Assembly: GCA_002286715.1 (NCBI GenBank)
Contig: NSJX01000006.1
Span: 972,057-1,032,366, forward strand
Length of the DNA: 60,310 nt
Direction: 5' to 3'
Origin: Dentipellis sp. KUC8613
Lineage: Eukaryota; Basidiomycota; Agaricomycetes; Russulales; Hericiaceae
Position 1 is the stretch's first letter. The number at the start of each line of letters is the position of its first letter. This document shows positions 1-60,310 of the stretch, piece by piece. The position numbers were made by a program, and so were the translations under genes. Under the pieces are notes generated by a model that was not told the DNA's origin, ran no database searches, and worked only from the letters and a program-made list of their open reading frames with translations.

Positions 1-147
1 ACACTCTTTTACCACATACCTACATGTTCAAACAGTCATGATTGGCAGCTCAAGTGTACAGCAGATATTTCGGATGGCAAGAAACAGCTTGATGTTGCAG
101 CTTATGGTGCGCGCACTTCATGGTACACGGAGTTCTTACAAATAACA

Positions 148-231
148 TGTGTGCGTAGCTGAACGGTCCTCTGCGTCAGCGCAAGCAGCCGCGGGGTGGT
201 CAGACGTTCGAATCCCGACTATGTGATTTTT
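148..231 (+). repeat. tRNA-like pol III unit 1
   Basis: An A-box match (TAGCTGAACGG, 156-166) and a B-box match (GTTCGAATCCC, 206-216) lie at tRNA-like spacing and are followed by a T5 run at 227-231, the form of a pol III terminator. I could not pair a 7-bp acceptor stem, so this is more likely a tRNA-derived SINE or tRNA relic than a working tRNA gene. Two related units follow at about 1080 and 1218. Confidence 0.5.
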
Positions 232-267
232 CTTCCAATGTGATTTGATCCACACGCTATCATATAC

Positions 268-1058
268 TTAGGGTCCGTTCGGTAACCGCACCGAAATATA
301 ATGTAGTGGTACATATTCCCATATATGGCAACTCTACCGAAAGATTATGTGTGGGAATTTTCCGACAGAAATTTCCATATGTGCAGTGTACGGAAGCACC
401 AGTGCCTCCAAAATGTGTAGCCTCGGCACTGAGCTCCTCTTCTTTCAAGAACAGCCTATAACACATTTATTCCTCATTATAATGGCTTGTTGGCTACATC
501 TAAAATCATGTTAAATATGAATATTTCTACCCTTCCATTTTTCGTGGGATCCATCGAAGTGATCAAGAGGGAGTTGAATAAAAGTGCCCGAAGCTCAGAA
601 TATTGTCTTCGGTGTAGGCATAACATGGAGAAGTTCTGTGCCACAGCGGAGTTTTGCATGTGCTCCCGGCATGCCAGCATTGGACCTGTCCTTACCGACG
701 GCGCATGCCTGCCATTGCAGGCTTTTCTGCGGAGATCGTTTCGGCAGCCTTTGGCGAGGTGCCAGACTGTGGCACTTTCGATAATTTCATTAACCTGCTT
801 CACATACTGCATGTATCACCCCAGGACAAGGTCGAGCCAAGTAAGACAATAGCAGTATATGATGTCCATAAATTTTGGCCCACTAGCTGCATTTGTGCTG
901 CTTCAATATTGCATTTACCGTGAAAGCAAGATTATGTGGTTGCTGTGTGATCCCGCGACAGACCACAACATTATCTGAATGCCAAACTGAAGTCATGTGA
1001 TAATGTACGATATGTACCGCTACATTATATTTCGGTGCGGTTACCGAACGGACCCTTA
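268..1058. mobile_element. Tourist/PIF-Harbinger-like MITE with TTA target duplication
   Basis: A 785-bp element (271-1055) is bounded by inverted repeats starting GGGTCCGTTCGG; the left arm continues through the ATATAATGTA region and the right arm mirrors it at about 1021-1055. It is flanked by TTA at 268-270 and 1056-1058, the 3-bp TWA duplication typical of PIF/Harbinger and Tourist MITEs. No convincing transposase frame is present, so it is non-autonomous. A second, truncated copy lies at 49018-49391. The element separates tRNA-like unit 1 from units 2 and 3. Confidence 0.8.
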
Positions 1059-1077
1059 GAAGCAATCTACGCGTGTG

Positions 1078-1155
1078 CAGATGGCTTAGCGGCTTACAGC
1101 GTGGTCTTCGCATTAGGCGGGACGTTCGAACCTTTGCGGAATTTCTTTAAATTTT
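1078..1155 (+). repeat. tRNA-like pol III unit 2
   Basis: A-box TGGCTTAGCGG (1082-1092) and B-box GTTCGAACC (1124-1132), with T-rich sequence downstream from about 1141. The segment between the boxes resembles that of unit 3. No acceptor stem was found; probably SINE-like. Confidence 0.45.
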
Positions 1156-1211
1156 CCAAGTGGACACGGTCGTTCATGCACTTCATTAGATGCTTGGAAG
1201 CAAAAGTATGT

Positions 1212-1292
1212 ATGCACCGTGGCTTAACGGATTATGCTGCGGTCTCTGCGTTGGCAAAGGCGATGTTCGAGTCCTACCTTAACCATTTTCTT
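1212..1292 (+). repeat. tRNA-like pol III unit 3
   Basis: A-box TGGCTTAACGG (1220-1230), B-box GTTCGAGTCC (1265-1274) and a TTTT run near 1286. The inter-box sequence is similar to unit 2. A possible fourth A-box (TAGTCTAGTGG) lies at about 1358 with a distant GTTCGAG near 1478, but it is too weak to call. Confidence 0.45.
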
Positions 1293-1787
1293 TCCTGATC
1301 CTGCCTACTTCACATCACCTCATGGATTCTCAGAATACTAACCTCACGTTGGCATGATAGTCTAGTGGGCTATGTGACTGATTTCATCTGGAGCTTCCGT
1401 GCTCTCTGCTCAAGCCTTTCTCGCCGCTTTTTTCGCCTGTATGAAGAAAACAATTATAATCTCATTATGAACTTCTCGTTCGAGATTCACGGAAAACCAT
1501 TATTAATAATTATCCATCTAGACGGCACACATCGGCATACACGGCATCGGTCGGCATCGACATTCGAGAGCGTTGTCGAGCACGGCAACCTCCGAATCCT
1601 GACCTCCAGCCAACCCTCACGAAATGGCGGCAGACCTCTAATAAGGAACGACTATCTTCCTTATCGAGGTCAGCTACGGAGACTAGATAAGACCCACTAC
1701 CACAGGGGTAGCGGGAATTGCTTTTGTGAGACTCTGTTCATTACAATCTGATACGACTACAAGATGCTGCCGCAAGTCCTACTCGAT

Positions 1788-2936
1788 CTACGCCACGACC
1801 TCCGTCTCAAGCACGGAAAACTGTCCCTTTGTGCGCACGTCGTAACCATAACCACCTCCTGGTGCATCAGGAACTTCCCCAGGTCCTTCATAGTGCATCT
1901 TGGAGATGTCGTAGTTCCCTGAGGATATATCAGCATCCATGCAAATGCTCAACAGAACGAAGAAATACCAATAAACTTCCACCCATCCTCCTTCACCTGG
2001 TACAGATTGCAGGTATTGCCCGAGAAAGCGTCCCGGTGCCCGGCTGCGTAGATACTCCTGCGACCTAGCTCCTGCGCTTCCTCGTCTGTCAGGTCCCAAC
2101 GGTATCCTTGATCCAGCACACCATATGCGAAAGTGCTCCCCGAGCCAACAGAGAACAAGTCTCCTTTGAGACGCGTCCCATCGGAATCAACGTAAAATAC
2201 GGCAGGGCCAGTTTTGTCCCAGCCGCAAATCATGGTGCCCTGTGGTAACTTTGGGAAACGTGTTGCTCTGCAACGGACATGTACTCACCATGCTGAGACC
2301 CATCCCTTTGTAACTATATACGAGGTTGCTGAGGTATTTTGACGCAGCAGCTACGGAAATACGCTCCCTGTTTCTCAGTTCGTGCAGTCGGCACTGAATG
2401 CCGAGATACGTCTCCCAGTATTGACAGTCAGCTAGAGAAACAATGGTGTCAGGAAGCGCCAAGGAGTAGTCAAGGAGAGACATACCTGCGCCACCAGCCA
2501 TGGTTCCAAGCAGATATGGATTGATCTCGATGACCTTCTTTACGGTCCCCGAAGCTGGGGAGAGTCGGTTCGGGATGTGTGGCAGGATGGAGCTCAAACC
2601 CACCTATATAACTACCAGCGGTCGCTCGCGAATCTACTGCTACAATTACTCCACCTTGGAAACGGAAGGCGAGAGTAGTTGTCCCGTGCTGAATCTTAAT
2701 TCTACAGTTCGGATCGGCATGGTCGTCTGTGTGGAGGCGGAGGAATGCAGTGGGCTAGAGGGTGTTGGCAGAAGATGCTAACGGAAAGATATGGGGAAGC
2801 TTACATCGGAAACGGCGGGAACATTAAAAGCCTGTGGGCCATCGACCAGGTTGCCGATTCCTGCTTGAGATATACATGTTGCATCCAATTGGTCGTCATT
2901 GTGGAGGGAGTCAAAACGTGCCGCAAAGGAGTTCAT
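1788..2936 (-). CDS. PRE2: 20S proteasome subunit beta5 (chymotrypsin-like)
   Basis: This encodes the beta5 catalytic subunit of the 20S proteasome, responsible for chymotrypsin-like cleavage. Six exons can be read on the minus strand: about 2936-2805, 2726-2604, 2554-2486, 2431-2289, 2239-1969 and 1919-1788. A short propeptide ends at HGTTTLAF, so the mature chain begins with the catalytic Thr after autocleavage. Family hallmarks follow: [30 protein letters not shown] (seen across exons 3-4), [30 protein letters not shown] and the AGHRDAFSG segment. The start is the ATG giving MNSFAARF. The C-terminus is Gly/Tyr-rich ([13 protein letters not shown]) and somewhat longer than in yeast. It shares a 180-bp divergent promoter with the UBC9 gene. 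All splice sites are GT..AG and the frame is intact. Confidence 0.95.
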
Positions 2937-3116
2937 GGTGTAGAAGCGGATGAGGAGGACGTCTGGGCTGACGCGGCCAATGTAGGAGACTAGGAGTATA
3001 CGCGTCCGCTGTATTTGGCCTCTGTTTGTGCATAGTGTACGTAGTGTCCTAGTGACAAGCTAGTGAATGTTGAACACTTAGGCCTGCTCTTACGTGCCCT
3101 ATACCGCTAGATCTCT
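2937..3116. promoter_or_regulatory. Divergent promoter between PRE2 and UBC9
   Basis: The start codons of the proteasome beta5 gene (minus) and the SUMO E2 gene (plus) are only 180 bp apart, so one short region must serve both. I see no clear TATA box. The pairing links two protein-turnover or modification genes, but coregulation is inference only. Confidence 0.6.
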
Positions 3117-3965
3117 ATGTCTGGCATTTGTCGCCCTCGCCTCGCTGAAGAACGCAAGCAATGGAGGAAAGATCACCCATTCGTATGCCTTCACTATATC
3201 TGCCTTTCCCTCCTCACCTCTGTTTCAGGGCTTCTACGCAAAACCAACAAAGGCTCCCGATGGCTCCATGAACCTCATGGAATGGGAAGTTGGCATCCCG
3301 GGGAAAGAAAGCGTAAGCGAATCCAATTTCTTTCACGTTTTCTCTGACGTGTTTTGCTTTCAGACTCCATGGGAAGGCGGCTTGTATAAACTTGTTATGA
3401 TATTCCCGGAAGGTGGGTCTTTCCGCGCGCCAGTCTTACCCGCTAATCATTCCTGCGCGTTCCTTCGTAGACTACCCATCCAAACCACCCAAATGTATGT
3501 TTTCACGTGTTTCAAAAGGACCTGTCACTCATGAAGCCTGTTCTAGGTAAATTCTCGCCACCGCTCTTCCATCCAAACGTCTATCCATCAGGCACGGTCT
3601 GTCTGTCTATCCTCGATGAAGAGAAGTCGTGGAAACCTGCCATCACCATCAAGCAGGAAAGTGTTCTGCTTAGGAGTCTATCCTCAATGCATAATCATAT
3701 CTACTTACAGATTGTCTTGGGCATTCAGGCCCTTCTCAATGATCCAAACGTCAACGATCCCGCACAGAGTGATGCGTACACCATGTTCAAGTATGTCCAG
3801 CAATCTAAGGTATACTGTCATAGCTAACACTCGATTTCTAGGAATGACAAAGCAGCATATGAGTACGTCTTTGACGAACCTAGAATGTCCTGCCGCATCA
3901 CGCACTCACGTTTCATCGTCAGGCGAAGAGTGCGACAACAAGCGCGAGAGAATGTACCGAAATAG
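3117..3965 (+). CDS. UBC9: SUMO-conjugating enzyme E2, Ubc9
   Basis: This E2 accepts SUMO from the E1 and passes it to target lysines, mainly in the nucleus. The start [20 protein letters not shown] is the near-invariant Ubc9 N-terminus. Later exons give [46 protein letters not shown] (with the catalytic Cys) and [21 protein letters not shown]. The end reads [14 protein letters not shown], with the stop at 3963-3965. Exons are separated by introns of about 50-60 nt, for example 3322-3361 and the intron ending just before 3472. Length is about 158 residues, usual for the family. It is divergent from PRE2 and convergent with SNU13. Confidence 0.95.
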
Positions 3966-4274
3966 CATATAGGTGTAGGGTCGCGACCGCGTTCAATGAC
4001 CTCGCTAATTCATTTTTTTTCTGAATTGTGTGTCTAATCTTTATTATTACAATTCCCTCGTAGGAGTACCATTTGAAGACGTGTATGTACAATTCTTTGC
4101 ATGGAGAGTAGCAGAATGGATATTTGATATTTCTCGGTCGAGTAAATCCCGCAACATGCAATGATTCTCAGGTCGCACCGCTCTATGGTCATGTGTGTTC
4201 AGAAGACTCGGGAAATACCCATAATAATTGTATATCACAGCACTACGGGTACAAAAACCCACTTCATGTCGACA

Positions 4275-4820
4275 TCACACCATCAGGGTGTCGATGGCCT
4301 TCTTGATTGTCTGAATATGGCTCTGCAACTCCCGCTGCTCATTCGTTGTGATGCTGGCAGCTATCACAGGCCGCGTAACACCGCATGCCCTACCAAGTGC
4401 AGCCTTAGATTCAACGAAGATATAAGGAACGTTCTGGGACTACATTAACAAATATACAGGTGGAATTCGTCGTTCACATACCTTCTCCTCGCATAGCAGG
4501 GGAAGATGAAGCAGAATCTCCAATGGGTCCGTGTCTGCTGTCAGGATAATGATTTCAGCGATACCGCGATTCAGTGTCTTCGTAGCTGCATCCAATTTAA
4601 GCCCAACAAGCACGCGTATGATCCAAAGTACAATGATGGACGCACCTTCATTGGCTCCTTTTTTCAACTGCTTATAAGTAGAAGCCTGCTGGACAAGGTC
4701 GAGTATCTGGGAAGAGGCTGAGGTTACGGCGAGGGCACAAACTAAAAGAACGCGTACCTGATTGTTCAACTCAGGATCTGCGAGTGGCCATGCTTTTCCG
4801 CGTGCTTCGGGGTCCGACAT
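4275..4820 (-). CDS. SNU13: U4/U6.U5 snRNP and box C/D snoRNP 15.5K protein, Snu13
   Basis: An L7Ae/NHP2-family RNA-binding protein that binds the kink-turn of U4 snRNA and of box C/D snoRNAs. Readable exons give [109 protein letters not shown] and a Leu/Ile-rich end with the stop at 4275-4277. The [12 protein letters not shown] motif is the RNA-binding signature. At least three short introns are present. I chose the ATG at 4820 because it gives a normal-length N-terminus; an in-frame start further upstream (4847) would add nine residues. It is convergent with UBC9 and divergent from the hypothetical gene at 5214. Confidence 0.93.
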
Positions 4821-4912
4821 TGATGCTAGCGTACGGATTTTTTGCAAGCGACCTCACGTCTGGTCGATCCTTGGCCGAAGAGAAAGAGTGAACACTGCAA
4901 AGAAAATACGGT

Positions 4913-5076
4913 GTCGCAGCAAGGGAGGTCCGCCGGAGACGAGCCGAGAAATGGACCAAGGTCGGTCTCGGACGGCCTGGCGGAAGCCCTGCGGACACCC
5001 CTAAGAAGGCTTCCGCGAGGCCGTCCGAGACCGACCTTGATCCATTTCTCGGTCCGCCTCCGGCGGACCTGCGACC
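4913..5076. repeat. Long near-perfect inverted repeat (hairpin) upstream of SNU13
   Basis: The left arm (about 4926-4988) begins AGGTCCGCCGGAG and the right arm (about 5006-5070) is its reverse complement over about 60 bp with only a few mismatches; the loop is about 15-20 bp. A GTCGCAG motif extends the symmetry on both sides (4913-4919 and 5071-5076), with a small insertion on the left. It lies in the 393-bp region between the divergent SNU13 start (4820) and the hypothetical gene start (5214). It may be a foldback MITE; no clear target duplication is seen. Confidence 0.85.
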
Positions 5077-5213
5077 TAGTCTCAGGCGGGGTGACGACGT
5101 CATATCCGCACTGCTCAGCATGGCCGCTACGGCTGCACCCGCATGCAGTATGTAAACTATTCTCTTCTGTCTCTTCTGTCTCTTCTGTCTCTCTTCAAGT
5201 ATACTACTTTCCT

Positions 5214-6276
5214 ATGGCGTCCAGCCCCCCAATCGTCAGCGTGCATACGCCAACCTCCTCATTCGCAGTTGTTCATGATGGTTTGTATTCAGCTGACTAT
5301 GTTTACGCGAGTTGCTTAATCCCGTTCAGTCGAGCAGGAGTCTCTCACAGCACTGCTCGACAAACTTAGCAAAAAAGTAAACACCGAGTTTCATGCAAAG
5401 CTTATAGCGCCAGGCTCGCTCAAGTATGAGTGGTCTGGTTCCGTATGGAACCTTGACGATGGTACGCAGAGTTACACACTCCTCATCCACCTACTGAGCA
5501 CACAAAAGATGCCGATTACACCATATTTCTATGGCGATTTGCTTCTTCTGAAGTTAATGGTCAAACACCCACTGTATTCCTCCGCGACCCAATGCAACCA
5601 CTGCCGTCGACATCCTCCTATAGGAATCCTTCATTCTATCTCTTCCGCTCAGAACGCCACGTGGGGTCTCCTAGGAGTTCACACAAAAGCTCGTCCTCCT
5701 TACACGGCAAACGTGCAGCCGCACATTCTGAACGGGACAGCATCCCTAAACACAAGAAAGAATTCGAGAAGTTTCACAGTGAAAATGGTGTCAGAACTGT
5801 GGTCGGAAGCATTGGACCCGTGGAAAATGGTGAGTTCGTGGTCTCACTAATCTGTTTAGCTAAATTCCTATTAGTGCGAATGCTATTGAAAACTGGATAC
5901 CGTTTCGTATATATTTCGAGGAAGTTTGCGATGCGACATGGTTTTATTCCGGCCGATGCCGCCCCAGGATATTATGGATATGGAGGATTGGTCAAGTTCG
6001 TACAATTTTTGGAAGGTATGAACATGACTGACCAGCTCCTCTAGCATTGGCAAATGGCCTATCACTGTGGGAAACACCAAGACCATTCATTCGGTGTATT
6101 TATCGGAGGAATCACATTTCGACGTCGTCTTGGGCCGTTCTTTCATGGAAAAGCGTCAGATCAAAACAAATCCAATCGATCCAACAGATATTGTATGTCT
6201 TGACACAGGGGAGAAGCTTGACTGCGAACTAGTTATTTTGAAGGATGGGAAGGGTGAGATTGTTACAGTGACATAG
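5214..6276 (+). CDS. Conserved fungal hypothetical protein, possible retropepsin-like C-terminal fold
   Basis: I do not recognise a named family. Exons read MASSPPIVSVHTPTSSFAVV, then (V)EQESLTALLDKLSKKVNTEF, HAKLIAPGSLKYEWSGSVWN, a low-complexity Ser/His/Lys-rich stretch, RFVYISRKFAMRHGFIPADA, and a C-terminal part ending VILKDGKGEIVTVT. Introns inferred: after 5279, about 5461-5508, about 5837-5874 and about 5996-6043; the last fits best with donor GTTCGT. The C-terminal segment with DVVLGRSFMEK and CLDTGEKLDC resembles the LGR.FL region of aspartyl-protease-like folds, but no DTG/DSG active site can be assigned with confidence. Start chosen as the ATG at 5214, since the earlier ATG near 5120 hits a stop at once. 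Neighbours are SNU13 (divergent) and a repeat block downstream. Confidence 0.7.
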
Positions 6277-6500
6277 GCATTCATCAGGAAATGCCGAAAT
6301 ATGATATCTACACAGCAATTTACACTCCCTTAGTAATATCAGTTATCTACTTAGTGAAATAAATTTGTAATAGAGTTTCAAGATTCTGTAGCATTTTAAT
6401 TGTGGTCCCCCTCTATTACAAATACAGATAGCTTTTTGGTAGATGCTGATAGCTGACCTGTAGCTGCAGTAGATGAGGTATCTCCCAGCCACAGCTACTG
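6277..6500. other. Downstream flank of the hypothetical gene
   Basis: AT-rich sequence with no open frame or recognisable repeat; it probably holds the polyadenylation region of the gene ending at 6276. It ends at the first Helitron-like 5' terminus. Confidence 0.5.
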
Positions 6501-7106
6501 TTCTGATTCAGCCATGAATCACTTCTAATTAGAGACAGCTCGCAGACATGTCGAAACTTTTAATCGCGGAATCAGGAAACTGTTTCCCATGCTCCGCCAC
6601 ATCTCCTCACTTTCCAACATGTTCATTTTCTGTATGCTCTGATACTTGCTCAATCACTGTAAAATTTGGACTGCATATGGGAGACCGTAGTACAGACAAA
6701 CTGTGAATTTTGTATATTTTTAGAGCATCAACATCGCTCGTAAACTTGAAGTCACATCATGGAAATGGACTCCATTTCAGAAGTCTGCAAGTATCAGCAC
6801 CAATAGTTCGATTACACATTTCACATTATTTGTACTGGTCATAAATTGTATTGTACACATATCATGATTTATTCGACAATTTACAGAATTGTTTTGAGTG
6901 TGGTAGAGTGATTTGATTCATTGACGAGATCATGCGTGCACTTTGCAGGAATTGCCAAAGCTGGTCATGGTCGCAGAGGCATGCCTCATCATAGCAGCTC
7001 ACCATACAACTCTACATGCCACAGCCTCCTGTGCGCTTCAACCCAAGCAAACAGACTTTCGACTGGCAGGAGAGAAGCAGATGTAGAACCAGCTGTTTGT
7101 GTGCAA
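6501..7106 (+). mobile_element. Helitron-like 5' arm, subfamily A, copy 1
   Basis: Begins TTCTGATTCAGCCATGAATC after a G and is followed by an AATTAGA-containing 5' arm. The next copy of the same terminus begins at 7107, so this is a 606-bp tandem unit. Its distal part (about 6925-7090) has the GGAATTGCC and GGCAGGAGAGAAG blocks also seen at 7570-7690 and 56860-56970. No 3' end directly follows. Confidence 0.65.
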
Positions 7107-7755
7107 TTCTGATTCAGCCATGAATCACTTTTAATTAGACACACTCGCAGGTCGCGTCGTCCGATTTTAATCATACAAAGAGGAAATGCTTTCCCACGCT
7201 TTGCTTCTGTGTGCCTCAAGTTCCAACTTACAGTTCACTTTCTAAGATGTTCTTTTTTTGTAGGCTTTGGTATTTGCTCAAACACAATGAAATTTGGACT
7301 GCATATACAAACCTCTGGTATAAGCGCACCCTGAATTCATCATATTTTATAAACATCACAGTCGCTCACGAACTCAAAGTCGTGTCGCCAAAAGCAGCTC
7401 TGTTTATGAAATCTGCACGTATTGGTGCAGATAATATAAGAGTATGTCTCGCATCTCTTGTGGGAGTGTGGAATTGTACTCCCCGTGTAATATAATTTAT
7501 TCGTTATTTTAGAGAATTTATATGTTAGTGAGAGAGAGCAGTTTGACCCGTCAACGAGACTATGCATGCACTTCACGGGAATTGCCGAACTTCATTGTCG
7601 TCGCAGAGGCACTCACCCCACAGTTCTATACCCCACCACCTCTTGTGTGCATGTTCGCATTCAACTGGCAGGAGAGAAGTAGAAGTCAGTCGAGGACAGC
7701 TGGGCAATACAGGTGTGTTCCCGCTGCTTTTACCTTGATATTGACTGACCACGCA
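7107..7755 (+). mobile_element. Helitron-like 5' arm, subfamily A, copy 2
   Basis: Starts with the same TTCTGATTCAGCCATGAATC terminus and shares scattered blocks with copy 1 (for example AATTTGGACTGCATAT). It runs into the GGCAGGAGAGAAG block, then into TTGACTGACCACGC followed by a perfect palindrome. It is the 5' side of an element whose C-rich body starts at about 7774. The 3' end cannot be assigned. Confidence 0.65.
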
Positions 7756-7773
7756 AGCCCGGGATCCCGGGCT
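7756..7773. repeat. Perfect 18-bp palindrome AGCCCGGGATCCCGGGCT
   Basis: Perfect inverted symmetry placed exactly where the Helitron-like 5' arm gives way to the C-rich tract. The same junction palindrome occurs at 56631-56650 and 57047-57066, and degenerate at 18969-18988. Confidence 0.9.
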
Positions 7774-9060
7774 CGCCTCCCTACCAGCCATACCCTCCCC
7801 GCAATCTCACATGCCGTCCACGCGCTCTCCGCCGTCCTCCACACGCCCTCCACGCGCCCTCTACCACCCTCCACGTGCGGTATGCGCCCGCCGCCACCAG
7901 ACCCAGTAAACCCTTTATAATGTCTACTGGCTGTTGCCATGTGCAGCATTGCAAAGGTCCCGGCTGCAGCAAGGCCTCTGCAGCCATAGCCTTTACAATG
8001 CACACACAGTAGCATGCATTGTAATGTGTATGGTGTGCTCACATGACCACTTACGGGATCGAAACATACAAAATAAAAAACATACGGCGGCAGCACGTGC
8101 CGTCGCCGCCGCCGCTCGCCAACCCCGACAGCTCGCGTTCCACCCGCCCCCACCGTTCGCGTACCGCCCGCCCCCGCTGTTCATGTACCGCCCGCCCCAG
8201 CCGCTCGCTTCCGCACCGCCGCTCATCCGGCCTACTGCCGATACCACCTACCGCTGCCACTCGCTTCCGCGCCGCAGCCCGCCCCGCCCGCCACCCGCAC
8301 GTGCGCACCCCAGCGCTGCACGCACTGCCACGTGCTGCTGCTGTTTCCTCGCCTTCCCGTGCCACCTGCTACACGGCATCACCCGCACGGTCGCGGGGCT
8401 GCCCGTCTATCCCCGCAAGTGCGTGCGAGCGCCATACACACACCGGCCGCGCCACCTCCCCCTCTCACACAAATCGCCGGCACAGGCACTGCCACCAGCC
8501 CCGTGACTACCTGCACGCGTGCAGTGCTACACACCCGCCCACATGCACCGATGCTCGCACTACCAGATGCTCTGGCACCTCACCAACCACCCACCGCACG
8601 TGCTACCTGACACTGCGGCCGACACCGCATGCACCATCCTTCTATTCGTGCTGCCGCACGAATAGCACCACACGCAACAACCACACCTCACACCGGCACG
8701 GGTGCTAGCATGCACGCGCGGCACCTGCAGATGTGACGCGTCCATGCCCACCCGCAGCCGTGCATACCCACCCGCTCTCAGCGACCCGTCTCCACGACGA
8801 CACCCAGCAAGCAGCTACAACGCACATGCTTGCGTAATGACACGCACACGACACTCCGCCCATGACGCACCTGTCATTGATGCACCAATGTGCCAGCGCA
8901 TAGCGATGCCACCATGGCAACACTTGCACCAGGGCCCGTGCACGCCCACGCCACATACGCCCGGATTGCCGGACGGACGCTCTGTGTGGGCGTTGAGAGA
9001 CGGGGTCTCGGGATTGGGGCTTGGGACCCTGTTGCCCGTCGTTGTCGACCGGCGCATGAC
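7774..9060. repeat. C-rich strand-asymmetric low-complexity tract
   Basis: The plus strand is dominated by C with CGCCCTCC, CCGCCC and CACCC words. All three plus frames stay open over long stretches, giving Pro/Arg/Ala/His-rich translations with no domain; this is a composition effect, not coding evidence. A less biased insert at 7905-8100 is the inverted partner of 11215-11410. Confidence 0.75.
7905..8100 (-). repeat. Inverted copy of the 11215-11410 repeat
   Basis: Read on the minus strand this segment gives GTATGTTTTTTATTTTGTAT, a GGTCATGTGAG block, GTAAAGGCTATGGCTGCAGA and a GGGACCTTTGCAATGCTG block, all matching 11215-11410 on the plus strand. The copies are about 3.3 kb apart in opposite orientation. 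Confidence 0.8.
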
Positions 9061-10080
9061 TTGATGCCGTGTTGATCTTGAGGCGGGGCATGCTGAAGAG
9101 AGAAGCAAGGTTGGGGGTGAGGGGACGAGGTCGGCCGCGAGTGGATTAGTAGGAGAAGTAGGGGGAGGGACAGGGGGATGGTGGTGGTAAGGAGAGAGAG
9201 CGAGAGCGAGAGAGCAGCCGATGAGCTGGCAAAGCCACAGCCTTACACGTGCTTCGACACGTGCCGTGACGTGGCCGATTGCTCGACTCGAGCAATCGGC
9301 GAGTCGAGCAATCGGCCGCTCGAGACTGCTGAAAGTCGAGACCTAAATGGGCCGAGCGGGCCGTGCGGACTCCGGGATCTACCGAAGTGCGGGGGCTGTG
9401 CATACCCTCTCCGACCAGGAGAGAGTATTTGCAGCACTACCGTGGTACTAGCACATAATCTAAGGGCATATATCGACGCGTTTTGCATATCACGGCATAC
9501 TGGAATTTTATCGAATTTAATAGATATGATGCAAGCTCAAAATTGTCGAATGTCGTTATTCCACAGCCAATGAGACCGAAATTTTCAGTATCTTGAATAT
9601 AACTCGCTTCAGGGGATATATAAAATCGTAAAACAGCGTCAACTTACTTTACAGTGCATTATGTATCTATTTTACTTGTCTAATAACGATTCTATGAAGT
9701 TGTGCTTCTTGGCGAGCTCAAAATACCCTCGAAACCAGTCAGATTTCGGCGCCGCGTCGGGACGGCGCGTCTGTGCAACTTACTACTTATTGCACATCGT
9801 TTTCGCAATTGTCGATGCTACATGTCTTTCCATAACTCCAAACCTTGTATACTAATAGAATCATGCCTTCGCACACAGCCCTGTTATTTTCATGATTTAA
9901 GGTAATTTCTTTCGTATTCAATGCTCTATATAAGTTTCGACCAGGCCTGGCTTTGGAAAACGCCGACATCACGTGGCCAACTTCAACATGAGCCGCGCGT
10001 CGTCCTCTCTCTCTCTCCCTCATACTCACTACAATGCCATGCATTGTCCCTGGGCTCTGATGCTCAAGGACTCCGTCTTA
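9061..10080. other. Mixed repeat region with a near-perfect 25-bp hairpin
   Basis: Purine-rich GAGAGCGAGAG sequence near 9190-9215 is followed at 9275-9299 by a hairpin with 12-bp arms (CCGATTGCTCGA / TCGAGCAATCGG) around one C; a third arm copy lies at about 9303-9314. From 9480 to 9960 the sequence is AT-rich without a recognisable gene. From about 9961 it looks like the leader of the C-rich tract at 10145. Confidence 0.6.
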
Positions 10081-10144
10081 GTATGTTATTCTCTTCATCT
10101 CACACCTTTGAAGCTCAGTACTAACCGCTTTTTGTTATTTTCAG
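10081..10144 (+). other. Predicted 64-nt spliceosomal intron opening into a C-rich tract
   Basis: Donor GTATGT at 10081, branch site TACTAAC near 10119-10125, and a pyrimidine-rich TTTTCAG acceptor ending at 10144: a textbook fungal intron by signals and length. The downstream sequence (10145-10350) is a C-rich tract. The leader upstream is not obviously the same as the three alpha leaders listed elsewhere, but the arrangement is the same. Confidence 0.6.
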
Positions 10145-10360
10145 CCCCCACTCGTGTGTGACGTGTCACCACGCCCTCCCCATCTCGCTGCCGCGACTCC
10201 CTCTCTCAGCATCACCCTGAACATGCCAAAACACCCCGACAGCGGCAGCCGCCCCTCGCTCGCGCACTCAGACTCTCTCTGCGAGCCTCTCCTCTCCCCA
10301 TGCCCCACTACACGCGCAGAGCCTCCCATCGAACAACTACGCACAAGCAGCACCTACTGA
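10145..10360. repeat. Short C-rich tract
   Basis: C-rich on the plus strand with no recognisable protein. It lies directly after the predicted intron acceptor. Confidence 0.55.
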
Positions 10361-10369
10361 AGGCAGCAA

Positions 10370-11214
10370 ATTTGTACGCAGGTCGGAGGGTCGACGGCGA
10401 GGGTGGCACGGCTGCAGAGACAGGGTGCAGGTGAGTTGATTTTTTAGGCCCTCTTTGTTTGTTTGCACACGCAGGTGTCAGTGACGGCCACGCGTACGCG
10501 CCATCGCTGGTGCCGCCGTTTCCCGAGTGTGGGTCAGCGACGGCACCGTGTAGTGCCGATGCGCTGGCATGCGGGCTGTTACGTTGAATGCGGGCGTGGC
10601 CCGCGGGCAGTCAGCGCACGCTGACTGGAGCATGGCCGAGGGAGTGGCGCTACACGCAGTGCATGCAGGTAGCAGCAGCAAGCGGATGCTCCCCGTATAG
10701 GTGGTAGCAGCAGGTGTGGCAGTGCGCGCAGCGGTGGCCCACACGAGCGTCCGCCGCGGCGCGAGTGGTGGCTGTGCGGGTGAGATTCGTGGCACATGCA
10801 CATGCCAATAAGAGGCGGCACCGTGTGCTGGCCGGCGCACAGGAGCGGGCAGGTGCCAGCACAGGCTGTGCGACAAGCAGCAGTGGCGGTACCAGCTGAT
10901 GTCGCAGTACGCGCAGCGACTGGCCGCGCATGTCTCGGTGGTGGGACGAGCAACGGTGGTGGGTGCGGGTCGAGGAAGCAACGGGGGGCGGTGCACCTAG
11001 TGACAGGGTGCACATGTGGAGGTGGCGGGCAGCGTGCAGCGACGGGATGAGCTGGCAAGCGGCGAGTGGTAAGCGAGCAGCGGCGGGTGGTATGCAAGCG
11101 GTGGTGGGTCGTATGCGAGCGGCGGCGGGCGGTAAGCGAGCGGCGGTGGGCGGTAAGCGAGTAGCGGCAGGCGGTATGTGAGCGGCGGCGGTGGCGGCGG
11201 CGGCAGCAGCAGCT
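10370..11214. repeat. G-rich strand-asymmetric tract
   Basis: G-rich on the plus strand (GGCGGTAAGCGAGCGGCGG words near 11120-11170, GGTGGC elsewhere). Minus-strand frames are open over hundreds of codons because stops are rare in this composition. It sits left of the AT-rich divider at 11220-11260 and mirrors the C-rich tract to its right. Confidence 0.7.
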
Positions 11215-11410
11215 GCTGCCACTGTATGTTATTTTATTTTGTATGTTTTGATCCTGCAAGCGGTCATGTGAGTATTCGTGGACGCATTACAGTGCGCCCC
11301 GCTGTGCACGCATTGTAAAGGCTATGGCTGCAGAGGCCTTGCTGCAGCCGGGACCTTTGCAATGCTGCTCATGGCAACAGTCGGGAAACATTGTAAAGGG
11401 TCTACTGGGA
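11215..11410 (+). repeat. Conserved divider repeat, partner of 7905-8100
   Basis: Carries a GTATGTTATTTTATTTTGTA AT-rich core, GCATTGTAAAGGCTATGGCT and GGGACCTTTGCAATGCTG. It separates a G-rich tract (left) from a C-rich tract (right) on the plus strand. Confidence 0.8.
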
Positions 11411-12740
11411 CACCTCCCGCCGCAGGCCTCTCCGCGCCCTGCGCACACCGTACACGCCCTCTTCGGGCCGTACGCGCTGTCCCCACGGCTTCTGCACCCT
11501 CTGCCATCCTCCACGCGCCCTCCACGGCCCTTGGCTGCCCTCCATGAGCCCTCTACCGCCCTCCACGTGCGGTATGCGCCCTCTGCACGCCGTACGCGCC
11601 CTCTTCGGGCCATACGTGCTGTCCCCACACCTTCCGCGCCCTCGGCCGCCCTCCACGCACCCTCTACCGCCCTCCAGGCGCCGTCTGCGCCCGCCGCCGG
11701 CCTCTCCGCGCCCACCGCAGGCCTCTCCGCGCCCTCCGCACGCTGTATGCGCCCTCTTCGGGCCGTACGCGCTGTCCCCGCGCCCTCTGCGCCCTCCACC
11801 GGCCTTCACCGCCCTCTAACCGCCCTCTGCGCCCTCCACGCGCCCCACGCGCCCTCCACGCGCCCCACGTGCCCTCGATGTGCCCTCTCTGTCCTCTCCG
11901 CCGCCTCCTTGTGCCTCCACACGCTGTCCGCGCCGTCGACGTGCAGTCCGCGCCCTCATCTTCGGCGTCTCCGCCCCCTCCTCGCGCCCTTTGCACCGTC
12001 CACCGCCCTCTTCGCGCTCTTCGTAGCTTCCAACTGCCCTCCTCGCACCCTTTGCGCCGTCCGCTGCCTCCTCCCGCCGTCCTCCACCTCCTCTCGCCGT
12101 CCACGCGCCCTTCGCTGCACACGCCGTCGACGTCGACGTGCCACATGCACCGTCAACGCGGCCTCCGCAGCCTCCAGCTGCCCTCCACTGCCCTGTCCAC
12201 GGCCTCAGCGCATCACACGCGCCCTCCTCTCGCCCTCCACGTGCCCTCCACGCGCCGCACGGGCCCTTCGCCTGCCGTACACGCTGTCGACGCGCCGCAC
12301 GCGCCGTCTTCGCGGCCTCTGCAGCCCTGTGCAGCCCAAGTTGTCATTATTCTTTTTGCATTTGCGCACCTCACCCCGCCACCTTCGCGCGCTGCCGCGC
12401 GCTCTCAGCCCCCATTCCGCCCTTTTCGCGGCCTGTGGGCTGTCTCGCGCCCCACCCCGCCGCTCGCACCCTGTCGCACGGCGCGACACGCCCTCAACAC
12501 CCCGGCCCCCCCTCTTCCTGCTTCGTAGGGCCATCTCGTGCCCCACCCCACCGTCTGCGTGCGCTGCCGCTGCGCCGTGCAGTCGCTGCGCCGTGCAGTC
12601 TCAGCCGCACGGTGGCGTCTTCGTGCCCCACCCCGCACCGCCCTTTTTGCATCATGGGACCGCCTTGCGCCCCTATGGGGCCATCAGTGCCCCACGCTGC
12701 TGCCTGCGCCACCGCCATGCCATCTTTGGGCCCCGCTGCA
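11411..12740. repeat. C-rich tract with an internal minisatellite
   Basis: C-rich plus strand with long open frames in every frame (up to about 480 codons), which I reject as genes. A block containing CGCCCTCTTCGGGCCGTACG recurs at about 11458, 11597 and 11747 with 140-150 bp spacing. The tract ends at a CATCAGAAAAAATA boundary motif near 12745. Confidence 0.75.
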
Positions 12741-12744
12741 CCAC

Positions 12745-13380
12745 ATCAGAAAAAATATACATGGGTATATAGGACATCATAGGTACTATAGCCTATAAAC
12801 AACCATAGCAATGTCTATTTGTTGATAGGCTATAGAACTACCACCCACAGCTATGATAGTGCTATGGAGTGCTATGGAATAAGGTACATTGCTATGGCTA
12901 CTATGGAATAAGGTACATTGCTATGGCTACTATGGAATAAGGTACATTGCTATGGCTGCTATGAAATAAGGTGCTATACTATGATTGCTATAGGTGTTCA
13001 ACAAGCTTCATACACTATATGTCCTATGCATACCATACAATAACCCCAACAGCTATGTATACAATACAATGACCCCAACAACTATGCATCACATCCAGCT
13101 GGCATATATGTGATGCTTCTATGACCTCAGATCCAAACAAGAAGAACATTGAAATCCACTTTATTTGTTGCTACACTAGATATACACTAGATATACAAAA
13201 CAGCTGGACTACAAGTACTTCAAACCCAAGCATGATAAACCAACAACTACTCATCCACAGGGCAGAAACAGTCTATGAAGTTCATGTTGAATATCAATTA
13301 GACCTCCAAAGATTAGAAAGGCTGCATACCATTGGAACAGAAACAACAATAAATCTAATAGGCAGTTCAGTTAGATAAAG
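12745..13380. repeat. CTATGG-type minisatellite and AT-rich flank
   Basis: After the boundary motif the sequence holds repeated CTATGG/CTATAG words. Near 12870-12975 there are three tandem copies of a 30-bp unit containing GGAATAAGGTACATTGCTAT. From about 13100 to 13380 it is AT-rich with no recognisable gene. The same word family occurs at 16470-16600, 19120-19290, 37150-37290, 49990-50180, 52600-53340 and 55660-55870. Confidence 0.75.
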
Positions 13381-13479
13381 AAGTGGAGAGGGATAAAGAG
13401 ACTCACCAAGATGGAAGGTATGAACATAACAAAGAAGGATGTTAGAAGCCATGAAGTGAAGTGCATAACACAACGGAGG

Positions 13480-14040
13480 AGCCCAGGCACTGATATGAAG
13501 ATGCAGGTGCGGATGAGCAGGAGAGTATAACGAGCATGCACATGCGGGATGATGGCGCGACTACGAAAGACTGGCGCGTCAGCGCAAGAAGGGCATGATG
13601 AGGGAGCGCGAGCATGAGAACGCCGTGACGAGGACACGGCGACGCGAGATGAGCACGAAGAGCGCATGCAGGCGCAATACGGGGTCGACGACGGCACGAG
13701 GAGGCGCAGATGGGAGGGTGCGAGGAGGTGCGGGGGAGAGCGCACGGAACAGGTGTGACGGCGCGAGGACAGTGCGACGGCACAAGAAGGGTGGGCAGGC
13801 GCAGGGGCGCGGCGACGCCTAAGATGCCACGTAGCACTGCTAATAGACTCGTCGTCAGTACTACATATGCAAGGGGAAAGCCTTACTGAGATACGGCACG
13901 GTTATAGAGAAGACGAGGGGAGAGAAGAGGAGAAGAGGAGAAGGTGGAAGGCGGAGAGGGGTGTGGGGTGAGGGAAAGAAGGAAGGAGAACGACGCGCGT
14001 TGGGTGTCAACGTGCTGACAGCTTTCCCACGCACGGGCCA
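13480..14040. repeat. G-rich / purine-rich tract
   Basis: Plus strand rich in G and A (GAGGAGGCGCAGATGGGAGG near 13700). No credible coding potential. It lies left of the leader module at 14200-14690 and forms the G-rich half of a G-left/C-right arrangement. Confidence 0.6.
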
Positions 14041-14199
14041 AGGCGCGCGTCGAGTCCATATATGTATTCGGATACACAGGCCGGAAGATTGATTCAAAAA
14101 TAACGAAAATATTTGAGTGTGTAGGAGGGAGTGTTTAATGTATGTATGCCAAATTTTATGTAGCTAGGGAGAATAATCATGTCTTTGTGCATGAGATGC

Positions 14200-14690
14200 G
14201 GGCAGGCACTCGACTTGCAGCACAAGTCACGCCGTCCAGATGTGGCGGAATGGAAACTGACAGGAATCTAGGCACAAATCGATGGTTTATGAGGGATGCT
14301 GGAGTCAGATTTCCTCCTCTTTTTACATGAGAAGTTTCAAAGCAGTCTCCTGCGATCCTGAATTTATTCTATATTTTCATGTATTTATTTTGCTCGCAAT
14401 CTGCGTCTTTCGAATTGGAGTCGTCGGCGGCCGGCAACTCCCGACGCCCGCGGCTTCAACTCTCGCTCTCACTCTCCCCCTCCCTCCTCCCTTTCCCGTC
14501 ATCCTGCGCGCTCAAAGCGCACGCACGCGAGTGCCCCATCGGCCGCCAGCATGCACGCACGCACGCTGGTGTCGACGACGACGACGACATCGTCATGGAG
14601 ATGGCGAGGGAATAGGCAGCAGGTACGTAGCACTTCGCGTATCGCAGTGTGCGCGATAACTAACGGCGTCCCTCTTTCGTGCCCCCAGTG
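14200..14690 (+). other. Alpha leader module copy 1 with predicted intron
   Basis: Shares with the modules at 51086-51560 (minus) and 54470-54975 (plus) a CAAGTCACGYCGTCCA block (about 14222), a CGGCAACTCCCGACGCC block (14432-14448), a CGTCATGGAGAT block (about 14590) and an intron 14623-14688. The intron has donor GTACGT, branch site CTAAC at 14660-14664 and acceptor CCCAG, length 66 nt. Downstream is a C-rich tract. The ATG in the CGTCATGGAGAT block meets a stop after a few codons, so the transcript looks non-coding or decayed. Confidence 0.65.
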
Positions 14691-15935
14691 CCACGCCCTT
14701 GCGTACCCGCTCCTCATTCCTCGCGCCCACGTTCTTCCTCGCCCGCTCACGCCTCCACACGTGCCCTCCCGCCTCTCTCTCCTCTCGTGTCTGCGCCCCC
14801 TTGTGTGCCCAGACCCCGGCCTTCTCGCGCCCTCGTCGCGCCGTCGTCGCGCTGGAGCGACCCTCACACCCTTTTCGCGCCATCGCCCATCTTCGCGCCC
14901 GCCCGCCCCTCGCGCCCTCTTCGTACCATCTGGCCGGTTTCACGCCGGTCTCGCACCCTCTTCATCGCACCCTTCTCGTCGCGCCGCGCCCGTGGGCCCG
15001 CGCACCCTCACGTCTCGCGCCGTCGCGCTCCTCGTCCCGTTTCAACCCGTCCTCGCGCCCGTCCTCCCGTCGCGCCGTCGTGCCCGCCTCGTTGGGCCAT
15101 CGGGCCATCGGGCCCTCGTTCCCACGTGCTGTCGCACTGTCGCGCTCCTCTCCCCCTCGCCACATTGTCGTCGCGTCGTCGCGTCGTCGCGCCGTCACGC
15201 CCATGCCGCCCCTCGCACCCTTCTCGTGCCCCTCCCGCCTTGCAGCCGCCCCCGTTTCGCGCCCCTCGCCCTCGTCTCCCCCCGTCGCCCTCTGTTGCAC
15301 CGTCACGCGCCCATCGCGTCACACCCCTCGTGCCGCTCGAGCCATCGCGCCCATCGCCGCCTTGCCTCTCTCGGCCCTCCCGCCGCCGTCGCGCCCGTCG
15401 CACGCCCGTCACGCCTGTCGCGTGCCTGTCACGCCGCTCGCGTCATCGTGCCCGTCGTGCCATGGCCACCTCCACGCCCTTCTCGGCCCTCACGCCCGTC
15501 GCGCCCGTCGCGCCCGTCGTGCCGTCGTGCCGTCGCGCCCGCCACGCTGTCGCGCCTTCGCCGCCTTGCCCCTCTCGGCCCTCCCGCCGCCGTCGCGCCC
15601 GTCGCACGCCCATCACGCCCGTCACACCGCTCGCACTGTCGCCACCTCCATGCCCCTCTCGGCTCATGCGCAGCCCTCGCGCCCGTCGCGCGTCCATCGC
15701 GCCCCGCGCACGCCGATCACACGCCTGGCGCCTTCGCGCCTGTCGCCGCCTTCGTGCCGTCCCGTCCGTCCTGCCGTCGCCACCTCCACGCCCCTCTCGG
15801 CCGTCGCGCGTCCGTCGCGTCCGTCGCGCGTCCGTCACGCCCCTCGCGCCGTCCCATCCGTCGTGCTGTCGCCACCTCCATGCCCCTCTCGCCCCTCTCG
15901 CCCCTCCCGCCCCTCTCGCCCCTCCCGCCCCTCCC
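14689..15935. repeat. C-rich tract up to the first assembly gap
   Basis: Dense CGCCCGTCGCGCC and CGCCCCTCTCGG words; near the gap it becomes an almost pure alternation of CTCGCCCCT and CCCGCCCCT. The three plus frames are open for more than 400 codons each, which is diagnostic of composition rather than coding. Confidence 0.75.
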
Positions 15936-16455
15936 NNNNNNNNNNNNNNNNNNNNNNNNNNNNNNNNNNNNNNNNNNNNNNNNNNNNNNNNNNNNNNNNN
16001 NNNNNNNNNNNNNNNNNNNNNNNNNNNNNNNNNNNNNNNNNNNNNNNNNNNNNNNNNNNNNNNNNNNNNNNNNNNNNNNNNNNNNNNNNNNNNNNNNNNN
16101 NNNNNNNNNNNNNNNNNNNNNNNNNNNNNNNNNNNNNNNNNNNNNNNNNNNNNNNNNNNNNNNNNNNNNNNNNNNNNNNNNNNNNNNNNNNNNNNNNNNN
16201 NNNNNNNNNNNNNNNNNNNNNNNNNNNNNNNNNNNNNNNNNNNNNNNNNNNNNNNNNNNNNNNNNNNNNNNNNNNNNNNNNNNNNNNNNNNNNNNNNNNN
16301 NNNNNNNNNNNNNNNNNNNNNNNNNNNNNNNNNNNNNNNNNNNNNNNNNNNNNNNNNNNNNNNNNNNNNNNNNNNNNNNNNNNNNNNNNNNNNNNNNNNN
16401 NNNNNNNNNNNNNNNNNNNNNNNNNNNNNNNNNNNNNNNNNNNNNNNNNNNNNNN
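15936..16455. other. Assembly gap (520 N)
   Basis: Undetermined bases inside a C-rich repeat. Any frame crossing it is artificial. Confidence 1.
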
Positions 16456-16469
16456 ATATATATGCTATG

Positions 16470-17815
16470 TGTACTATGAACACTTGACTAGAACCTATGG
16501 GACATATGGAATTAACATGGCTATCTATGGCTGCTATGGTTGCTATGGAACCCTCCATAGTTGACCACTCATTCCATAGCTACCATAGTCCAGATAATTG
16601 GACCCCTTGCTATAAAAATTTAACTTTTTTCAGATGCATCTGCACACCACACTGCCGTCTTTGTGCCCAACAACGCCGCATGTGCATCGCCCCGCGCCAT
16701 CTCAACGACCCGCCGTGCCATCTACGCCCCCTGCCGTGCTGTCTGTGCCCCGCTGCACCGATCTCGGGCCCCATGGGGCCGTCTTCTGCCCCTTGCCGCT
16801 GTCTTCCCCCCCTCCCGCCGCCATCTACGCCCCCCCGCCGCTCCGTCTGCGCCCGGCCGCGCCGATTTCGGGCACCATGGGGCCGTCTTCCGCCCCTCAC
16901 CGCCCTCTTCTGCCCCCCGCCGCCGTCTTCCGCCCCACCACGCCGTCTGCGCGTCCCGCTGCGCCATCTGTGACCCACCGCCGCCGTCTGCGCGCCACAT
17001 CGTGCCCTCTACACGGCCTCCACGGCCTCCGCACACCCTCCACGGCCTCCGCACGCCCTCCACGGCCTCTGCACGCCCTCCACGGCCTCCGCACGCCGCA
17101 CGCCGCCTCCACACGCCCTCAACGCCCTCCACATGCCATTGACGCCCTCCACACGCCGTCGACGTCCTCCGCACGCTCTCAGCACCCTCTGTGCACCGTC
17201 GACGCCATGTGTGCGCCGTCCGCCACCTCCACATGCCCTCCGCCGCCTCCGCACACCGCACGCCGCCTCCTCATGCTCTCAGCGCCCTCCGTGCGCCGTC
17301 GACGCCCTGTCTGTGCCCACGTTCTCGTACCCGCCCCCCGTTCTCGCACCTGCGCCCATGTTCTCGTGCCTACGCTCATGCCTTTGATCCGGCTCTCTGG
17401 CGCCTCATAGCGGCCCTTTCGTACCCCACAGCCGCCCTCTCGAGCCTCAACACGGCCCTTGCCTGCCCTCTCGCACCCTCCGACGCCATCTTGTGCCTCG
17501 GACCACCGTCATTCGCACCCCACCGCCACCCTCGCCATGCTCTTGTGCCCACTGATGCCCACTCGCGCCACGGGCCTCCATCGTTTCCGCCCTCACGTGC
17601 CCCGTGCCGCCCTCGCTTGCTCCCTCGAGCCCTGCACGCGCTCTCATGCACCACAGCCAGCCTCGCCGGCCTCTCGTGCCCACCGACACCCTCTCGCGCC
17701 TTGGGCAGCCGTCGTTTGCGCCCTCACGCGCCCCGTCACGCTGTCTCCAACTGCCCTGCGCCGCCCTCTCCACAGCCTCCTCGCGCCGTACACACCCTCA
17801 GCTTGTTTTTATCTC
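16470..17815. repeat. CTATGG words, TTTTTTCAGATG boundary, then C-rich tract
   Basis: 16470-16600 has CTATGG/CCATAG words. At about 16625 a TTTTTTCAGATG motif (inverse of the boundary motif seen elsewhere) leads into a C-rich tract with CACGGCCTCC and CGCCCTCCAC repeats. The tract ends at about 17815, followed by TATAGTTTAGTGTGGTGTA, a junction word that recurs at about 52458. Confidence 0.7.
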
Positions 17816-17928
17816 ATTTTTATAGTTTAGTGTGGTGTATTATAGTAGTGGCAATATAATCTATTATTATTGTCATTCTATTCTCCTGAATGTCAATACA
17901 GATACTCCTGCTATCAATACAAACAATG

Positions 17929-18921
17929 TTCTGATTCAGCCTTGAATGAGTTCTTAATTAGAGAGAGCTCACAGATGTGTAATAAAATCCAATAAAATGC
18001 AGAAAAATTTACATCAAATCAGATTGAGTCAAATGAAATGAAGCAGTTAAGAAAATTGGATAAAAGCAGATAAAAGTAGAAACAGTCATAAAAAATTGGG
18101 TGAAGTCAAAAATCAAATGATTTCAGACTCATCTCAAACAATCAAAGTAGAATGAGACAGGTTCAAGAGATGTCAATGATAAACAAGTGTTGTTGTACAT
18201 CTTATGATATTATGTATCACAGAATGGTTGTGGGTCAGTATGCCATATGGACAGTTTTGTAATAGCATACAATGAGCAAGTAGATAGGATATGTACAGTT
18301 TCACAGACTTTTCCATGCCACCTCTCACATCTGTGCCTTGTGCATACTGCCCACCTCAGCATTTTCCTTCCTGCACTGAGGTGAGCCAGTTCCTTTTCTC
18401 ATTTGTGTTACCATTTACCATCTGAAAAAAATTGAAGGGGTGAAAGGGAAGACTGAATGGAGGAGCAGCATTCTTTTTTGAGATGATGAAAAATTTGATC
18501 AAGAATGAACTCAAGCCTGATGAATGATCTGCTTCGTTCTTTTGGACATAGACTTTGTACTGACCAAGGTCTTTATGAGTATATAGTATTCTTGACCATC
18601 TACACTAATATGATGTCTCCTTTTGATGTGTATTTTCAGCCTGCACAAGCTCACAAGACAACAAGAGATGGGATGCACACAATAACAATCTTATCTCAAT
18701 GCTGATAAGATCCTGTCCAAATCAGGTTGTTAGCACCCGGATAAGAAAAGCAGCTCATTAGGTGTGATTGACCAGCCAGAAGGTAGATGACTGTAAGTAA
18801 GATGAGAGCCATAGCTTTTGGCATCAAGAACTGATTGATACTATTACAAGTTGAATGAAGTGAATGCTTTCCCCTGGCTGAATCAGACCTGCCACACTTG
18901 TGATGGCCCACTCCCAACTAG
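17929..18921 (+). mobile_element. Helitron-like element, subfamily A, complete 993 bp
   Basis: 5' end TTCTGATTCAGCC after a G. At the 3' end there is a subterminal inverted copy (GGCTGAATCAGA, about 18876-18887), a hairpin GCCACACTTGTGATGGC at 18891-18907, a 10-nt spacer and terminal CTAG (18918-18921) followed by T. The stem GCCA/TGGC replaces GCCG/CGGC of other copies, so both sides changed together. No ORF of interest; the interior is AT-rich with AAATC words (about 17990-18130). No target duplication is visible. Confidence 0.8.
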
Positions 18922-19330
18922 TATAGGTACGTCGCCGCCACTTTGACTTTAATGTTGACTCACCATGCAAGCCCGGAATCCTGGGCTTGCGTCCTTTAAT
19001 CTGTATGCTCACGTCCTTCATGCCGCCCTCTGCCGTGCCGACCCCTCCCTCTCATTCACATCAGGAAAATGTGTCATCGGGCTCCAGCAGATCAGCGATC
19101 TACTAGAGACGGCCCAATCTACCGGCATCTATGGTAGAGCTATGGTTGCTACCCATAGAGCTATGGTTACTACCTGTAGAACTCGGAAATCAGTCAGTAG
19201 ATCATGACTAATAGCCCTATAGGACTCCCAGTCTACCGTAGATGTGCATAGTTACCAGTAGATACTACCGTAGATTCCTATAGAAGGTACTGCACAAAGT
19301 GCAGTAATAACAGATGCACCGAGTAGAAAG
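18922..19330. repeat. Degenerate junction palindrome and CTATGG/TAGA words
   Basis: Starts with the TTGACT(G/C)ACCA block and a degenerate palindrome (AAGCCCGGAATCCTGGGCTT, 18969-18988), then short CTATGG and GTAGA words at about 19120-19290. No gene recognised. Confidence 0.5.
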
Positions 19331-19726
19331 CATCCCTCACTCAGGGATGTCAATAGTGCATGCACGAGGACAACATCGCTCGACAAGGAGATGTTTTCCA
19401 AGCTTGCGGACGACTGCTCTTGAGATCAGAACTGGATTGTATGTCAGGAGGCACTCAAGACAACTCAATATTGCATGCTGGAGATAGCCATTGACACAGA
19501 ATCATAAATACACCAGTGTGGGGAAGGGGAGTGTTCATGCAGAGAGAATAGCAGGTTGAGCTACCATTTTTGGTAGTCCAAACAACACAGTAGTGGCAGA
19601 GGCATGGCTCAGACAACACAGTTGTTTCAATTGTTAATTTTGGCAACCGAGACTACTATGCAGCTACAATCAATGCTCACCAGCTATTATGACTGACAAA
19701 ATGAAGCATACAGAACATGCACTAGC
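19331..19726. other. Unassigned sequence
   Basis: No open frame with a recognisable product, no clear repeat boundary; it directly flanks the LTR end at 19727. Confidence 0.4.
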
Positions 19727-20118
19727 TGTCAAGGGCGCTGGAATGGGAACAGGAGTTGCCACCCAAGTCACCACAACAACAACTAAGAGAGTAGGAAGCG
19801 AGAGTGACAGACGAATGCAGCACAGAGGCAGGTGTATTCCAGCTACCTATGGGGTACAGACACAGAGGACAGTCTGGGGAATTAGCTACTGAGACACAGA
19901 CTATATGTGACAGGAGAAACCAGTGGGTCATGAGAGTAAAGTAGTCCAAATAAGGAAACAATGGGATGGTGCGATAATGATGCAATCTGGTGAGAAAGGG
20001 GAAGAGAATCACATGAAAGAGGATGCTGTGCACTAGGGGCCGGACTCTTGCACTGCAGAAGGACTCCAGGCCCTGATGGCCTGGACCAAGTTGAGGAGAA
20101 AAGGAACGACCCGTAACA
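19727..20118 (-). mobile_element. 3' LTR of a Ty3/Gypsy chromovirus
   Basis: On the minus strand it begins TGTTACGGG right after a polypurine tract (AAAGAGGGGG) and ends TTGACA, giving TG...CA ends and about 392 bp. Its 3'-terminal segment recurs as fragments at 37324-37409 and 49392-49447, which supports the boundary at 19727. Confidence 0.7.
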
Positions 20119-20649
20119 TCACCCCCTCTTTATGGCGCGCTTGCACCTGGAGCGCGTGGTCAGCATGGATGGCGTCAAGGTAGAAGAGACCATGTAAATT
20201 CGGTGGGCATGCTGCCTTTGGATGAGCCTTGTAGAAGTCGGTGATGGCGCCTTTGGCATTGCTAAGACTTGTGTGTGGAAGCCACTGGTTCTCTGTGTCC
20301 GAATACCCAACCCATTTGACAAGGTATTCAATGCCACGCTTGTTCCGAGTGATACGAGCATCAAGGATTTTTTCCACCTCATACACCTCTTCACCATCTG
20401 CCAGGAGGGATGGGTTGTGGGTGTAGTTGGGACCATGAGCCTCTGTTTCCTTGTACGGAGAAAGCAGCGATGCATGGAAGACGGGGTGAATTCGCCATGT
20501 TGAAGGAAGCTTGAGTCGGTAGGTTACCGATCCTAGAACTTCTGTGATTTCGAATGGACCGAGATGTTTAGCGGCCAACTTAGCTTTTGGACAAGTAGTC
20601 TTAATGTTCTTCCCTTCTAACCAAACTTTGTCTCCAACCTTGTAGTGTA
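20118..20649 (-). pseudogene. Ty3/Gypsy chromovirus pol 3' fragment with chromodomain
   Basis: The frame encodes the end of an integrase (HYKVGDKVWLEGKN, then a KHLGPFEITEVLGSVTYRL block and HPVFHASLLSPY) and a C-terminal chromodomain (VEKILDARI, EYLVKWVGYSDTENQWLP). In chromoviruses this domain targets integration to modified histones. Only the end of pol is present: at 20650 it abuts a Helitron-like 3' terminus, and no upstream pol is found beyond 22295, where the RBM gene begins. The frame has no internal stop but is incomplete, so it is a dead fragment. Confidence 0.9.
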
Positions 20650-22295
20650 CTAGTGAGGAGTGGGCCGGCAAGCGGCAGGGTCTGATTCATCACATTTTAT
20701 CATCTTTATAAATCATCTTTATAAATCTCTATAATTGAGGACATATAGTTCTAATCTTTATCATGATTTGGTCAGATTTGATCTCATTTCATTCATATGT
20801 CCAATTGTGTTTCAAACCTAGTCAAGCAGTCCATGTGTCTCAGAATAATAGAGGGCATGAGCTGAATTGAAAACCTTGTATGATAAGCTAAAAAAGGGGC
20901 AGTACTTGCATTGGCATTCAGGACAATTATATAACAACAATTATATTGTTAGAACTATGAAACACTACACTAAACTAAGAAAATAACATCAAAGTAATCT
21001 GCTGTCACACAAAGTACCAATGTCACCCTTCAAGACATCTCAGGGAATTATCAGTACCTGGTTGTTGAACAGAAGAAGAATGAACATACTGTGCATAAGC
21101 ACTACACAGCATGACACGGCGCCATTGTGCACGTCGAGGTCCAAGAGGGCACGACAAGGTGGGAGGCCGCGAATGAAGGAACACGACGGCGCATAATGAC
21201 AGCGTAACGACGCGCGACGGCAGCGCGAGAGCAGCGAGGGAGGGCACGTGAGGCACCAGACGATGTGCGACGGGGCGACAATGGGGTGACAGGGCGAGAT
21301 GGGTGCGAGGGGCAAGACAGCGCGCAGGCGCAACAACGGCTTCAGATGGCCGCGATGAAGGGGCAATGGCGGCACGAGGGACGTGATGCCGCGACACTGT
21401 GACACCGTGATACAGAGGGTGGCGCGCCACAGGGTGCAAGAGGGCACGACGGGCAGGAGGTCATGGCGGGAGGGCAGGTGGCGGCAGCGCCAGCTCACCG
21501 CCTCTTGAGCTACCTGTCTTGCATGTCATGTCTTGTGGTTTGCATGCTCTGGTTGCCTCTCTCGTGTGTTTCTGTACGGACCATCTCATGCATGCTCAGT
21601 CCTTATTCACGTTCAGTCTTGCATGGTGTCTTGTGGCTACCTTGTCTCACTCTTCATCTGCCTTTCCTGCATCAAATGCCTTTGTTTCTTTTTTTGTCAA
21701 TCCTGTGATGTTATTAACATTCGGTTTTGTCTAGAAACATTTTTATCTATTCCTTTTCTATCATCTCTGCTATTCATATCTCTTTAATGAGCTGCATTCC
21801 AAATTCACATATGCATGCAGCTGATTTATAAATTCCCTAATCTAGCTCTTGTAGTTAGCATGTAAAGTAAGTCACCTTATCCTCTTTTTGTAATCTAGTT
21901 ATTGTTAGGTAGTGTAAACATCCTGTAATTCATTGGTTTTGCAAAAGTCAATATTATTTTCATTGAGGACATCACTCCTCTTGTATACTAATACATTTCA
22001 GAGAAGAGCTGTATTGCTTGTAGCAAGATACCTATACCTATATTCAGGAGAAAGAGACCATTCTTCATAGCATCCACAGCTGATACCTTACTGTATTGTA
22101 ATCATAGCTTTATTTTCATAACAATCATAGCACTATCATAGAAAGGGGAGATTCCGTGTTGATAGATACCTTTCTATGTGCATATAAAGAATATATATGT
22201 TATGAAGTCACATATGGTAAGATTTTTTTTCTGATAATGTACCAACCTTCACAGATGAATCAGAACCTGCCGCTTGCCGGCCCACTCCCCACTAG
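20650..22295. mobile_element. Segment bounded by two inverted Helitron-like 3' ends, subfamily B
   Basis: Both borders are 3' type. At 20650-20653 CTAG on the minus-strand element is preceded by the GCCGCTTGCCGGC hairpin and GATGAATCAGA; at 22269-22295 the plus-strand end has the same hairpin, a 10-nt spacer and CTAG followed by T. The interior holds AT-rich arms, a CAGTACCTGGTTGTTGAA block (about 21052) and a G-rich tract (21110-21490). No 5' terminus was found inside, so this may be two truncated elements joined 5'-to-5' or a fold-back derivative. Confidence 0.65.
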
Positions 22296-22372
22296 TCACA
22301 TTACAGCAAGATAACTATGTTTTGAAGGTGTAATGAGAATTCACAGATTTTTCAGATTTTGCTAAGCTTCAT

Positions 22373-25286
22373 TTAACTTTTATCTACTATCATAGCGTTC
22401 CCTTGCCTGTTATTGTGGTCAACCTGAGGCTTTGTTCTGTCAAATTCTTCCTGAGAGAAAATACTCACCATATCTTGTGCCATATGCATATAGCCAGAAT
22501 ATCCCTCCTGATACTTTCCAACCTCCTTTCCTTTGCTTGCACCTAATCCTGCACCAGATGCATATATAGCTGTCTGACTGTTATAGCATTTCATTAGCAC
22601 TAGGCCAACTTCAGTGTCAACATAATATAGCTCACATAGGATTTACTCTGCCTTCTCTATCAACACCCAGCCCTGTTCCAGCTTTCCATCCCATCATCTT
22701 CAATAGCTTATTACCTACATTGCTTTGATCTTGACTAGGATGAATAGCATGTGTGACAGGTGAAGGTGAAGAAGGCTTAGCAGGGCATTCAGTATATCTG
22801 GGTATCTTTTGGAAAGTTTCTGTGCCCTCTGGACCAGAACAGGGCACCTCAGGCTGATTATGCATGATCCGGCGCTCTGAAGCACGATCACGATATTGAG
22901 GAGGCTCCAATTGTGCATTGTAAGTGACCTTCAGGGCATCTGTATTTTTAGGTGCCAACACTGACAAATCTGCATTTCTCAAGTTTCCCTGAGAGTTTTC
23001 ACAAGTGTTTAGAAATCTGATGGTAGTATGAAAGACAAGGGGACAGACTTTATGCAGATCAGACTCCTGATTGTGTCGTTTTAACTGATCCAATGACTTG
23101 AATTGTCGAGAGCAGAGGAGGCAAGCCAATCGGCTAACATCTGAGAACTGAGAATTGTAGTCCAGCAATAAGGGGTTGGATGAGCTTGTCTGCACCATAG
23201 ATGATGATGCAGAAACAATGGCCTGATACATTATTATACAAAAGTAAGAATATGGCCTGCATAAACTGAAACATGCGCAAGCAGAAATACCATAGGCTTT
23301 AGTTCTTCTTGCACTTGATTCCATTTTGTGATGTTGTTTACTATCTAAATATTGATGTAGATCATGAGGAACATAGATAATGAGGAATAGCATATGTGTA
23401 GTATGTTGACCACACCTTCTTGCTTCCCATCAAAGGTGCAACTCTACCAGATGCAACTACAGAATTAGTTCATTAGGACAAAATCATCATCAATACATAT
23501 CCAGAACAGACTCTTAGCTTCCCAAATTGAGTGATGTTCTTCTTTGACTAGTTGGTTGCCATCTGATGCTAGATCACTGGCCACTAAGAAGCCAAGATTC
23601 ACAGCTGGCTTTGTTGCTGTCAAACATACCATAAGATGAGGACCTGCACAGTGTAGCATATGCGGAACATACTTGATGGATTGACAAGGGGTTTTCCACC
23701 AGCTGTACACTTGAAATTCAAGGTCAAAGGCTTATCAGAGACAGGCAGTGCAGAGGCTTCAATGAGTTTCGCTGAGCAAGCACTATTATCGATATCAATG
23801 GCTGAAAGACAACGTCAACATTGACCCAGTAGCGGAAGGCATGGCGATACCTCTGTTTCGTTTCTTCTCCTGCTTCTCCCTCCTAGATACTGGTGATTTC
23901 GAAGCAACGTCCTCGACGTGAAATTCAAGGACGGCCACTGTAGATGCTTCATCCCAATACCGCACCCATTTTCCTTCATTTCCACCTAATGCCATAGACG
24001 AAGGCAAACTAGCGTCGTCCCGGAGAACCATATCTGCAAGGGGTTGGAACGAATATGGATGTGCGAATGATGCAGCAACGGGGCGCTCGGATATCCGAAA
24101 TCCATTTGGGTGAATCTGAGGAGACATAGTTGCACCGAGTACTGCCGATGCAGTCTAATTTCCGATACAAAAATAGGAGTAGTAAGACCACTGCAAGACT
24201 TGATAATGAATAGTGCACTGGCCTGAATATCTTTAAATTCTATGAATGCGAACCCCCAACTCGCCATGGTGATCCTATCCTTGATGAGTATGATCCGCTT
24301 CATGCCCTCCGCACCTTCTACGTGCGCCCCTTGGCAGGCCCTGATGGCCTGTGCAATCGCTTGAACACCAGAAAGTGGATCCAGCCCACGAAGTAAAAGA
24401 ACTGCAGCTTGAGTATTACCAATATCACGTGTACCGTCATTGGAATGCGCGGGACGGCCGAATCGGTTCCGGTCTCCAGGATTTGCACTCTGGGAGAAGT
24501 CTATCTTGACACGGCGACCACCGTGAGGGATCCCGAGATCGAGCGCCTGGCGAAAGGCTGCAGCGGCGGTAGCCCCATGCGAGGCCGGAGGGGGAACCTG
24601 TATAAAGGGGAAGGCCGGGTCCACGAAGGAGCGTGCTTGCTCAACTGTCGGAAATTGCGCGAAGCCGAAACCCTTTGATTTACCTACGGTGCAACCAAGC
24701 AATGGAGCAAATAGAAAACACAAGTCAATGGATAAAGCTTAAAACGAATTCAAGTAATGGGCAAGTGCCTGTTGATCTTTCTCGGATTATGGTAACAGTC
24801 TCGACACTGTATCCTTGTTCAGACAAATAAGCCTGGAGCTGTCCATGGAAGCGAAAGCAGATGAGTAGGAGAAGAGAACAACAACAAGTCATGGCTGACA
24901 TCGGCTTCAGTGAAGTCTTGGTCGAGACCGAGGAATATGACATGGGAACTCGGTTCGCTGGGCACAGGATGTTTCTTGAAATTATGAAAGCCAACGCTGC
25001 TGCCGGCGGTGGTGGTAGATCCACGTGAGGGGTGTTCGTCGGAAGGGCAGTCTCGAGAATAAATGGAATCTTGTACTTTATCGTTCCAGTGCTGGGAGTA
25101 TTCGTATCCCTTCAAGATCCATAGTTAAGACGGTAGTAAAGCTGTGATAAATACAAAGCGCACCCCATTATTGAACTTTCGCCTTTTTCCTTCATGGTGA
25201 TCACCCTGACTGGCGCTCGGAAACCAATTGCCTTCAACTTCCCCGGTCTCTTTTCCAGTGTCCCACTCCCGACCATTATAAGCCAT
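22373..25286 (-). CDS. RBM5/RBM10-like RNA-binding protein: two RRMs, C2H2 finger, G-patch
   Basis: A probable splicing regulator. The N-terminus (MAYNGREWDTGKETGEVEG) is followed by RRM1 (HVIFLGLDQDFTEADL, GKSKGFGFAQFPTVEQA), a linker, RRM2 (AVLLLRGLDPLSGVQAIAQA, WGFAFIEFKDIQ), a basic linker (RREKQEKKRNR), a C2H2 finger (LACLLCSRQFKSLDQLKRH), a YRDRASERR segment, and a G-patch (GNKLLKMMGWKAGTGLGVDR, GAGLGASKGKEVGKY). This order matches RBM5/10-type proteins; I do not see their RanBP2 finger or OCRE domain clearly. Many introns of 50-60 nt. The last exon reads through a GTGAGT..CAG stretch of only 18 nt, too short to be an intron. Start at the ATG at 25286; it is divergent from NDUFB4. The Helitron-like end at 22295 lies only 77 bp past the stop. 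Confidence 0.88.
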
Positions 25287-25491
25287 CTTAAGTGTCGAGT
25301 GTCTAGAATAGCTGGGGCGAAACGTGAAGAGTAGCAACCTTGATCTGAGACCTGGGTACGGAGTGGGAGGCCTGAGCTCGATACGTGCAGTCGCACTGGC
25401 ATGTGGCTCGCCGGGAGGCCACTGATCAGACGCGCGAAGTAGAGGCCAAACACACATCAACAAATTCTCTAGCTCGACATTCATCATCGTC

Positions 25492-25939
25492 ATGGCAGGT
25501 CATGGTCAGTTTCAGCATTGTAATCTCCTAGCGTCCTCGCTCACGCTCTTATTTCTAGAATATGTCAAGGTGAGTTATCAAGTGCCCCGGTAATGGTGGA
25601 TGGCACTGATGGCATGCCAGCACGATCCCGCAATCGAAAGATGGAACCGCATGGTGGGTAATGCGCTTCTCTTCATAGACAAGCTCTCAAACAAAATTTC
25701 TTTTTACCAGCGCGAAGGCGTATACAAACATTTTCGCTTCACGTCCAGAGCTACTTGGATCTCTTTCTCTGCGTTATTGTTAATTCCGGGTTCTCTTATT
25801 TGGATTTCCGCGCAGACCGACGTGAGTACTTTCCCTCTCGTTGTCTCGAGTTTTGACATAGCATTGCCCACAGATGAAGTATAATTGGACAGGCAAGCGG
25901 AAAGGCGAATCTCTGTATCGCTCTCCAAGCACCATGTAG
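25492..25939 (+). CDS. NADH:ubiquinone oxidoreductase B15 subunit (NDUFB4-like)
   Basis: A small accessory subunit of mitochondrial complex I with one membrane segment. Exons read MAGH.., HDPAIERWNRM, REGVYKHFRFTSRATWISFS, ALLLIPGSLIWISAQTD and MKYNWTGKRKGESLYRSPS(TM), the stop being at 25937-25939. The order DPAIERW, a FRFT(S/P)R block, one hydrophobic helix and a KY..GKR(K/R)G(E/D)S tail is that of fungal NDUFB4. Four introns with GT..AG ends, each about 45-65 nt. It is convergent with the COQ7 fragment, the two stop codons being only 58 bp apart. Confidence 0.87.
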
Positions 25940-25997
25940 TAGAATCGGGGGCCATTGTGCTTAGCGTAATATGCTGACTACACTGCAAATGAATATA

Positions 25998-26268
25998 TTA
26001 CAGTCGATTGCATACAACGATGGCAAACTGGCATCCAATCCTGACAAAAGAGCTGAGCAATGCATGAGCTGGCGCCCTCTGGGAATTATTCTCGACAGCA
26101 ATGTCAAGATGCTCCAATTCGTCATCCCTGAACTGACAGACAATGTCTTTCAGCAGTTTAATGTTGGGATGATCCTCGAAACCTCGCATCTCTGCTAGTT
26201 GGCTATGCCATAGAATGTAAACAATCACCGACAAGCTATCCGAAAAGCGACTACTCACTCATCATAAA
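25998..26268 (-). pseudogene. COQ7: COQ7 (demethoxyubiquinone hydroxylase) 3' fragment
   Basis: The last exon (26202-25998) encodes QLAEMRGFEDHPNIKLLKDI, then VCQFRDDELEHLDIAVEN and a PAHALLSSFVRIGCQ tail. This matches the COQ7 C-terminus, including the diiron ExxH ligand motif (ELEH). A 56-nt intron (26203-26258) precedes it, and about 10 nt of the previous exon (FYD-D) remain before homology ends near 26268. The rest of COQ7 (the N-terminal diiron half) is not found anywhere in the window; the sequence turns into a LINE. COQ7 is needed for ubiquinone synthesis, so another copy or allele should exist, or this locus is broken by insertion with deletion. Confidence 0.8.
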
Positions 26269-26269
26269 A

Positions 26270-27198
26270 TATAATTGGCGGAGGCCTTCAGAGTGGCAAA
26301 TCGATTATCTAAGCGATTTTCGTGCTCGGCTTCTCGGCCATCTGGCGATGGCAATGGAGTGGCATTGCCACTTTCGACGCCAGAGGCTGCGGGAAGTCAC
26401 CCACTCTCGGGGAATTTCTCTAGTCTGGTAGAACTCGGAAAGGACTGGAAACACATACCGTCCTATGAAGACCGCGCGCGATGCGGAGTCTGCAACGCCG
26501 ACGATGAATCCCTCGAACATATTCTGGTCCTTTGCCCAGCGGAAACGAAAGAGCTAGTCTGGAAACTCGCAAGAGACCTCTGGCCCTACGACGACACCCT
26601 CTGGCCGGACACCTCATTCGGCACGCTACTCGCCTGCGGCAGTCTAGAGGTGGGAGGTCCTACACACGGGCCGGAACCAGAAACCTTACCTGACTCCCTA
26701 CGCCCAAGCGCCTCCACCCTGCTCCGCATCCTCATATCAGAGTCAATGCACCTGATCTGGGTCCTACGGTGCGAACGCGAAATTGGGGAACGACAGCACT
26801 CGGTACAGGAAATCATAGCGCGGTGGTCGCGAAACATCAACGACCGACTGCTCACGGATCGAATCATTGCGACGAAGATCAAGCGCCACGATGCCGACAT
26901 GCTATATCTCCGCGACACCTGGGAAAAGGTACTGATAGACCCCCCGGACGACTGGCACACAAACCTAGAGGTTTTAGTGGGTATAAAACCCCCCAGCCCC
27001 CTACTATAACGGGGCACACTGGAGGACAACGGAGCCCCACACTGCCCGACATCAGTCGGGCGTGCATAAGAGCATTTTCCCTCGGACCGCCCTACCCCGG
27101 TAGACGCGCTATAAGCTATTATGTAGAACTCGAGTCACTTAGATACCTATAGTGATATAGTAGCTACATAATAAAATGCTTGTCCAAAAAAAAAAAAA
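26270..27198 (+). mobile_element. 5'-truncated LINE ending in poly(A)
   Basis: A frame at about 26410-27009 encodes the end of a non-LTR retrotransposon polyprotein: a Cys-rich stretch (RCGVCNADDESLEHILVLCP, a CxxC...HxxxxC motif) and a helical RWSRNINDRL tail. It is followed by a 3' UTR and an A13 run (27186-27198). The 5' end is missing, as usual for LINEs. It abuts COQ7 on the left and a TIR element on the right. A short piece related to 26370-26405 recurs at 48961-49014. Confidence 0.75.
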
Positions 27199-28700
27199 GA
27201 ACTCGGAGTGGCGCAAGGGGGACGCGCCAGTTGTTCCAAATCGGGAAGGAGCGTGATCATCTCGTGACTCGCTGGACCCTGAGCACCGCGTAGGCTTCAA
27301 GCCTTCACTAGCTTCACTCCCGCCGTGTTGTTCTTCCATCTCACTCTGTTGCTCGCACCTCCACGCTTGACGTCGAAGAACTCCATCGTGTAGTTTTCTA
27401 ACCGCTTAAATGCTTTCCTGGCTTTCATATCTCGGGAGAAGAAACCTTGAAGGCAGTTGAAAGGCTGCAGCTACGATGAGTGGATTTCTCTTTGAGGCCG
27501 TAGGATTTCTTCGTGCAAGGGGGCATGAGAGTGTCCCAAATCGCGCAGGAATAGCTCTAGAACGCGCTCCTTACTCAGCTAGGTTTGTGCTCACCAGTGC
27601 AGTATTCAATCCTAATCCCACATTGCAGTTTCAGGGTTCTCGACGTTCATCTCGCTCCGTGTCCTGCACACCACGCCGTCCGAATCTAACATGATTGCTC
27701 CAAGTCCAGTGAGTGCAGAGATCGACCCATATCCTCTGTTTGAAGTCTCTTTGTCCGCCCTGCGGCTGTGCCAGTCTAATCACAGTTCCAATGCGCAAAC
27801 GGCGATGCGTTCTCGCTGACCGCTTGTGCCTGCACAACCGACGTCGTGTGCGCCCTTCCTCTCGTGCGCGCCCTCCATCTCGTGCCGCTACCCTCATGCT
27901 TTCTCACCGGCATGCTTCCTCGCCCGCGCACCGGGCCTTCCTGCGCCGGCACTCACGTGTGCGTTGCCGCCTGTACACTGGCATTGTCTCGCCCGTGCGG
28001 GCCCACGTCTCTCCCTCTCGCACCACTACCCTCACGCCCCATCACCTATGTACTGGGCACCCTTCAGTTGACACATACGTTCGTGCTGTTGCCTACTCGT
28101 ACTCCGGCCCGTCCCCGCAACATCGCTGTTGGCACACACTCTCTCATGCACTTTTCTCTCGCACCACCGCCCTCAGGCCCTTGCTCGCGCACCGGACCCG
28201 TCCTTGCATTCCCGCTCCCGCCACCTTACGTTGGCACTATCGTACTCCTGTACGCATTGCACTACTTTCCTCTCTTTTATGCCGGGCGGAGGGGTAAGGA
28301 TGCCTCTGCTTATAGCACCCTGTCGCCGTGGTGGTGCGCCCCCGTATGGTGGATTCCTGGTGATTCTTCTCCGCATTTGGTTTGGGGCGCAGGATGTTCG
28401 AGCTCAAGAAAAAGGTCATTGCGGTAAGTTCGCGCCAATGGTAGGTTTGAATAGATGAAGTCAAGGCAGAGGCAGGCGCGAGGCTGACGTGACGGGAAAG
28501 CTAGATATGAGAAAAGCCCGGGTTGCTATGTATTTTGAAATATATGCCATTGCTTTGTGTTACAGCATCAAAAGTGGATAGTAAAGGTAGATGTATGAAC
28601 GTGTTCTCGAAGGTGTAGACGAGAGATGCGACGAGTCTAACGTCGGTCACGGGATGATCACGTGTAGCTGGCGCGGCCCCCTTGCGCCACTCCGAGTTCT
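27198..28700. mobile_element. Putative TIR DNA element of about 1.5 kb
   Basis: The left end (27198-27229, AGAACTCGGAGTGGCGCAAG...) is the inverse of the right end (28668-28700) over about 32 bp with one mismatch, and a GTGATCATC(T/C)CGTGAC subterminal block is shared. The interior has a C-rich stretch (27830-28260) and a fragment resembling a small exon ending in a GTAAGT donor (about 28391-28422). No transposase is recognised. The target duplication is masked by the adjacent poly(A). Confidence 0.65.
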
Positions 28701-28821
28701 CCCAGTCTCTAGTAACGCAGTACTCGACTTGTCCGTCACTGCTTACTAGAGACTCGGTCACCAGTCTAGAATTTCTCACCGAGCTCTAGGACTCCGATTC
28801 AGGCCTCAGAGACAGCGAGCC

Positions 28822-29568
28822 ATGCTGAAAGCCCACATCACTTCGTCCTCTGGCTTTCACACCACCTTCATTCAGAACGTCTTCCTGCCCAGTCCATTAC
28901 CCTCTTGCACCTGGCATATCTTTCTTCGTCTTCCTTCTCAATTATTTATCGACCCATACGAACTCCGGCATTATCACTACTTCTACTCATTCAACACATC
29001 CGGTTATTCGAACCTTGAATCCCCCGCCTTTGCCTCAACCGTCAATGATTCGGCATTGATGTTGCACGTGCTATTGGATGGCCGATTGAACAACGATATC
29101 CACATGCAAGTCCCGCTACATGTGCGATATGGACAACCTAGCTATCGATCATACAAAGAACCGGGTACCATATCGGTTTCCATCCCGACGCCTACAGTTT
29201 TCCGGGCTTGTACTCAGTTCGATAACAGTGAGTTTTTATGCTTTTCCTTCTGTCAAAAAGACTGTCCTCATTATTTCAATTTCGTAGGGCAGGGCTCAGT
29301 TCCAGATACAATCGATGACGTGTTGCACTTCTTTCCGGCTCTGCTCAACCACCAGTCATTACGGCTATATGCGCATGATACTGGTACTCAACGCCAACAC
29401 ATGCATGACATCGTCATACCAGTGGGTAATTTAATGGTTGCCATCACCGCAGAAGCATGTACTTTGGGCCTTTTGTTCATCATTTTCATCTATTTCGTCT
29501 ATGTTGCTTTCAATATGCTGGATACCGTACAGTCGTGCTCAAAAAGCACGAGGGACAAGACGGAATGA
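28822..29568 (+). CDS. PIG-X / Pbn1 family, GPI mannosyltransferase I stabilising subunit
   Basis: The product should sit in the ER membrane and stabilise the first GPI mannosyltransferase (PIG-M/Gpi14). The protein reads TSSSGFHTTFIQNVFLPS near the N-terminus, then a HIFLRLPSQLFIDPYELRHY block, VPLHVRYGQPSYRSY, a FRACTQFDN end of exon 1, and one long hydrophobic C-terminal segment (LMVAITAEACTLGLLFIIF and onward, about residues 200-230) before a short charged tail. One intron (about 29229-29287). The PEL(F)(I/V)DPYEL and VPLH.RY motifs are typical of PIG-X. It is convergent with the Rho gene, 62 bp between stops. Confidence 0.82.
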   Translation: MLKAHITSSSGFHTTFIQNVFLPSPLPSCTWHIFLRLPSQLFIDPYELRHYHYFYSFNTSGYSNLESPAFASTVNDSALMLHVLLDGRLNNDIHMQVPLHVRYGQPSYRSYKEPGTISVSIPTPTVFRACTQFDNSEFLCFSFCQKDCPHYFNFVGQGSVPDTIDDVLHFFPALLNHQSLRLYAHDTGTQRQHMHDIVIPVGNLMVAITAEACTLGLLFIIFIYFVYVAFNMLDTVQSCSKSTRDKTE

Positions 29569-29629
29569 ATTGAGACATGCATATATACTGTTTTTTCCCA
29601 CTCTCACTCCAGCAAAAGGCCAACTTATA

Positions 29630-30431
29630 TCATGTAATGATACAACGGCGTTGTTTGACCATCTTCCCCCATTTACCTCTCAAGCTCTCTTTCAACGCGA
29701 GCGAGAAGACATCCTGCACGCCGCTTCCCGTTTTAGCAGAGCATTCGATATACTTCGCACCTATATCCCTTGCCACTTCCTGCCCTTGCTCCGGCGTCAC
29801 TGGAGTCAATCCCTGCGCGCCGAGCATACGCCGTGTTTGTTCATCTCGTCGAAGATCGGACTTCGTTGCTACCAAAATCAGAGGCGTCCCTTCGCAGAAG
29901 TGAGCCACCTCTGGATACCACTCATTTACATGCATTAGACCAGATGACGGGACGACGAGTAATGAAGAGAGTGAAGTACCTTGTCCTGGACGTTCGCAAG
30001 GCTCACGGGAAAGTCGATGGAGAATACGATGAGTATCACGTCACTTTCCGGATAACTGAGAGGCCGTAGACGGTCATATTCTTCTTGACCTGCGGTATCC
30101 CAAAGTGCAAGTTCAATGACCTTTCCTTCGAACGGTACTTGAGTTACGTAGTTCTCGAACACGGTAGGAATATAGGCCTGCGACCAATGACTCAATGACG
30201 GATGAAAGGGCAGTAGCACGGGAGACGGACCTCTGGAAAACGGTTCTCGGCGTAGACGATGAGCAAACATGTCTTTCCACAACCACCTTCCAGCAGAAGA
30301 GGTTGATTCAGCCTCGACTGACTAGCGCAACGCAGAGAGGGCTCACCGTCGCCGACCACGACCAGTTTCTTCTTGAGATCTGGTCTACGATATAGCTTTC
30401 CTGCATGTCCGGGATCATAAGTGCCGTCCAT
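29630..30431 (-). CDS. Rho-family small GTPase, Rho4-type
   Basis: A membrane-anchored GTPase switch for polarity, septation or wall synthesis. Motifs: P-loop [11 protein letters not shown], switch [15 protein letters not shown]3 [21 protein letters not shown]4 TKSD, G5 ECSAKT, and a C-terminal CIIT (CAAX) after a basic KQRR stretch, for prenylation. The [20 protein letters not shown] wording and the N-terminal extension (about 28 residues) suit Rho4 better than Rho1 or Cdc42. Introns are inferred inside the P-loop (after GDG), after the FPE segment, and before WYPEV. Start taken at the ATG at 30431; the frame extends further up but without ATG. It is divergent from the formin gene. Confidence 0.88.
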
Positions 30432-30996
30432 AGGGTGAATGTCAGACAAAGAGGGAGAGAAAATAGGTAGATTGTAGAGTGTCGCCGGATGGGAGAGACG
30501 TCTTTCTGTAGCCGTTTTCAGAGAAGAGACGATGGACAGGATATTGAGGGAAAGGAGGCTGTATACTCGGAGAACATGTTCAACGACGCGTTCTGTGGCG
30601 TATCACTAGCATTAACAAATTGCCAATGTGCCAGAGGCCGATCGACAAGAACTTCAAAGCCACATTGTCTACAGCAATACTCTATATTTCTGGTCGCTCG
30701 GTTGTACGGTGTTGGTATCAGAGACATGGTTTGCTCGGATTTGTGCCTCACGGCGATATATAAGTACGACATTGTATGTAGACTTAGAATTCAACACACT
30801 AGCTATTTGTTTATTATTTAAATAAGCCGCGTCGGGCCTTCAGCTGCATCTGAGGTCGGTCTTGAGCAACGTGACTTGCAGGACAACCGTTACGTTCCCC
30901 CCCTCTTTACCTGCTTCCTCTTTGCGCTGTGTATCCTTACCTTTGTATTCTTCTCTACATCATCCAGGAGGCCCCCTTTCCTCCACGCCCGATGCT
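30432..30996. promoter_or_regulatory. Divergent intergenic region between Rho4-type GTPase and formin
   Basis: 565 bp between the two start codons, no gene inside. It contains an AT-rich stretch (about 30790-30830) and pyrimidine-rich sequence (CCCCCCTCTTTACC near 30897) just upstream of the formin start, common in basidiomycete promoters. Confidence 0.55.
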
Positions 30997-33900
30997 ATGG
31001 ACAGCATATTTGGCCGAAAGAAGTCACGCCCTCGCCAGTCCTCCATTTCGATCCAGGAGTTACGTTCTGTCCCGTATGACAGAGTCTCTCCAGGTTCCCC
31101 TGTACCTGCCGGTGCATCTAATCAGGTCTTTCGCCCCAGCCTCTCCAGCATCTCTGCACCAATCACGAACCCTACGCTGTCGGCCAATGGCACAGATCTC
31201 AACGTCAACTCTATGCAGCGAGTACGCGCAGAGCGAGAGCGAGCTTACGCCTCTAGTGCTTCCAACATACGACCTGGCTCGCCTCACGCCTCAGTCTTAA
31301 CAGATGATTCTTCGACACTCGTTAGCGACTCAGTAGAGTCGCCCACCAAACTGTTCAAGTCTGCATCGCGTCGTTTACAGCAGAGCGAGAATTCAAGTGA
31401 TAGACGCAGTCCTTCTGCAGCTGATTTCAGCCAGTACCCTTCGCCAACATCACCCTATCCATCTCTCCCTTCGAGTGCAGCGGCGCGGCCCGTCTCTACT
31501 GCTACCACACGGTCAGACAATCGTGCCTCTCGGTATACATCTGCCGTTTCAGCAGCTGAGGGTTTATTGCAATCTGCGCATTCACATCATTTTCCTCACT
31601 TGCATCGGCACTCGACAGACGACTTCTACTTTCCTAGACCTAATAGCGATGCAGAGATTGAGGCACTCTTCGAGAACATCAAGAGAGACAGGGATTTAGG
31701 GGACCTGCCCAATCTATCTATCGATCAAAAATGGAATATGGTGGAAAGTGACGAGCGAATACGGTGGCGCGAGGAAAGAAATAGAGAAGAACAGGCTAAA
31801 AGGCAACTGGAAATGGGCAAACCCGCGTCGGTCGTTGAAGGGACTCCGGAGTGGTATTTAAAAAAGTTTCTCGACAAAACCATTACGGCCAAACAGGCTT
31901 CTAGCCTCCTGGTATCCCTGAGAAGCAAGGATATCGGGTAAGTCAAAAATCGCATGCATGCCATCTCGATTCTGACGATAGCGCCTATCTGGTACTTGAC
32001 GGCCTTCCGCAACAGCTGGTTCCGTCAATTTGTTGCAATACAGGGGACGTCTGTCTTGGCAGCAACCCTAGCTCATCTTAGTCGTAAGAGTTCAGAGAGG
32101 TTAGTTAATCTTGATTTTTGGTCAAACACTAGTTTTGAGAGTATTCATAGGCGCGAATCGGACAATCAATTGGAGTACGAGATCGTGCGCTGCTTGAAGC
32201 AGATATTTAACTATAAAGTATGCGAGATTGTCTTCTACAGACATTGTCTGAGTCTGACCTCCGTTATCATAGGATGCGACCAAGGAGGCTCTTACTCACA
32301 ACGGAATAGTGACGCAGTTGGCATCATCGCTGAACTCTCCTCGAATCTCAACCAAGAAATTGCTCGTAGAACTTCTTATAAGCCTGACGTACTGGAATGA
32401 GGGTGAAGCTCTGCCTTTGGTGTTCTCAGCGCTGGAAGCCTTAAGTCTCGCTAACGGGGAATCTGACTCTCCTTATGCTTTTTGGTTCAAGAGTGTCGAA
32501 ACATCGTTGTCGGGTAGAGGAAAAATGGGCAGTCTCGTTGGTGCTAGTGATGAAGTTAGAAAGAATGCTGGTACAGAGGGAGCACTAAATGAATATGCTG
32601 TCAGTCCTTTCTTTAGCATTATCTATCATGATTCTGATTTGTCACATAGCTGTACAATCTAATCCTCGTCAATGGCGTAGTTGCCTGTCTAGACGATTTG
32701 GATCTGCGACTTCACCATAGATCTCAGATGGAGGCAGCCGGGTTACATCGCATCCTCGAGCATTGTCGCGAATTCGGCTTTCCCCAGCTCGATAAACAGC
32801 TTGATCTACTTCAGGATAGGCTTGACGCTGACGAGCAAGATCTACGGGAGCGTCTTGACCAGGAAGTTCTTCGGGACATGAACAACATCGAAGATGTCTA
32901 TAAAGCTCTGAAAGCCAGAACAAACGATACGAAAGCTCACGACTACTTTTTGTCGATGATGCAGCATCTCTTACTCATACGAGAGGAAGGCCCCGGCTTA
33001 GTGCATTACTATCAACTTCTGGACTCGCTGGTTACCGATGTAGTCATGGACAAGAAGCTTTCCGGTGGGGAGAATCGTCTTGGACAGTCCGTTGAAAGGA
33101 TCATCGCCCAATTCAACGATGCGGATCAATACCATACTGTCGAAGCTCAAGCAGCTCAAGCTCGTGCCGACGCACGCAGACTACAGCTGGAAAAAGAAGC
33201 TCTAGAGGAAGAACTAGCTAAAGGAGGAGATGGTCTAGTAGGCGAACTAAAGGCATCCCTTTCACACATGGAGGAAAAATTGCTCATATCCAGGGAGAAT
33301 ACCACACGGCTTCAAGGACAGCTCGAACAACAGAAGGCTGGTTATGAGGAGCAGATTGCCCAATTGGAAGCCCAAATTAGGGAGCTGTTCCGCATGTTAA
33401 GGGAGGTAGGGAAGGGTGTGGATCAGATTCTTGACACCGGTGGCATAGATCGGCAGACTCTGATGGATACCCTGGAAAAGCACCTGCAACGAACGAAGAC
33501 AATTGACATCCTGGAAGGGCGTGAAGACGACCACGAGGGGCGACCCTCAAGGACTAAGGGCAGCCAAGGGTTTGATGAAAGCGAATCAGACGACACGAAT
33601 ACGACACCTGTTAGACCAAGTTTGAGAATGAGACCTCTCTCGAAGAAAGCCGCTCGTCTATCCAGATCTACACATACGACCGGGATTCAGGGTGGCAGAG
33701 TTTCTCAATTTATGGATGCGGATGAAGCAGATGTTAAAGAACAAATCCAACAGCAACTCGCTGCTGGCGTTCAGATTGTAGGTTTTGTCCGTCTCGGGTG
33801 AAATGTATTGACTCACATCCACACTCTCAGTATGCTCCTCGAAATGACACCACGTCGAGCCCAAGGAGTATGAATCGTTCACCACGTCGACATGTCGCTC

Positions 33901-36577
33901 GTCGTCTTGTGGACGATAGTATCATCCGTCGATCTCTGAAATCTCATGACCTGCTTAGTGTTCGGCTTGAAGATGTCTCGGAAGCTAGCGACCAAAGCGG
34001 CTCTGGACGGTCATCGTTCACACCGCACGCTAGCGACCATGGTGCAGATAGCGAAACCGGGCGTTCGTCACGCAGTGGTTTTACAACCCTAGCAGAAGAC
34101 GTGCAGCCAACGTCTACAACATCCAGTGTATCTTCATCGAATGATCCGCCGAATTCAACTACATTGTCTTCTCTCTCCGACGGGGCCAGCATGGCTAGTA
34201 TTGCCGCGACCCTGCCGCCTCCACCTCCGCCGCCGCCGCCTCCACCTCCGCCGCCGCCGCCGCCTTTATCCGGATCAGGGGTACCACCACCTCCCCCACC
34301 GCCTCCTCCCCCGCCTCCTGGTTTCATCGGTATTTCCAACTCCACACTCCCGTCCAACGTGCCGCCGCCACCGCCACCGCCACCGCCACTGCCAGGTGCG
34401 AAAGGTTTCGGTTCCAATCCCAGCTCTGCGCCCGGTTCTGCACGTGCATCAATGCTTCTGGGTGCCAATCTCAATGTGTTGCTTTCTGCGCGTAAAGACC
34501 TGCCCGTGACGCCCAGTACCAAGATGAAGCAATTGCAATGGGACAAATTACCTCAACAACAAGTTGCCAGAACTCTATGGAAAGAAGAGGAGCCGTCAAA
34601 GGAACAAGAAATGCTCCAAAAGTTATCGAATGATGGCATTTGGCTAGAGATGGAAGAAGACTTCAAAGCAAAGCAACTCGTGATAAACCTCTTGGGTATG
34701 TATGACGACCCTCTCACCTACCGAGATTTGACAAACCATCTCCAGCTCGGCAGAAGCGTGCGGAGCTCAAGAGTGTCTTAGATCCTCAAACCAAGAAGCG
34801 TGTAGGTAAGTGTCGAACATAGCTGTTATTTGTACAACGGATCCGGACCGTTAGTGAATGATGACTTCTTGTCGCAGAGATTCTCATTCAACGGGTGAAA
34901 AGGCTGGCCCCGGAAGAGGTCGCACAAAAGATTAAGGAATTCGACCAGGTCGTCTGCACTCAAGTATTTTTGAGTGAATTAAAGCGAGTAGTACCTACGC
35001 CGGAGCAGGTGAGTGCACTGTATCCTTCCGCGACAAATTCTATTCACAGAGCGTAGGTTGGCAAACTGAATGTTTATCGTAATGCCGATGCAGAGGAGTT
35101 GGCTGGTCTGCATCCTGCAGACCGTCTCATGGTCAAGCTCATCCAGATCGAGCGGCTGGGCCCTCGCATTGAAGGCATGCTTTATAAAATCTCCTTCGAG
35201 GAGCAATGGTCGCTTCTTGAAGACGTAAGAAAGTTAGGTTCCCTGATCCCACAATATCTGAGTTTACTTTGCAGAGTGCGCAAAAACTCGCGGAGGCTGG
35301 CCAGGGCTTACTGAACGCAATTCATTTCAAAGAACTACTCAACGTGAGTATATTGAGCTTCTGTGAACATCATCTAAGCTCATAGAGGCTCTTCGGTTGG
35401 TAAAGTTGATCCTTCTGATCGGAAACTACATGAACGGAACTGGGATCAAAGGCGGCGCATTTGGCTTTCGTGTCAGCAGTATCAACAAGGTAATGGCCGA
35501 GGATTATAGGCAGAATCTTGTCTCATTCTTCGGTTACGTTCACAGTTGGTGGATACGAAGTCCGTAAACAACACAACCTTACTCCACTTCCTCGAAAGGA
35601 CGGTCGCCAAACATTTCTTAGAAATGGAAGTTTTTTTGGAGGAATTAGTTAAGCCTGCGGAAGCCTATCGAGGTCTGCCTTCCCGATGCTTTATACTGTC
35701 AGGTTTTTTGACAAAACCCCCGAAGTCAACCTGCAGGATGTCAGGAAGGGTGTATCGGAGCTCAGGGAAGGTTTGGGAAAGATCAGGGAAGAGCTTAAGG
35801 AACATTTCTCTGAGGTGGAGCGGAATGACCGCTATTCGCGACAAATGTGGTCGTTCCTTGGCAAAGCCACTCGACAACTGGAAGACCTTGTCGATGATGT
35901 CAACTTGGCTGATACAACATTCACCGAAGTTGTCAAGTACTATGGTGAGGATGATAAAAGCATGTCATCTTCTGAGTTCTATGGCATTTTCAAGACATTT
36001 GTCACATCTTATCGGGTTAGTTGCTACCATAATCTTGATGTTAAAGGACTGACAGGATAGTTTTTAGAAATGTCAACTAGAAAATAGAACCGCTGCTGAT
36101 GAGAAAATGGCCCTTGAAAAGCGGAAGCAAGCGGCCGAAGATTTTAAAGCTAGCCGGTTAAGGGCATCAGAACAGACGACAGCCCAAGAGGCTGAAGATA
36201 CTGCGGTCCTGGATACCCTTCTCGAAAAGCTGAAGAACGGTGACAGTGTTGGGCGTCGTACTCGACGGGCTCGCCCCGGTGCCGCTAATCGCCAGCCTGT
36301 TCCTCTTATTCTTGACACCGAAGCGATTCCAGGGCCCGGCAATGACACAGCAGATATCGCTCGTGATATGTTGGCTCAGCTGAAGTCGGACGGGTTCGAT
36401 GCGTTCACACCGTCCTCACCTACCGTGGCTCCCAGACGTCGGAGATTGCGTGCCGGTACGATGGCAGCTGAGCTTGTGGCTGAGCTGGAACTCGAAAATG
36501 AAGTGGAAGAAGAAAAACAAATGCCGATCGAGCAGGTCGACAATGGTTCAGACTTCGTAGAAGAAATTGCTCTATAG
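30997..36577 (+). CDS. Formin (GBD/FH3 - FH1 - FH2 - DAD), actin nucleator
   Basis: A Rho-regulated actin-cable or ring nucleator. The N-terminal part starts MDSIFGRKKSRPRQSSISIQ, then a Ser-rich region. GBD/FH3 armadillo-type sequence follows (FENIKRDRDLGDLPNLSIDQ, WYLKKFLDKTITAKQASSLL, a DLDLRLHHRSQMEAAGLHRI block at about 32692). A coiled coil lies near 33130-33400, FH1 poly-proline runs at 34208-34405, and FH2 at about 34515-36050 (KMKQLQWDKLPQQQVARTLW lasso, and GNYMNGTGIKGGAFGFRV). The C-terminus (36360-36460) carries LAQLKSDGFDAF and RRRRLR, a DAD autoinhibition motif. About ten short introns, e.g. 31939-32043 region, 33800-33831, 34778-34877. Full-length and apparently intact. Confidence 0.93.
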
Positions 36578-37323
36578 CACTGGTTGTAGCTGTTTATATA
36601 TACTAGGTCATTCTGGGGCCTGAATTGTGAAGTGACACATTTTTGGTTGATACTGTCCTCTATATGACTCTCATAACTTATGTATCATAGTACTATGTAA
36701 TATGTGAACAGATGCATTGAGTACTACCACAGCATACAAGCACTGTATTTTCCACTTGCATGCAGGAAAATTATGAGAAAATGCATAAATATATGGATGG
36801 CTTTTACTAGAACTATGGAGCAATTCACTCAGACACTGCTACATTTGTACATAAATGCCTGCTGATGCTTACATAAATGCAGCCAACTTGACTTCAGAAA
36901 ATCTTATTTTATTTTATTTTATTTTTCACAGCATGATGTGTTGCTATATGAGACAAGTATATGAACCTGAGAAAGAAGGGAGGACCTGGGTAAGCAAAAA
37001 TATAGAGCTACCGAGTGGATGCAAAATTTGTTGTTCTGGAGCTCAAGGAGAGGAACTTACTGGTGCACAACATATCTGCTTGGGTGGATGCTGGTGGATG
37101 CAAATTAAAAACAAGGGAAAAGTAGCCTCCAGAGCATCTGAAAAAACCTAAAATTTCATAGCCAGGTATTCAAATATCTTGACTATGGCAGCTACAAAAC
37201 AAGACCATCATCTACAGAGAGTACCATAGTATCTATAGCACCCATAGCAGACTATGCCATTGCATATGTTCCATAGCCTTGCTGCAGCATTCATAACACA
37301 CATAAAGATGTGTAGTTGGTAGC
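36578..37323. repeat. Formin 3' flank and CTATGG-type repeats
   Basis: No gene. AT-rich 3' flank to about 36900, then a CATCTGAAAAAA boundary motif near 37135 followed by CCATAG/CTATAG words to about 37290. Confidence 0.5.
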
Positions 37324-37409
37324 TGTCCAGGGCACTGGAATGGGAACGAGAGTTGCCACCCAAGTTACCACAACAACAACCATGAGAGTGAGGGATGAGA
37401 GTGACAGAT
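37324..37409 (-). mobile_element. LTR fragment of the chromovirus family
   Basis: About 86 bp matching the terminal part of the LTR at 19727 (GGCACTGGAATGGGAAC, GAGTTGCCACCCAAGT, CACAACAACAAC, GAGAGTGACAGA). It is cut at 37410 by another TG-starting sequence. Confidence 0.75.
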
Positions 37410-37655
37410 TGTTACGACTTGATACGAGCACATGACTGACCTATGGCACCTGACTTCATCTTGGACTATTACTAATTTTCTTTTGTATTACTAATACGCT
37501 GACTGATACTGTACTATTCTTATCCGCCAGTACCATTCCATCCACTTATCTCCTATCTCTACCACTTACACTGGTGATGACCCACCGGCCCTAAACTCTC
37601 TGTACTATAAGTATGACAACTCCAGTAGCTACGATCCTTAGCTTGTTCTCCTACA
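37410..37655 (+). mobile_element. Possible solo LTR of a second family
   Basis: Starts TGTTACGACTTG, has a TATA-like CTATAAGTATG near 37606 and ends CTCCTACA, giving TG...CA ends. It is interrupted at its last bases by a Tc1 element inserted in TA. Without a second copy or target duplication this remains tentative. Confidence 0.4.
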
Positions 37656-39065
37656 GTGGCATGCAAAAATAATGCACGCCCGTGCAATGTGACATAGCAC
37701 GGCACACCACACTTGAACGACTATGTTTGCTGGCTCGCTTTGCTGGACATTATCAAACATGAGACTGCACACTACGTGGACAGAAAAAAATAAATTGAAA
37801 ATGTTGAAAATCTGAGTGAGAAATCATCGAAGTATCAAAAATAGGTAATTTTCCAACTCCAACCAGTAGCGAAATACCCCCCTGTGCATTGCAATATCCA
37901 CCAGAGCTGAACATGTAAATTAGTATTTGGTATAACCCCCCTTGGCCTCCAGTAGAGCCTCAACCTGCCTTGGCATGGATTCGTATAAGTGGTGAATCGC
38001 TTGCACATCCAACTTTGCCCATTCCTCCTGCAAAGCCTCCCATAGCTCCTCCAGTGATGAAGGACAATGGTCCCGGTGACGCACAGCACAATCCAGCATC
38101 TCCCATGCATGTTCGATGATATTCATATCTGGTGAGGAAGGAGCCCATTCAAGTACCTTGATATGTTTCTCCTTGAACCATTTCTGTGCAAGTCGGGAAG
38201 TATGCTTTGGATCAAGATCTTGAGCAAGGACAATGGTTGAGATCTTCCGTTTTTGGTCACAAGCAGTCCCTACAAGGGAGCTGGAAAGGATAGATGCATA
38301 TTGATGAGCATTCATCTTCCCCTCCACACGATGAAGCCGCCCCGGTCCTCTCCAAGTCAAAACTCCCCAGACCATCAAAGAACCACCTCCATGCTTCACC
38401 ACAGGGTTGACATTCTTGGGCTCCAGCTCCTCCCCTGGCCTCCTCCAGCAGTACATCCTCCCATCAGAGCCAAAAAGGTTGAACTTTGACTCATCTGCAA
38501 ACCAGACACGCTTCCATCTCGACACCCTCCATCCAATGAAACGCTCAGCCCATTTCCTTCCCTTGATCCTATGCATTTTGATCAGCAGCGGCTTTGAACG
38601 ATGTACACAGCCAAAGAGTTGATGTTGAATAAGCATACGACAGATTGTTGTTGGGTGAACATCCTTGAATAACTGCCGTTGGAGGTCGGTTGCATTGGTT
38701 GCCCTGCCACTAGTGATGAACCGTACAGCTCTATGCTCCAATCTGGGGGAAATTTTGCTGGGTCGGCCACTCTTTGGGACTTCATGATAGAAATCGGGGT
38801 TAGGGCCTTGTGCTAGAAGCTTCTTGTGGGCACGAGACACTGTACTTCGATTGAGTCCGAGGGAGTGAGCAGTCTCAGTGATTGACTTGCCCTCTTTCTT
38901 GACCATGGTCCAAACTCGGGCTTTCTTGGTTGGTGTCATGACTGTCATGGTGTTGAAATGAAAGGTAAGAGGTGTCAGGATGTTGGTGATGATGGTGGAC
39001 ACGGAAAGAGAGTCGTTGTCGTCGGTTGTCAAGGAGGCACGTTGATGTGTTGCACACGACGTAGT
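37652..39065 (-). mobile_element. Tc1/mariner-type element, copy 1 (5' TIR not found)
   Basis: The 3' terminus begins CAGTGGCATGCAAAAATAAT right after TA (37652-37653), the canonical Tc1 target. A matching inverted terminus closes copy 3 at 48119. The transposase lies at 37920-38948. On its 5' side the shared sequence stops near 39065 without the expected terminal repeat, facing a partial second copy head-to-head. Confidence 0.8.
37920..38948 (-). CDS. Tc1-like DD34E transposase, intact frame
   Basis: A 342-residue cut-and-paste transposase. The N-terminal helix-turn-helix region (KEGKSITETAHSLGLNRSTV) is followed by a GRPSK motif and a second DNA-binding helix set (ATDLQRQLF). The catalytic triad is D in FADESKF, D in LAQDLDPKHTS and E in MNIIEHAW, with 34 residues between the second D and E, hence DD34E. 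Length is normal for Tc1. The frame is uninterrupted from the ATG at 38948; it stays open further upstream but lacks another ATG. It could be active if both termini exist, but the 5' terminal repeat was not found. Confidence 0.9.
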   Translation of the reverse strand: MTVMTPTKKARVWTMVKKEGKSITETAHSLGLNRSTVSRAHKKLLAQGPNPDFYHEVPKSGRPSKISPRLEHRAVRFITSGRATNATDLQRQLFKDVHPTTICRMLIQHQLFGCVHRSKPLLIKMHRIKGRKWAERFIGWRVSRWKRVWFADESKFNLFGSDGRMYCWRRPGEELEPKNVNPVVKHGGGSLMVWGVLTWRGPGRLHRVEGKMNAHQYASILSSSLVGTACDQKRKISTIVLAQDLDPKHTSRLAQKWFKEKHIKVLEWAPSSPDMNIIEHAWEMLDCAVRHRDHCPSSLEELWEALQEEWAKLDVQAIHHLYESMPRQVEALLEAKGGYTKY

Positions 39066-39225
39066 TTCTCATGTAGTACCTCGAGCTTGATGTATTTTAC
39101 ATAGGTCTCTTAACAAAAAATTTTCTTTACCATCTGTATATTATACGTAAGAAAGAATTGAGAAAAAATACTGCACGAGGGAGGAAGAAATCGTGCACAA
39201 ATGTGATGAACGCAATCACGGTCAC
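39066..39225. other. Spacer between head-to-head Tc1 copies
   Basis: About 160 bp of AT-rich sequence with no repeat or gene recognised, lying between inverted Tc1 5' regions. It could act as a shared promoter, which is inference. Confidence 0.4.
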
Positions 39226-39354
39226 ATGATTCGAACGCGTCGCGTGCAACACATCAACGTGCCTCCTTGACAACCGACGACAACAACTCTCTTTCCGTGT
39301 CCACCATCATCACCAACATCCTGACACCTCTTACCTTTCATTTCGACACCATGA
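39226..39354 (+). mobile_element. Tc1 copy 2, 5' part
   Basis: Inverted copy of the leader of copy 1 (AACACATCAACGTGCCTCC, ACAACCGACGACAAC, ACATCCTGACACCTCTTACC) up to CACCATGA. It stops at 39354 where a Helitron-like element begins and resumes at 43729. Confidence 0.85.
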
Positions 39355-42300
39355 CTAGTGGGGAGTGGGCCGGCAAGCGGCAGGTTCTGATTCATCTTTG
39401 AGGGTAAGTATGACTTGATTTCAGATTATTACAAAATTTCACATAATTAATTATTCTCCAATTCTTTGTATGATTTGACATGATCTTCTGTTCTTTGCAT
39501 AATGTATATATTCTAGTTACTCAACTTACCTTTATCAGAACATTTACTCTTAGTGCCTCCCTACAGTGTTCACACTATAGAAATATCATACTTGTACATT
39601 GTCACCACAAGTCCTGCATCTATCAAAACTCTATTGGCTTCATACACCACACTAAACTATAAAACTGATATGAAAATAATCAAGTATCACACAGACTCAA
39701 TGCATCCCTACAAGATGTCCAACAGAATTTTCAGTACCTGGATATTGAATAAAAGAAGAATAAACATGCCATCCAAAAGCATCATAACAGAGCCACATAT
39801 GTTGGTACTGACATCAAGCCTGCTATGACACACAACACACAGTAGCCACTATTGAATGCCAGCATTGAAAAGTTGCAGTAGGCAGCACAGGGTGCAAGAC
39901 TGTGCAACACAGCGCAACATGGCACCATAGAGCACGATGGGGTGCAAGAGGACGTGACAGGGCAGGAGGCAGCTGCGCGCGGGTTCAGACGGCGTGGCGC
40001 GGCACATGAGCACGGTGAGGCGACACGCAAGAGGGTTGCCAGGGAGCCGAGAGGGTACAGCAGGGCGTAATACAGCGCCACGGGGTGCCAGACCGCAGCA
40101 AGGGCGCGCCACGGGGCGCGAGAGGGTGCAACGGGGGTCCAGACAGCGCGCGACAGCTGCGCGGAACGCGTGACGGCGGAGTGACGCAGACCGAGGGAGT
40201 GGGCGCGAGGTGAGACAGCGCGGGCAGCACGACACGAGGCGGCGCAGACCTCACAATGTGAAACGGCGTGGACAGTGCGAGAGGGAAAGGCAGGCGAGAG
40301 GGACAGCACACAGACGGCGAGCGCACGCAAAAGCGGAGGTGGAGGGGCAGGAACAAGGGCGCACGAGAGAGGACCGTGTGCATAAGACAACGCGGATGGC
40401 GTGAGACGCAACAACGTGCAACACGCAGCTTGCGTCATTGCTACGGCGCGCGGGGAACCATACGGCGTGCGGGGTGTCGACACGGCAGATGGGGCGGTCA
40501 GAGGGTGCGCAGGGCAGCGACGCAGTGCGCAGCCTGCGCCATTGCTAGGGCGCATGCAGTACGACAAGGCGTGCAGCATGTGACCTGCGCTGTTGCTATG
40601 GCACGCGGCAGTGGAGCGGGAGGCGCAGGGGCATGAAACGGCAGCACGGGGACGGTGCGGGGCCATGCGAGGGCGGTGGCGGCACAGGAGAGCACGGGGT
40701 GGGCGCGGGAGAGGGCAGCACGGGCACGGCGGTGTAAAACGGTGGCATACGGCTGCAGAATGGCCGCACGCGGCCGTGAAATGCACATCCTGCGCCGTTG
40801 CTGTGGCGGGCAGGGCGCAGCTACGGCGGACAGGGTGGTTACGAGGCGGCGCCAAGGCACTTGAGGCGCCCAGAGGGCTGCATGCCGTTGCCAAGGTGTG
40901 CGAGGTGCAGCGATGGCGGAGGGGACGGTTTCGGGACGGACGGGGTGATTACAGGGTGTGCGAGGCGGTGAGAGCGCTCGTGTGCATGAGGCGACGTGAG
41001 GGCGAGAGGAGCTGTGTGAGAGACGATGAGGCGGTGAGAACCCGTGCAGGGCAGCGACAACGCGGCCCAGGAAGGGCGCAATCGCGCTGTTACTTGGGCG
41101 CGCAGCGTACGAGACACGCGTCCTGCACCATGGCTGGGCGTGCGGGACGGCGCGTCGGCATGTATGGCAGTGAGCTTGTGCCGTTGCTTGGGCGCTGGCG
41201 CGAGCGGGCGCGACATGGTGCAAGCGGGCGGGAGATGGCACGAGCGGGCGTGACGGAGATGCGTGGGCAGAAGATGGGGGTGCGTGCCATGCAGCCTGCA
41301 CCATTGCTAACGCACGCGGTGCAGTGAAACAGTGCGCAAGCGACAATATCGCGTGTGGAGCAGCGAGAGGACGAGCCGCCTGCGCCGTTGCTAGGGCGCG
41401 CGGGTGGCAACACGGCAGGCCAGAGGGCTGAGACGCCTTCGGGAGGACGGCGAAGCGGCGTTGGAGGGGCGCCAGAGGGCGCAAGATGCTGTTGCTAGGG
41501 CATTGGTGGGGTACGGGGGGCAAAAAGAGCCGAGGGGGGCACGAAGAACATGTGAGGGCGTGATGGGTGTGTGATGGGTGCATGAGCAAGGATGGGTGTG
41601 GGCGCGAGAGGGCGGGGCATGCAGACGGCCTCGCGGGTCGCGAGACGGTAAGACAGCGGCAGAGCGTAGCAAGGCTTGAAGAGGACGGGGTGCGCCGTCA
41701 AGACGACGTTGTAGGGCACGACACGCGTGACGGCGGCGCTGCAGTGCGCAGCGCACGGGGCGGCATCGAGGGAGCATGAGGTGTTGTCGCTGGGGCACCA
41801 GAGGGCCTCCAGGGTGTCGCTACGGCGCGGGGCGGCGGCACAACGATGCGGGGCGACGCCGTTGGGGCGTGGGCCGGTGTTGCAGGGGCGCGAGGCATCA
41901 CAAGGGTGTGAGACGGTGTCCCAAGGGCGCATGGCGTCTTTGTGAGAAGGCGTGCGATGGCGTCGCAAAGGGGGCAGGCCCCGGGCAAGGGAGCGGGGCA
42001 TCGTCGCAAAGGCGAATGACACGGCGAGGGGAGGTATGACAGCGCGACGGCGCGAAAGAGCGGGTGATGGTGGTGCGATGGCACATGACGGCAACGCCCG
42101 ACGCAGACGGTGGCTGCGTGCGGCGTGGGCGCGAAGATGGCGGTGGGGGTCAGCGGGGGCGCAACAGGGCACACAGACAGCGGCGGCGGGCATCAAAAGG
42201 GCACGGCGGGGCGTGCAAGACGGCAGGGCGCGCAAGACGGCGACGGGGGACGTTGAAAGGGTGTGGCGGGACAGTACCGCCGGCAAGAGCACATGCGTGG

Positions 42301-43728
42301 CGTCGTTCGAGGGCGGGGCGGGCGGGGCATTGGGTATGCAGATGGCGCATCAGCGTGCAGACGGCAGCGCACGGGGCGAGACAGGACAGTGGGGGCGAAG
42401 AGGGGGCAGGGTGCGGGAGACGAAGGCGGGGGGCGCGAAACAACCCCATGGGGCACAAAGAAGGCGCGGTGAGGGTGTTGAGACGGCAGCAGGGGGCGGG
42501 AGATGACGGAAACCGCCCCATGGGTCCCGTAGAAGGCGTGGCGCGGCACAGACGGCGCGGCGTGAGTGTCAAGACAGCAGCAGGGACGGGAGACAGTGGC
42601 GGAGGGCGCAAAACCGCGGCGAGGAGCGCAAAACTGCGGCGGAGTGCGCGAAATGGCCCCATCGGGCCCAAAGAAGGCGGGGTGGGGCGCAGATGGCGGC
42701 GGTGAGTGTCGAGACGGTGGCAGCAGGCATCAAGACAGCGGCACAGGGGGCAGGGGGCGCAGGGGGTGGTGAAACGGCAGCAGAGGGGGAGAAACGGCGG
42801 CAGGGGCAAAGAGTTCTTTGGGGGCTTCCGGCGCGAATGCAGGCACGAGTGCGTATGCGAGTGCGGGTGAGGACGGCGCGTGGGGGCGAAGGACGGCATG
42901 TGGGGGCAAACAGCGGCGAGCGGGGGCAGAAGACGGCGAGCGGGGGGCATCCATATGGTTGCGGGGGCCGTGAAATGGCGGCGGAGGGTGTCAAGATGGT
43001 GGCGGCGGGCACAGGGGAGCGCAAGGGGGCATGAAACGGTGGTGGGGGCGAAGAGGGTGCATGCAAAAAAACACTCACCTATCGCGATTTTGCGTCACTC
43101 TGCCTCTTGGAATCCTACATGCCTCCGTCTTGGCTTGTAAGTGCAATTCTTCAGGGGCTTCCGGTGCGAGTGCGCATGCGAGTGCAGGCGGGAGTGCGAG
43201 ACGGCAATGGCGATGGCGATGACAACAAGAGTCGAGTGATGAGCGCTTGAGCCACAAAGACCTTCGGCAATTCCCACGCATGGCTCGTCAATGCAGCGTT
43301 TGCGCAGAGACAAGCTCTCTGAGACCCAAATAAATCACTAGAAATCTCAAATAAATTACTGGACTCGCAAGAATACATGATAGACCTATGCAAATATTCT
43401 TGAGTAAGTTCAATTCCTCTTGCATTGACAATGGTATATCTTCCAATCTGACCCTCTAGGGCACAGCGCGACTTCCGATTTCTGAGCGATGTAGAGATGC
43501 CATTGTCTTCCAACTTTTATGGCAGGTGTATATACTAGTCTTGTACGTGTCCTCGAATTTTCAAAATGATTGAGCATGAATTGAGCTGTACAGAAAATAA
43601 AAGAGAAGTCTCTTGAACCAATGTGGCTGAAATCCGTGGGAACCAACTTCCCGAACTTGAGATTTTGAAGTTCTTCGAGTTTTAGTGGCTCACCCCATTA
43701 TTAGAACTGATTCATAGATGAATCAGAA
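39355..43728 (-). mobile_element. Helitron-like element, subfamily B, 4374 bp, with paralogous empty site
   Basis: On the minus strand it starts TTCTGATTCATCTATGAATC at 43728 and ends with GATGAATCAGAA, the GCCGCTTGCCGGC hairpin, a 10-nt spacer and CTAG at 39355-39358, followed by T. It splits Tc1 copy 2. Removing 39355-43728 exactly restores the CACCATGACAGTCATGACAC site seen in Tc1 copy 1, with no duplication, as expected for Helitron-type insertion and not for cut-and-paste. Interior: 5' arm (43728-43080), a 3.2-kb tract (39850-43070, C-rich on the element strand), and an AT-rich 3' arm. No Rep/helicase gene, hence non-autonomous. Confidence 0.88.
39850..43070. repeat. G-rich strand-asymmetric tract inside the Helitron-like element
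   Basis: Plus strand rich in GGCGCGAGAGGGTGC-type words, with the minus strand open in several frames for 100-370 codons. It also contains G-run clusters able to form G-quadruplexes, e.g. 42391-42417. No protein domain is recognisable. Confidence 0.75.
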
Positions 43729-44660
43729 CAGTCATGACACCAACCAAGAAAGCCCGAGTTTGGACCATGGTCAAGAAAGAGGGCAAGTCAATCACTGAGA
43801 CTGCTCACTCCCTCGGACTCAATCGAAGTACAGTGTCTCGTGCCCACAAGAAGCTTCTAGCACAAGGCCCTAACCCCGATTTCTATCATGAAGTCCCAAA
43901 GAGTGGCCGACCCAGCAAAATTTCCCCCAGATTGGAGCATAGAGCTGTACGGTTCATCACTAGTGGCAGGGCAACCAATGCAACCGACCTCCAACGGCAG
44001 TTATTCAAGGATGTTCACCCAACAACAATCTGTCGTATGCTTATTCAACATCAACTCTTTGGCTGTGTACATCGTTCAAAGCCGCTGCTGATCAAAATGC
44101 ATAGGATCAAGGGAAGGAAATGGGCTGAGCGTTTCATTGGATGGAGGGTGTCGAGATGGAAGCGTGTCTGGTTTGCAGATGAGTCAAAGTTCAACCTTTT
44201 TGGCTCTGATGGGAGGATGTACTGCTGGAGGAGGCCAGGGGAGGAGCTGGAGCCCAAGAATGTCAACCCTGTGGTGAAGCATGGAGGTGGTTCTTTGATG
44301 GTCTGGGGAGTTTTGACTTGGAGAGGACCGGGGCGGCTTCATCGTGTGGAGGGGAAGATGAATGCTCATCAATATGCATCTATCCTTTCCAGCTCCCTTG
44401 TAGGGACTGCTTGTGACCAAAAACGGAAGATCTCAACCATTGTCCTTGCTCAAGATCTTGATCCAAAGCATACTTCCCGACTTGCACAGAAATGGTTCAA
44501 GGAGAAACATATCAAGGTACTTGAATGGGCTCCTTCCTCACCAGATATGAATATCATCGAACATGCATGGGAGATGCTGGATCGTGCTGTGCGTCACCGG
44601 GACCATTGTCCTTCATCACTGGAGGAGCTATGGGAGGCTTTGCAGGAGGAATGGGCAAAG
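43729..44660 (+). pseudogene. Tc1 copy 2 transposase, split and C-terminally truncated
   Basis: Continues the transposase after the Helitron insertion, from the second Met codon (43734) to EEWAK, where a second Helitron-like 5' end (44661) removes the last 33 or so residues; the frame closes at 44666. It is nearly identical to copy 1 (one C to R change noted in the MLD(C/R)AVRH segment). All three catalytic residues remain, but the start region and C-terminus are lost. Confidence 0.9.
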
Positions 44661-45090
44661 TTCTGATTCATCTATGAATCAGTCTTAAGTATCGACATTC
44701 TCACTACGGTTTGCAGAATTGATGTCCTCAACTTTTTTGCTGCTTCGGGGAATCATCTCCCATGGCGATGATTGTCATTGGCCGAGAAAGGCGGGTCGTG
44801 GCGGCCCGAAATCCGCGTCAACGCACTCTGTGTCGAGGATTTTTTCGCTGCTTTGGGGAATCATCTCCCACGGAAATCATTGTCATTGGCCGTGAAACGT
44901 GGGTAGTGGCGGCCCGAAATCCGCGTCAACACTCTCTGTGTCGAGGATTTTTTCGCTGCTTTGGGCAATGCATTCCCACAATCACAACATTGGTGAAATC
45001 CACGGATTTCGACGTTCAGTCCATGTGAGGATCCCATAGCCACTTCATCACTAATGATATCGTCGTAAATGGGTAACATACATTCTTGAA
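44661..45090 (+). mobile_element. Helitron-like 5' end, subfamily B, inserted in Tc1 copy 2
   Basis: Begins TTCTGATTCATCTATGAATC directly after GGGCAAAG of the transposase; the uninterrupted sequence GGGCAAAGTTGGATGTG is present at 47752-47768 in copy 3. The interior has two units of a roughly 109-bp repeat. No 3' end is found before the second gap. Confidence 0.75.
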
Positions 45091-45350
45091 TTCTGATTCA
45101 TCTATGAATCAGTCTTAAGTATCGACATTTTCACTACAGTTTTCAAAACCGCCGCTGCGCACTTTTATCGCTGCTTTGGGGAATGGTGTCTCATGATTAC
45201 AATTGTCATTGGCTACAGTGAGCGGTTCATGGCGGCCCGAAATCTGCGTCAACACCCTCTGTGTCGAGGACTTTTTTGCTGCTTCAGGCATCTGGTTCCC
45301 ACACTGATGATTCCTGGTGACGGCTGGCAGCGGCCCGAAATCTGCGTCAA
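44740..45350. repeat. Minisatellite, about 97-109 bp units
   Basis: Units contain GTCATTGGCCG, GGCGGCCCGAAATC, CTCTGTGTCGAGGA and TTTTTTCGCTGCTTTGGG. The GCGGCCCGAA word occurs at about 44801, 44910, 45231 and 45329. Confidence 0.8.
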
Positions 45351-45480
45351 TGACTCTTGGTGGCTGAACATGTGCAAGAATTCAAAAAGTCGAAATCCAT
45401 GGATTTCGAGTTTTCAACATTGTTATCTATTGCCATAAGCTCTTCGATATAAAAGCATTTCAACACCATGCAATTGTAGA
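45091..45480 (+). mobile_element. Second subfamily B 5' end in tandem
   Basis: Same TTCTGATTCATCTATGAATC terminus, same CTTAAGTATCGACATT continuation and further copies of the CGGCCCGAAATC-containing repeat (about 45231 and 45329). Arranged head-to-tail with the copy at 44661. Confidence 0.7.
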
Positions 45481-45485
45481 GCATT

Positions 45486-45661
45486 GATCATGTGACATGA
45501 TCACATGATCAGCCATCAGAACCTCCTGCCATCGCAGGAGGTTTTGATGGCACTCGATGTCTGCAACAATTCACCTTTCAGGCAATTTATCTACCGGGGA
45601 CTGATCACATGATGTGGTCATGTGATGTGGGCGTCAATCACATGCGCTGCGATCGCAGCGC
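45486..45661. repeat. Cluster of three palindromes
   Basis: 45486-45510: 10-bp arms GATCATGTGA/TCACATGATC with a 5-nt loop. 45512-45551: 18-bp arms (17 of 18 paired) around a 4-nt loop. 45644-45661: perfect palindrome GCGCTGCGATCGCAGCGC. No gene here. Confidence 0.85.
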
Positions 45662-45699
45662 GCAGAATTGGCACTCAGTGCGAAGACAGTTTAGTGGCA

Positions 45700-45785
45700 T
45701 GAACAAGACTTGAACCAGCAGCCTCAAGCATCAAACTGCAAAAAGCCCATGGATTGCAAGTTAACCACTGAGCCAAATGGCTTCA
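45700..45785 (-). repeat. tRNA-derived, pol III-type unit
   Basis: On the minus strand A-box TGGCTCAGTGG (45775-45765) and B-box GGTTCAAGTC (45717-45708) at about 50 bp spacing. The T-stem pairs poorly, so it looks like a SINE or tRNA relic. Confidence 0.5.
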
Positions 45786-45889
45786 CTTGCAGTCAAATGA
45801 TTCTACTACACATACCTACCCTCAAAACAACAAAATTCCGGCTTATACAACAATTGTAATGACACTACAAATACCATACAGACTTGAAA

Positions 45890-46490
45890 ACAGCTGAATA
45901 AAATTGAATAAAATCGGATAAAATCAGGTAAAATCAGATTAAATCATGTGAAGTCATATACAGTGACATTAATTCAAATTACATTGAATGAAAGCAAGTA
46001 AAATCCGATCAAATCGAGAAAAATCAGATTAAATGAGATAAAGTTAAATCAAAGCATATAAAATCAGATAAAATCGAGTAAAATTGGATTAGATCAGATT
46101 AGATCAGATCAAAGTGGGTTCAATCAGATAAAATCAAGTAAAATTGGATTAAATCAGATCAAATCAGATCAAATGAAATCACATCAGATTGTATCAGATC
46201 AAATCAAGTAAAATCAGATTCAATCACATTGAGTCAGATAAAATCAGATAAAATTCAATAAAATTGAGTAAAACTGGATTGAATTAGATCAAATCAGATC
46301 AAATAATCTAAAATCATATTAAATCACATTAAATCAGGTCAATTCACATCAAATCAGATCAATTCAGTTCAAATTGAATAAAATCAGCCATTCTCATATC
46401 AAACCAGATGATATTGAGATCAAGCAAATCAAGTCAGGTTCCATTAGATTGAATCAAGTAAATGAATTGAAATGAGATCAAGATCAAATC
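45890..46490. repeat. A-tract array of degenerate 10-11 bp units
   Basis: About 600 bp built of AAATCAGAT-like units (AAAATCAGAT, AAATTGGATT, AAATCGAGT). The A-tracts recur roughly once per helical turn, which should give intrinsic DNA curvature. Short related runs occur at 17990-18130 and 59275-59330. Confidence 0.8.
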
Positions 46491-46961
46491 TAAAGCTTTC
46501 ATGTCAGAATAAATCACAATCTTCTGACATTGTTGTACTCACAATCAAGATCAAAGATTATGTCATGTTCAAAACACAAAGTATGTATATACTGTCATGA
46601 TTGAATAGTGGACACTGTTACATACTTAATTTATATCACATGTACTTCAGTACTTGCATTGACAATACTCCAAGTTGGAATGATGTCCTTGTTCAGAAAA
46701 GACAATCAGTGCAGAGACAGGAGAGCTTTGGGGAATGGTACAGTAAGGTCTAGGTACCCAGAATGACATGTGATAAGTGATAAGAGTCTGATCAGATAAC
46801 AGGAAGGGAAATCAACACTGTCCAAGAAGGTTGAGGGTGCTAACTCATTACTCAGTTGCACTTGGTGCACTCATTGGTCTGAGAAGTTGTCAGCCTAAGA
46901 CCTCAGTCCTTGGTCTGAGGAGGTCTTGGTCATTGGAATGTGTCAGTCAGTGCAAGTCATC
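46491..46961. other. Unassigned sequence before gap 2
   Basis: AT-rich, no gene recognised. Frames crossing the gap are artificial. Confidence 0.4.
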
Positions 46962-47728
46962 NNNNNNNNNNNNNNNNNNNNNNNNNNNNNNNNNNNNNNN
47001 NNNNNNNNNNNNNNNNNNNNNNNNNNNNNNNNNNNNNNNNNNNNNNNNNNNNNNNNNNNNNNNNNNNNNNNNNNNNNNNNNNNNNNNNNNNNNNNNNNNN
47101 NNNNNNNNNNNNNNNNNNNNNNNNNNNNNNNNNNNNNNNNNNNNNNNNNNNNNNNNNNNNNNNNNNNNNNNNNNNNNNNNNNNNNNNNNNNNNNNNNNNN
47201 NNNNNNNNNNNNNNNNNNNNNNNNNNNNNNNNNNNNNNNNNNNNNNNNNNNNNNNNNNNNNNNNNNNNNNNNNNNNNNNNNNNNNNNNNNNNNNNNNNNN
47301 NNNNNNNNNNNNNNNNNNNNNNNNNNNNNNNNNNNNNNNNNNNNNNNNNNNNNNNNNNNNNNNNNNNNNNNNNNNNNNNNNNNNNNNNNNNNNNNNNNNN
47401 NNNNNNNNNNNNNNNNNNNNNNNNNNNNNNNNNNNNNNNNNNNNNNNNNNNNNNNNNNNNNNNNNNNNNNNNNNNNNNNNNNNNNNNNNNNNNNNNNNNN
47501 NNNNNNNNNNNNNNNNNNNNNNNNNNNNNNNNNNNNNNNNNNNNNNNNNNNNNNNNNNNNNNNNNNNNNNNNNNNNNNNNNNNNNNNNNNNNNNNNNNNN
47601 NNNNNNNNNNNNNNNNNNNNNNNNNNNNNNNNNNNNNNNNNNNNNNNNNNNNNNNNNNNNNNNNNNNNNNNNNNNNNNNNNNNNNNNNNNNNNNNNNNNN
47701 NNNNNNNNNNNNNNNNNNNNNNNNNNNN
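46962..47728. other. Assembly gap (767 N)
   Basis: Undetermined. Sequence after the gap starts within a Tc1 transposase, 34 bp upstream of the point where copy 2 is interrupted, so the gap edge falls in a repeat. Confidence 1.
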
Positions 47729-48121
47729 TATGGGAGGCTTTGCAGGAGGAATGGGCAAAGTTGGATGTGCAAGCGATTCACCACTTATACGAATCCATGC
47801 CAAGGCAGGTTGAGGCTCTACTGGAGGCCAAGGGGGGTTATACCAAATACTAATTTACATGTTCAGCTCTGGTGGATATTGCAATGCACAGGGGGGTATT
47901 TCGCTACTGGTTGGAGTTGGAAAATTACCTATTTTTGATACTTCGATGATTTCTCACTCAGATTTTCAACATTTTCAATTTATTTTTTTCTGTCCACGTA
48001 GTGTGCAGTCTCATGTTTGATAATGTCCAGCAAAGCGAGCCAGCAAACATAGTCGTTCAAGTGTGGTGTGCCGTGCTATGTCACATTGCACAGGCGTGCA
48101 TTATTTTTGCATGCCACTGTA
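47729..48121 (+). mobile_element. Tc1 copy 3, 3' part
   Basis: Encodes the transposase C-terminus (EALQEEWAKLDVQAIHHLYE to GGYTKY, stop 47851-47853) and ends GCATGCCACTG at 48119 followed by TA (48120-48121), the target dinucleotide. It is inserted in a PIF-type transposase pseudogene. Confidence 0.9.
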
Positions 48122-48805
48122 TGTTGCGTTCTGGATCTCCGGATCGCAAGACTCTTGTACAGGCAGGTTGAGTCCATCGATATACCTAAACACCCCTCGT
48201 AAAGCAGGATGCCGGTCACATATTATCTTTGTGAACTCCTCCATGGTCGCTTCAGAGGGCCATTGGACATGCGCATCTCAAAGCCGACGAAGGGTGTTGC
48301 GTAGGACTTGCATAGCAAAGTCGAGATACCGAGAAACAGTGGAGGGAATGAGTGCAAAAATCTCTTGAAGCAACGTCACGCACATGGTGGAGTTGAGGTA
48401 GTGCAAGATAAGGCCCAGCACATCTAGTGATCGTCGTTCCACCCGAGGAGCCCCAACAGCACTGACGTCGTGTCGAGGAATCGGTATTGAATTCCATCCG
48501 GTTGCAAATCCCAAGCAAAGGATCAAGTCGAACGTTGGCACGTCAATGCCCATTGTTGTGATAAATACATGGTTATTGCGGCCGCTACACAGCTTCTGCC
48601 AGGGTGTTTCGAGGCGGGGATCAGGGAGCAAATCTGGGCGAGAAAGGTACAGGCAATGCTTTTTGCGTTGTTCAGCACGCTGCTGCCTTCTGCTCAGAAC
48701 ACCTGCCACCAGGTAAGCAAGGATGTTCTTCTGTGATTGAGATGTGTCGCCGTCATTGTTGTTGAAGCCTCGAGTGAGGATCTCGTGCACTCGACGCCGT
48801 TTCAT
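48122..48805 (-). pseudogene. PIF/Harbinger-type DDE transposase N-terminal part, with premature stop and Tc1 insertion
   Basis: The ATG at 48805 starts MKRRRVHEILTRGFNNNDGD. Typical fungal DDE_Tnp_4-type sequence follows: LYLSRPDLLPDPRLETPWQK, FITTMGIDVPTFDLIL, RRSLDVLGLILHYLNSTMCV and LQEIFALIPSTVSRYLDFAM. A TGA at 48278-48280 stops the frame, but homology continues (FTKIICDRHPALRG, FRYIDGLNLPVQ with the first catalytic Asp) up to the NAT codons, where Tc1 copy 3 begins. The remainder lies beyond the insertion, perhaps in the gap. Relevant because PIF MITEs are present at 271-1055 and 49018. Confidence 0.82.
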
Positions 48806-48960
48806 GGCTTGAACAGACTGAGGTGGTATGGGCTAAGTGACAAGACCCAGAAAATTGGATGAAATGTGGTATTTGGAGTGTCAAACGGACATGCAGATGG
48901 TCTGCGGGTCTGGTAGCCCGCGTCAGATGTGGCGCAAGCCCAGCTGAGCGCAAAATCGAC

Positions 48961-49017
48961 TGGTGTGGCAATGCCACTTTCGATGCCAGACGCTGCGGGA
49001 AGTCACCCAGTTCCTAA
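48961..49017 (+). mobile_element. LINE fragment
   Basis: GGCAATGCCACTTTCGATGC and CGCTGCGGGAAGTCACCCA closely match the LINE at 26362-26403. It is cut by the MITE starting at 49018; TAA at 49015-49017 fits its target. Confidence 0.6.
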
Positions 49018-49391
49018 GGGCCTGTTTGGTAACCGTACCAAAATATAATGTAGCGGTACATATTGTACTTAATCACATGACTTCAGTTTGGCATTCAGGT
49101 AATGTTGTGGTCTGTCGCGAGACCGCACAGCCACCACATAATCCTGCTTTCACTGTAAATGCAATATTGAAGCAGCACAAACACAGCTTGTGCCCTGAAA
49201 CTCATGGACATCATATAATTCTATCATTTTACTTGGCTCAATTTTGTTTTGGGGTGATACATGCAGTATGTGAAGCAGAATCATTAAATTATCGAAAGCG
49301 CCACAATCTGGCACCTCGCCAAAGGCGGCCAAAGTGATCTCTGCAGAAAAGCCCACAATGGCAGGCATGTGCCATCGGTGAAGACAGGTCC
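49018..49391 (+). mobile_element. PIF/Tourist-like MITE copy 2, truncated
   Basis: Terminus GGGCCTGTTTGG after TAA; the interior is the reverse complement of about 1055-678 of the first copy (AACCGTACCAAAATATAATG, TTCAGTTTGGCATTCAG, CGCCAAAGGCGGCC). It breaks at GACAGGTCC, where an LTR end is joined. Confidence 0.8.
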
Positions 49392-49447
49392 TGTCAAGGG
49401 CACTGGAATGGGAACAGGAGTTGCCACCCAAGTCACCACAACAACAA
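49392..49447 (-). mobile_element. LTR end fragment of the chromovirus family
   Basis: 56 bp identical in order to the terminus of the LTR at 19727 (TGTCAAGGGCACTGGAATGG and onward). It runs directly into a Helitron-like CTAG end. Confidence 0.75.
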
Positions 49448-49500
49448 CTAGTTGGGAGTGGGCCGTCACATGTGCGGCAGGATCTGATTCAGCCAGGGGG
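49448..49500 (-). mobile_element. Helitron-like 3' end, subfamily A
   Basis: On the minus strand: GGCTGAATCAGA, hairpin GCCGCACATGTGACGGC, 10-nt spacer, CTAG at 49448-49451, then T. The element body should extend to the right; its 5' end is not identified. Confidence 0.75.
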
Positions 49501-49635
49501 GTTAATTTCATGATATATCCAATAGATGTAGAGGAGGAATATTAATTTTTCACAATTTTTGCTACTTTATATGATTTTCTTCAGTGTTCCTCAATAGAAT
49601 CTAAGTTGTGGATGATACTAAGTAGATACAGGACA

Positions 49636-50230
49636 TTCTGATTCAGCCATGAATCACTTTTAATTAGACACACTCGCAGGTCGCGTCGTCCACTTTTAAT
49701 CGTACAAACAGGAAATGAATTCCCACGATCTTTTTGACGCGTCAAACACTGGCTGTGACTTCAAAGTTATAGCTGAGCAGACTTCTATAATGATTCTTCA
49801 ACAAATTTTTTGATTCAGGTAGAACATTTGATTGTGTAAAAAAAGAAATTGAAATTTCTTGAATGTATGTAGTCTACATGGTGACAACTGCAACCCTCAA
49901 AGCCTTCGGGACATGACACATGAATCAGTCGTTGCTAGGGCACGTGGCACAACAACAAGGTGTGCTGGCAGCAACATCTGAAAAAATAAAGATTTACATA
50001 GCCACCACTGTGGTTATGTATGCTATGTGTCCTATGAAATAAGATGCCCAGCTATGGATGACTCCATAGCAGCCATAGCAGCCATAGCTGGCAGGAGCAT
50101 CTCTATAGCAGTAGTGAACATCTCCATAGCAACTATAGGCTGTATAAATTCTCTCAAGGATCCATAGCCTTGTATAGCTACTACTATGTCTATGTTACCT
50201 ATGCACTGCCCACATGCCTGAGCTTCATTA
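49636..50230 (+). mobile_element. Helitron-like 5' end, subfamily A
   Basis: TTCTGATTCAGCCATGAATC after an A, continuing with AATTAGACACACTCGCAGGT as in the 7107 copy. A CATCTGAAAAAATA boundary motif and CTATGG/CCATAG words follow at 49977-50180. The plus-strand 3' end at 59895 is a possible partner (10.26 kb), but nested elements make this uncertain. Confidence 0.6.
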
Positions 50231-50379
50231 TTCATTGCAATTCTTTACTGGTAGCTTAGAGTATACATTAAATAGATTTGTGATGTCATACAAACTGAGT
50301 ACACTAATTGAGCAACAGGTGATGGCAGGGTGAGTGGATATGCAGAGTTAGTCCATGGAGGGTGCAGGTGTGCGGGCAC

Positions 50380-51085
50380 GAGAAGAACACATCAGCACGA
50401 TAGGCAACCGCCCGACGAGGGCGTGATAAGGGCGTGCCAGCGCGACTGCGCGACAACGCGACGAGGGTGTGAGGGTGCGACAATAGCGCGAGGGTGCGGC
50501 AATGGCGCGAGGGTGCGCAGGCACGACAAGCGCGACAAGGGCATGCTAGCGCGACAGCGCGACGAGGGCATGAGGGTGCTGCGAGGGCGTGGGTGTGCGG
50601 CGAGGGCATGGGGGTGCGGGCGCACAAAGGCGCGAAGAGGGCGAGACCGGGGTGACGAGGCGACGAGGGCGTACCGGCGCTCCGGCGCGAAGAGGGCGTG
50701 CCGACGCAACAGCACGAAGAGGGAGCGAGGGAGCGCAGGCGCGACGGCCCGGAGAGGGCGGAACAAGGAGGGCACGAGGAGGGCGGGCGCAAGACGGGTG
50801 AGATGGGCGCGACAGCACCACGAGGGCGCGCGGGCGCGATGATGCGACAGGGGCGCGAGAAGGGCGCTACGGGAGGCGCGGGCATGACGACGCGAAGACG
50901 GATGCGACGACGCGACGGCACGACGAGGGCGTGCCGGCGCGACAGCGCGAAGAGGGGGCGAGGGGGCACGGGCGCGACGAAGAGGGCGCGATGAGGAGGG
51001 CACGAGGGCGGGCGCGAGACGGGTGAGATGGGCACGACCGCGCAACGAGGGTGCGAGGATACGGAACCGGCGCGATGATACGAGG
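50380..51085. repeat. G-rich strand-asymmetric tract
   Basis: GCGACGAGGGCGTG-type words on the plus strand; the reverse strand carries the C-rich sense continuing from the alpha leader at 51560-51086. Confidence 0.75.
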
Positions 51086-51560
51086 CTACAGAGAAGGTGC
51101 GGCGTCAGTAGGGCGTGCTGAAACACGCTGAGCGTGTTGGCAAAGCGACGTACCTGTGGCTGCGTCTCAGGCTCTCTCCTCGCTGTCTTCACGACAATTG
51201 TGTCAACGATTGCGAGGGCGGATTCGATAAAGGAACAATGGGCGGCGGAGGGAGTGGGGGCGAGTTGGTAGAGGAGGATGGAGAAGAGAGGAGAGCGACA
51301 AGTCGCGTCTCCAAGGTGTCGGTAGTTGCCGCAGGCCATTTCTCGACCGCTGAAGTTCACCCTCGAGGGCGCAATAAATTTCATTTATTATTGAGTAAAA
51401 TTCACAGAAGTGCTGCAGCTATGAAGCAACATTCGAGTGAATATCAGAACAAAAAATGAACTGAGCGGCCCATAAAGCTTAGATCAGTCTCGCGAATTAC
51501 TGTTCAGTCATCCTTTGCCATCTCTGCACGACACGACTTACGCAAAGTATAGCACGCCGA
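51086..51560 (-). other. Alpha leader module copy 2 with predicted intron
   Basis: On the minus strand: GAGATGGCAAAGGATGACTG, GCGAGACTGATCTAAGC, a TTTATTGCGCCC block, CGGCAACTACCGACACC, then intron 51153-51086 with donor GTACGT, a CTGAC branch site and a TAG acceptor (68 nt), opening into the C-rich strand of the tract at 50380-51085. Same order as the modules at 14200 and 54470. Confidence 0.7.
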
Positions 51561-51659
51561 TGGTCTTTAAGCATTATATTTCTGAGAACTCAGACAAGTG
51601 TTTCATAAATTTCATTGTAGGTTCTTCATTCACTCCTGGACCTCTCAGAATAATCTTAC

Positions 51660-52250
51660 ATTTTAATGAAAAACCTTTCACGCTGTATATTTGATTCGAC
51701 ACCAATCCGCGCACCACGCGGATATCGCCGATGGTCCGTGCGCGTTGCGGGCGCTTGCTGCCACCTCATCAGCGCGATGCGTCGTTGCTTCTTTCTTTCC
51801 TCTTTCTCCCTCCATCCTCATGCCTCCGCTCCGCTCTCTTGCTTTGGCTCTCCACCTCGCCATGCTCATCCGCTTCAACGATCCACACACCGTCTTTCCG
51901 TCGCTCCTGTCCTTGCTCATTGTGTACCGCCATCTTTCCTAGCTCCTCACTTGTCCACGCGCGCACGCGCTCTCGACCACACACCCGCTGTTCAACCCTG
52001 CATGTACGTCGTGCGCTCTGGCCGACATTGTCTTCGCCTTGCACCCTCGCATTTAGTATTTTTTTTTGCATGCTCACTCACTCACTGATACTTATCACAT
52101 CATTTCCTAGGTGTTCTGAGCCTGTTTGCATGCCGCTCGTATGTGCTCATGCTCGCGCGCGTGCCGCTGCCTGCTCTCCTCTCGCTCATCATCACGTGGC
52201 TGCATGCTCATGTGACCATGCCATATCGTGAGTGCGTATTCGGTCCCGCT
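51660..52250 (+). repeat. Beta module copy 1 and C-rich tract
   Basis: Begins TTTCACGCTGTATATTTGAT, then GCGGATATCGCCGATGG, GCCACCTCATCAGCGCGATG and a TTTCTTTCC pyrimidine-rich part. Matches the reverse complement of about 54360-53930. No protein recognised. Confidence 0.7.
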
Positions 52251-53700
52251 GTTCATGCGTCATACTGACACTTCTTTCAACATTGACTTACAGTACTGGC
52301 TATTGCTTGCCATACAGCAGGCATCATTTGCATGTGGATCTGTTATTGTGCATGGTATGTCTGTTCTTCTCCTACTCTACATTGTGATCCTGCAGGATGT
52401 CTCATAGTCAGGCATTGGTCCTTTGTGTGGTAGCATGTTGGCTTGTTATCATGTGTATAGTTTAGTGTGGTGTAGCACAGTTCTGCCAATACTATTGATT
52501 ATCATCATTATTCTCATTGTTTTTTTGAATGCCAATTCAAATGCTTGTATTCATGAAGCCCAGAATGGTTCAATAACTGCAGGAATGCTTGTGGCAATAT
52601 ATAAGCCTAATAAGTCCTATAGCCTGTGGAATGCAAGTAGGAGCAATAGTAATGATAGCAAGGTACCTTTGTATATAGCAAGGTACCTAAATATATAGAA
52701 AGGGGCTCTCTTTTATAGCTTCTATAGTAGGGTACCTTCTTCTATAGCAGCCATAGCTGAAGGGGCAGTTTCTATAGCAGCCATAGCACTATCATAGCAA
52801 GGGGGTATCTATGAAGATGGATACCTTTCTATCAGCCTATTAGGGTTATCTTGACTATCAACTGCTCTATAGTAAGGTTTATTTTTTCAGATGAACTTAG
52901 AGGGTGGGGCGGTGAGAGAGCGTGATGCCTGCACCATTGCTAGGGCGTGCGCAGCAGCGACACACCTAGTGAGGCCGCCAGACCGCAGGTCTGCCGCTGG
53001 TGAGAGGGTGCGTAGGATGGCGAGCTGGCGCGCAGCGCCATCAGGAAAAATAACCCTTGCTATATAGCACTCTATAGTATACATAACCCTGATAGGGCCA
53101 TAGCAAGGTATCCATCTTTCGTAGCTATAGATTTACCCCTTCCTCTATGATAGTGCTATGGCTGCTATGGAAGAAGGCACCTTGCTATGGCTGCTATGGA
53201 ATAAGGTACCCTGCTATGAGTTCTATGGAAGAAGGTACCCAACTATGTACCTAAGTACCTTGCTATCACTACTATCATTGCTTTCTAGGGCCTGAAGGAT
53301 ATGAGACCTACCTCTTCAATATATCATCCATAGCCTACATGAAACCATCAACAAATTGCAGCTTGAAATAATAACAAATTCTCATTCATTCATCTGAATT
53401 TGGAACAATAAGGATCATAATCAAAAACATTATTATATTTTTGAAACCAATCTAATACATCACTACACTACACATGTACTTGCAGGAAACCTTTCCCCAC
53501 AACCAGATACAATTCCACACTACAAAAGATGTCCTGCAAGAGATGAGAGATTATATCAAGAGCAGAATAAATTACATACCATCACCACATATTGGACATG
53601 CAACAGATCAGTAGTCTCCTATGATGACTTACAAGAATATCAATAACTATAAAAGAAACAAAAGAAGAGAGTACATACACAATGATCGAACACACAGACC
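52251..53700. repeat. CTATAG/GGTACC-word repeats and short G-rich island
   Basis: 52458 holds the TATAGTTTAGTGTGGTGTA junction word. 52600-52880 and 53050-53340 carry CTATAGC and AAGGTACCT words in mirrored order around a small G-rich island (52900-53040) bounded on both sides by TTTTTCAGATG / CATCAGGAAAAATA motifs. 53340-53700 is AT-rich with no gene. Confidence 0.6.
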
Positions 53701-53739
53701 AAGAGACTTACGATGTGTGAGCAAGACTGTATAGCGGAG

Positions 53740-54360
53740 GCACCACACATAGGTCAAAGCTCATGCATCGGCAAGCGAAAGGACATGGGGGCACAGAGTA
53801 GAGAAGGGACACGTGGGCAACGTGCAGGTATGGACACGAATGCCAGTGCGAAACAGAGGTGGGGGCTAGGGCAGGCAATGACAGCGAGGACGACTGGATG
53901 TGATCAGTAAGCAGACATGGCGCACAGGCAATACACATACCAAATCCGGTGGCCCAGGCGCAGAGGGTACGAATAAATGAGTGACGCAGACGCGCGTCGA
54001 CGACAGCAAAACACGCAGTGACGGGCGTGCGCGCTGAGACTGTGCTCGTGTGAATGAGCTGGGGAGCAGACAGGGTGGATACGGCGTGTCATACGTACCG
54101 TCTAATGCCCTGCAAGTGCCGCGGCCGAGACAACAGCCAAATATTGAGGAGGAGGCGGGCGGAGAGGAAGAGCGAGAGCAAGATGCAGGAGGAAGTGGGG
54201 TCAAAGAAGAGGAAGGAAGAGAAGGCACGACGCATCGTGCTGATGAGGTGGCACGAAGCGCCCGCCGCGCACGGACCAGCGCGCCCGTCGGCAATATCCG
54301 TGTGGAGCGCGGTCTGCGGTCGAGTCGAATATACAGCATGGAAAGAATTTCGGTAAAATG
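53740..54360 (-). repeat. Beta module copy 2 and purine-rich tract (plus strand)
   Basis: On the minus strand it reads CATGCTGTATATTCGACTCG, CACGGATATTGCCGACGG, GCCACCTCATCAGCACGATG, then pyrimidine-rich sequence: inverted relative to 51660-52080. Confidence 0.7.
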
Positions 54361-54469
54361 CAAGATTATTCGAGGAAGTATATGAGAATATAAAGAACCT
54401 ACCACAATATTGAGGAAGCAATTGATTCAGTTTTGATTGGTACAAGTCACAAAGAACGTCTACGCGTTA

Positions 54470-54975
54470 TGTTTTGCTCAAGTCACGTCGTCCACAGATG
54501 GCAAAAGACAACTGACTATTAATTCATGAGACTGATCTGAGTCTTCCAGGCCAGTATATTCATTGTTTTTTGAGATATTTCTGCAGAGTGCGAACATAAT
54601 TGTTTTACCATCGTACAAATTTAATCGGCATTTTTTACATTTTATTGCGCTCCAAAAGACAGTCTCGAGTAGTCGAGGAACGGCCCGCGGCAACTGCCGA
54701 CGCCGTCGCCACTGGAGATGCGACTTGTACATGATGATGTCGCTTTCCTCTCTTCATCCTCAACACGCTCTCGACCCCAACTCGACCCCGCTCCCTCCAC
54801 CGCCCGTCGTCCGCACTACCACATATGCCCCGCAAAAGTCAACGACACCGTCGTCATGGAGATAGGGTGGGGAATGTAGGATGTCAGAGACCGCGACCGC
54901 AGGTACGTCGCTCTAGCGACACACTCAGCATGTCGCAGCACACCCGATACTGACTCCCCGCTCTCTCTAGCCTTG
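54470..54975 (+). other. Alpha leader module copy 3 with predicted intron
   Basis: CAAGTCACGTCGTCCACAGA, a GCAAAAGACAACTGACTATT block, GAGACTGATCTGAGTC, CGGCAACTGCCGACGCC (about 54687-54704), a CGTCATGGAGATAGGG block and intron 54903-54970: donor GTACGT, branch site CTGAC at 54950-54954, acceptor CTCTAG, 68 nt. The ATG in ATGGAGATAGGG is closed after eight codons. Confidence 0.7.
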
Positions 54976-55470
54976 CAACCCCAGTGTTGAGTCACTGGGG
55001 TCGTCTTCCTGCACTCATTCGCACGTTCTCGTGCACCCATCCTCCCAACACCCATACCACGTACGTCGCCACGTCACACGCATCGATGCCCGCACGATGT
55101 CATGTGCACGTTGCGTCGCCATCAGACTTCTGCACTCGCGCCGCCCTCTACGCCTTTCTTACTGCATCGTCGTGCGCAACGCCTCGCCTTCACCGTCCTC
55201 TCACATCACACCCTCCGTGCCCGCCGCCACGTTCTTCCCGCCCGCGCCATCGCGCACCACTGCCCCAGTCGCCATGTCCACGCTCGCGCGCCGTCACGCG
55301 CTCTACGCCCACGCTCTTTTGCATTCCGTCCGCGCGCTCTGCGTTGACGTGTGCTTTGCGCACACCTGTCCGTGCTGCCGGCTCTGGTGGTTCCCTGTCT
55401 GCGGTGTTCGCACTTGTGCCGTTGCACCATGTGGTCTCAATCTGTGCCCTATCTTGTGTGCTCAGCACCT
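54976..55470. repeat. C-rich tract after alpha copy 3
   Basis: CGCCCGCGCCATCGCGC-type words, decreasing in bias to the right; open in more than one frame, no domain. Confidence 0.6.
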
Positions 55471-55870
55471 GCACCTCTCCTCTTGAACCTTGCATACATA
55501 CTTTTTTGCAGGAGTACATGTGCATATGTACATCAGTGTCTCTTGTTATTCAAAACTATGAATAAATTCTAATGGTCTATGATGTCTTAAGGTCTGATGT
55601 TTGGGAAATTCAAATGGTATCTGGCTTATGCTAGTCTCACAGTCTGCATAGTTCATGGTGGCAGCTATGTAAGGCTATAGAACATTGACTTGGAATTGTA
55701 TAGCCTATAGATGCTATAGGACTATTCACATTGGCTATGGCTGCTATGGAGTCATCCACCTTGGCTATGGCTGCTATGGCTGCTATGGCTGCTATGGAGC
55801 AGTCTATAGCTGACTCACCTTTTCTATAGCATTCATAGTATACATAAGTATAGTGGTGGCTATAGAAATC
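55471..55870. repeat. AT-rich flank and CTATGG words
   Basis: 55660-55870 has repeated CTATGGCTGCTATGG words ending at a TTTTTTCTGATGGC boundary that leads into the next G-rich tract. Confidence 0.65.
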
Positions 55871-55889
55871 CTTATTTTTTCTGATGGCA

Positions 55890-56625
55890 GTGACACAGCA
55901 CGCGGGTGCCGACATGGTGGGTGGAGCTGCCAGACGGCGGGACGCGGCTGCGCACGGGTCCAGATGGCGTGGTGTGGCACAAGAGTGCAGCGCAGCGACG
56001 TGGCAAGGCGTGAGAGGGTCGCCAGGGGGTTGCGAGGGCGTGTCGGGGAGCAAAACAGTGCCACGACGCGCCAGAGAGCGACGTGGGCGCGCCGCGGGGC
56101 GCGAGAGGGCGCGACGGGGAGTGACAAGGAGCGAGGCAGCGGTCTAGACAGCGCGGCGCAGCACAACACGGCGCCACGGGGCGCCACATGGCGCAATGGG
56201 GTGCGAGAGGTTGCGAGAGGGTGGCACACGGCACGGCGGGGGTCCAGACAACGTAGTGTGCTGCACGAGGGCAGCGAGGCAATGTTGCGTGGCACGAGGG
56301 GGTCGCTAGGAGGCCGAGAGGGCGTAGCGGGGAGTAATAGAGCGCTACGGGGCGCCAGACCGCGGCGAGGGCGCGCCACGGCGCGCGAGAGGGGTCCAGA
56401 CAGTGCACAACGGCCGCACGAGGCGCGTGATGGCCGAGTGACGGCGCGTAGTGGCGGAGCGAGGAACTGTGGCGACGAGTGAGCGGGTGCAAGGCGAGAC
56501 AGCCCTGGCGGCATGACACAAGGCAGTGCAGACGGCGCGAAACGGCACGGACGGTGTGAAAGGGGAAGGCGTGCGAGAGGGACGGCGTGCAGATGGTGAG
56601 CACACGCAAAAGGGAGGGCAACAAG
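55890..56625. repeat. G-rich strand-asymmetric tract
   Basis: GCGCGAGAGGGCGCGACGG-type words on the plus strand, related to 39880-40280 (e.g. GGTCCAGAC, GGGGCGCCAGACCGC). No gene. Confidence 0.7.
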
Positions 56626-56630
56626 GACAC

Positions 56631-56650
56631 GAGCCCGGGATCCCGGGCTC
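56631..56650. repeat. Perfect 20-bp palindrome GAGCCCGGGATCCCGGGCTC
   Basis: At the end of the G-rich tract, followed by the inverse of the TTGACTGACCACGC block: the mirror image of the junction at 57047. Confidence 0.9.
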
Positions 56651-56859
56651 GCGTGGTCAGTTAAAAGTAAAAATGACAGCAACAGTGACGCACTTGAACA
56701 CCCAAACATGCCTCTCTGAGATCTTCTGATATCGATGCACGCGTGCTCTCTTTCTGCGCGTTGAGGTCGGGCGGTCGTGGTGGCGCGAGTATGGAGGGTA
56801 AGTACCTTGATGTCGAGAGTGAGCGACACCTTAGAGCACAAAGTCGCATCTGCATGGAC

Positions 56860-57066
56860 TTCGGCAATTCCCGCGTGCAGTTCGTCAGCCCACAAGTCCA
56901 CACCGCACCACCTCTTGTGAACACGTCTCCCCAACCCACACAAGCTCGCATTCAACAGGTAGGAGAGAAGTGGTAGTCGAGTCGAGGATAGCTAGGCATT
57001 TCAGGTGTGTCACCACCGCTTCGACCTCATCGTTGACTGACCACGCGAGCCCGGGATCCCGGGCTC
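56860..57066 (+). repeat. Helitron-like 5' arm distal segment with junction palindrome
   Basis: Contains GGCAATTCCCGCGTGCA, ACCACCTCTTGTG, GGAGAGAAGTGGTAGTCGAG, AGGTGTGTC and TTGACTGACCACGC as at 7570-7755, ending in the perfect palindrome at 57047-57066. The true 5' terminus is missing. Confidence 0.65.
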
Positions 57067-58915
57067 GCGTCCTTTGTCCGTCCATGCTACGCTTATGCAC
57101 CATTCCACGCCCTCCACGCTCACCCTCGCCCCCGGCGCGCACGCTCTCGCCCTCCAATGCGCCACATCCTCACCCTCCAATGCGCCGAACGCGCCCTCCC
57201 GTGCATCATCGCCCCCCTCTCGTGCGGCATCACGCCCTACCACGCCCTGTCCACGGCTTCCGCACGCCGCATGCACTCTCCGCACGCCGTACACGCTCTC
57301 CTTCGTGCCCTTCGCGCCCTTTGCACCCTTCTCGCCCTCCGCACGCTGTACACGCCATCGGCGCGCCGCACGCGCCGTCTTCGCGGCCTCCGCGGCCTCC
57401 AGCAGCCCTCCAACCGGCCTCCTCACGCTCTTCGCGCCCTGCACGCGCCCTTCGCGCCCTCCGCGCACCGTACACGCCGTCGACGCGCCCCACGCGGTCC
57501 CACAGCCGCCTCCTCGTGCCCCAGCACGCACCACCGCCGCCTCCTCGCTGCCCTCGGTCGCCCACCGCCGCCCTCGTTCGCCCACCGCCGCGTTCGACAC
57601 CCTCTCCGCCGCCTCCTCACGCCCTCCATGTGCCGTCCACCGCCCTCGACGCCCTCGACACCGCCGTCCTCGCGCTGTCCTCGCGCCGTCCTCATGCCGT
57701 CCTCGCGCCGTCCTCGCGCCGTCCTTGTGCCGTACGTGCACCGTACGCGCCGTCCTCACACCGTACGCGCCGTACGCGCCCTCCCCGCCCTCCCCGCTGC
57801 CTCCTCGCACCCTACGCGCCCTCCACGCGCTCCATGCGCCCTACGCGCCCTACGCACCCTCCCCGCCGCCCTCCCCGCCCTTGTTCGCCCACCGCCGCCT
57901 TTGACACTCCGTCCGCGCCCTCGACGCGGCCTCCTTGTGCCCTACGCGGCCTCCCAGTGCCCTCCGCCACCCTGTCCACCCTCCCTATGCCCTGTCCGCC
58001 CTGCCCGCGCCGTCCGCCGCCCTCGACGCGCCCTCGACGCCCTCAACGCGCCCTCGACGCCCTCGACGCGCCCTCCTCGCACGAGCGCGTCCCACTGCCA
58101 CCGTCTCTCGCCCCAGGACATCCTGCCGCTGTCCACACTCGCCCGCCCTCCGCCGCCTCCTCGTGCCGTCCCCGCCCTCTCCACGCTGTCCGCCGCCATC
58201 TCCACCACCCTCCTCGCACCGCCTGCCGCCGCCTGCCACCGTCTCCACCACCCTCACGCGCCGTACGCGCTGTACGTGCTGTCGATGTGCCGTCCGCCAC
58301 CTACATGCACCCTCCGCTGCCTCTATCTGCCGTCCGCCACCTCCACGCGCCGTCCGCCGCCTCCATGCACCCTCTGCCGCCTCCACGCACCCTCCGCCGC
58401 CTCCATGCGCCGTACGCGCCGTCGATGCGCCGTCTTCGCCCTCTCCGCCGCCCTTTCTGCCCCTCTACGTGCTGTCGACACGCCGTCCGCCACCTCCATC
58501 CGCCGTCCGCCACCTCCATCCGCCGTCCGCCGCCTCCACACACCGTCTGTGCCTCCGCGCGCCCTCCACACACCGTCCCTGCCCTCTCCGCGTGCCCTCC
58601 ACACGCTGTCCCTGCCCTCTCCGTGCTGCCCGCCGCCTCCACGCACCCTCCGCCGCCTCCAGACGCCGTCTGCCGCCTCCAGATGCCCTCCACGCGCCCT
58701 CCGCCGCCTCCGCACGCTGTCTGTCGCCGCCTTCGCACACCCTCCGCGCCCTCTGTGTGCCATCCACGCCATGTGTGCACCATCTGGGCGCGCTCCACAT
58801 GCTTCAGCCGCCATCTGGGGCTTCCAACCGCCCTGCGTCGCCTTCTCTGCACTCTCATCCGCGCTCTCCGCCACCGTCCCGTGCCCTCCTCATGCCCTCT
58901 GCCCTCTGGAACCTT
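57067..58915. repeat. C-rich strand-asymmetric tract
   Basis: 1.85 kb of CGCCCTCC, CCGCCGCCTCC and CGTACGCGCC words. All three plus frames are open for 350-650 codons simultaneously, giving Pro/Arg/Ala/Ser/His-rich translations; composition, not coding. Confidence 0.8.
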
Positions 58916-59331
58916 GTAGTAAGTTTCTTTCTTATCTTCCTAGTCCTGCCTTCACTTGAACTGCCCCCAAACTATTAAGTGTTTTCATTGCAATGGTATG
59001 TTGTCTTTTCAACCTCTGAGGCTTTCATGGATATTCAATATGAACCTTTTGGATTACTCTTCACCATTGAGCATTCTGGTCATTATTTTCTTCTACTTGG
59101 GGTCTTGATAGTTGTAGTATACTAGTTGTTCTGCATCCTTGTGTAGCTATCAATAAAATGATTTCCAATGCTCTCACTGTTTAGATTTAAGCTGGATATC
59201 TTGCATAGGTCAAATAACATCCAGCAAAATCCAGGAAGATTAAAGAGTCAGACAAAAAAACATCACAGAAGATAATATCAAATAAATTGGGTATCATGCA
59301 GACAAATCAAATCAAGTCAGATCAAGTCAAA
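58916..59331. other. AT-rich 3' flank
   Basis: No gene; ends with a short AAATC-type A-tract run (59275-59330). Confidence 0.45.
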
Positions 59332-59895
59332 CTAGTTGGGAGTGGCATGCAGCAGATTCTGGTTTAGCCAGGGGGGGGGATATTTCATGTTCATTATTAC
59401 TTGGGTATATAATAAAACCAAGAATGCATTACGATTTCTGATAAGGCATCGTCTATTATAGACTCACCTTCAGTGCGAAAAAGTGCGCGCGTCGTCAGCA
59501 ATCAGAGCTCCCGGTCGAGTCGATAAGCGTTGGCTTGAGGTATTGTGGGTTCGATCCCCACGGAATGTAAATTTTTACTCATTTTGAATTGACCTGAACA
59601 AGGTCATTGAAGGCAGATATTTGTTTGGGCCAAATTTCTGAGGCTTTCCTAAGATAATTCGAGAATATTCATCATTTCTTCAAAGTTGTATTTACAGGGA
59701 AGTGAAATGGGTGCATCGATGGGCCCGCGAGGACCATTGGCCCGGGAGTTTTCCGACTTGACTGTAGTGACTCCAGGAATCGTCTTGCCGTGCGACGCAT
59801 CGGCCACTCCCTCCAAGTTAGTATTTACTGAGATGAAATAACCCCCCTGGCTGAATCAGATCCCGCCGCACATGTGACGGCCCACTCCCAACTAG
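59332..59895. mobile_element. Segment between two inverted Helitron-like 3' ends, subfamily A
   Basis: The left border (minus-strand CTAG at 59332-59335) lacks most of the hairpin by a small deletion. The right border (plus strand) is complete: GGCTGAATCAGAT, hairpin GCCGCACATGTGACGGC at 59865-59881, 10-nt spacer, CTAG 59892-59895, then T. Both share CCCCCCTGGCTGAATCAG-type flanks. Size 564 bp. Confidence 0.7.
59500..59568 (+). repeat. tRNA-like sequence inside the 59332-59895 segment
   Basis: A perfect T-arm (GTGGG TTCGATC CCCAC, 59545-59561) and a D-arm-like GGTCGAGTCGATAAGC at about 59513-59528. The putative acceptor ends do not pair, so not called as a gene. Confidence 0.4.
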
Positions 59896-60101
59896 TCAGT
59901 ATGAGACGTCTGCATGAGAGGCATCGGTGTCTGGAAAGACTGAAAGAAATTTTCTTATTTCTTACTATTGGGAGGCATGGGGGACTCTTCACTCATCATG
60001 TACTTCATTGTAGTCAACATAACAAAAACAAAAACGAAACTTCATTGCAGTCAACATAACAAAAACAAAAACAAAAACAAAAAGCAAAAAAAAAACATAT
60101 T
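59896..60101. repeat. AACAAAAACA simple repeats
   Basis: TCATTG(T/C)AGTCAACATAAC occurs twice (about 60005 and 60042), followed by ACAAAAA units and an A10 run. No gene. Confidence 0.6.
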
Positions 60102-60310
60102 AGAGAGGGAGGTGGAAACCGTCAACTCCCTTCTCGACACTCTCGGTCAGCCGCCCTATCTCCCTGTATGCCTGGGCCATCCTCTCGTGGCCGAGGTGAG
60201 CACCAACCCAGCTGCTGCCGGGGATGAGCCGGGAATGCGCGCGGCCGGCGTGAGCAACGAGGGTCCAGCCGGGACAGAGGGAGTCGGGCTGGCGCGCGAT
60301 GGGCCAGCGG
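60102..60310 (-). CDS. Possible 3' end of an unidentified gene, running off the window
   Basis: A minus-strand frame is open from the window edge to TAA at about 60102-60104 and ends HERMAQAYREIGRLTESVEK, then GVDGFHLPL. I do not recognise it; base composition differs from the neighbouring repeats and the last part looks helical. It is too short to exclude chance. Confidence 0.25.

Follow-up and report, generated by a model that had tools for sequence, protein, structure and literature searches.

A non-autonomous insert with Helitron2-like ends in a Tc1 copy of Dentipellis sp. KUC8613, and its likely RepHel partner

The insert and its empty site

The window, by which we mean the whole stretch of 60,310 nucleotides analysed here, holds two Tc1 copies, the second of which is interrupted by a 4,374-bp insert with siblings elsewhere in the genome. 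The features on which the argument turns are as follows.

37920–39068, minus strand: reading frame of Tc1 copy 1, with the empty site at 38932–38951 (direct reading, frames, filled/empty comparison)
39355–43728, minus strand: complete non-autonomous element of 4,374 bp in Tc1 copy 2, assigned to the Helitron2 type (both ends and flanks read, empty site, genome siblings that share its left and right modules)
39355–39358, minus strand: 3′ terminal CTAG, then the target T at 39354
39369–39381, minus strand: 3′ hairpin GCCG-CTTGC-CGGC (142 genome matches of hairpin, spacer and CTAG)
39385–39396, minus strand: asymmetric inverted repeat of the right side, GATGAATCAGAA, 30 nt short of the 3′ end (direct reading)
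39355–39643, minus strand: right module of about 290 bp, common to sister elements (several matches to query 4086–4374, 84–89% identity)
39644–43064, minus strand: variable payload, mostly G+C-rich, C-/T-rich on the element strand (query 1437–4374 is 94% identical on contig C156)
43065–43728, minus strand: left module of about 660 bp, common to sister elements (many matches ending near query position 664, 72–84% identity)
43707–43728, minus strand: left (5′) end TTCTGATTCATCTATGAATCAG, with a 12-bp inverted repeat at the extreme end and an 8-bp hairpin stem (168 genome matches)
43729–44660, plus strand: right part of Tc1 copy 2, the interrupted host element (open frame, direct reading)

Joining 39354 to 43729 yields CACCATGACAGTCATGACAC, which on direct reading is the uninterrupted sequence of Tc1 copy 1 (38932–38951, complement), and the flanks, taken as 100 bp per side (200 bp joined), are 99% identical to that copy across the join, so that the internal empty site described in the initial annotation of this DNA is confirmed. 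On the minus strand the insert starts with TTCTGATTCATC from 43728 and closes with GATGAATCAGAA-CCT-GCCGCTTGCCGGC-CCACTCCCCA-CTAG, ending at 39355 and followed by T. The same annotation had read the junction as free of any target duplication, for which the window copy alone is insufficient, being compatible with a 1-bp shift or with a 2-bp duplication (GT, minus strand). The 2-bp GT duplication was considered and rejected, 38 of 57 left ends in the family having no G at −1. Duplications of 2 bp or more are thereby ruled out with the help of other copies, while a 1-bp T duplication, in which the element would begin with TC rather than TTC, may have occurred and is compatible with every copy.

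The surroundings of the insert are themselves rearranged. Between 37900 and 39354 the two Tc1 copies face each other across a spacer of about 170 bp, with outer sequences repeated in inverted order. Two more left ends of the family lie 430 bp apart at 44661 and 45091, the first of which cuts Tc1 copy 2 again; past a gap at 46962–47728, Tc1 picks up again with the 44661 site intact, which could mean a third copy of Tc1 or a duplication in the assembly. At 20650–22295, two right ends of the main family face outward 1.6 kb apart, and the left one adjoins a retrotransposon-like chromodomain frame (20033–20686).

Termini, family size and target rule

Both ends recur throughout the 34.1-Mb assembly: the 27-nt right-end pattern was searched with up to 3 mismatches and the 22-nt left-end pattern with up to 1, the reversed-pattern controls giving 0 matches in each case, and the left-end subfamily that includes the window copy accounts for 76 matches. 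At the left end, the hairpin folds far better than expected (z = −4.15; 1 of 200 shuffles equal). Its start, TTC, is found in 61 of 61 left ends, with the reservation that the search pattern itself begins with TTC and that the first T may belong to the target. At the right end, the repeat core GATGAATCAG lies just 5′ of the 3′ hairpin in 49 of the 50 ends that reach far enough to be examined there. The short 3′ hairpin is followed after 10 nt by CTAG, in keeping with the hairpin some 10–12 nt before CTRR that characterizes the Helitron superfamily, with an unexceptional fold energy that is no better than that of shuffles (z = −1.06; 30 of 200 equal). The final four bases are CTAG in 66 of 70 right ends and CTTG in the other 4. 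What the initial annotation overlooked is that these ends, with their asymmetric inverted repeats and 5′ hairpin, are Helitron2-like.

Complete elements were assembled from 100 of the 142 right ends and 100 of the 168 left ends. Nearest-end pairing gave 43 pairs, of which 14 were dropped (left end paired twice, or long distances), leaving, among the ends listed, 29 complete elements of 2,970 to 8,598 bp. Five of these had lost a flank to N or to a contig end, and 24 were usable; for 21, the joined flanks served as queries against the genome, and each of the 24 was set against the loci retrieved and the window. For 11 of the 24 joined sites an uninterrupted paralogous site exists (C2:830366, C134, C42, C15, two on C124, C71, C32, C128, which is the window copy, C143 and C62). 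At none of these junctions were bases lost or 2 bp or more duplicated, as is typical of Helitrons; a 1-bp T duplication is compatible. The identities of these empty sites range from about 80% to 100% (best or typical match). The empty relatives of the C32 element are sister elements, and the C42 pair carries a 2-bp gap 4–8 nt off the junction. In the sequence compared, 12 of the 24 joined sites had no empty counterpart; a match for C56 was discarded as spurious, having matched the element's own left end. No target duplication recurs among the 24 complete elements: their flank ends agree over 1, 2 and 3 bp in 4, 1 and 2 cases, which are scattered coincidences.

Could the filled sites be an assembly artefact, in which unrelated contigs were joined at a repeat? 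Family ends do occur at contig ends or beside gaps (C65:1, C83:1 and the end of C50), but the idea is scarcely credible given that empty sites match eleven different junctions, with an identity over 200 bp of 99% for two and 100% for one, and that the window element holds no runs of N.

The target rule emerges from the flanks. All 66 usable right ends are followed by T. At −1, before TTC, the 57 usable left ends have A 31 times, G 19 times, T 7 times and never C, and an earlier count gave a purine at 50 of 56 (p = 5e-10), so that the target is mainly R/T, a purine followed by T. The remark in the initial annotation that TTC stands between G and T in the window copy, unlike the canonical TC between A and T, holds up. 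Of the 11 filled sites with an empty counterpart, 9 have A or G directly 5′ of the element, and the empty site therefore holds a single T, which may be the element's own or a duplicated one.

Modules and payload

Since the ends are common to many copies and the centre to few, the window copy is modular. A genome search with the whole element recovered the centre, which is weakly tandem, at 94% identity at C156:13977–16965, at 91% on C144 and at 88% on C13. Six long frames of the window element were scanned and contained no Pfam domain, DDE included; the copy is non-autonomous, without a transposase domain. One family member (C62:9913–16217) carries a protein-kinase fragment (Pfam scan, E = 7e-16), which suggests gene capture, probably from the host. 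The interiors also share a compositional bias: 35 of 37 left-end interiors have a negative GC skew on the element strand, as do, less uniformly, 27 of 36 right-end interiors, and when each inside was paired with its outside, 28 of 29 insides against 17 of 29 outsides were negative (p = 1.6e-5), all these counts including nested copies. This strong pyrimidine bias may be an imprint left on the payload by single-strand copying.

A candidate autonomous partner

If the window copy encodes no transposase, which enzyme might move it? The Helitron Rep domain has 12 matches in the genome, and 8 of these loci, all but those on C150, C11, C135 and C152, were read beyond the domain. The RepHel on C15 comprises DUF6570, Helitron_like_N (Rep, HUH type) and PIF1 helicase domains; its frame stops at 14264, and a right end of the family follows on the same strand at 14342–14368. 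A search with the last 270 residues of this protein found two more copies at 91–92% identity, on C169 and C59, each again followed by a same-strand family right end (C169:31134–31160, C59:9487–9513). The gap from the match to the right-end pattern is 78–80 nt in these two and 75 nt beside a short fragment on C43. A distant RepHel on C85 ends beside a CAAG-T end of a sister family. A RepHel relative from Athelia sp. TMB, along with fungal-type genes, would fit a basidiomycete host.

The left side of these genes is less complete. No left end in the same orientation was found near RepHel in the stretches read (none in C15:1–7216 at up to 6 mismatches), and no complete left end was seen on the same contig as a RepHel copy; the C15 contig starts before the expected position, and the Rep loci on C169 and C3 run into assembly gaps, with mostly N downstream. 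The first 803 bp of C15 (C15:1–803) are 95% identical to inner positions 472–1269 of the short element C2:830366–833335. Of the Rep/helicase element with the same ends that the initial annotation had proposed looking for, the right end was seen in three RepHel copies and the left end was not. Given the right end common to three near-identical copies, this RepHel is likely the autonomous partner of the family.

The Helitron-type transfer proposed in that annotation now draws on 11 filled/empty pairs, the common 3′ end of hairpin, 10 nt and CTAG, and the thrice-repeated association of RepHel with the same right end. Against it, a 2–11 bp target duplication or a DDE transposase had been named as telling signs; neither appeared, no duplication recurring in 24 elements and no Pfam domain in the six frames. 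A cut-and-paste (DDE) element that duplicates 0–1 bp would accommodate the 1-bp T duplication with which all copies are compatible, but it is highly improbable in view of inverted repeats that are asymmetric and not terminal, six long frames scanned without a DDE domain, and a RepHel gene that is followed by this right end in three copies.

Copies of the family have landed in the RepHel genes of C15 and C62, for which other contigs hold the empty sites; judging from end positions, the RepHel genes of C169 and C152 appear to have been hit likewise. Family copies inside their own or related RepHel genes seem more frequent than a random spread suggests, to which clustering may contribute.

Sister families and the place among Helitrons

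Two sister families keep the layout of the main family, namely inverted repeats that match each other and a hairpin at the 5′ end, with different sequences. One has the inverted repeat TACGATTCCTGA and ends in CAAG followed by T (26 right-end matches), and the other has TTCTGATTCAGC and ends in AACTAG followed by T (48 right-end matches). Their left hairpins fold with z = −4.01 and −4.30, and their right hairpins, with z = 0.19 and −1.89, no better than shuffles. In each, the altered repeat matches an equally altered partner at the opposite end, which argues, on sequence grounds, that end-to-end pairing of the repeats matters. Members of both families lie in the window: 17929–18921 and 49636–59895 (plus strand) and a right end at 49448–49478 (minus strand) are of the TTCTGATTCAGC and AACTAG type, their ends being putatively paired, and an element of about 390 bp of the CAAG type (59429–59817, plus strand) is nested in the one at 49636–59895.

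Comparison with known systems, as far as the excerpts of the cited accounts go, places the family closest to Helitron2 by its ends. Helitron2 elements of Chlamydomonas and others are described with asymmetric inverted repeats of 8–15 bp, the 5′ one 0–2 bp from the end within a 5′ hairpin and the 3′ one about 20–30 bp from the end, before the 3′ hairpin (PMC3627910). Here the repeats are 12 bp long, one lying at the very 5′ end (0 bp) and the other 30 nt short of the 3′ end, and the 5′ hairpin includes the 5′ repeat; the copies of Helitron-1N1_CRe likewise show no duplication in the excerpted account (PMC3627910). Those elements are described as inserting between TTTT and T or C (PMC3627910), unlike the R/T target and the Helitron1-like CTAG found here. 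The family ends thus agree with the published Helitron2 terminal definition yet finish in Helitron1-like CTAG and then T, and the family appears Helitron2-like by its termini, which are the basis of this assignment, rather than RepHel phylogeny.

Other systems share individual features. First, FoHeli1/2 of Fusarium oxysporum resemble the family in their asymmetric inverted repeats, a hairpin at either end, the ambiguity between TC and TTC and, in some copies, multiple 5′ ends, but differ in a 3′ ATTTT and a TNAT target, as opposed to CTAG and T here (excerpt of PMC5148889). Second, proto-Helentron-Pi of Phytophthora infestans resembles the family in its 5′ TT, 3′ CTAG, T right flank and lack of both endonuclease and duplication, but has an A/T target, and the excerpt of its description mentions no asymmetric inverted repeats (PMC4067079). 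Third, HELPO1/2 of Pleurotus ostreatus combine a CT(A/T)G 3′ end and hairpin with gene capture in a basidiomycete, but are described with AT specificity and a T(C/G) start, and the excerpted report gives no asymmetric repeats (PMC4289320). Finally, the non-autonomous Helentrons HINE/DINE-1 are non-coding, with two conserved modules around a variable centre, but have a TT target and a Helentron partner with endonuclease in the excerpted accounts, and the centre here is weakly tandem (PMC4067079, PMC7492417). As for Helentrons in general, no AP endonuclease was found in the Pfam scan of the C-terminal halves of the C15 and C85 RepHels, which returned PIF1/AAA and one sub-cutoff MeaB match, and a TT target with variable T runs is at odds with a −1 base that is T in 7 of 57.

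The closest competitor is a canonical Helitron1 family, with 5′ TC, 3′ hairpin and CTRR, an A/T target and inverted repeats that are incidental. A 3′ hairpin followed after 10 nt by CTAG and T, insertion without duplication, and A as the commonest −1 base (31 of 57) all sit well with it. We nevertheless consider it rather unlikely, since 49 of 50 right ends, and two sister families of different sequence, retain the 12-bp repeat pair, the 5′ hairpins reach z values of −4.0 to −4.3, and G or T stands at −1 in 26 of 57. Helitron1 ends lack inverted repeats, and Helitron1 is described as having no 5′ hairpin (excerpt of PMC3627910).

Proposed mode of transposition

We put a probability of roughly 0.93 on the reading that the insert belongs, as a non-autonomous member, to a rolling-circle family of Helitron2 type, which the RepHel of full-length relatives would mobilize. 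RepHel would nick the element strand before TTC, and its helicase would peel that strand off and stop at the 3′ hairpin and CTAG. The strand would then be placed 5′ of a T, preferably after a purine, possibly duplicating that T at most. Rolling-circle copying of the family, and the movement of the window copy by this RepHel, are presumed steps of the same scheme. The left 12-bp repeat could fold as a hairpin or pair with its copy before the 3′ hairpin and may in this way set the end point; pairing of the 5′ with the 3′ repeat has been proposed as a model for Helitron2 (excerpt of PMC3627910). A head-to-tail junction of the ends, as in a circle, has 0 matches in the genome. With abundant ends, filled and empty sites, a candidate enzyme and sister families, this genome offers a testable Helitron2 system, and the sister families, which keep the repeat pairing while changing its sequence, bear on the selection of ends in Helitron2.

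A putative USP-like domain at the RepHel C-terminus

The RepHel C-terminus carries a putative USP-deubiquitinase-like domain (C15:13452–14261, C85:10017–10787). The predicted structure of the C-terminus of one RepHel relative matches a USP fold, in a model of low overall confidence (mean pLDDT 65.1, pTM 0.37) whose blocks from residue 690 on reach 79–95. A profile built from the sequences of the RepHel relatives hit PIF1 and Helraiser chains and no USP chain; the fold is predicted from the structure model only. Conserved Cys, His and Asp residues are present in 22 of 22 RepHel relatives. In the literature searched, we found no description of a USP-deubiquitinase fold on Helitrons.

Deubiquitinases of the OTU and VTD classes are fused to Helitron transposases. 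We entertain, at somewhat less than even odds, the broader reading that this is a Helitron2 lineage of fungi whose ends are a mosaic (repeats and 5′ hairpin as in Helitron2, CTAG and T in the style of Helitron1, a relaxed R/T target) and whose RepHel has gained a USP-class deubiquitinase. A USP-like transposase domain would extend the idea of deubiquitinase-carrying Helitrons and, if true, would represent a further deubiquitinase class on a Helitron transposase, suggesting a convergent need to counter ubiquitin.
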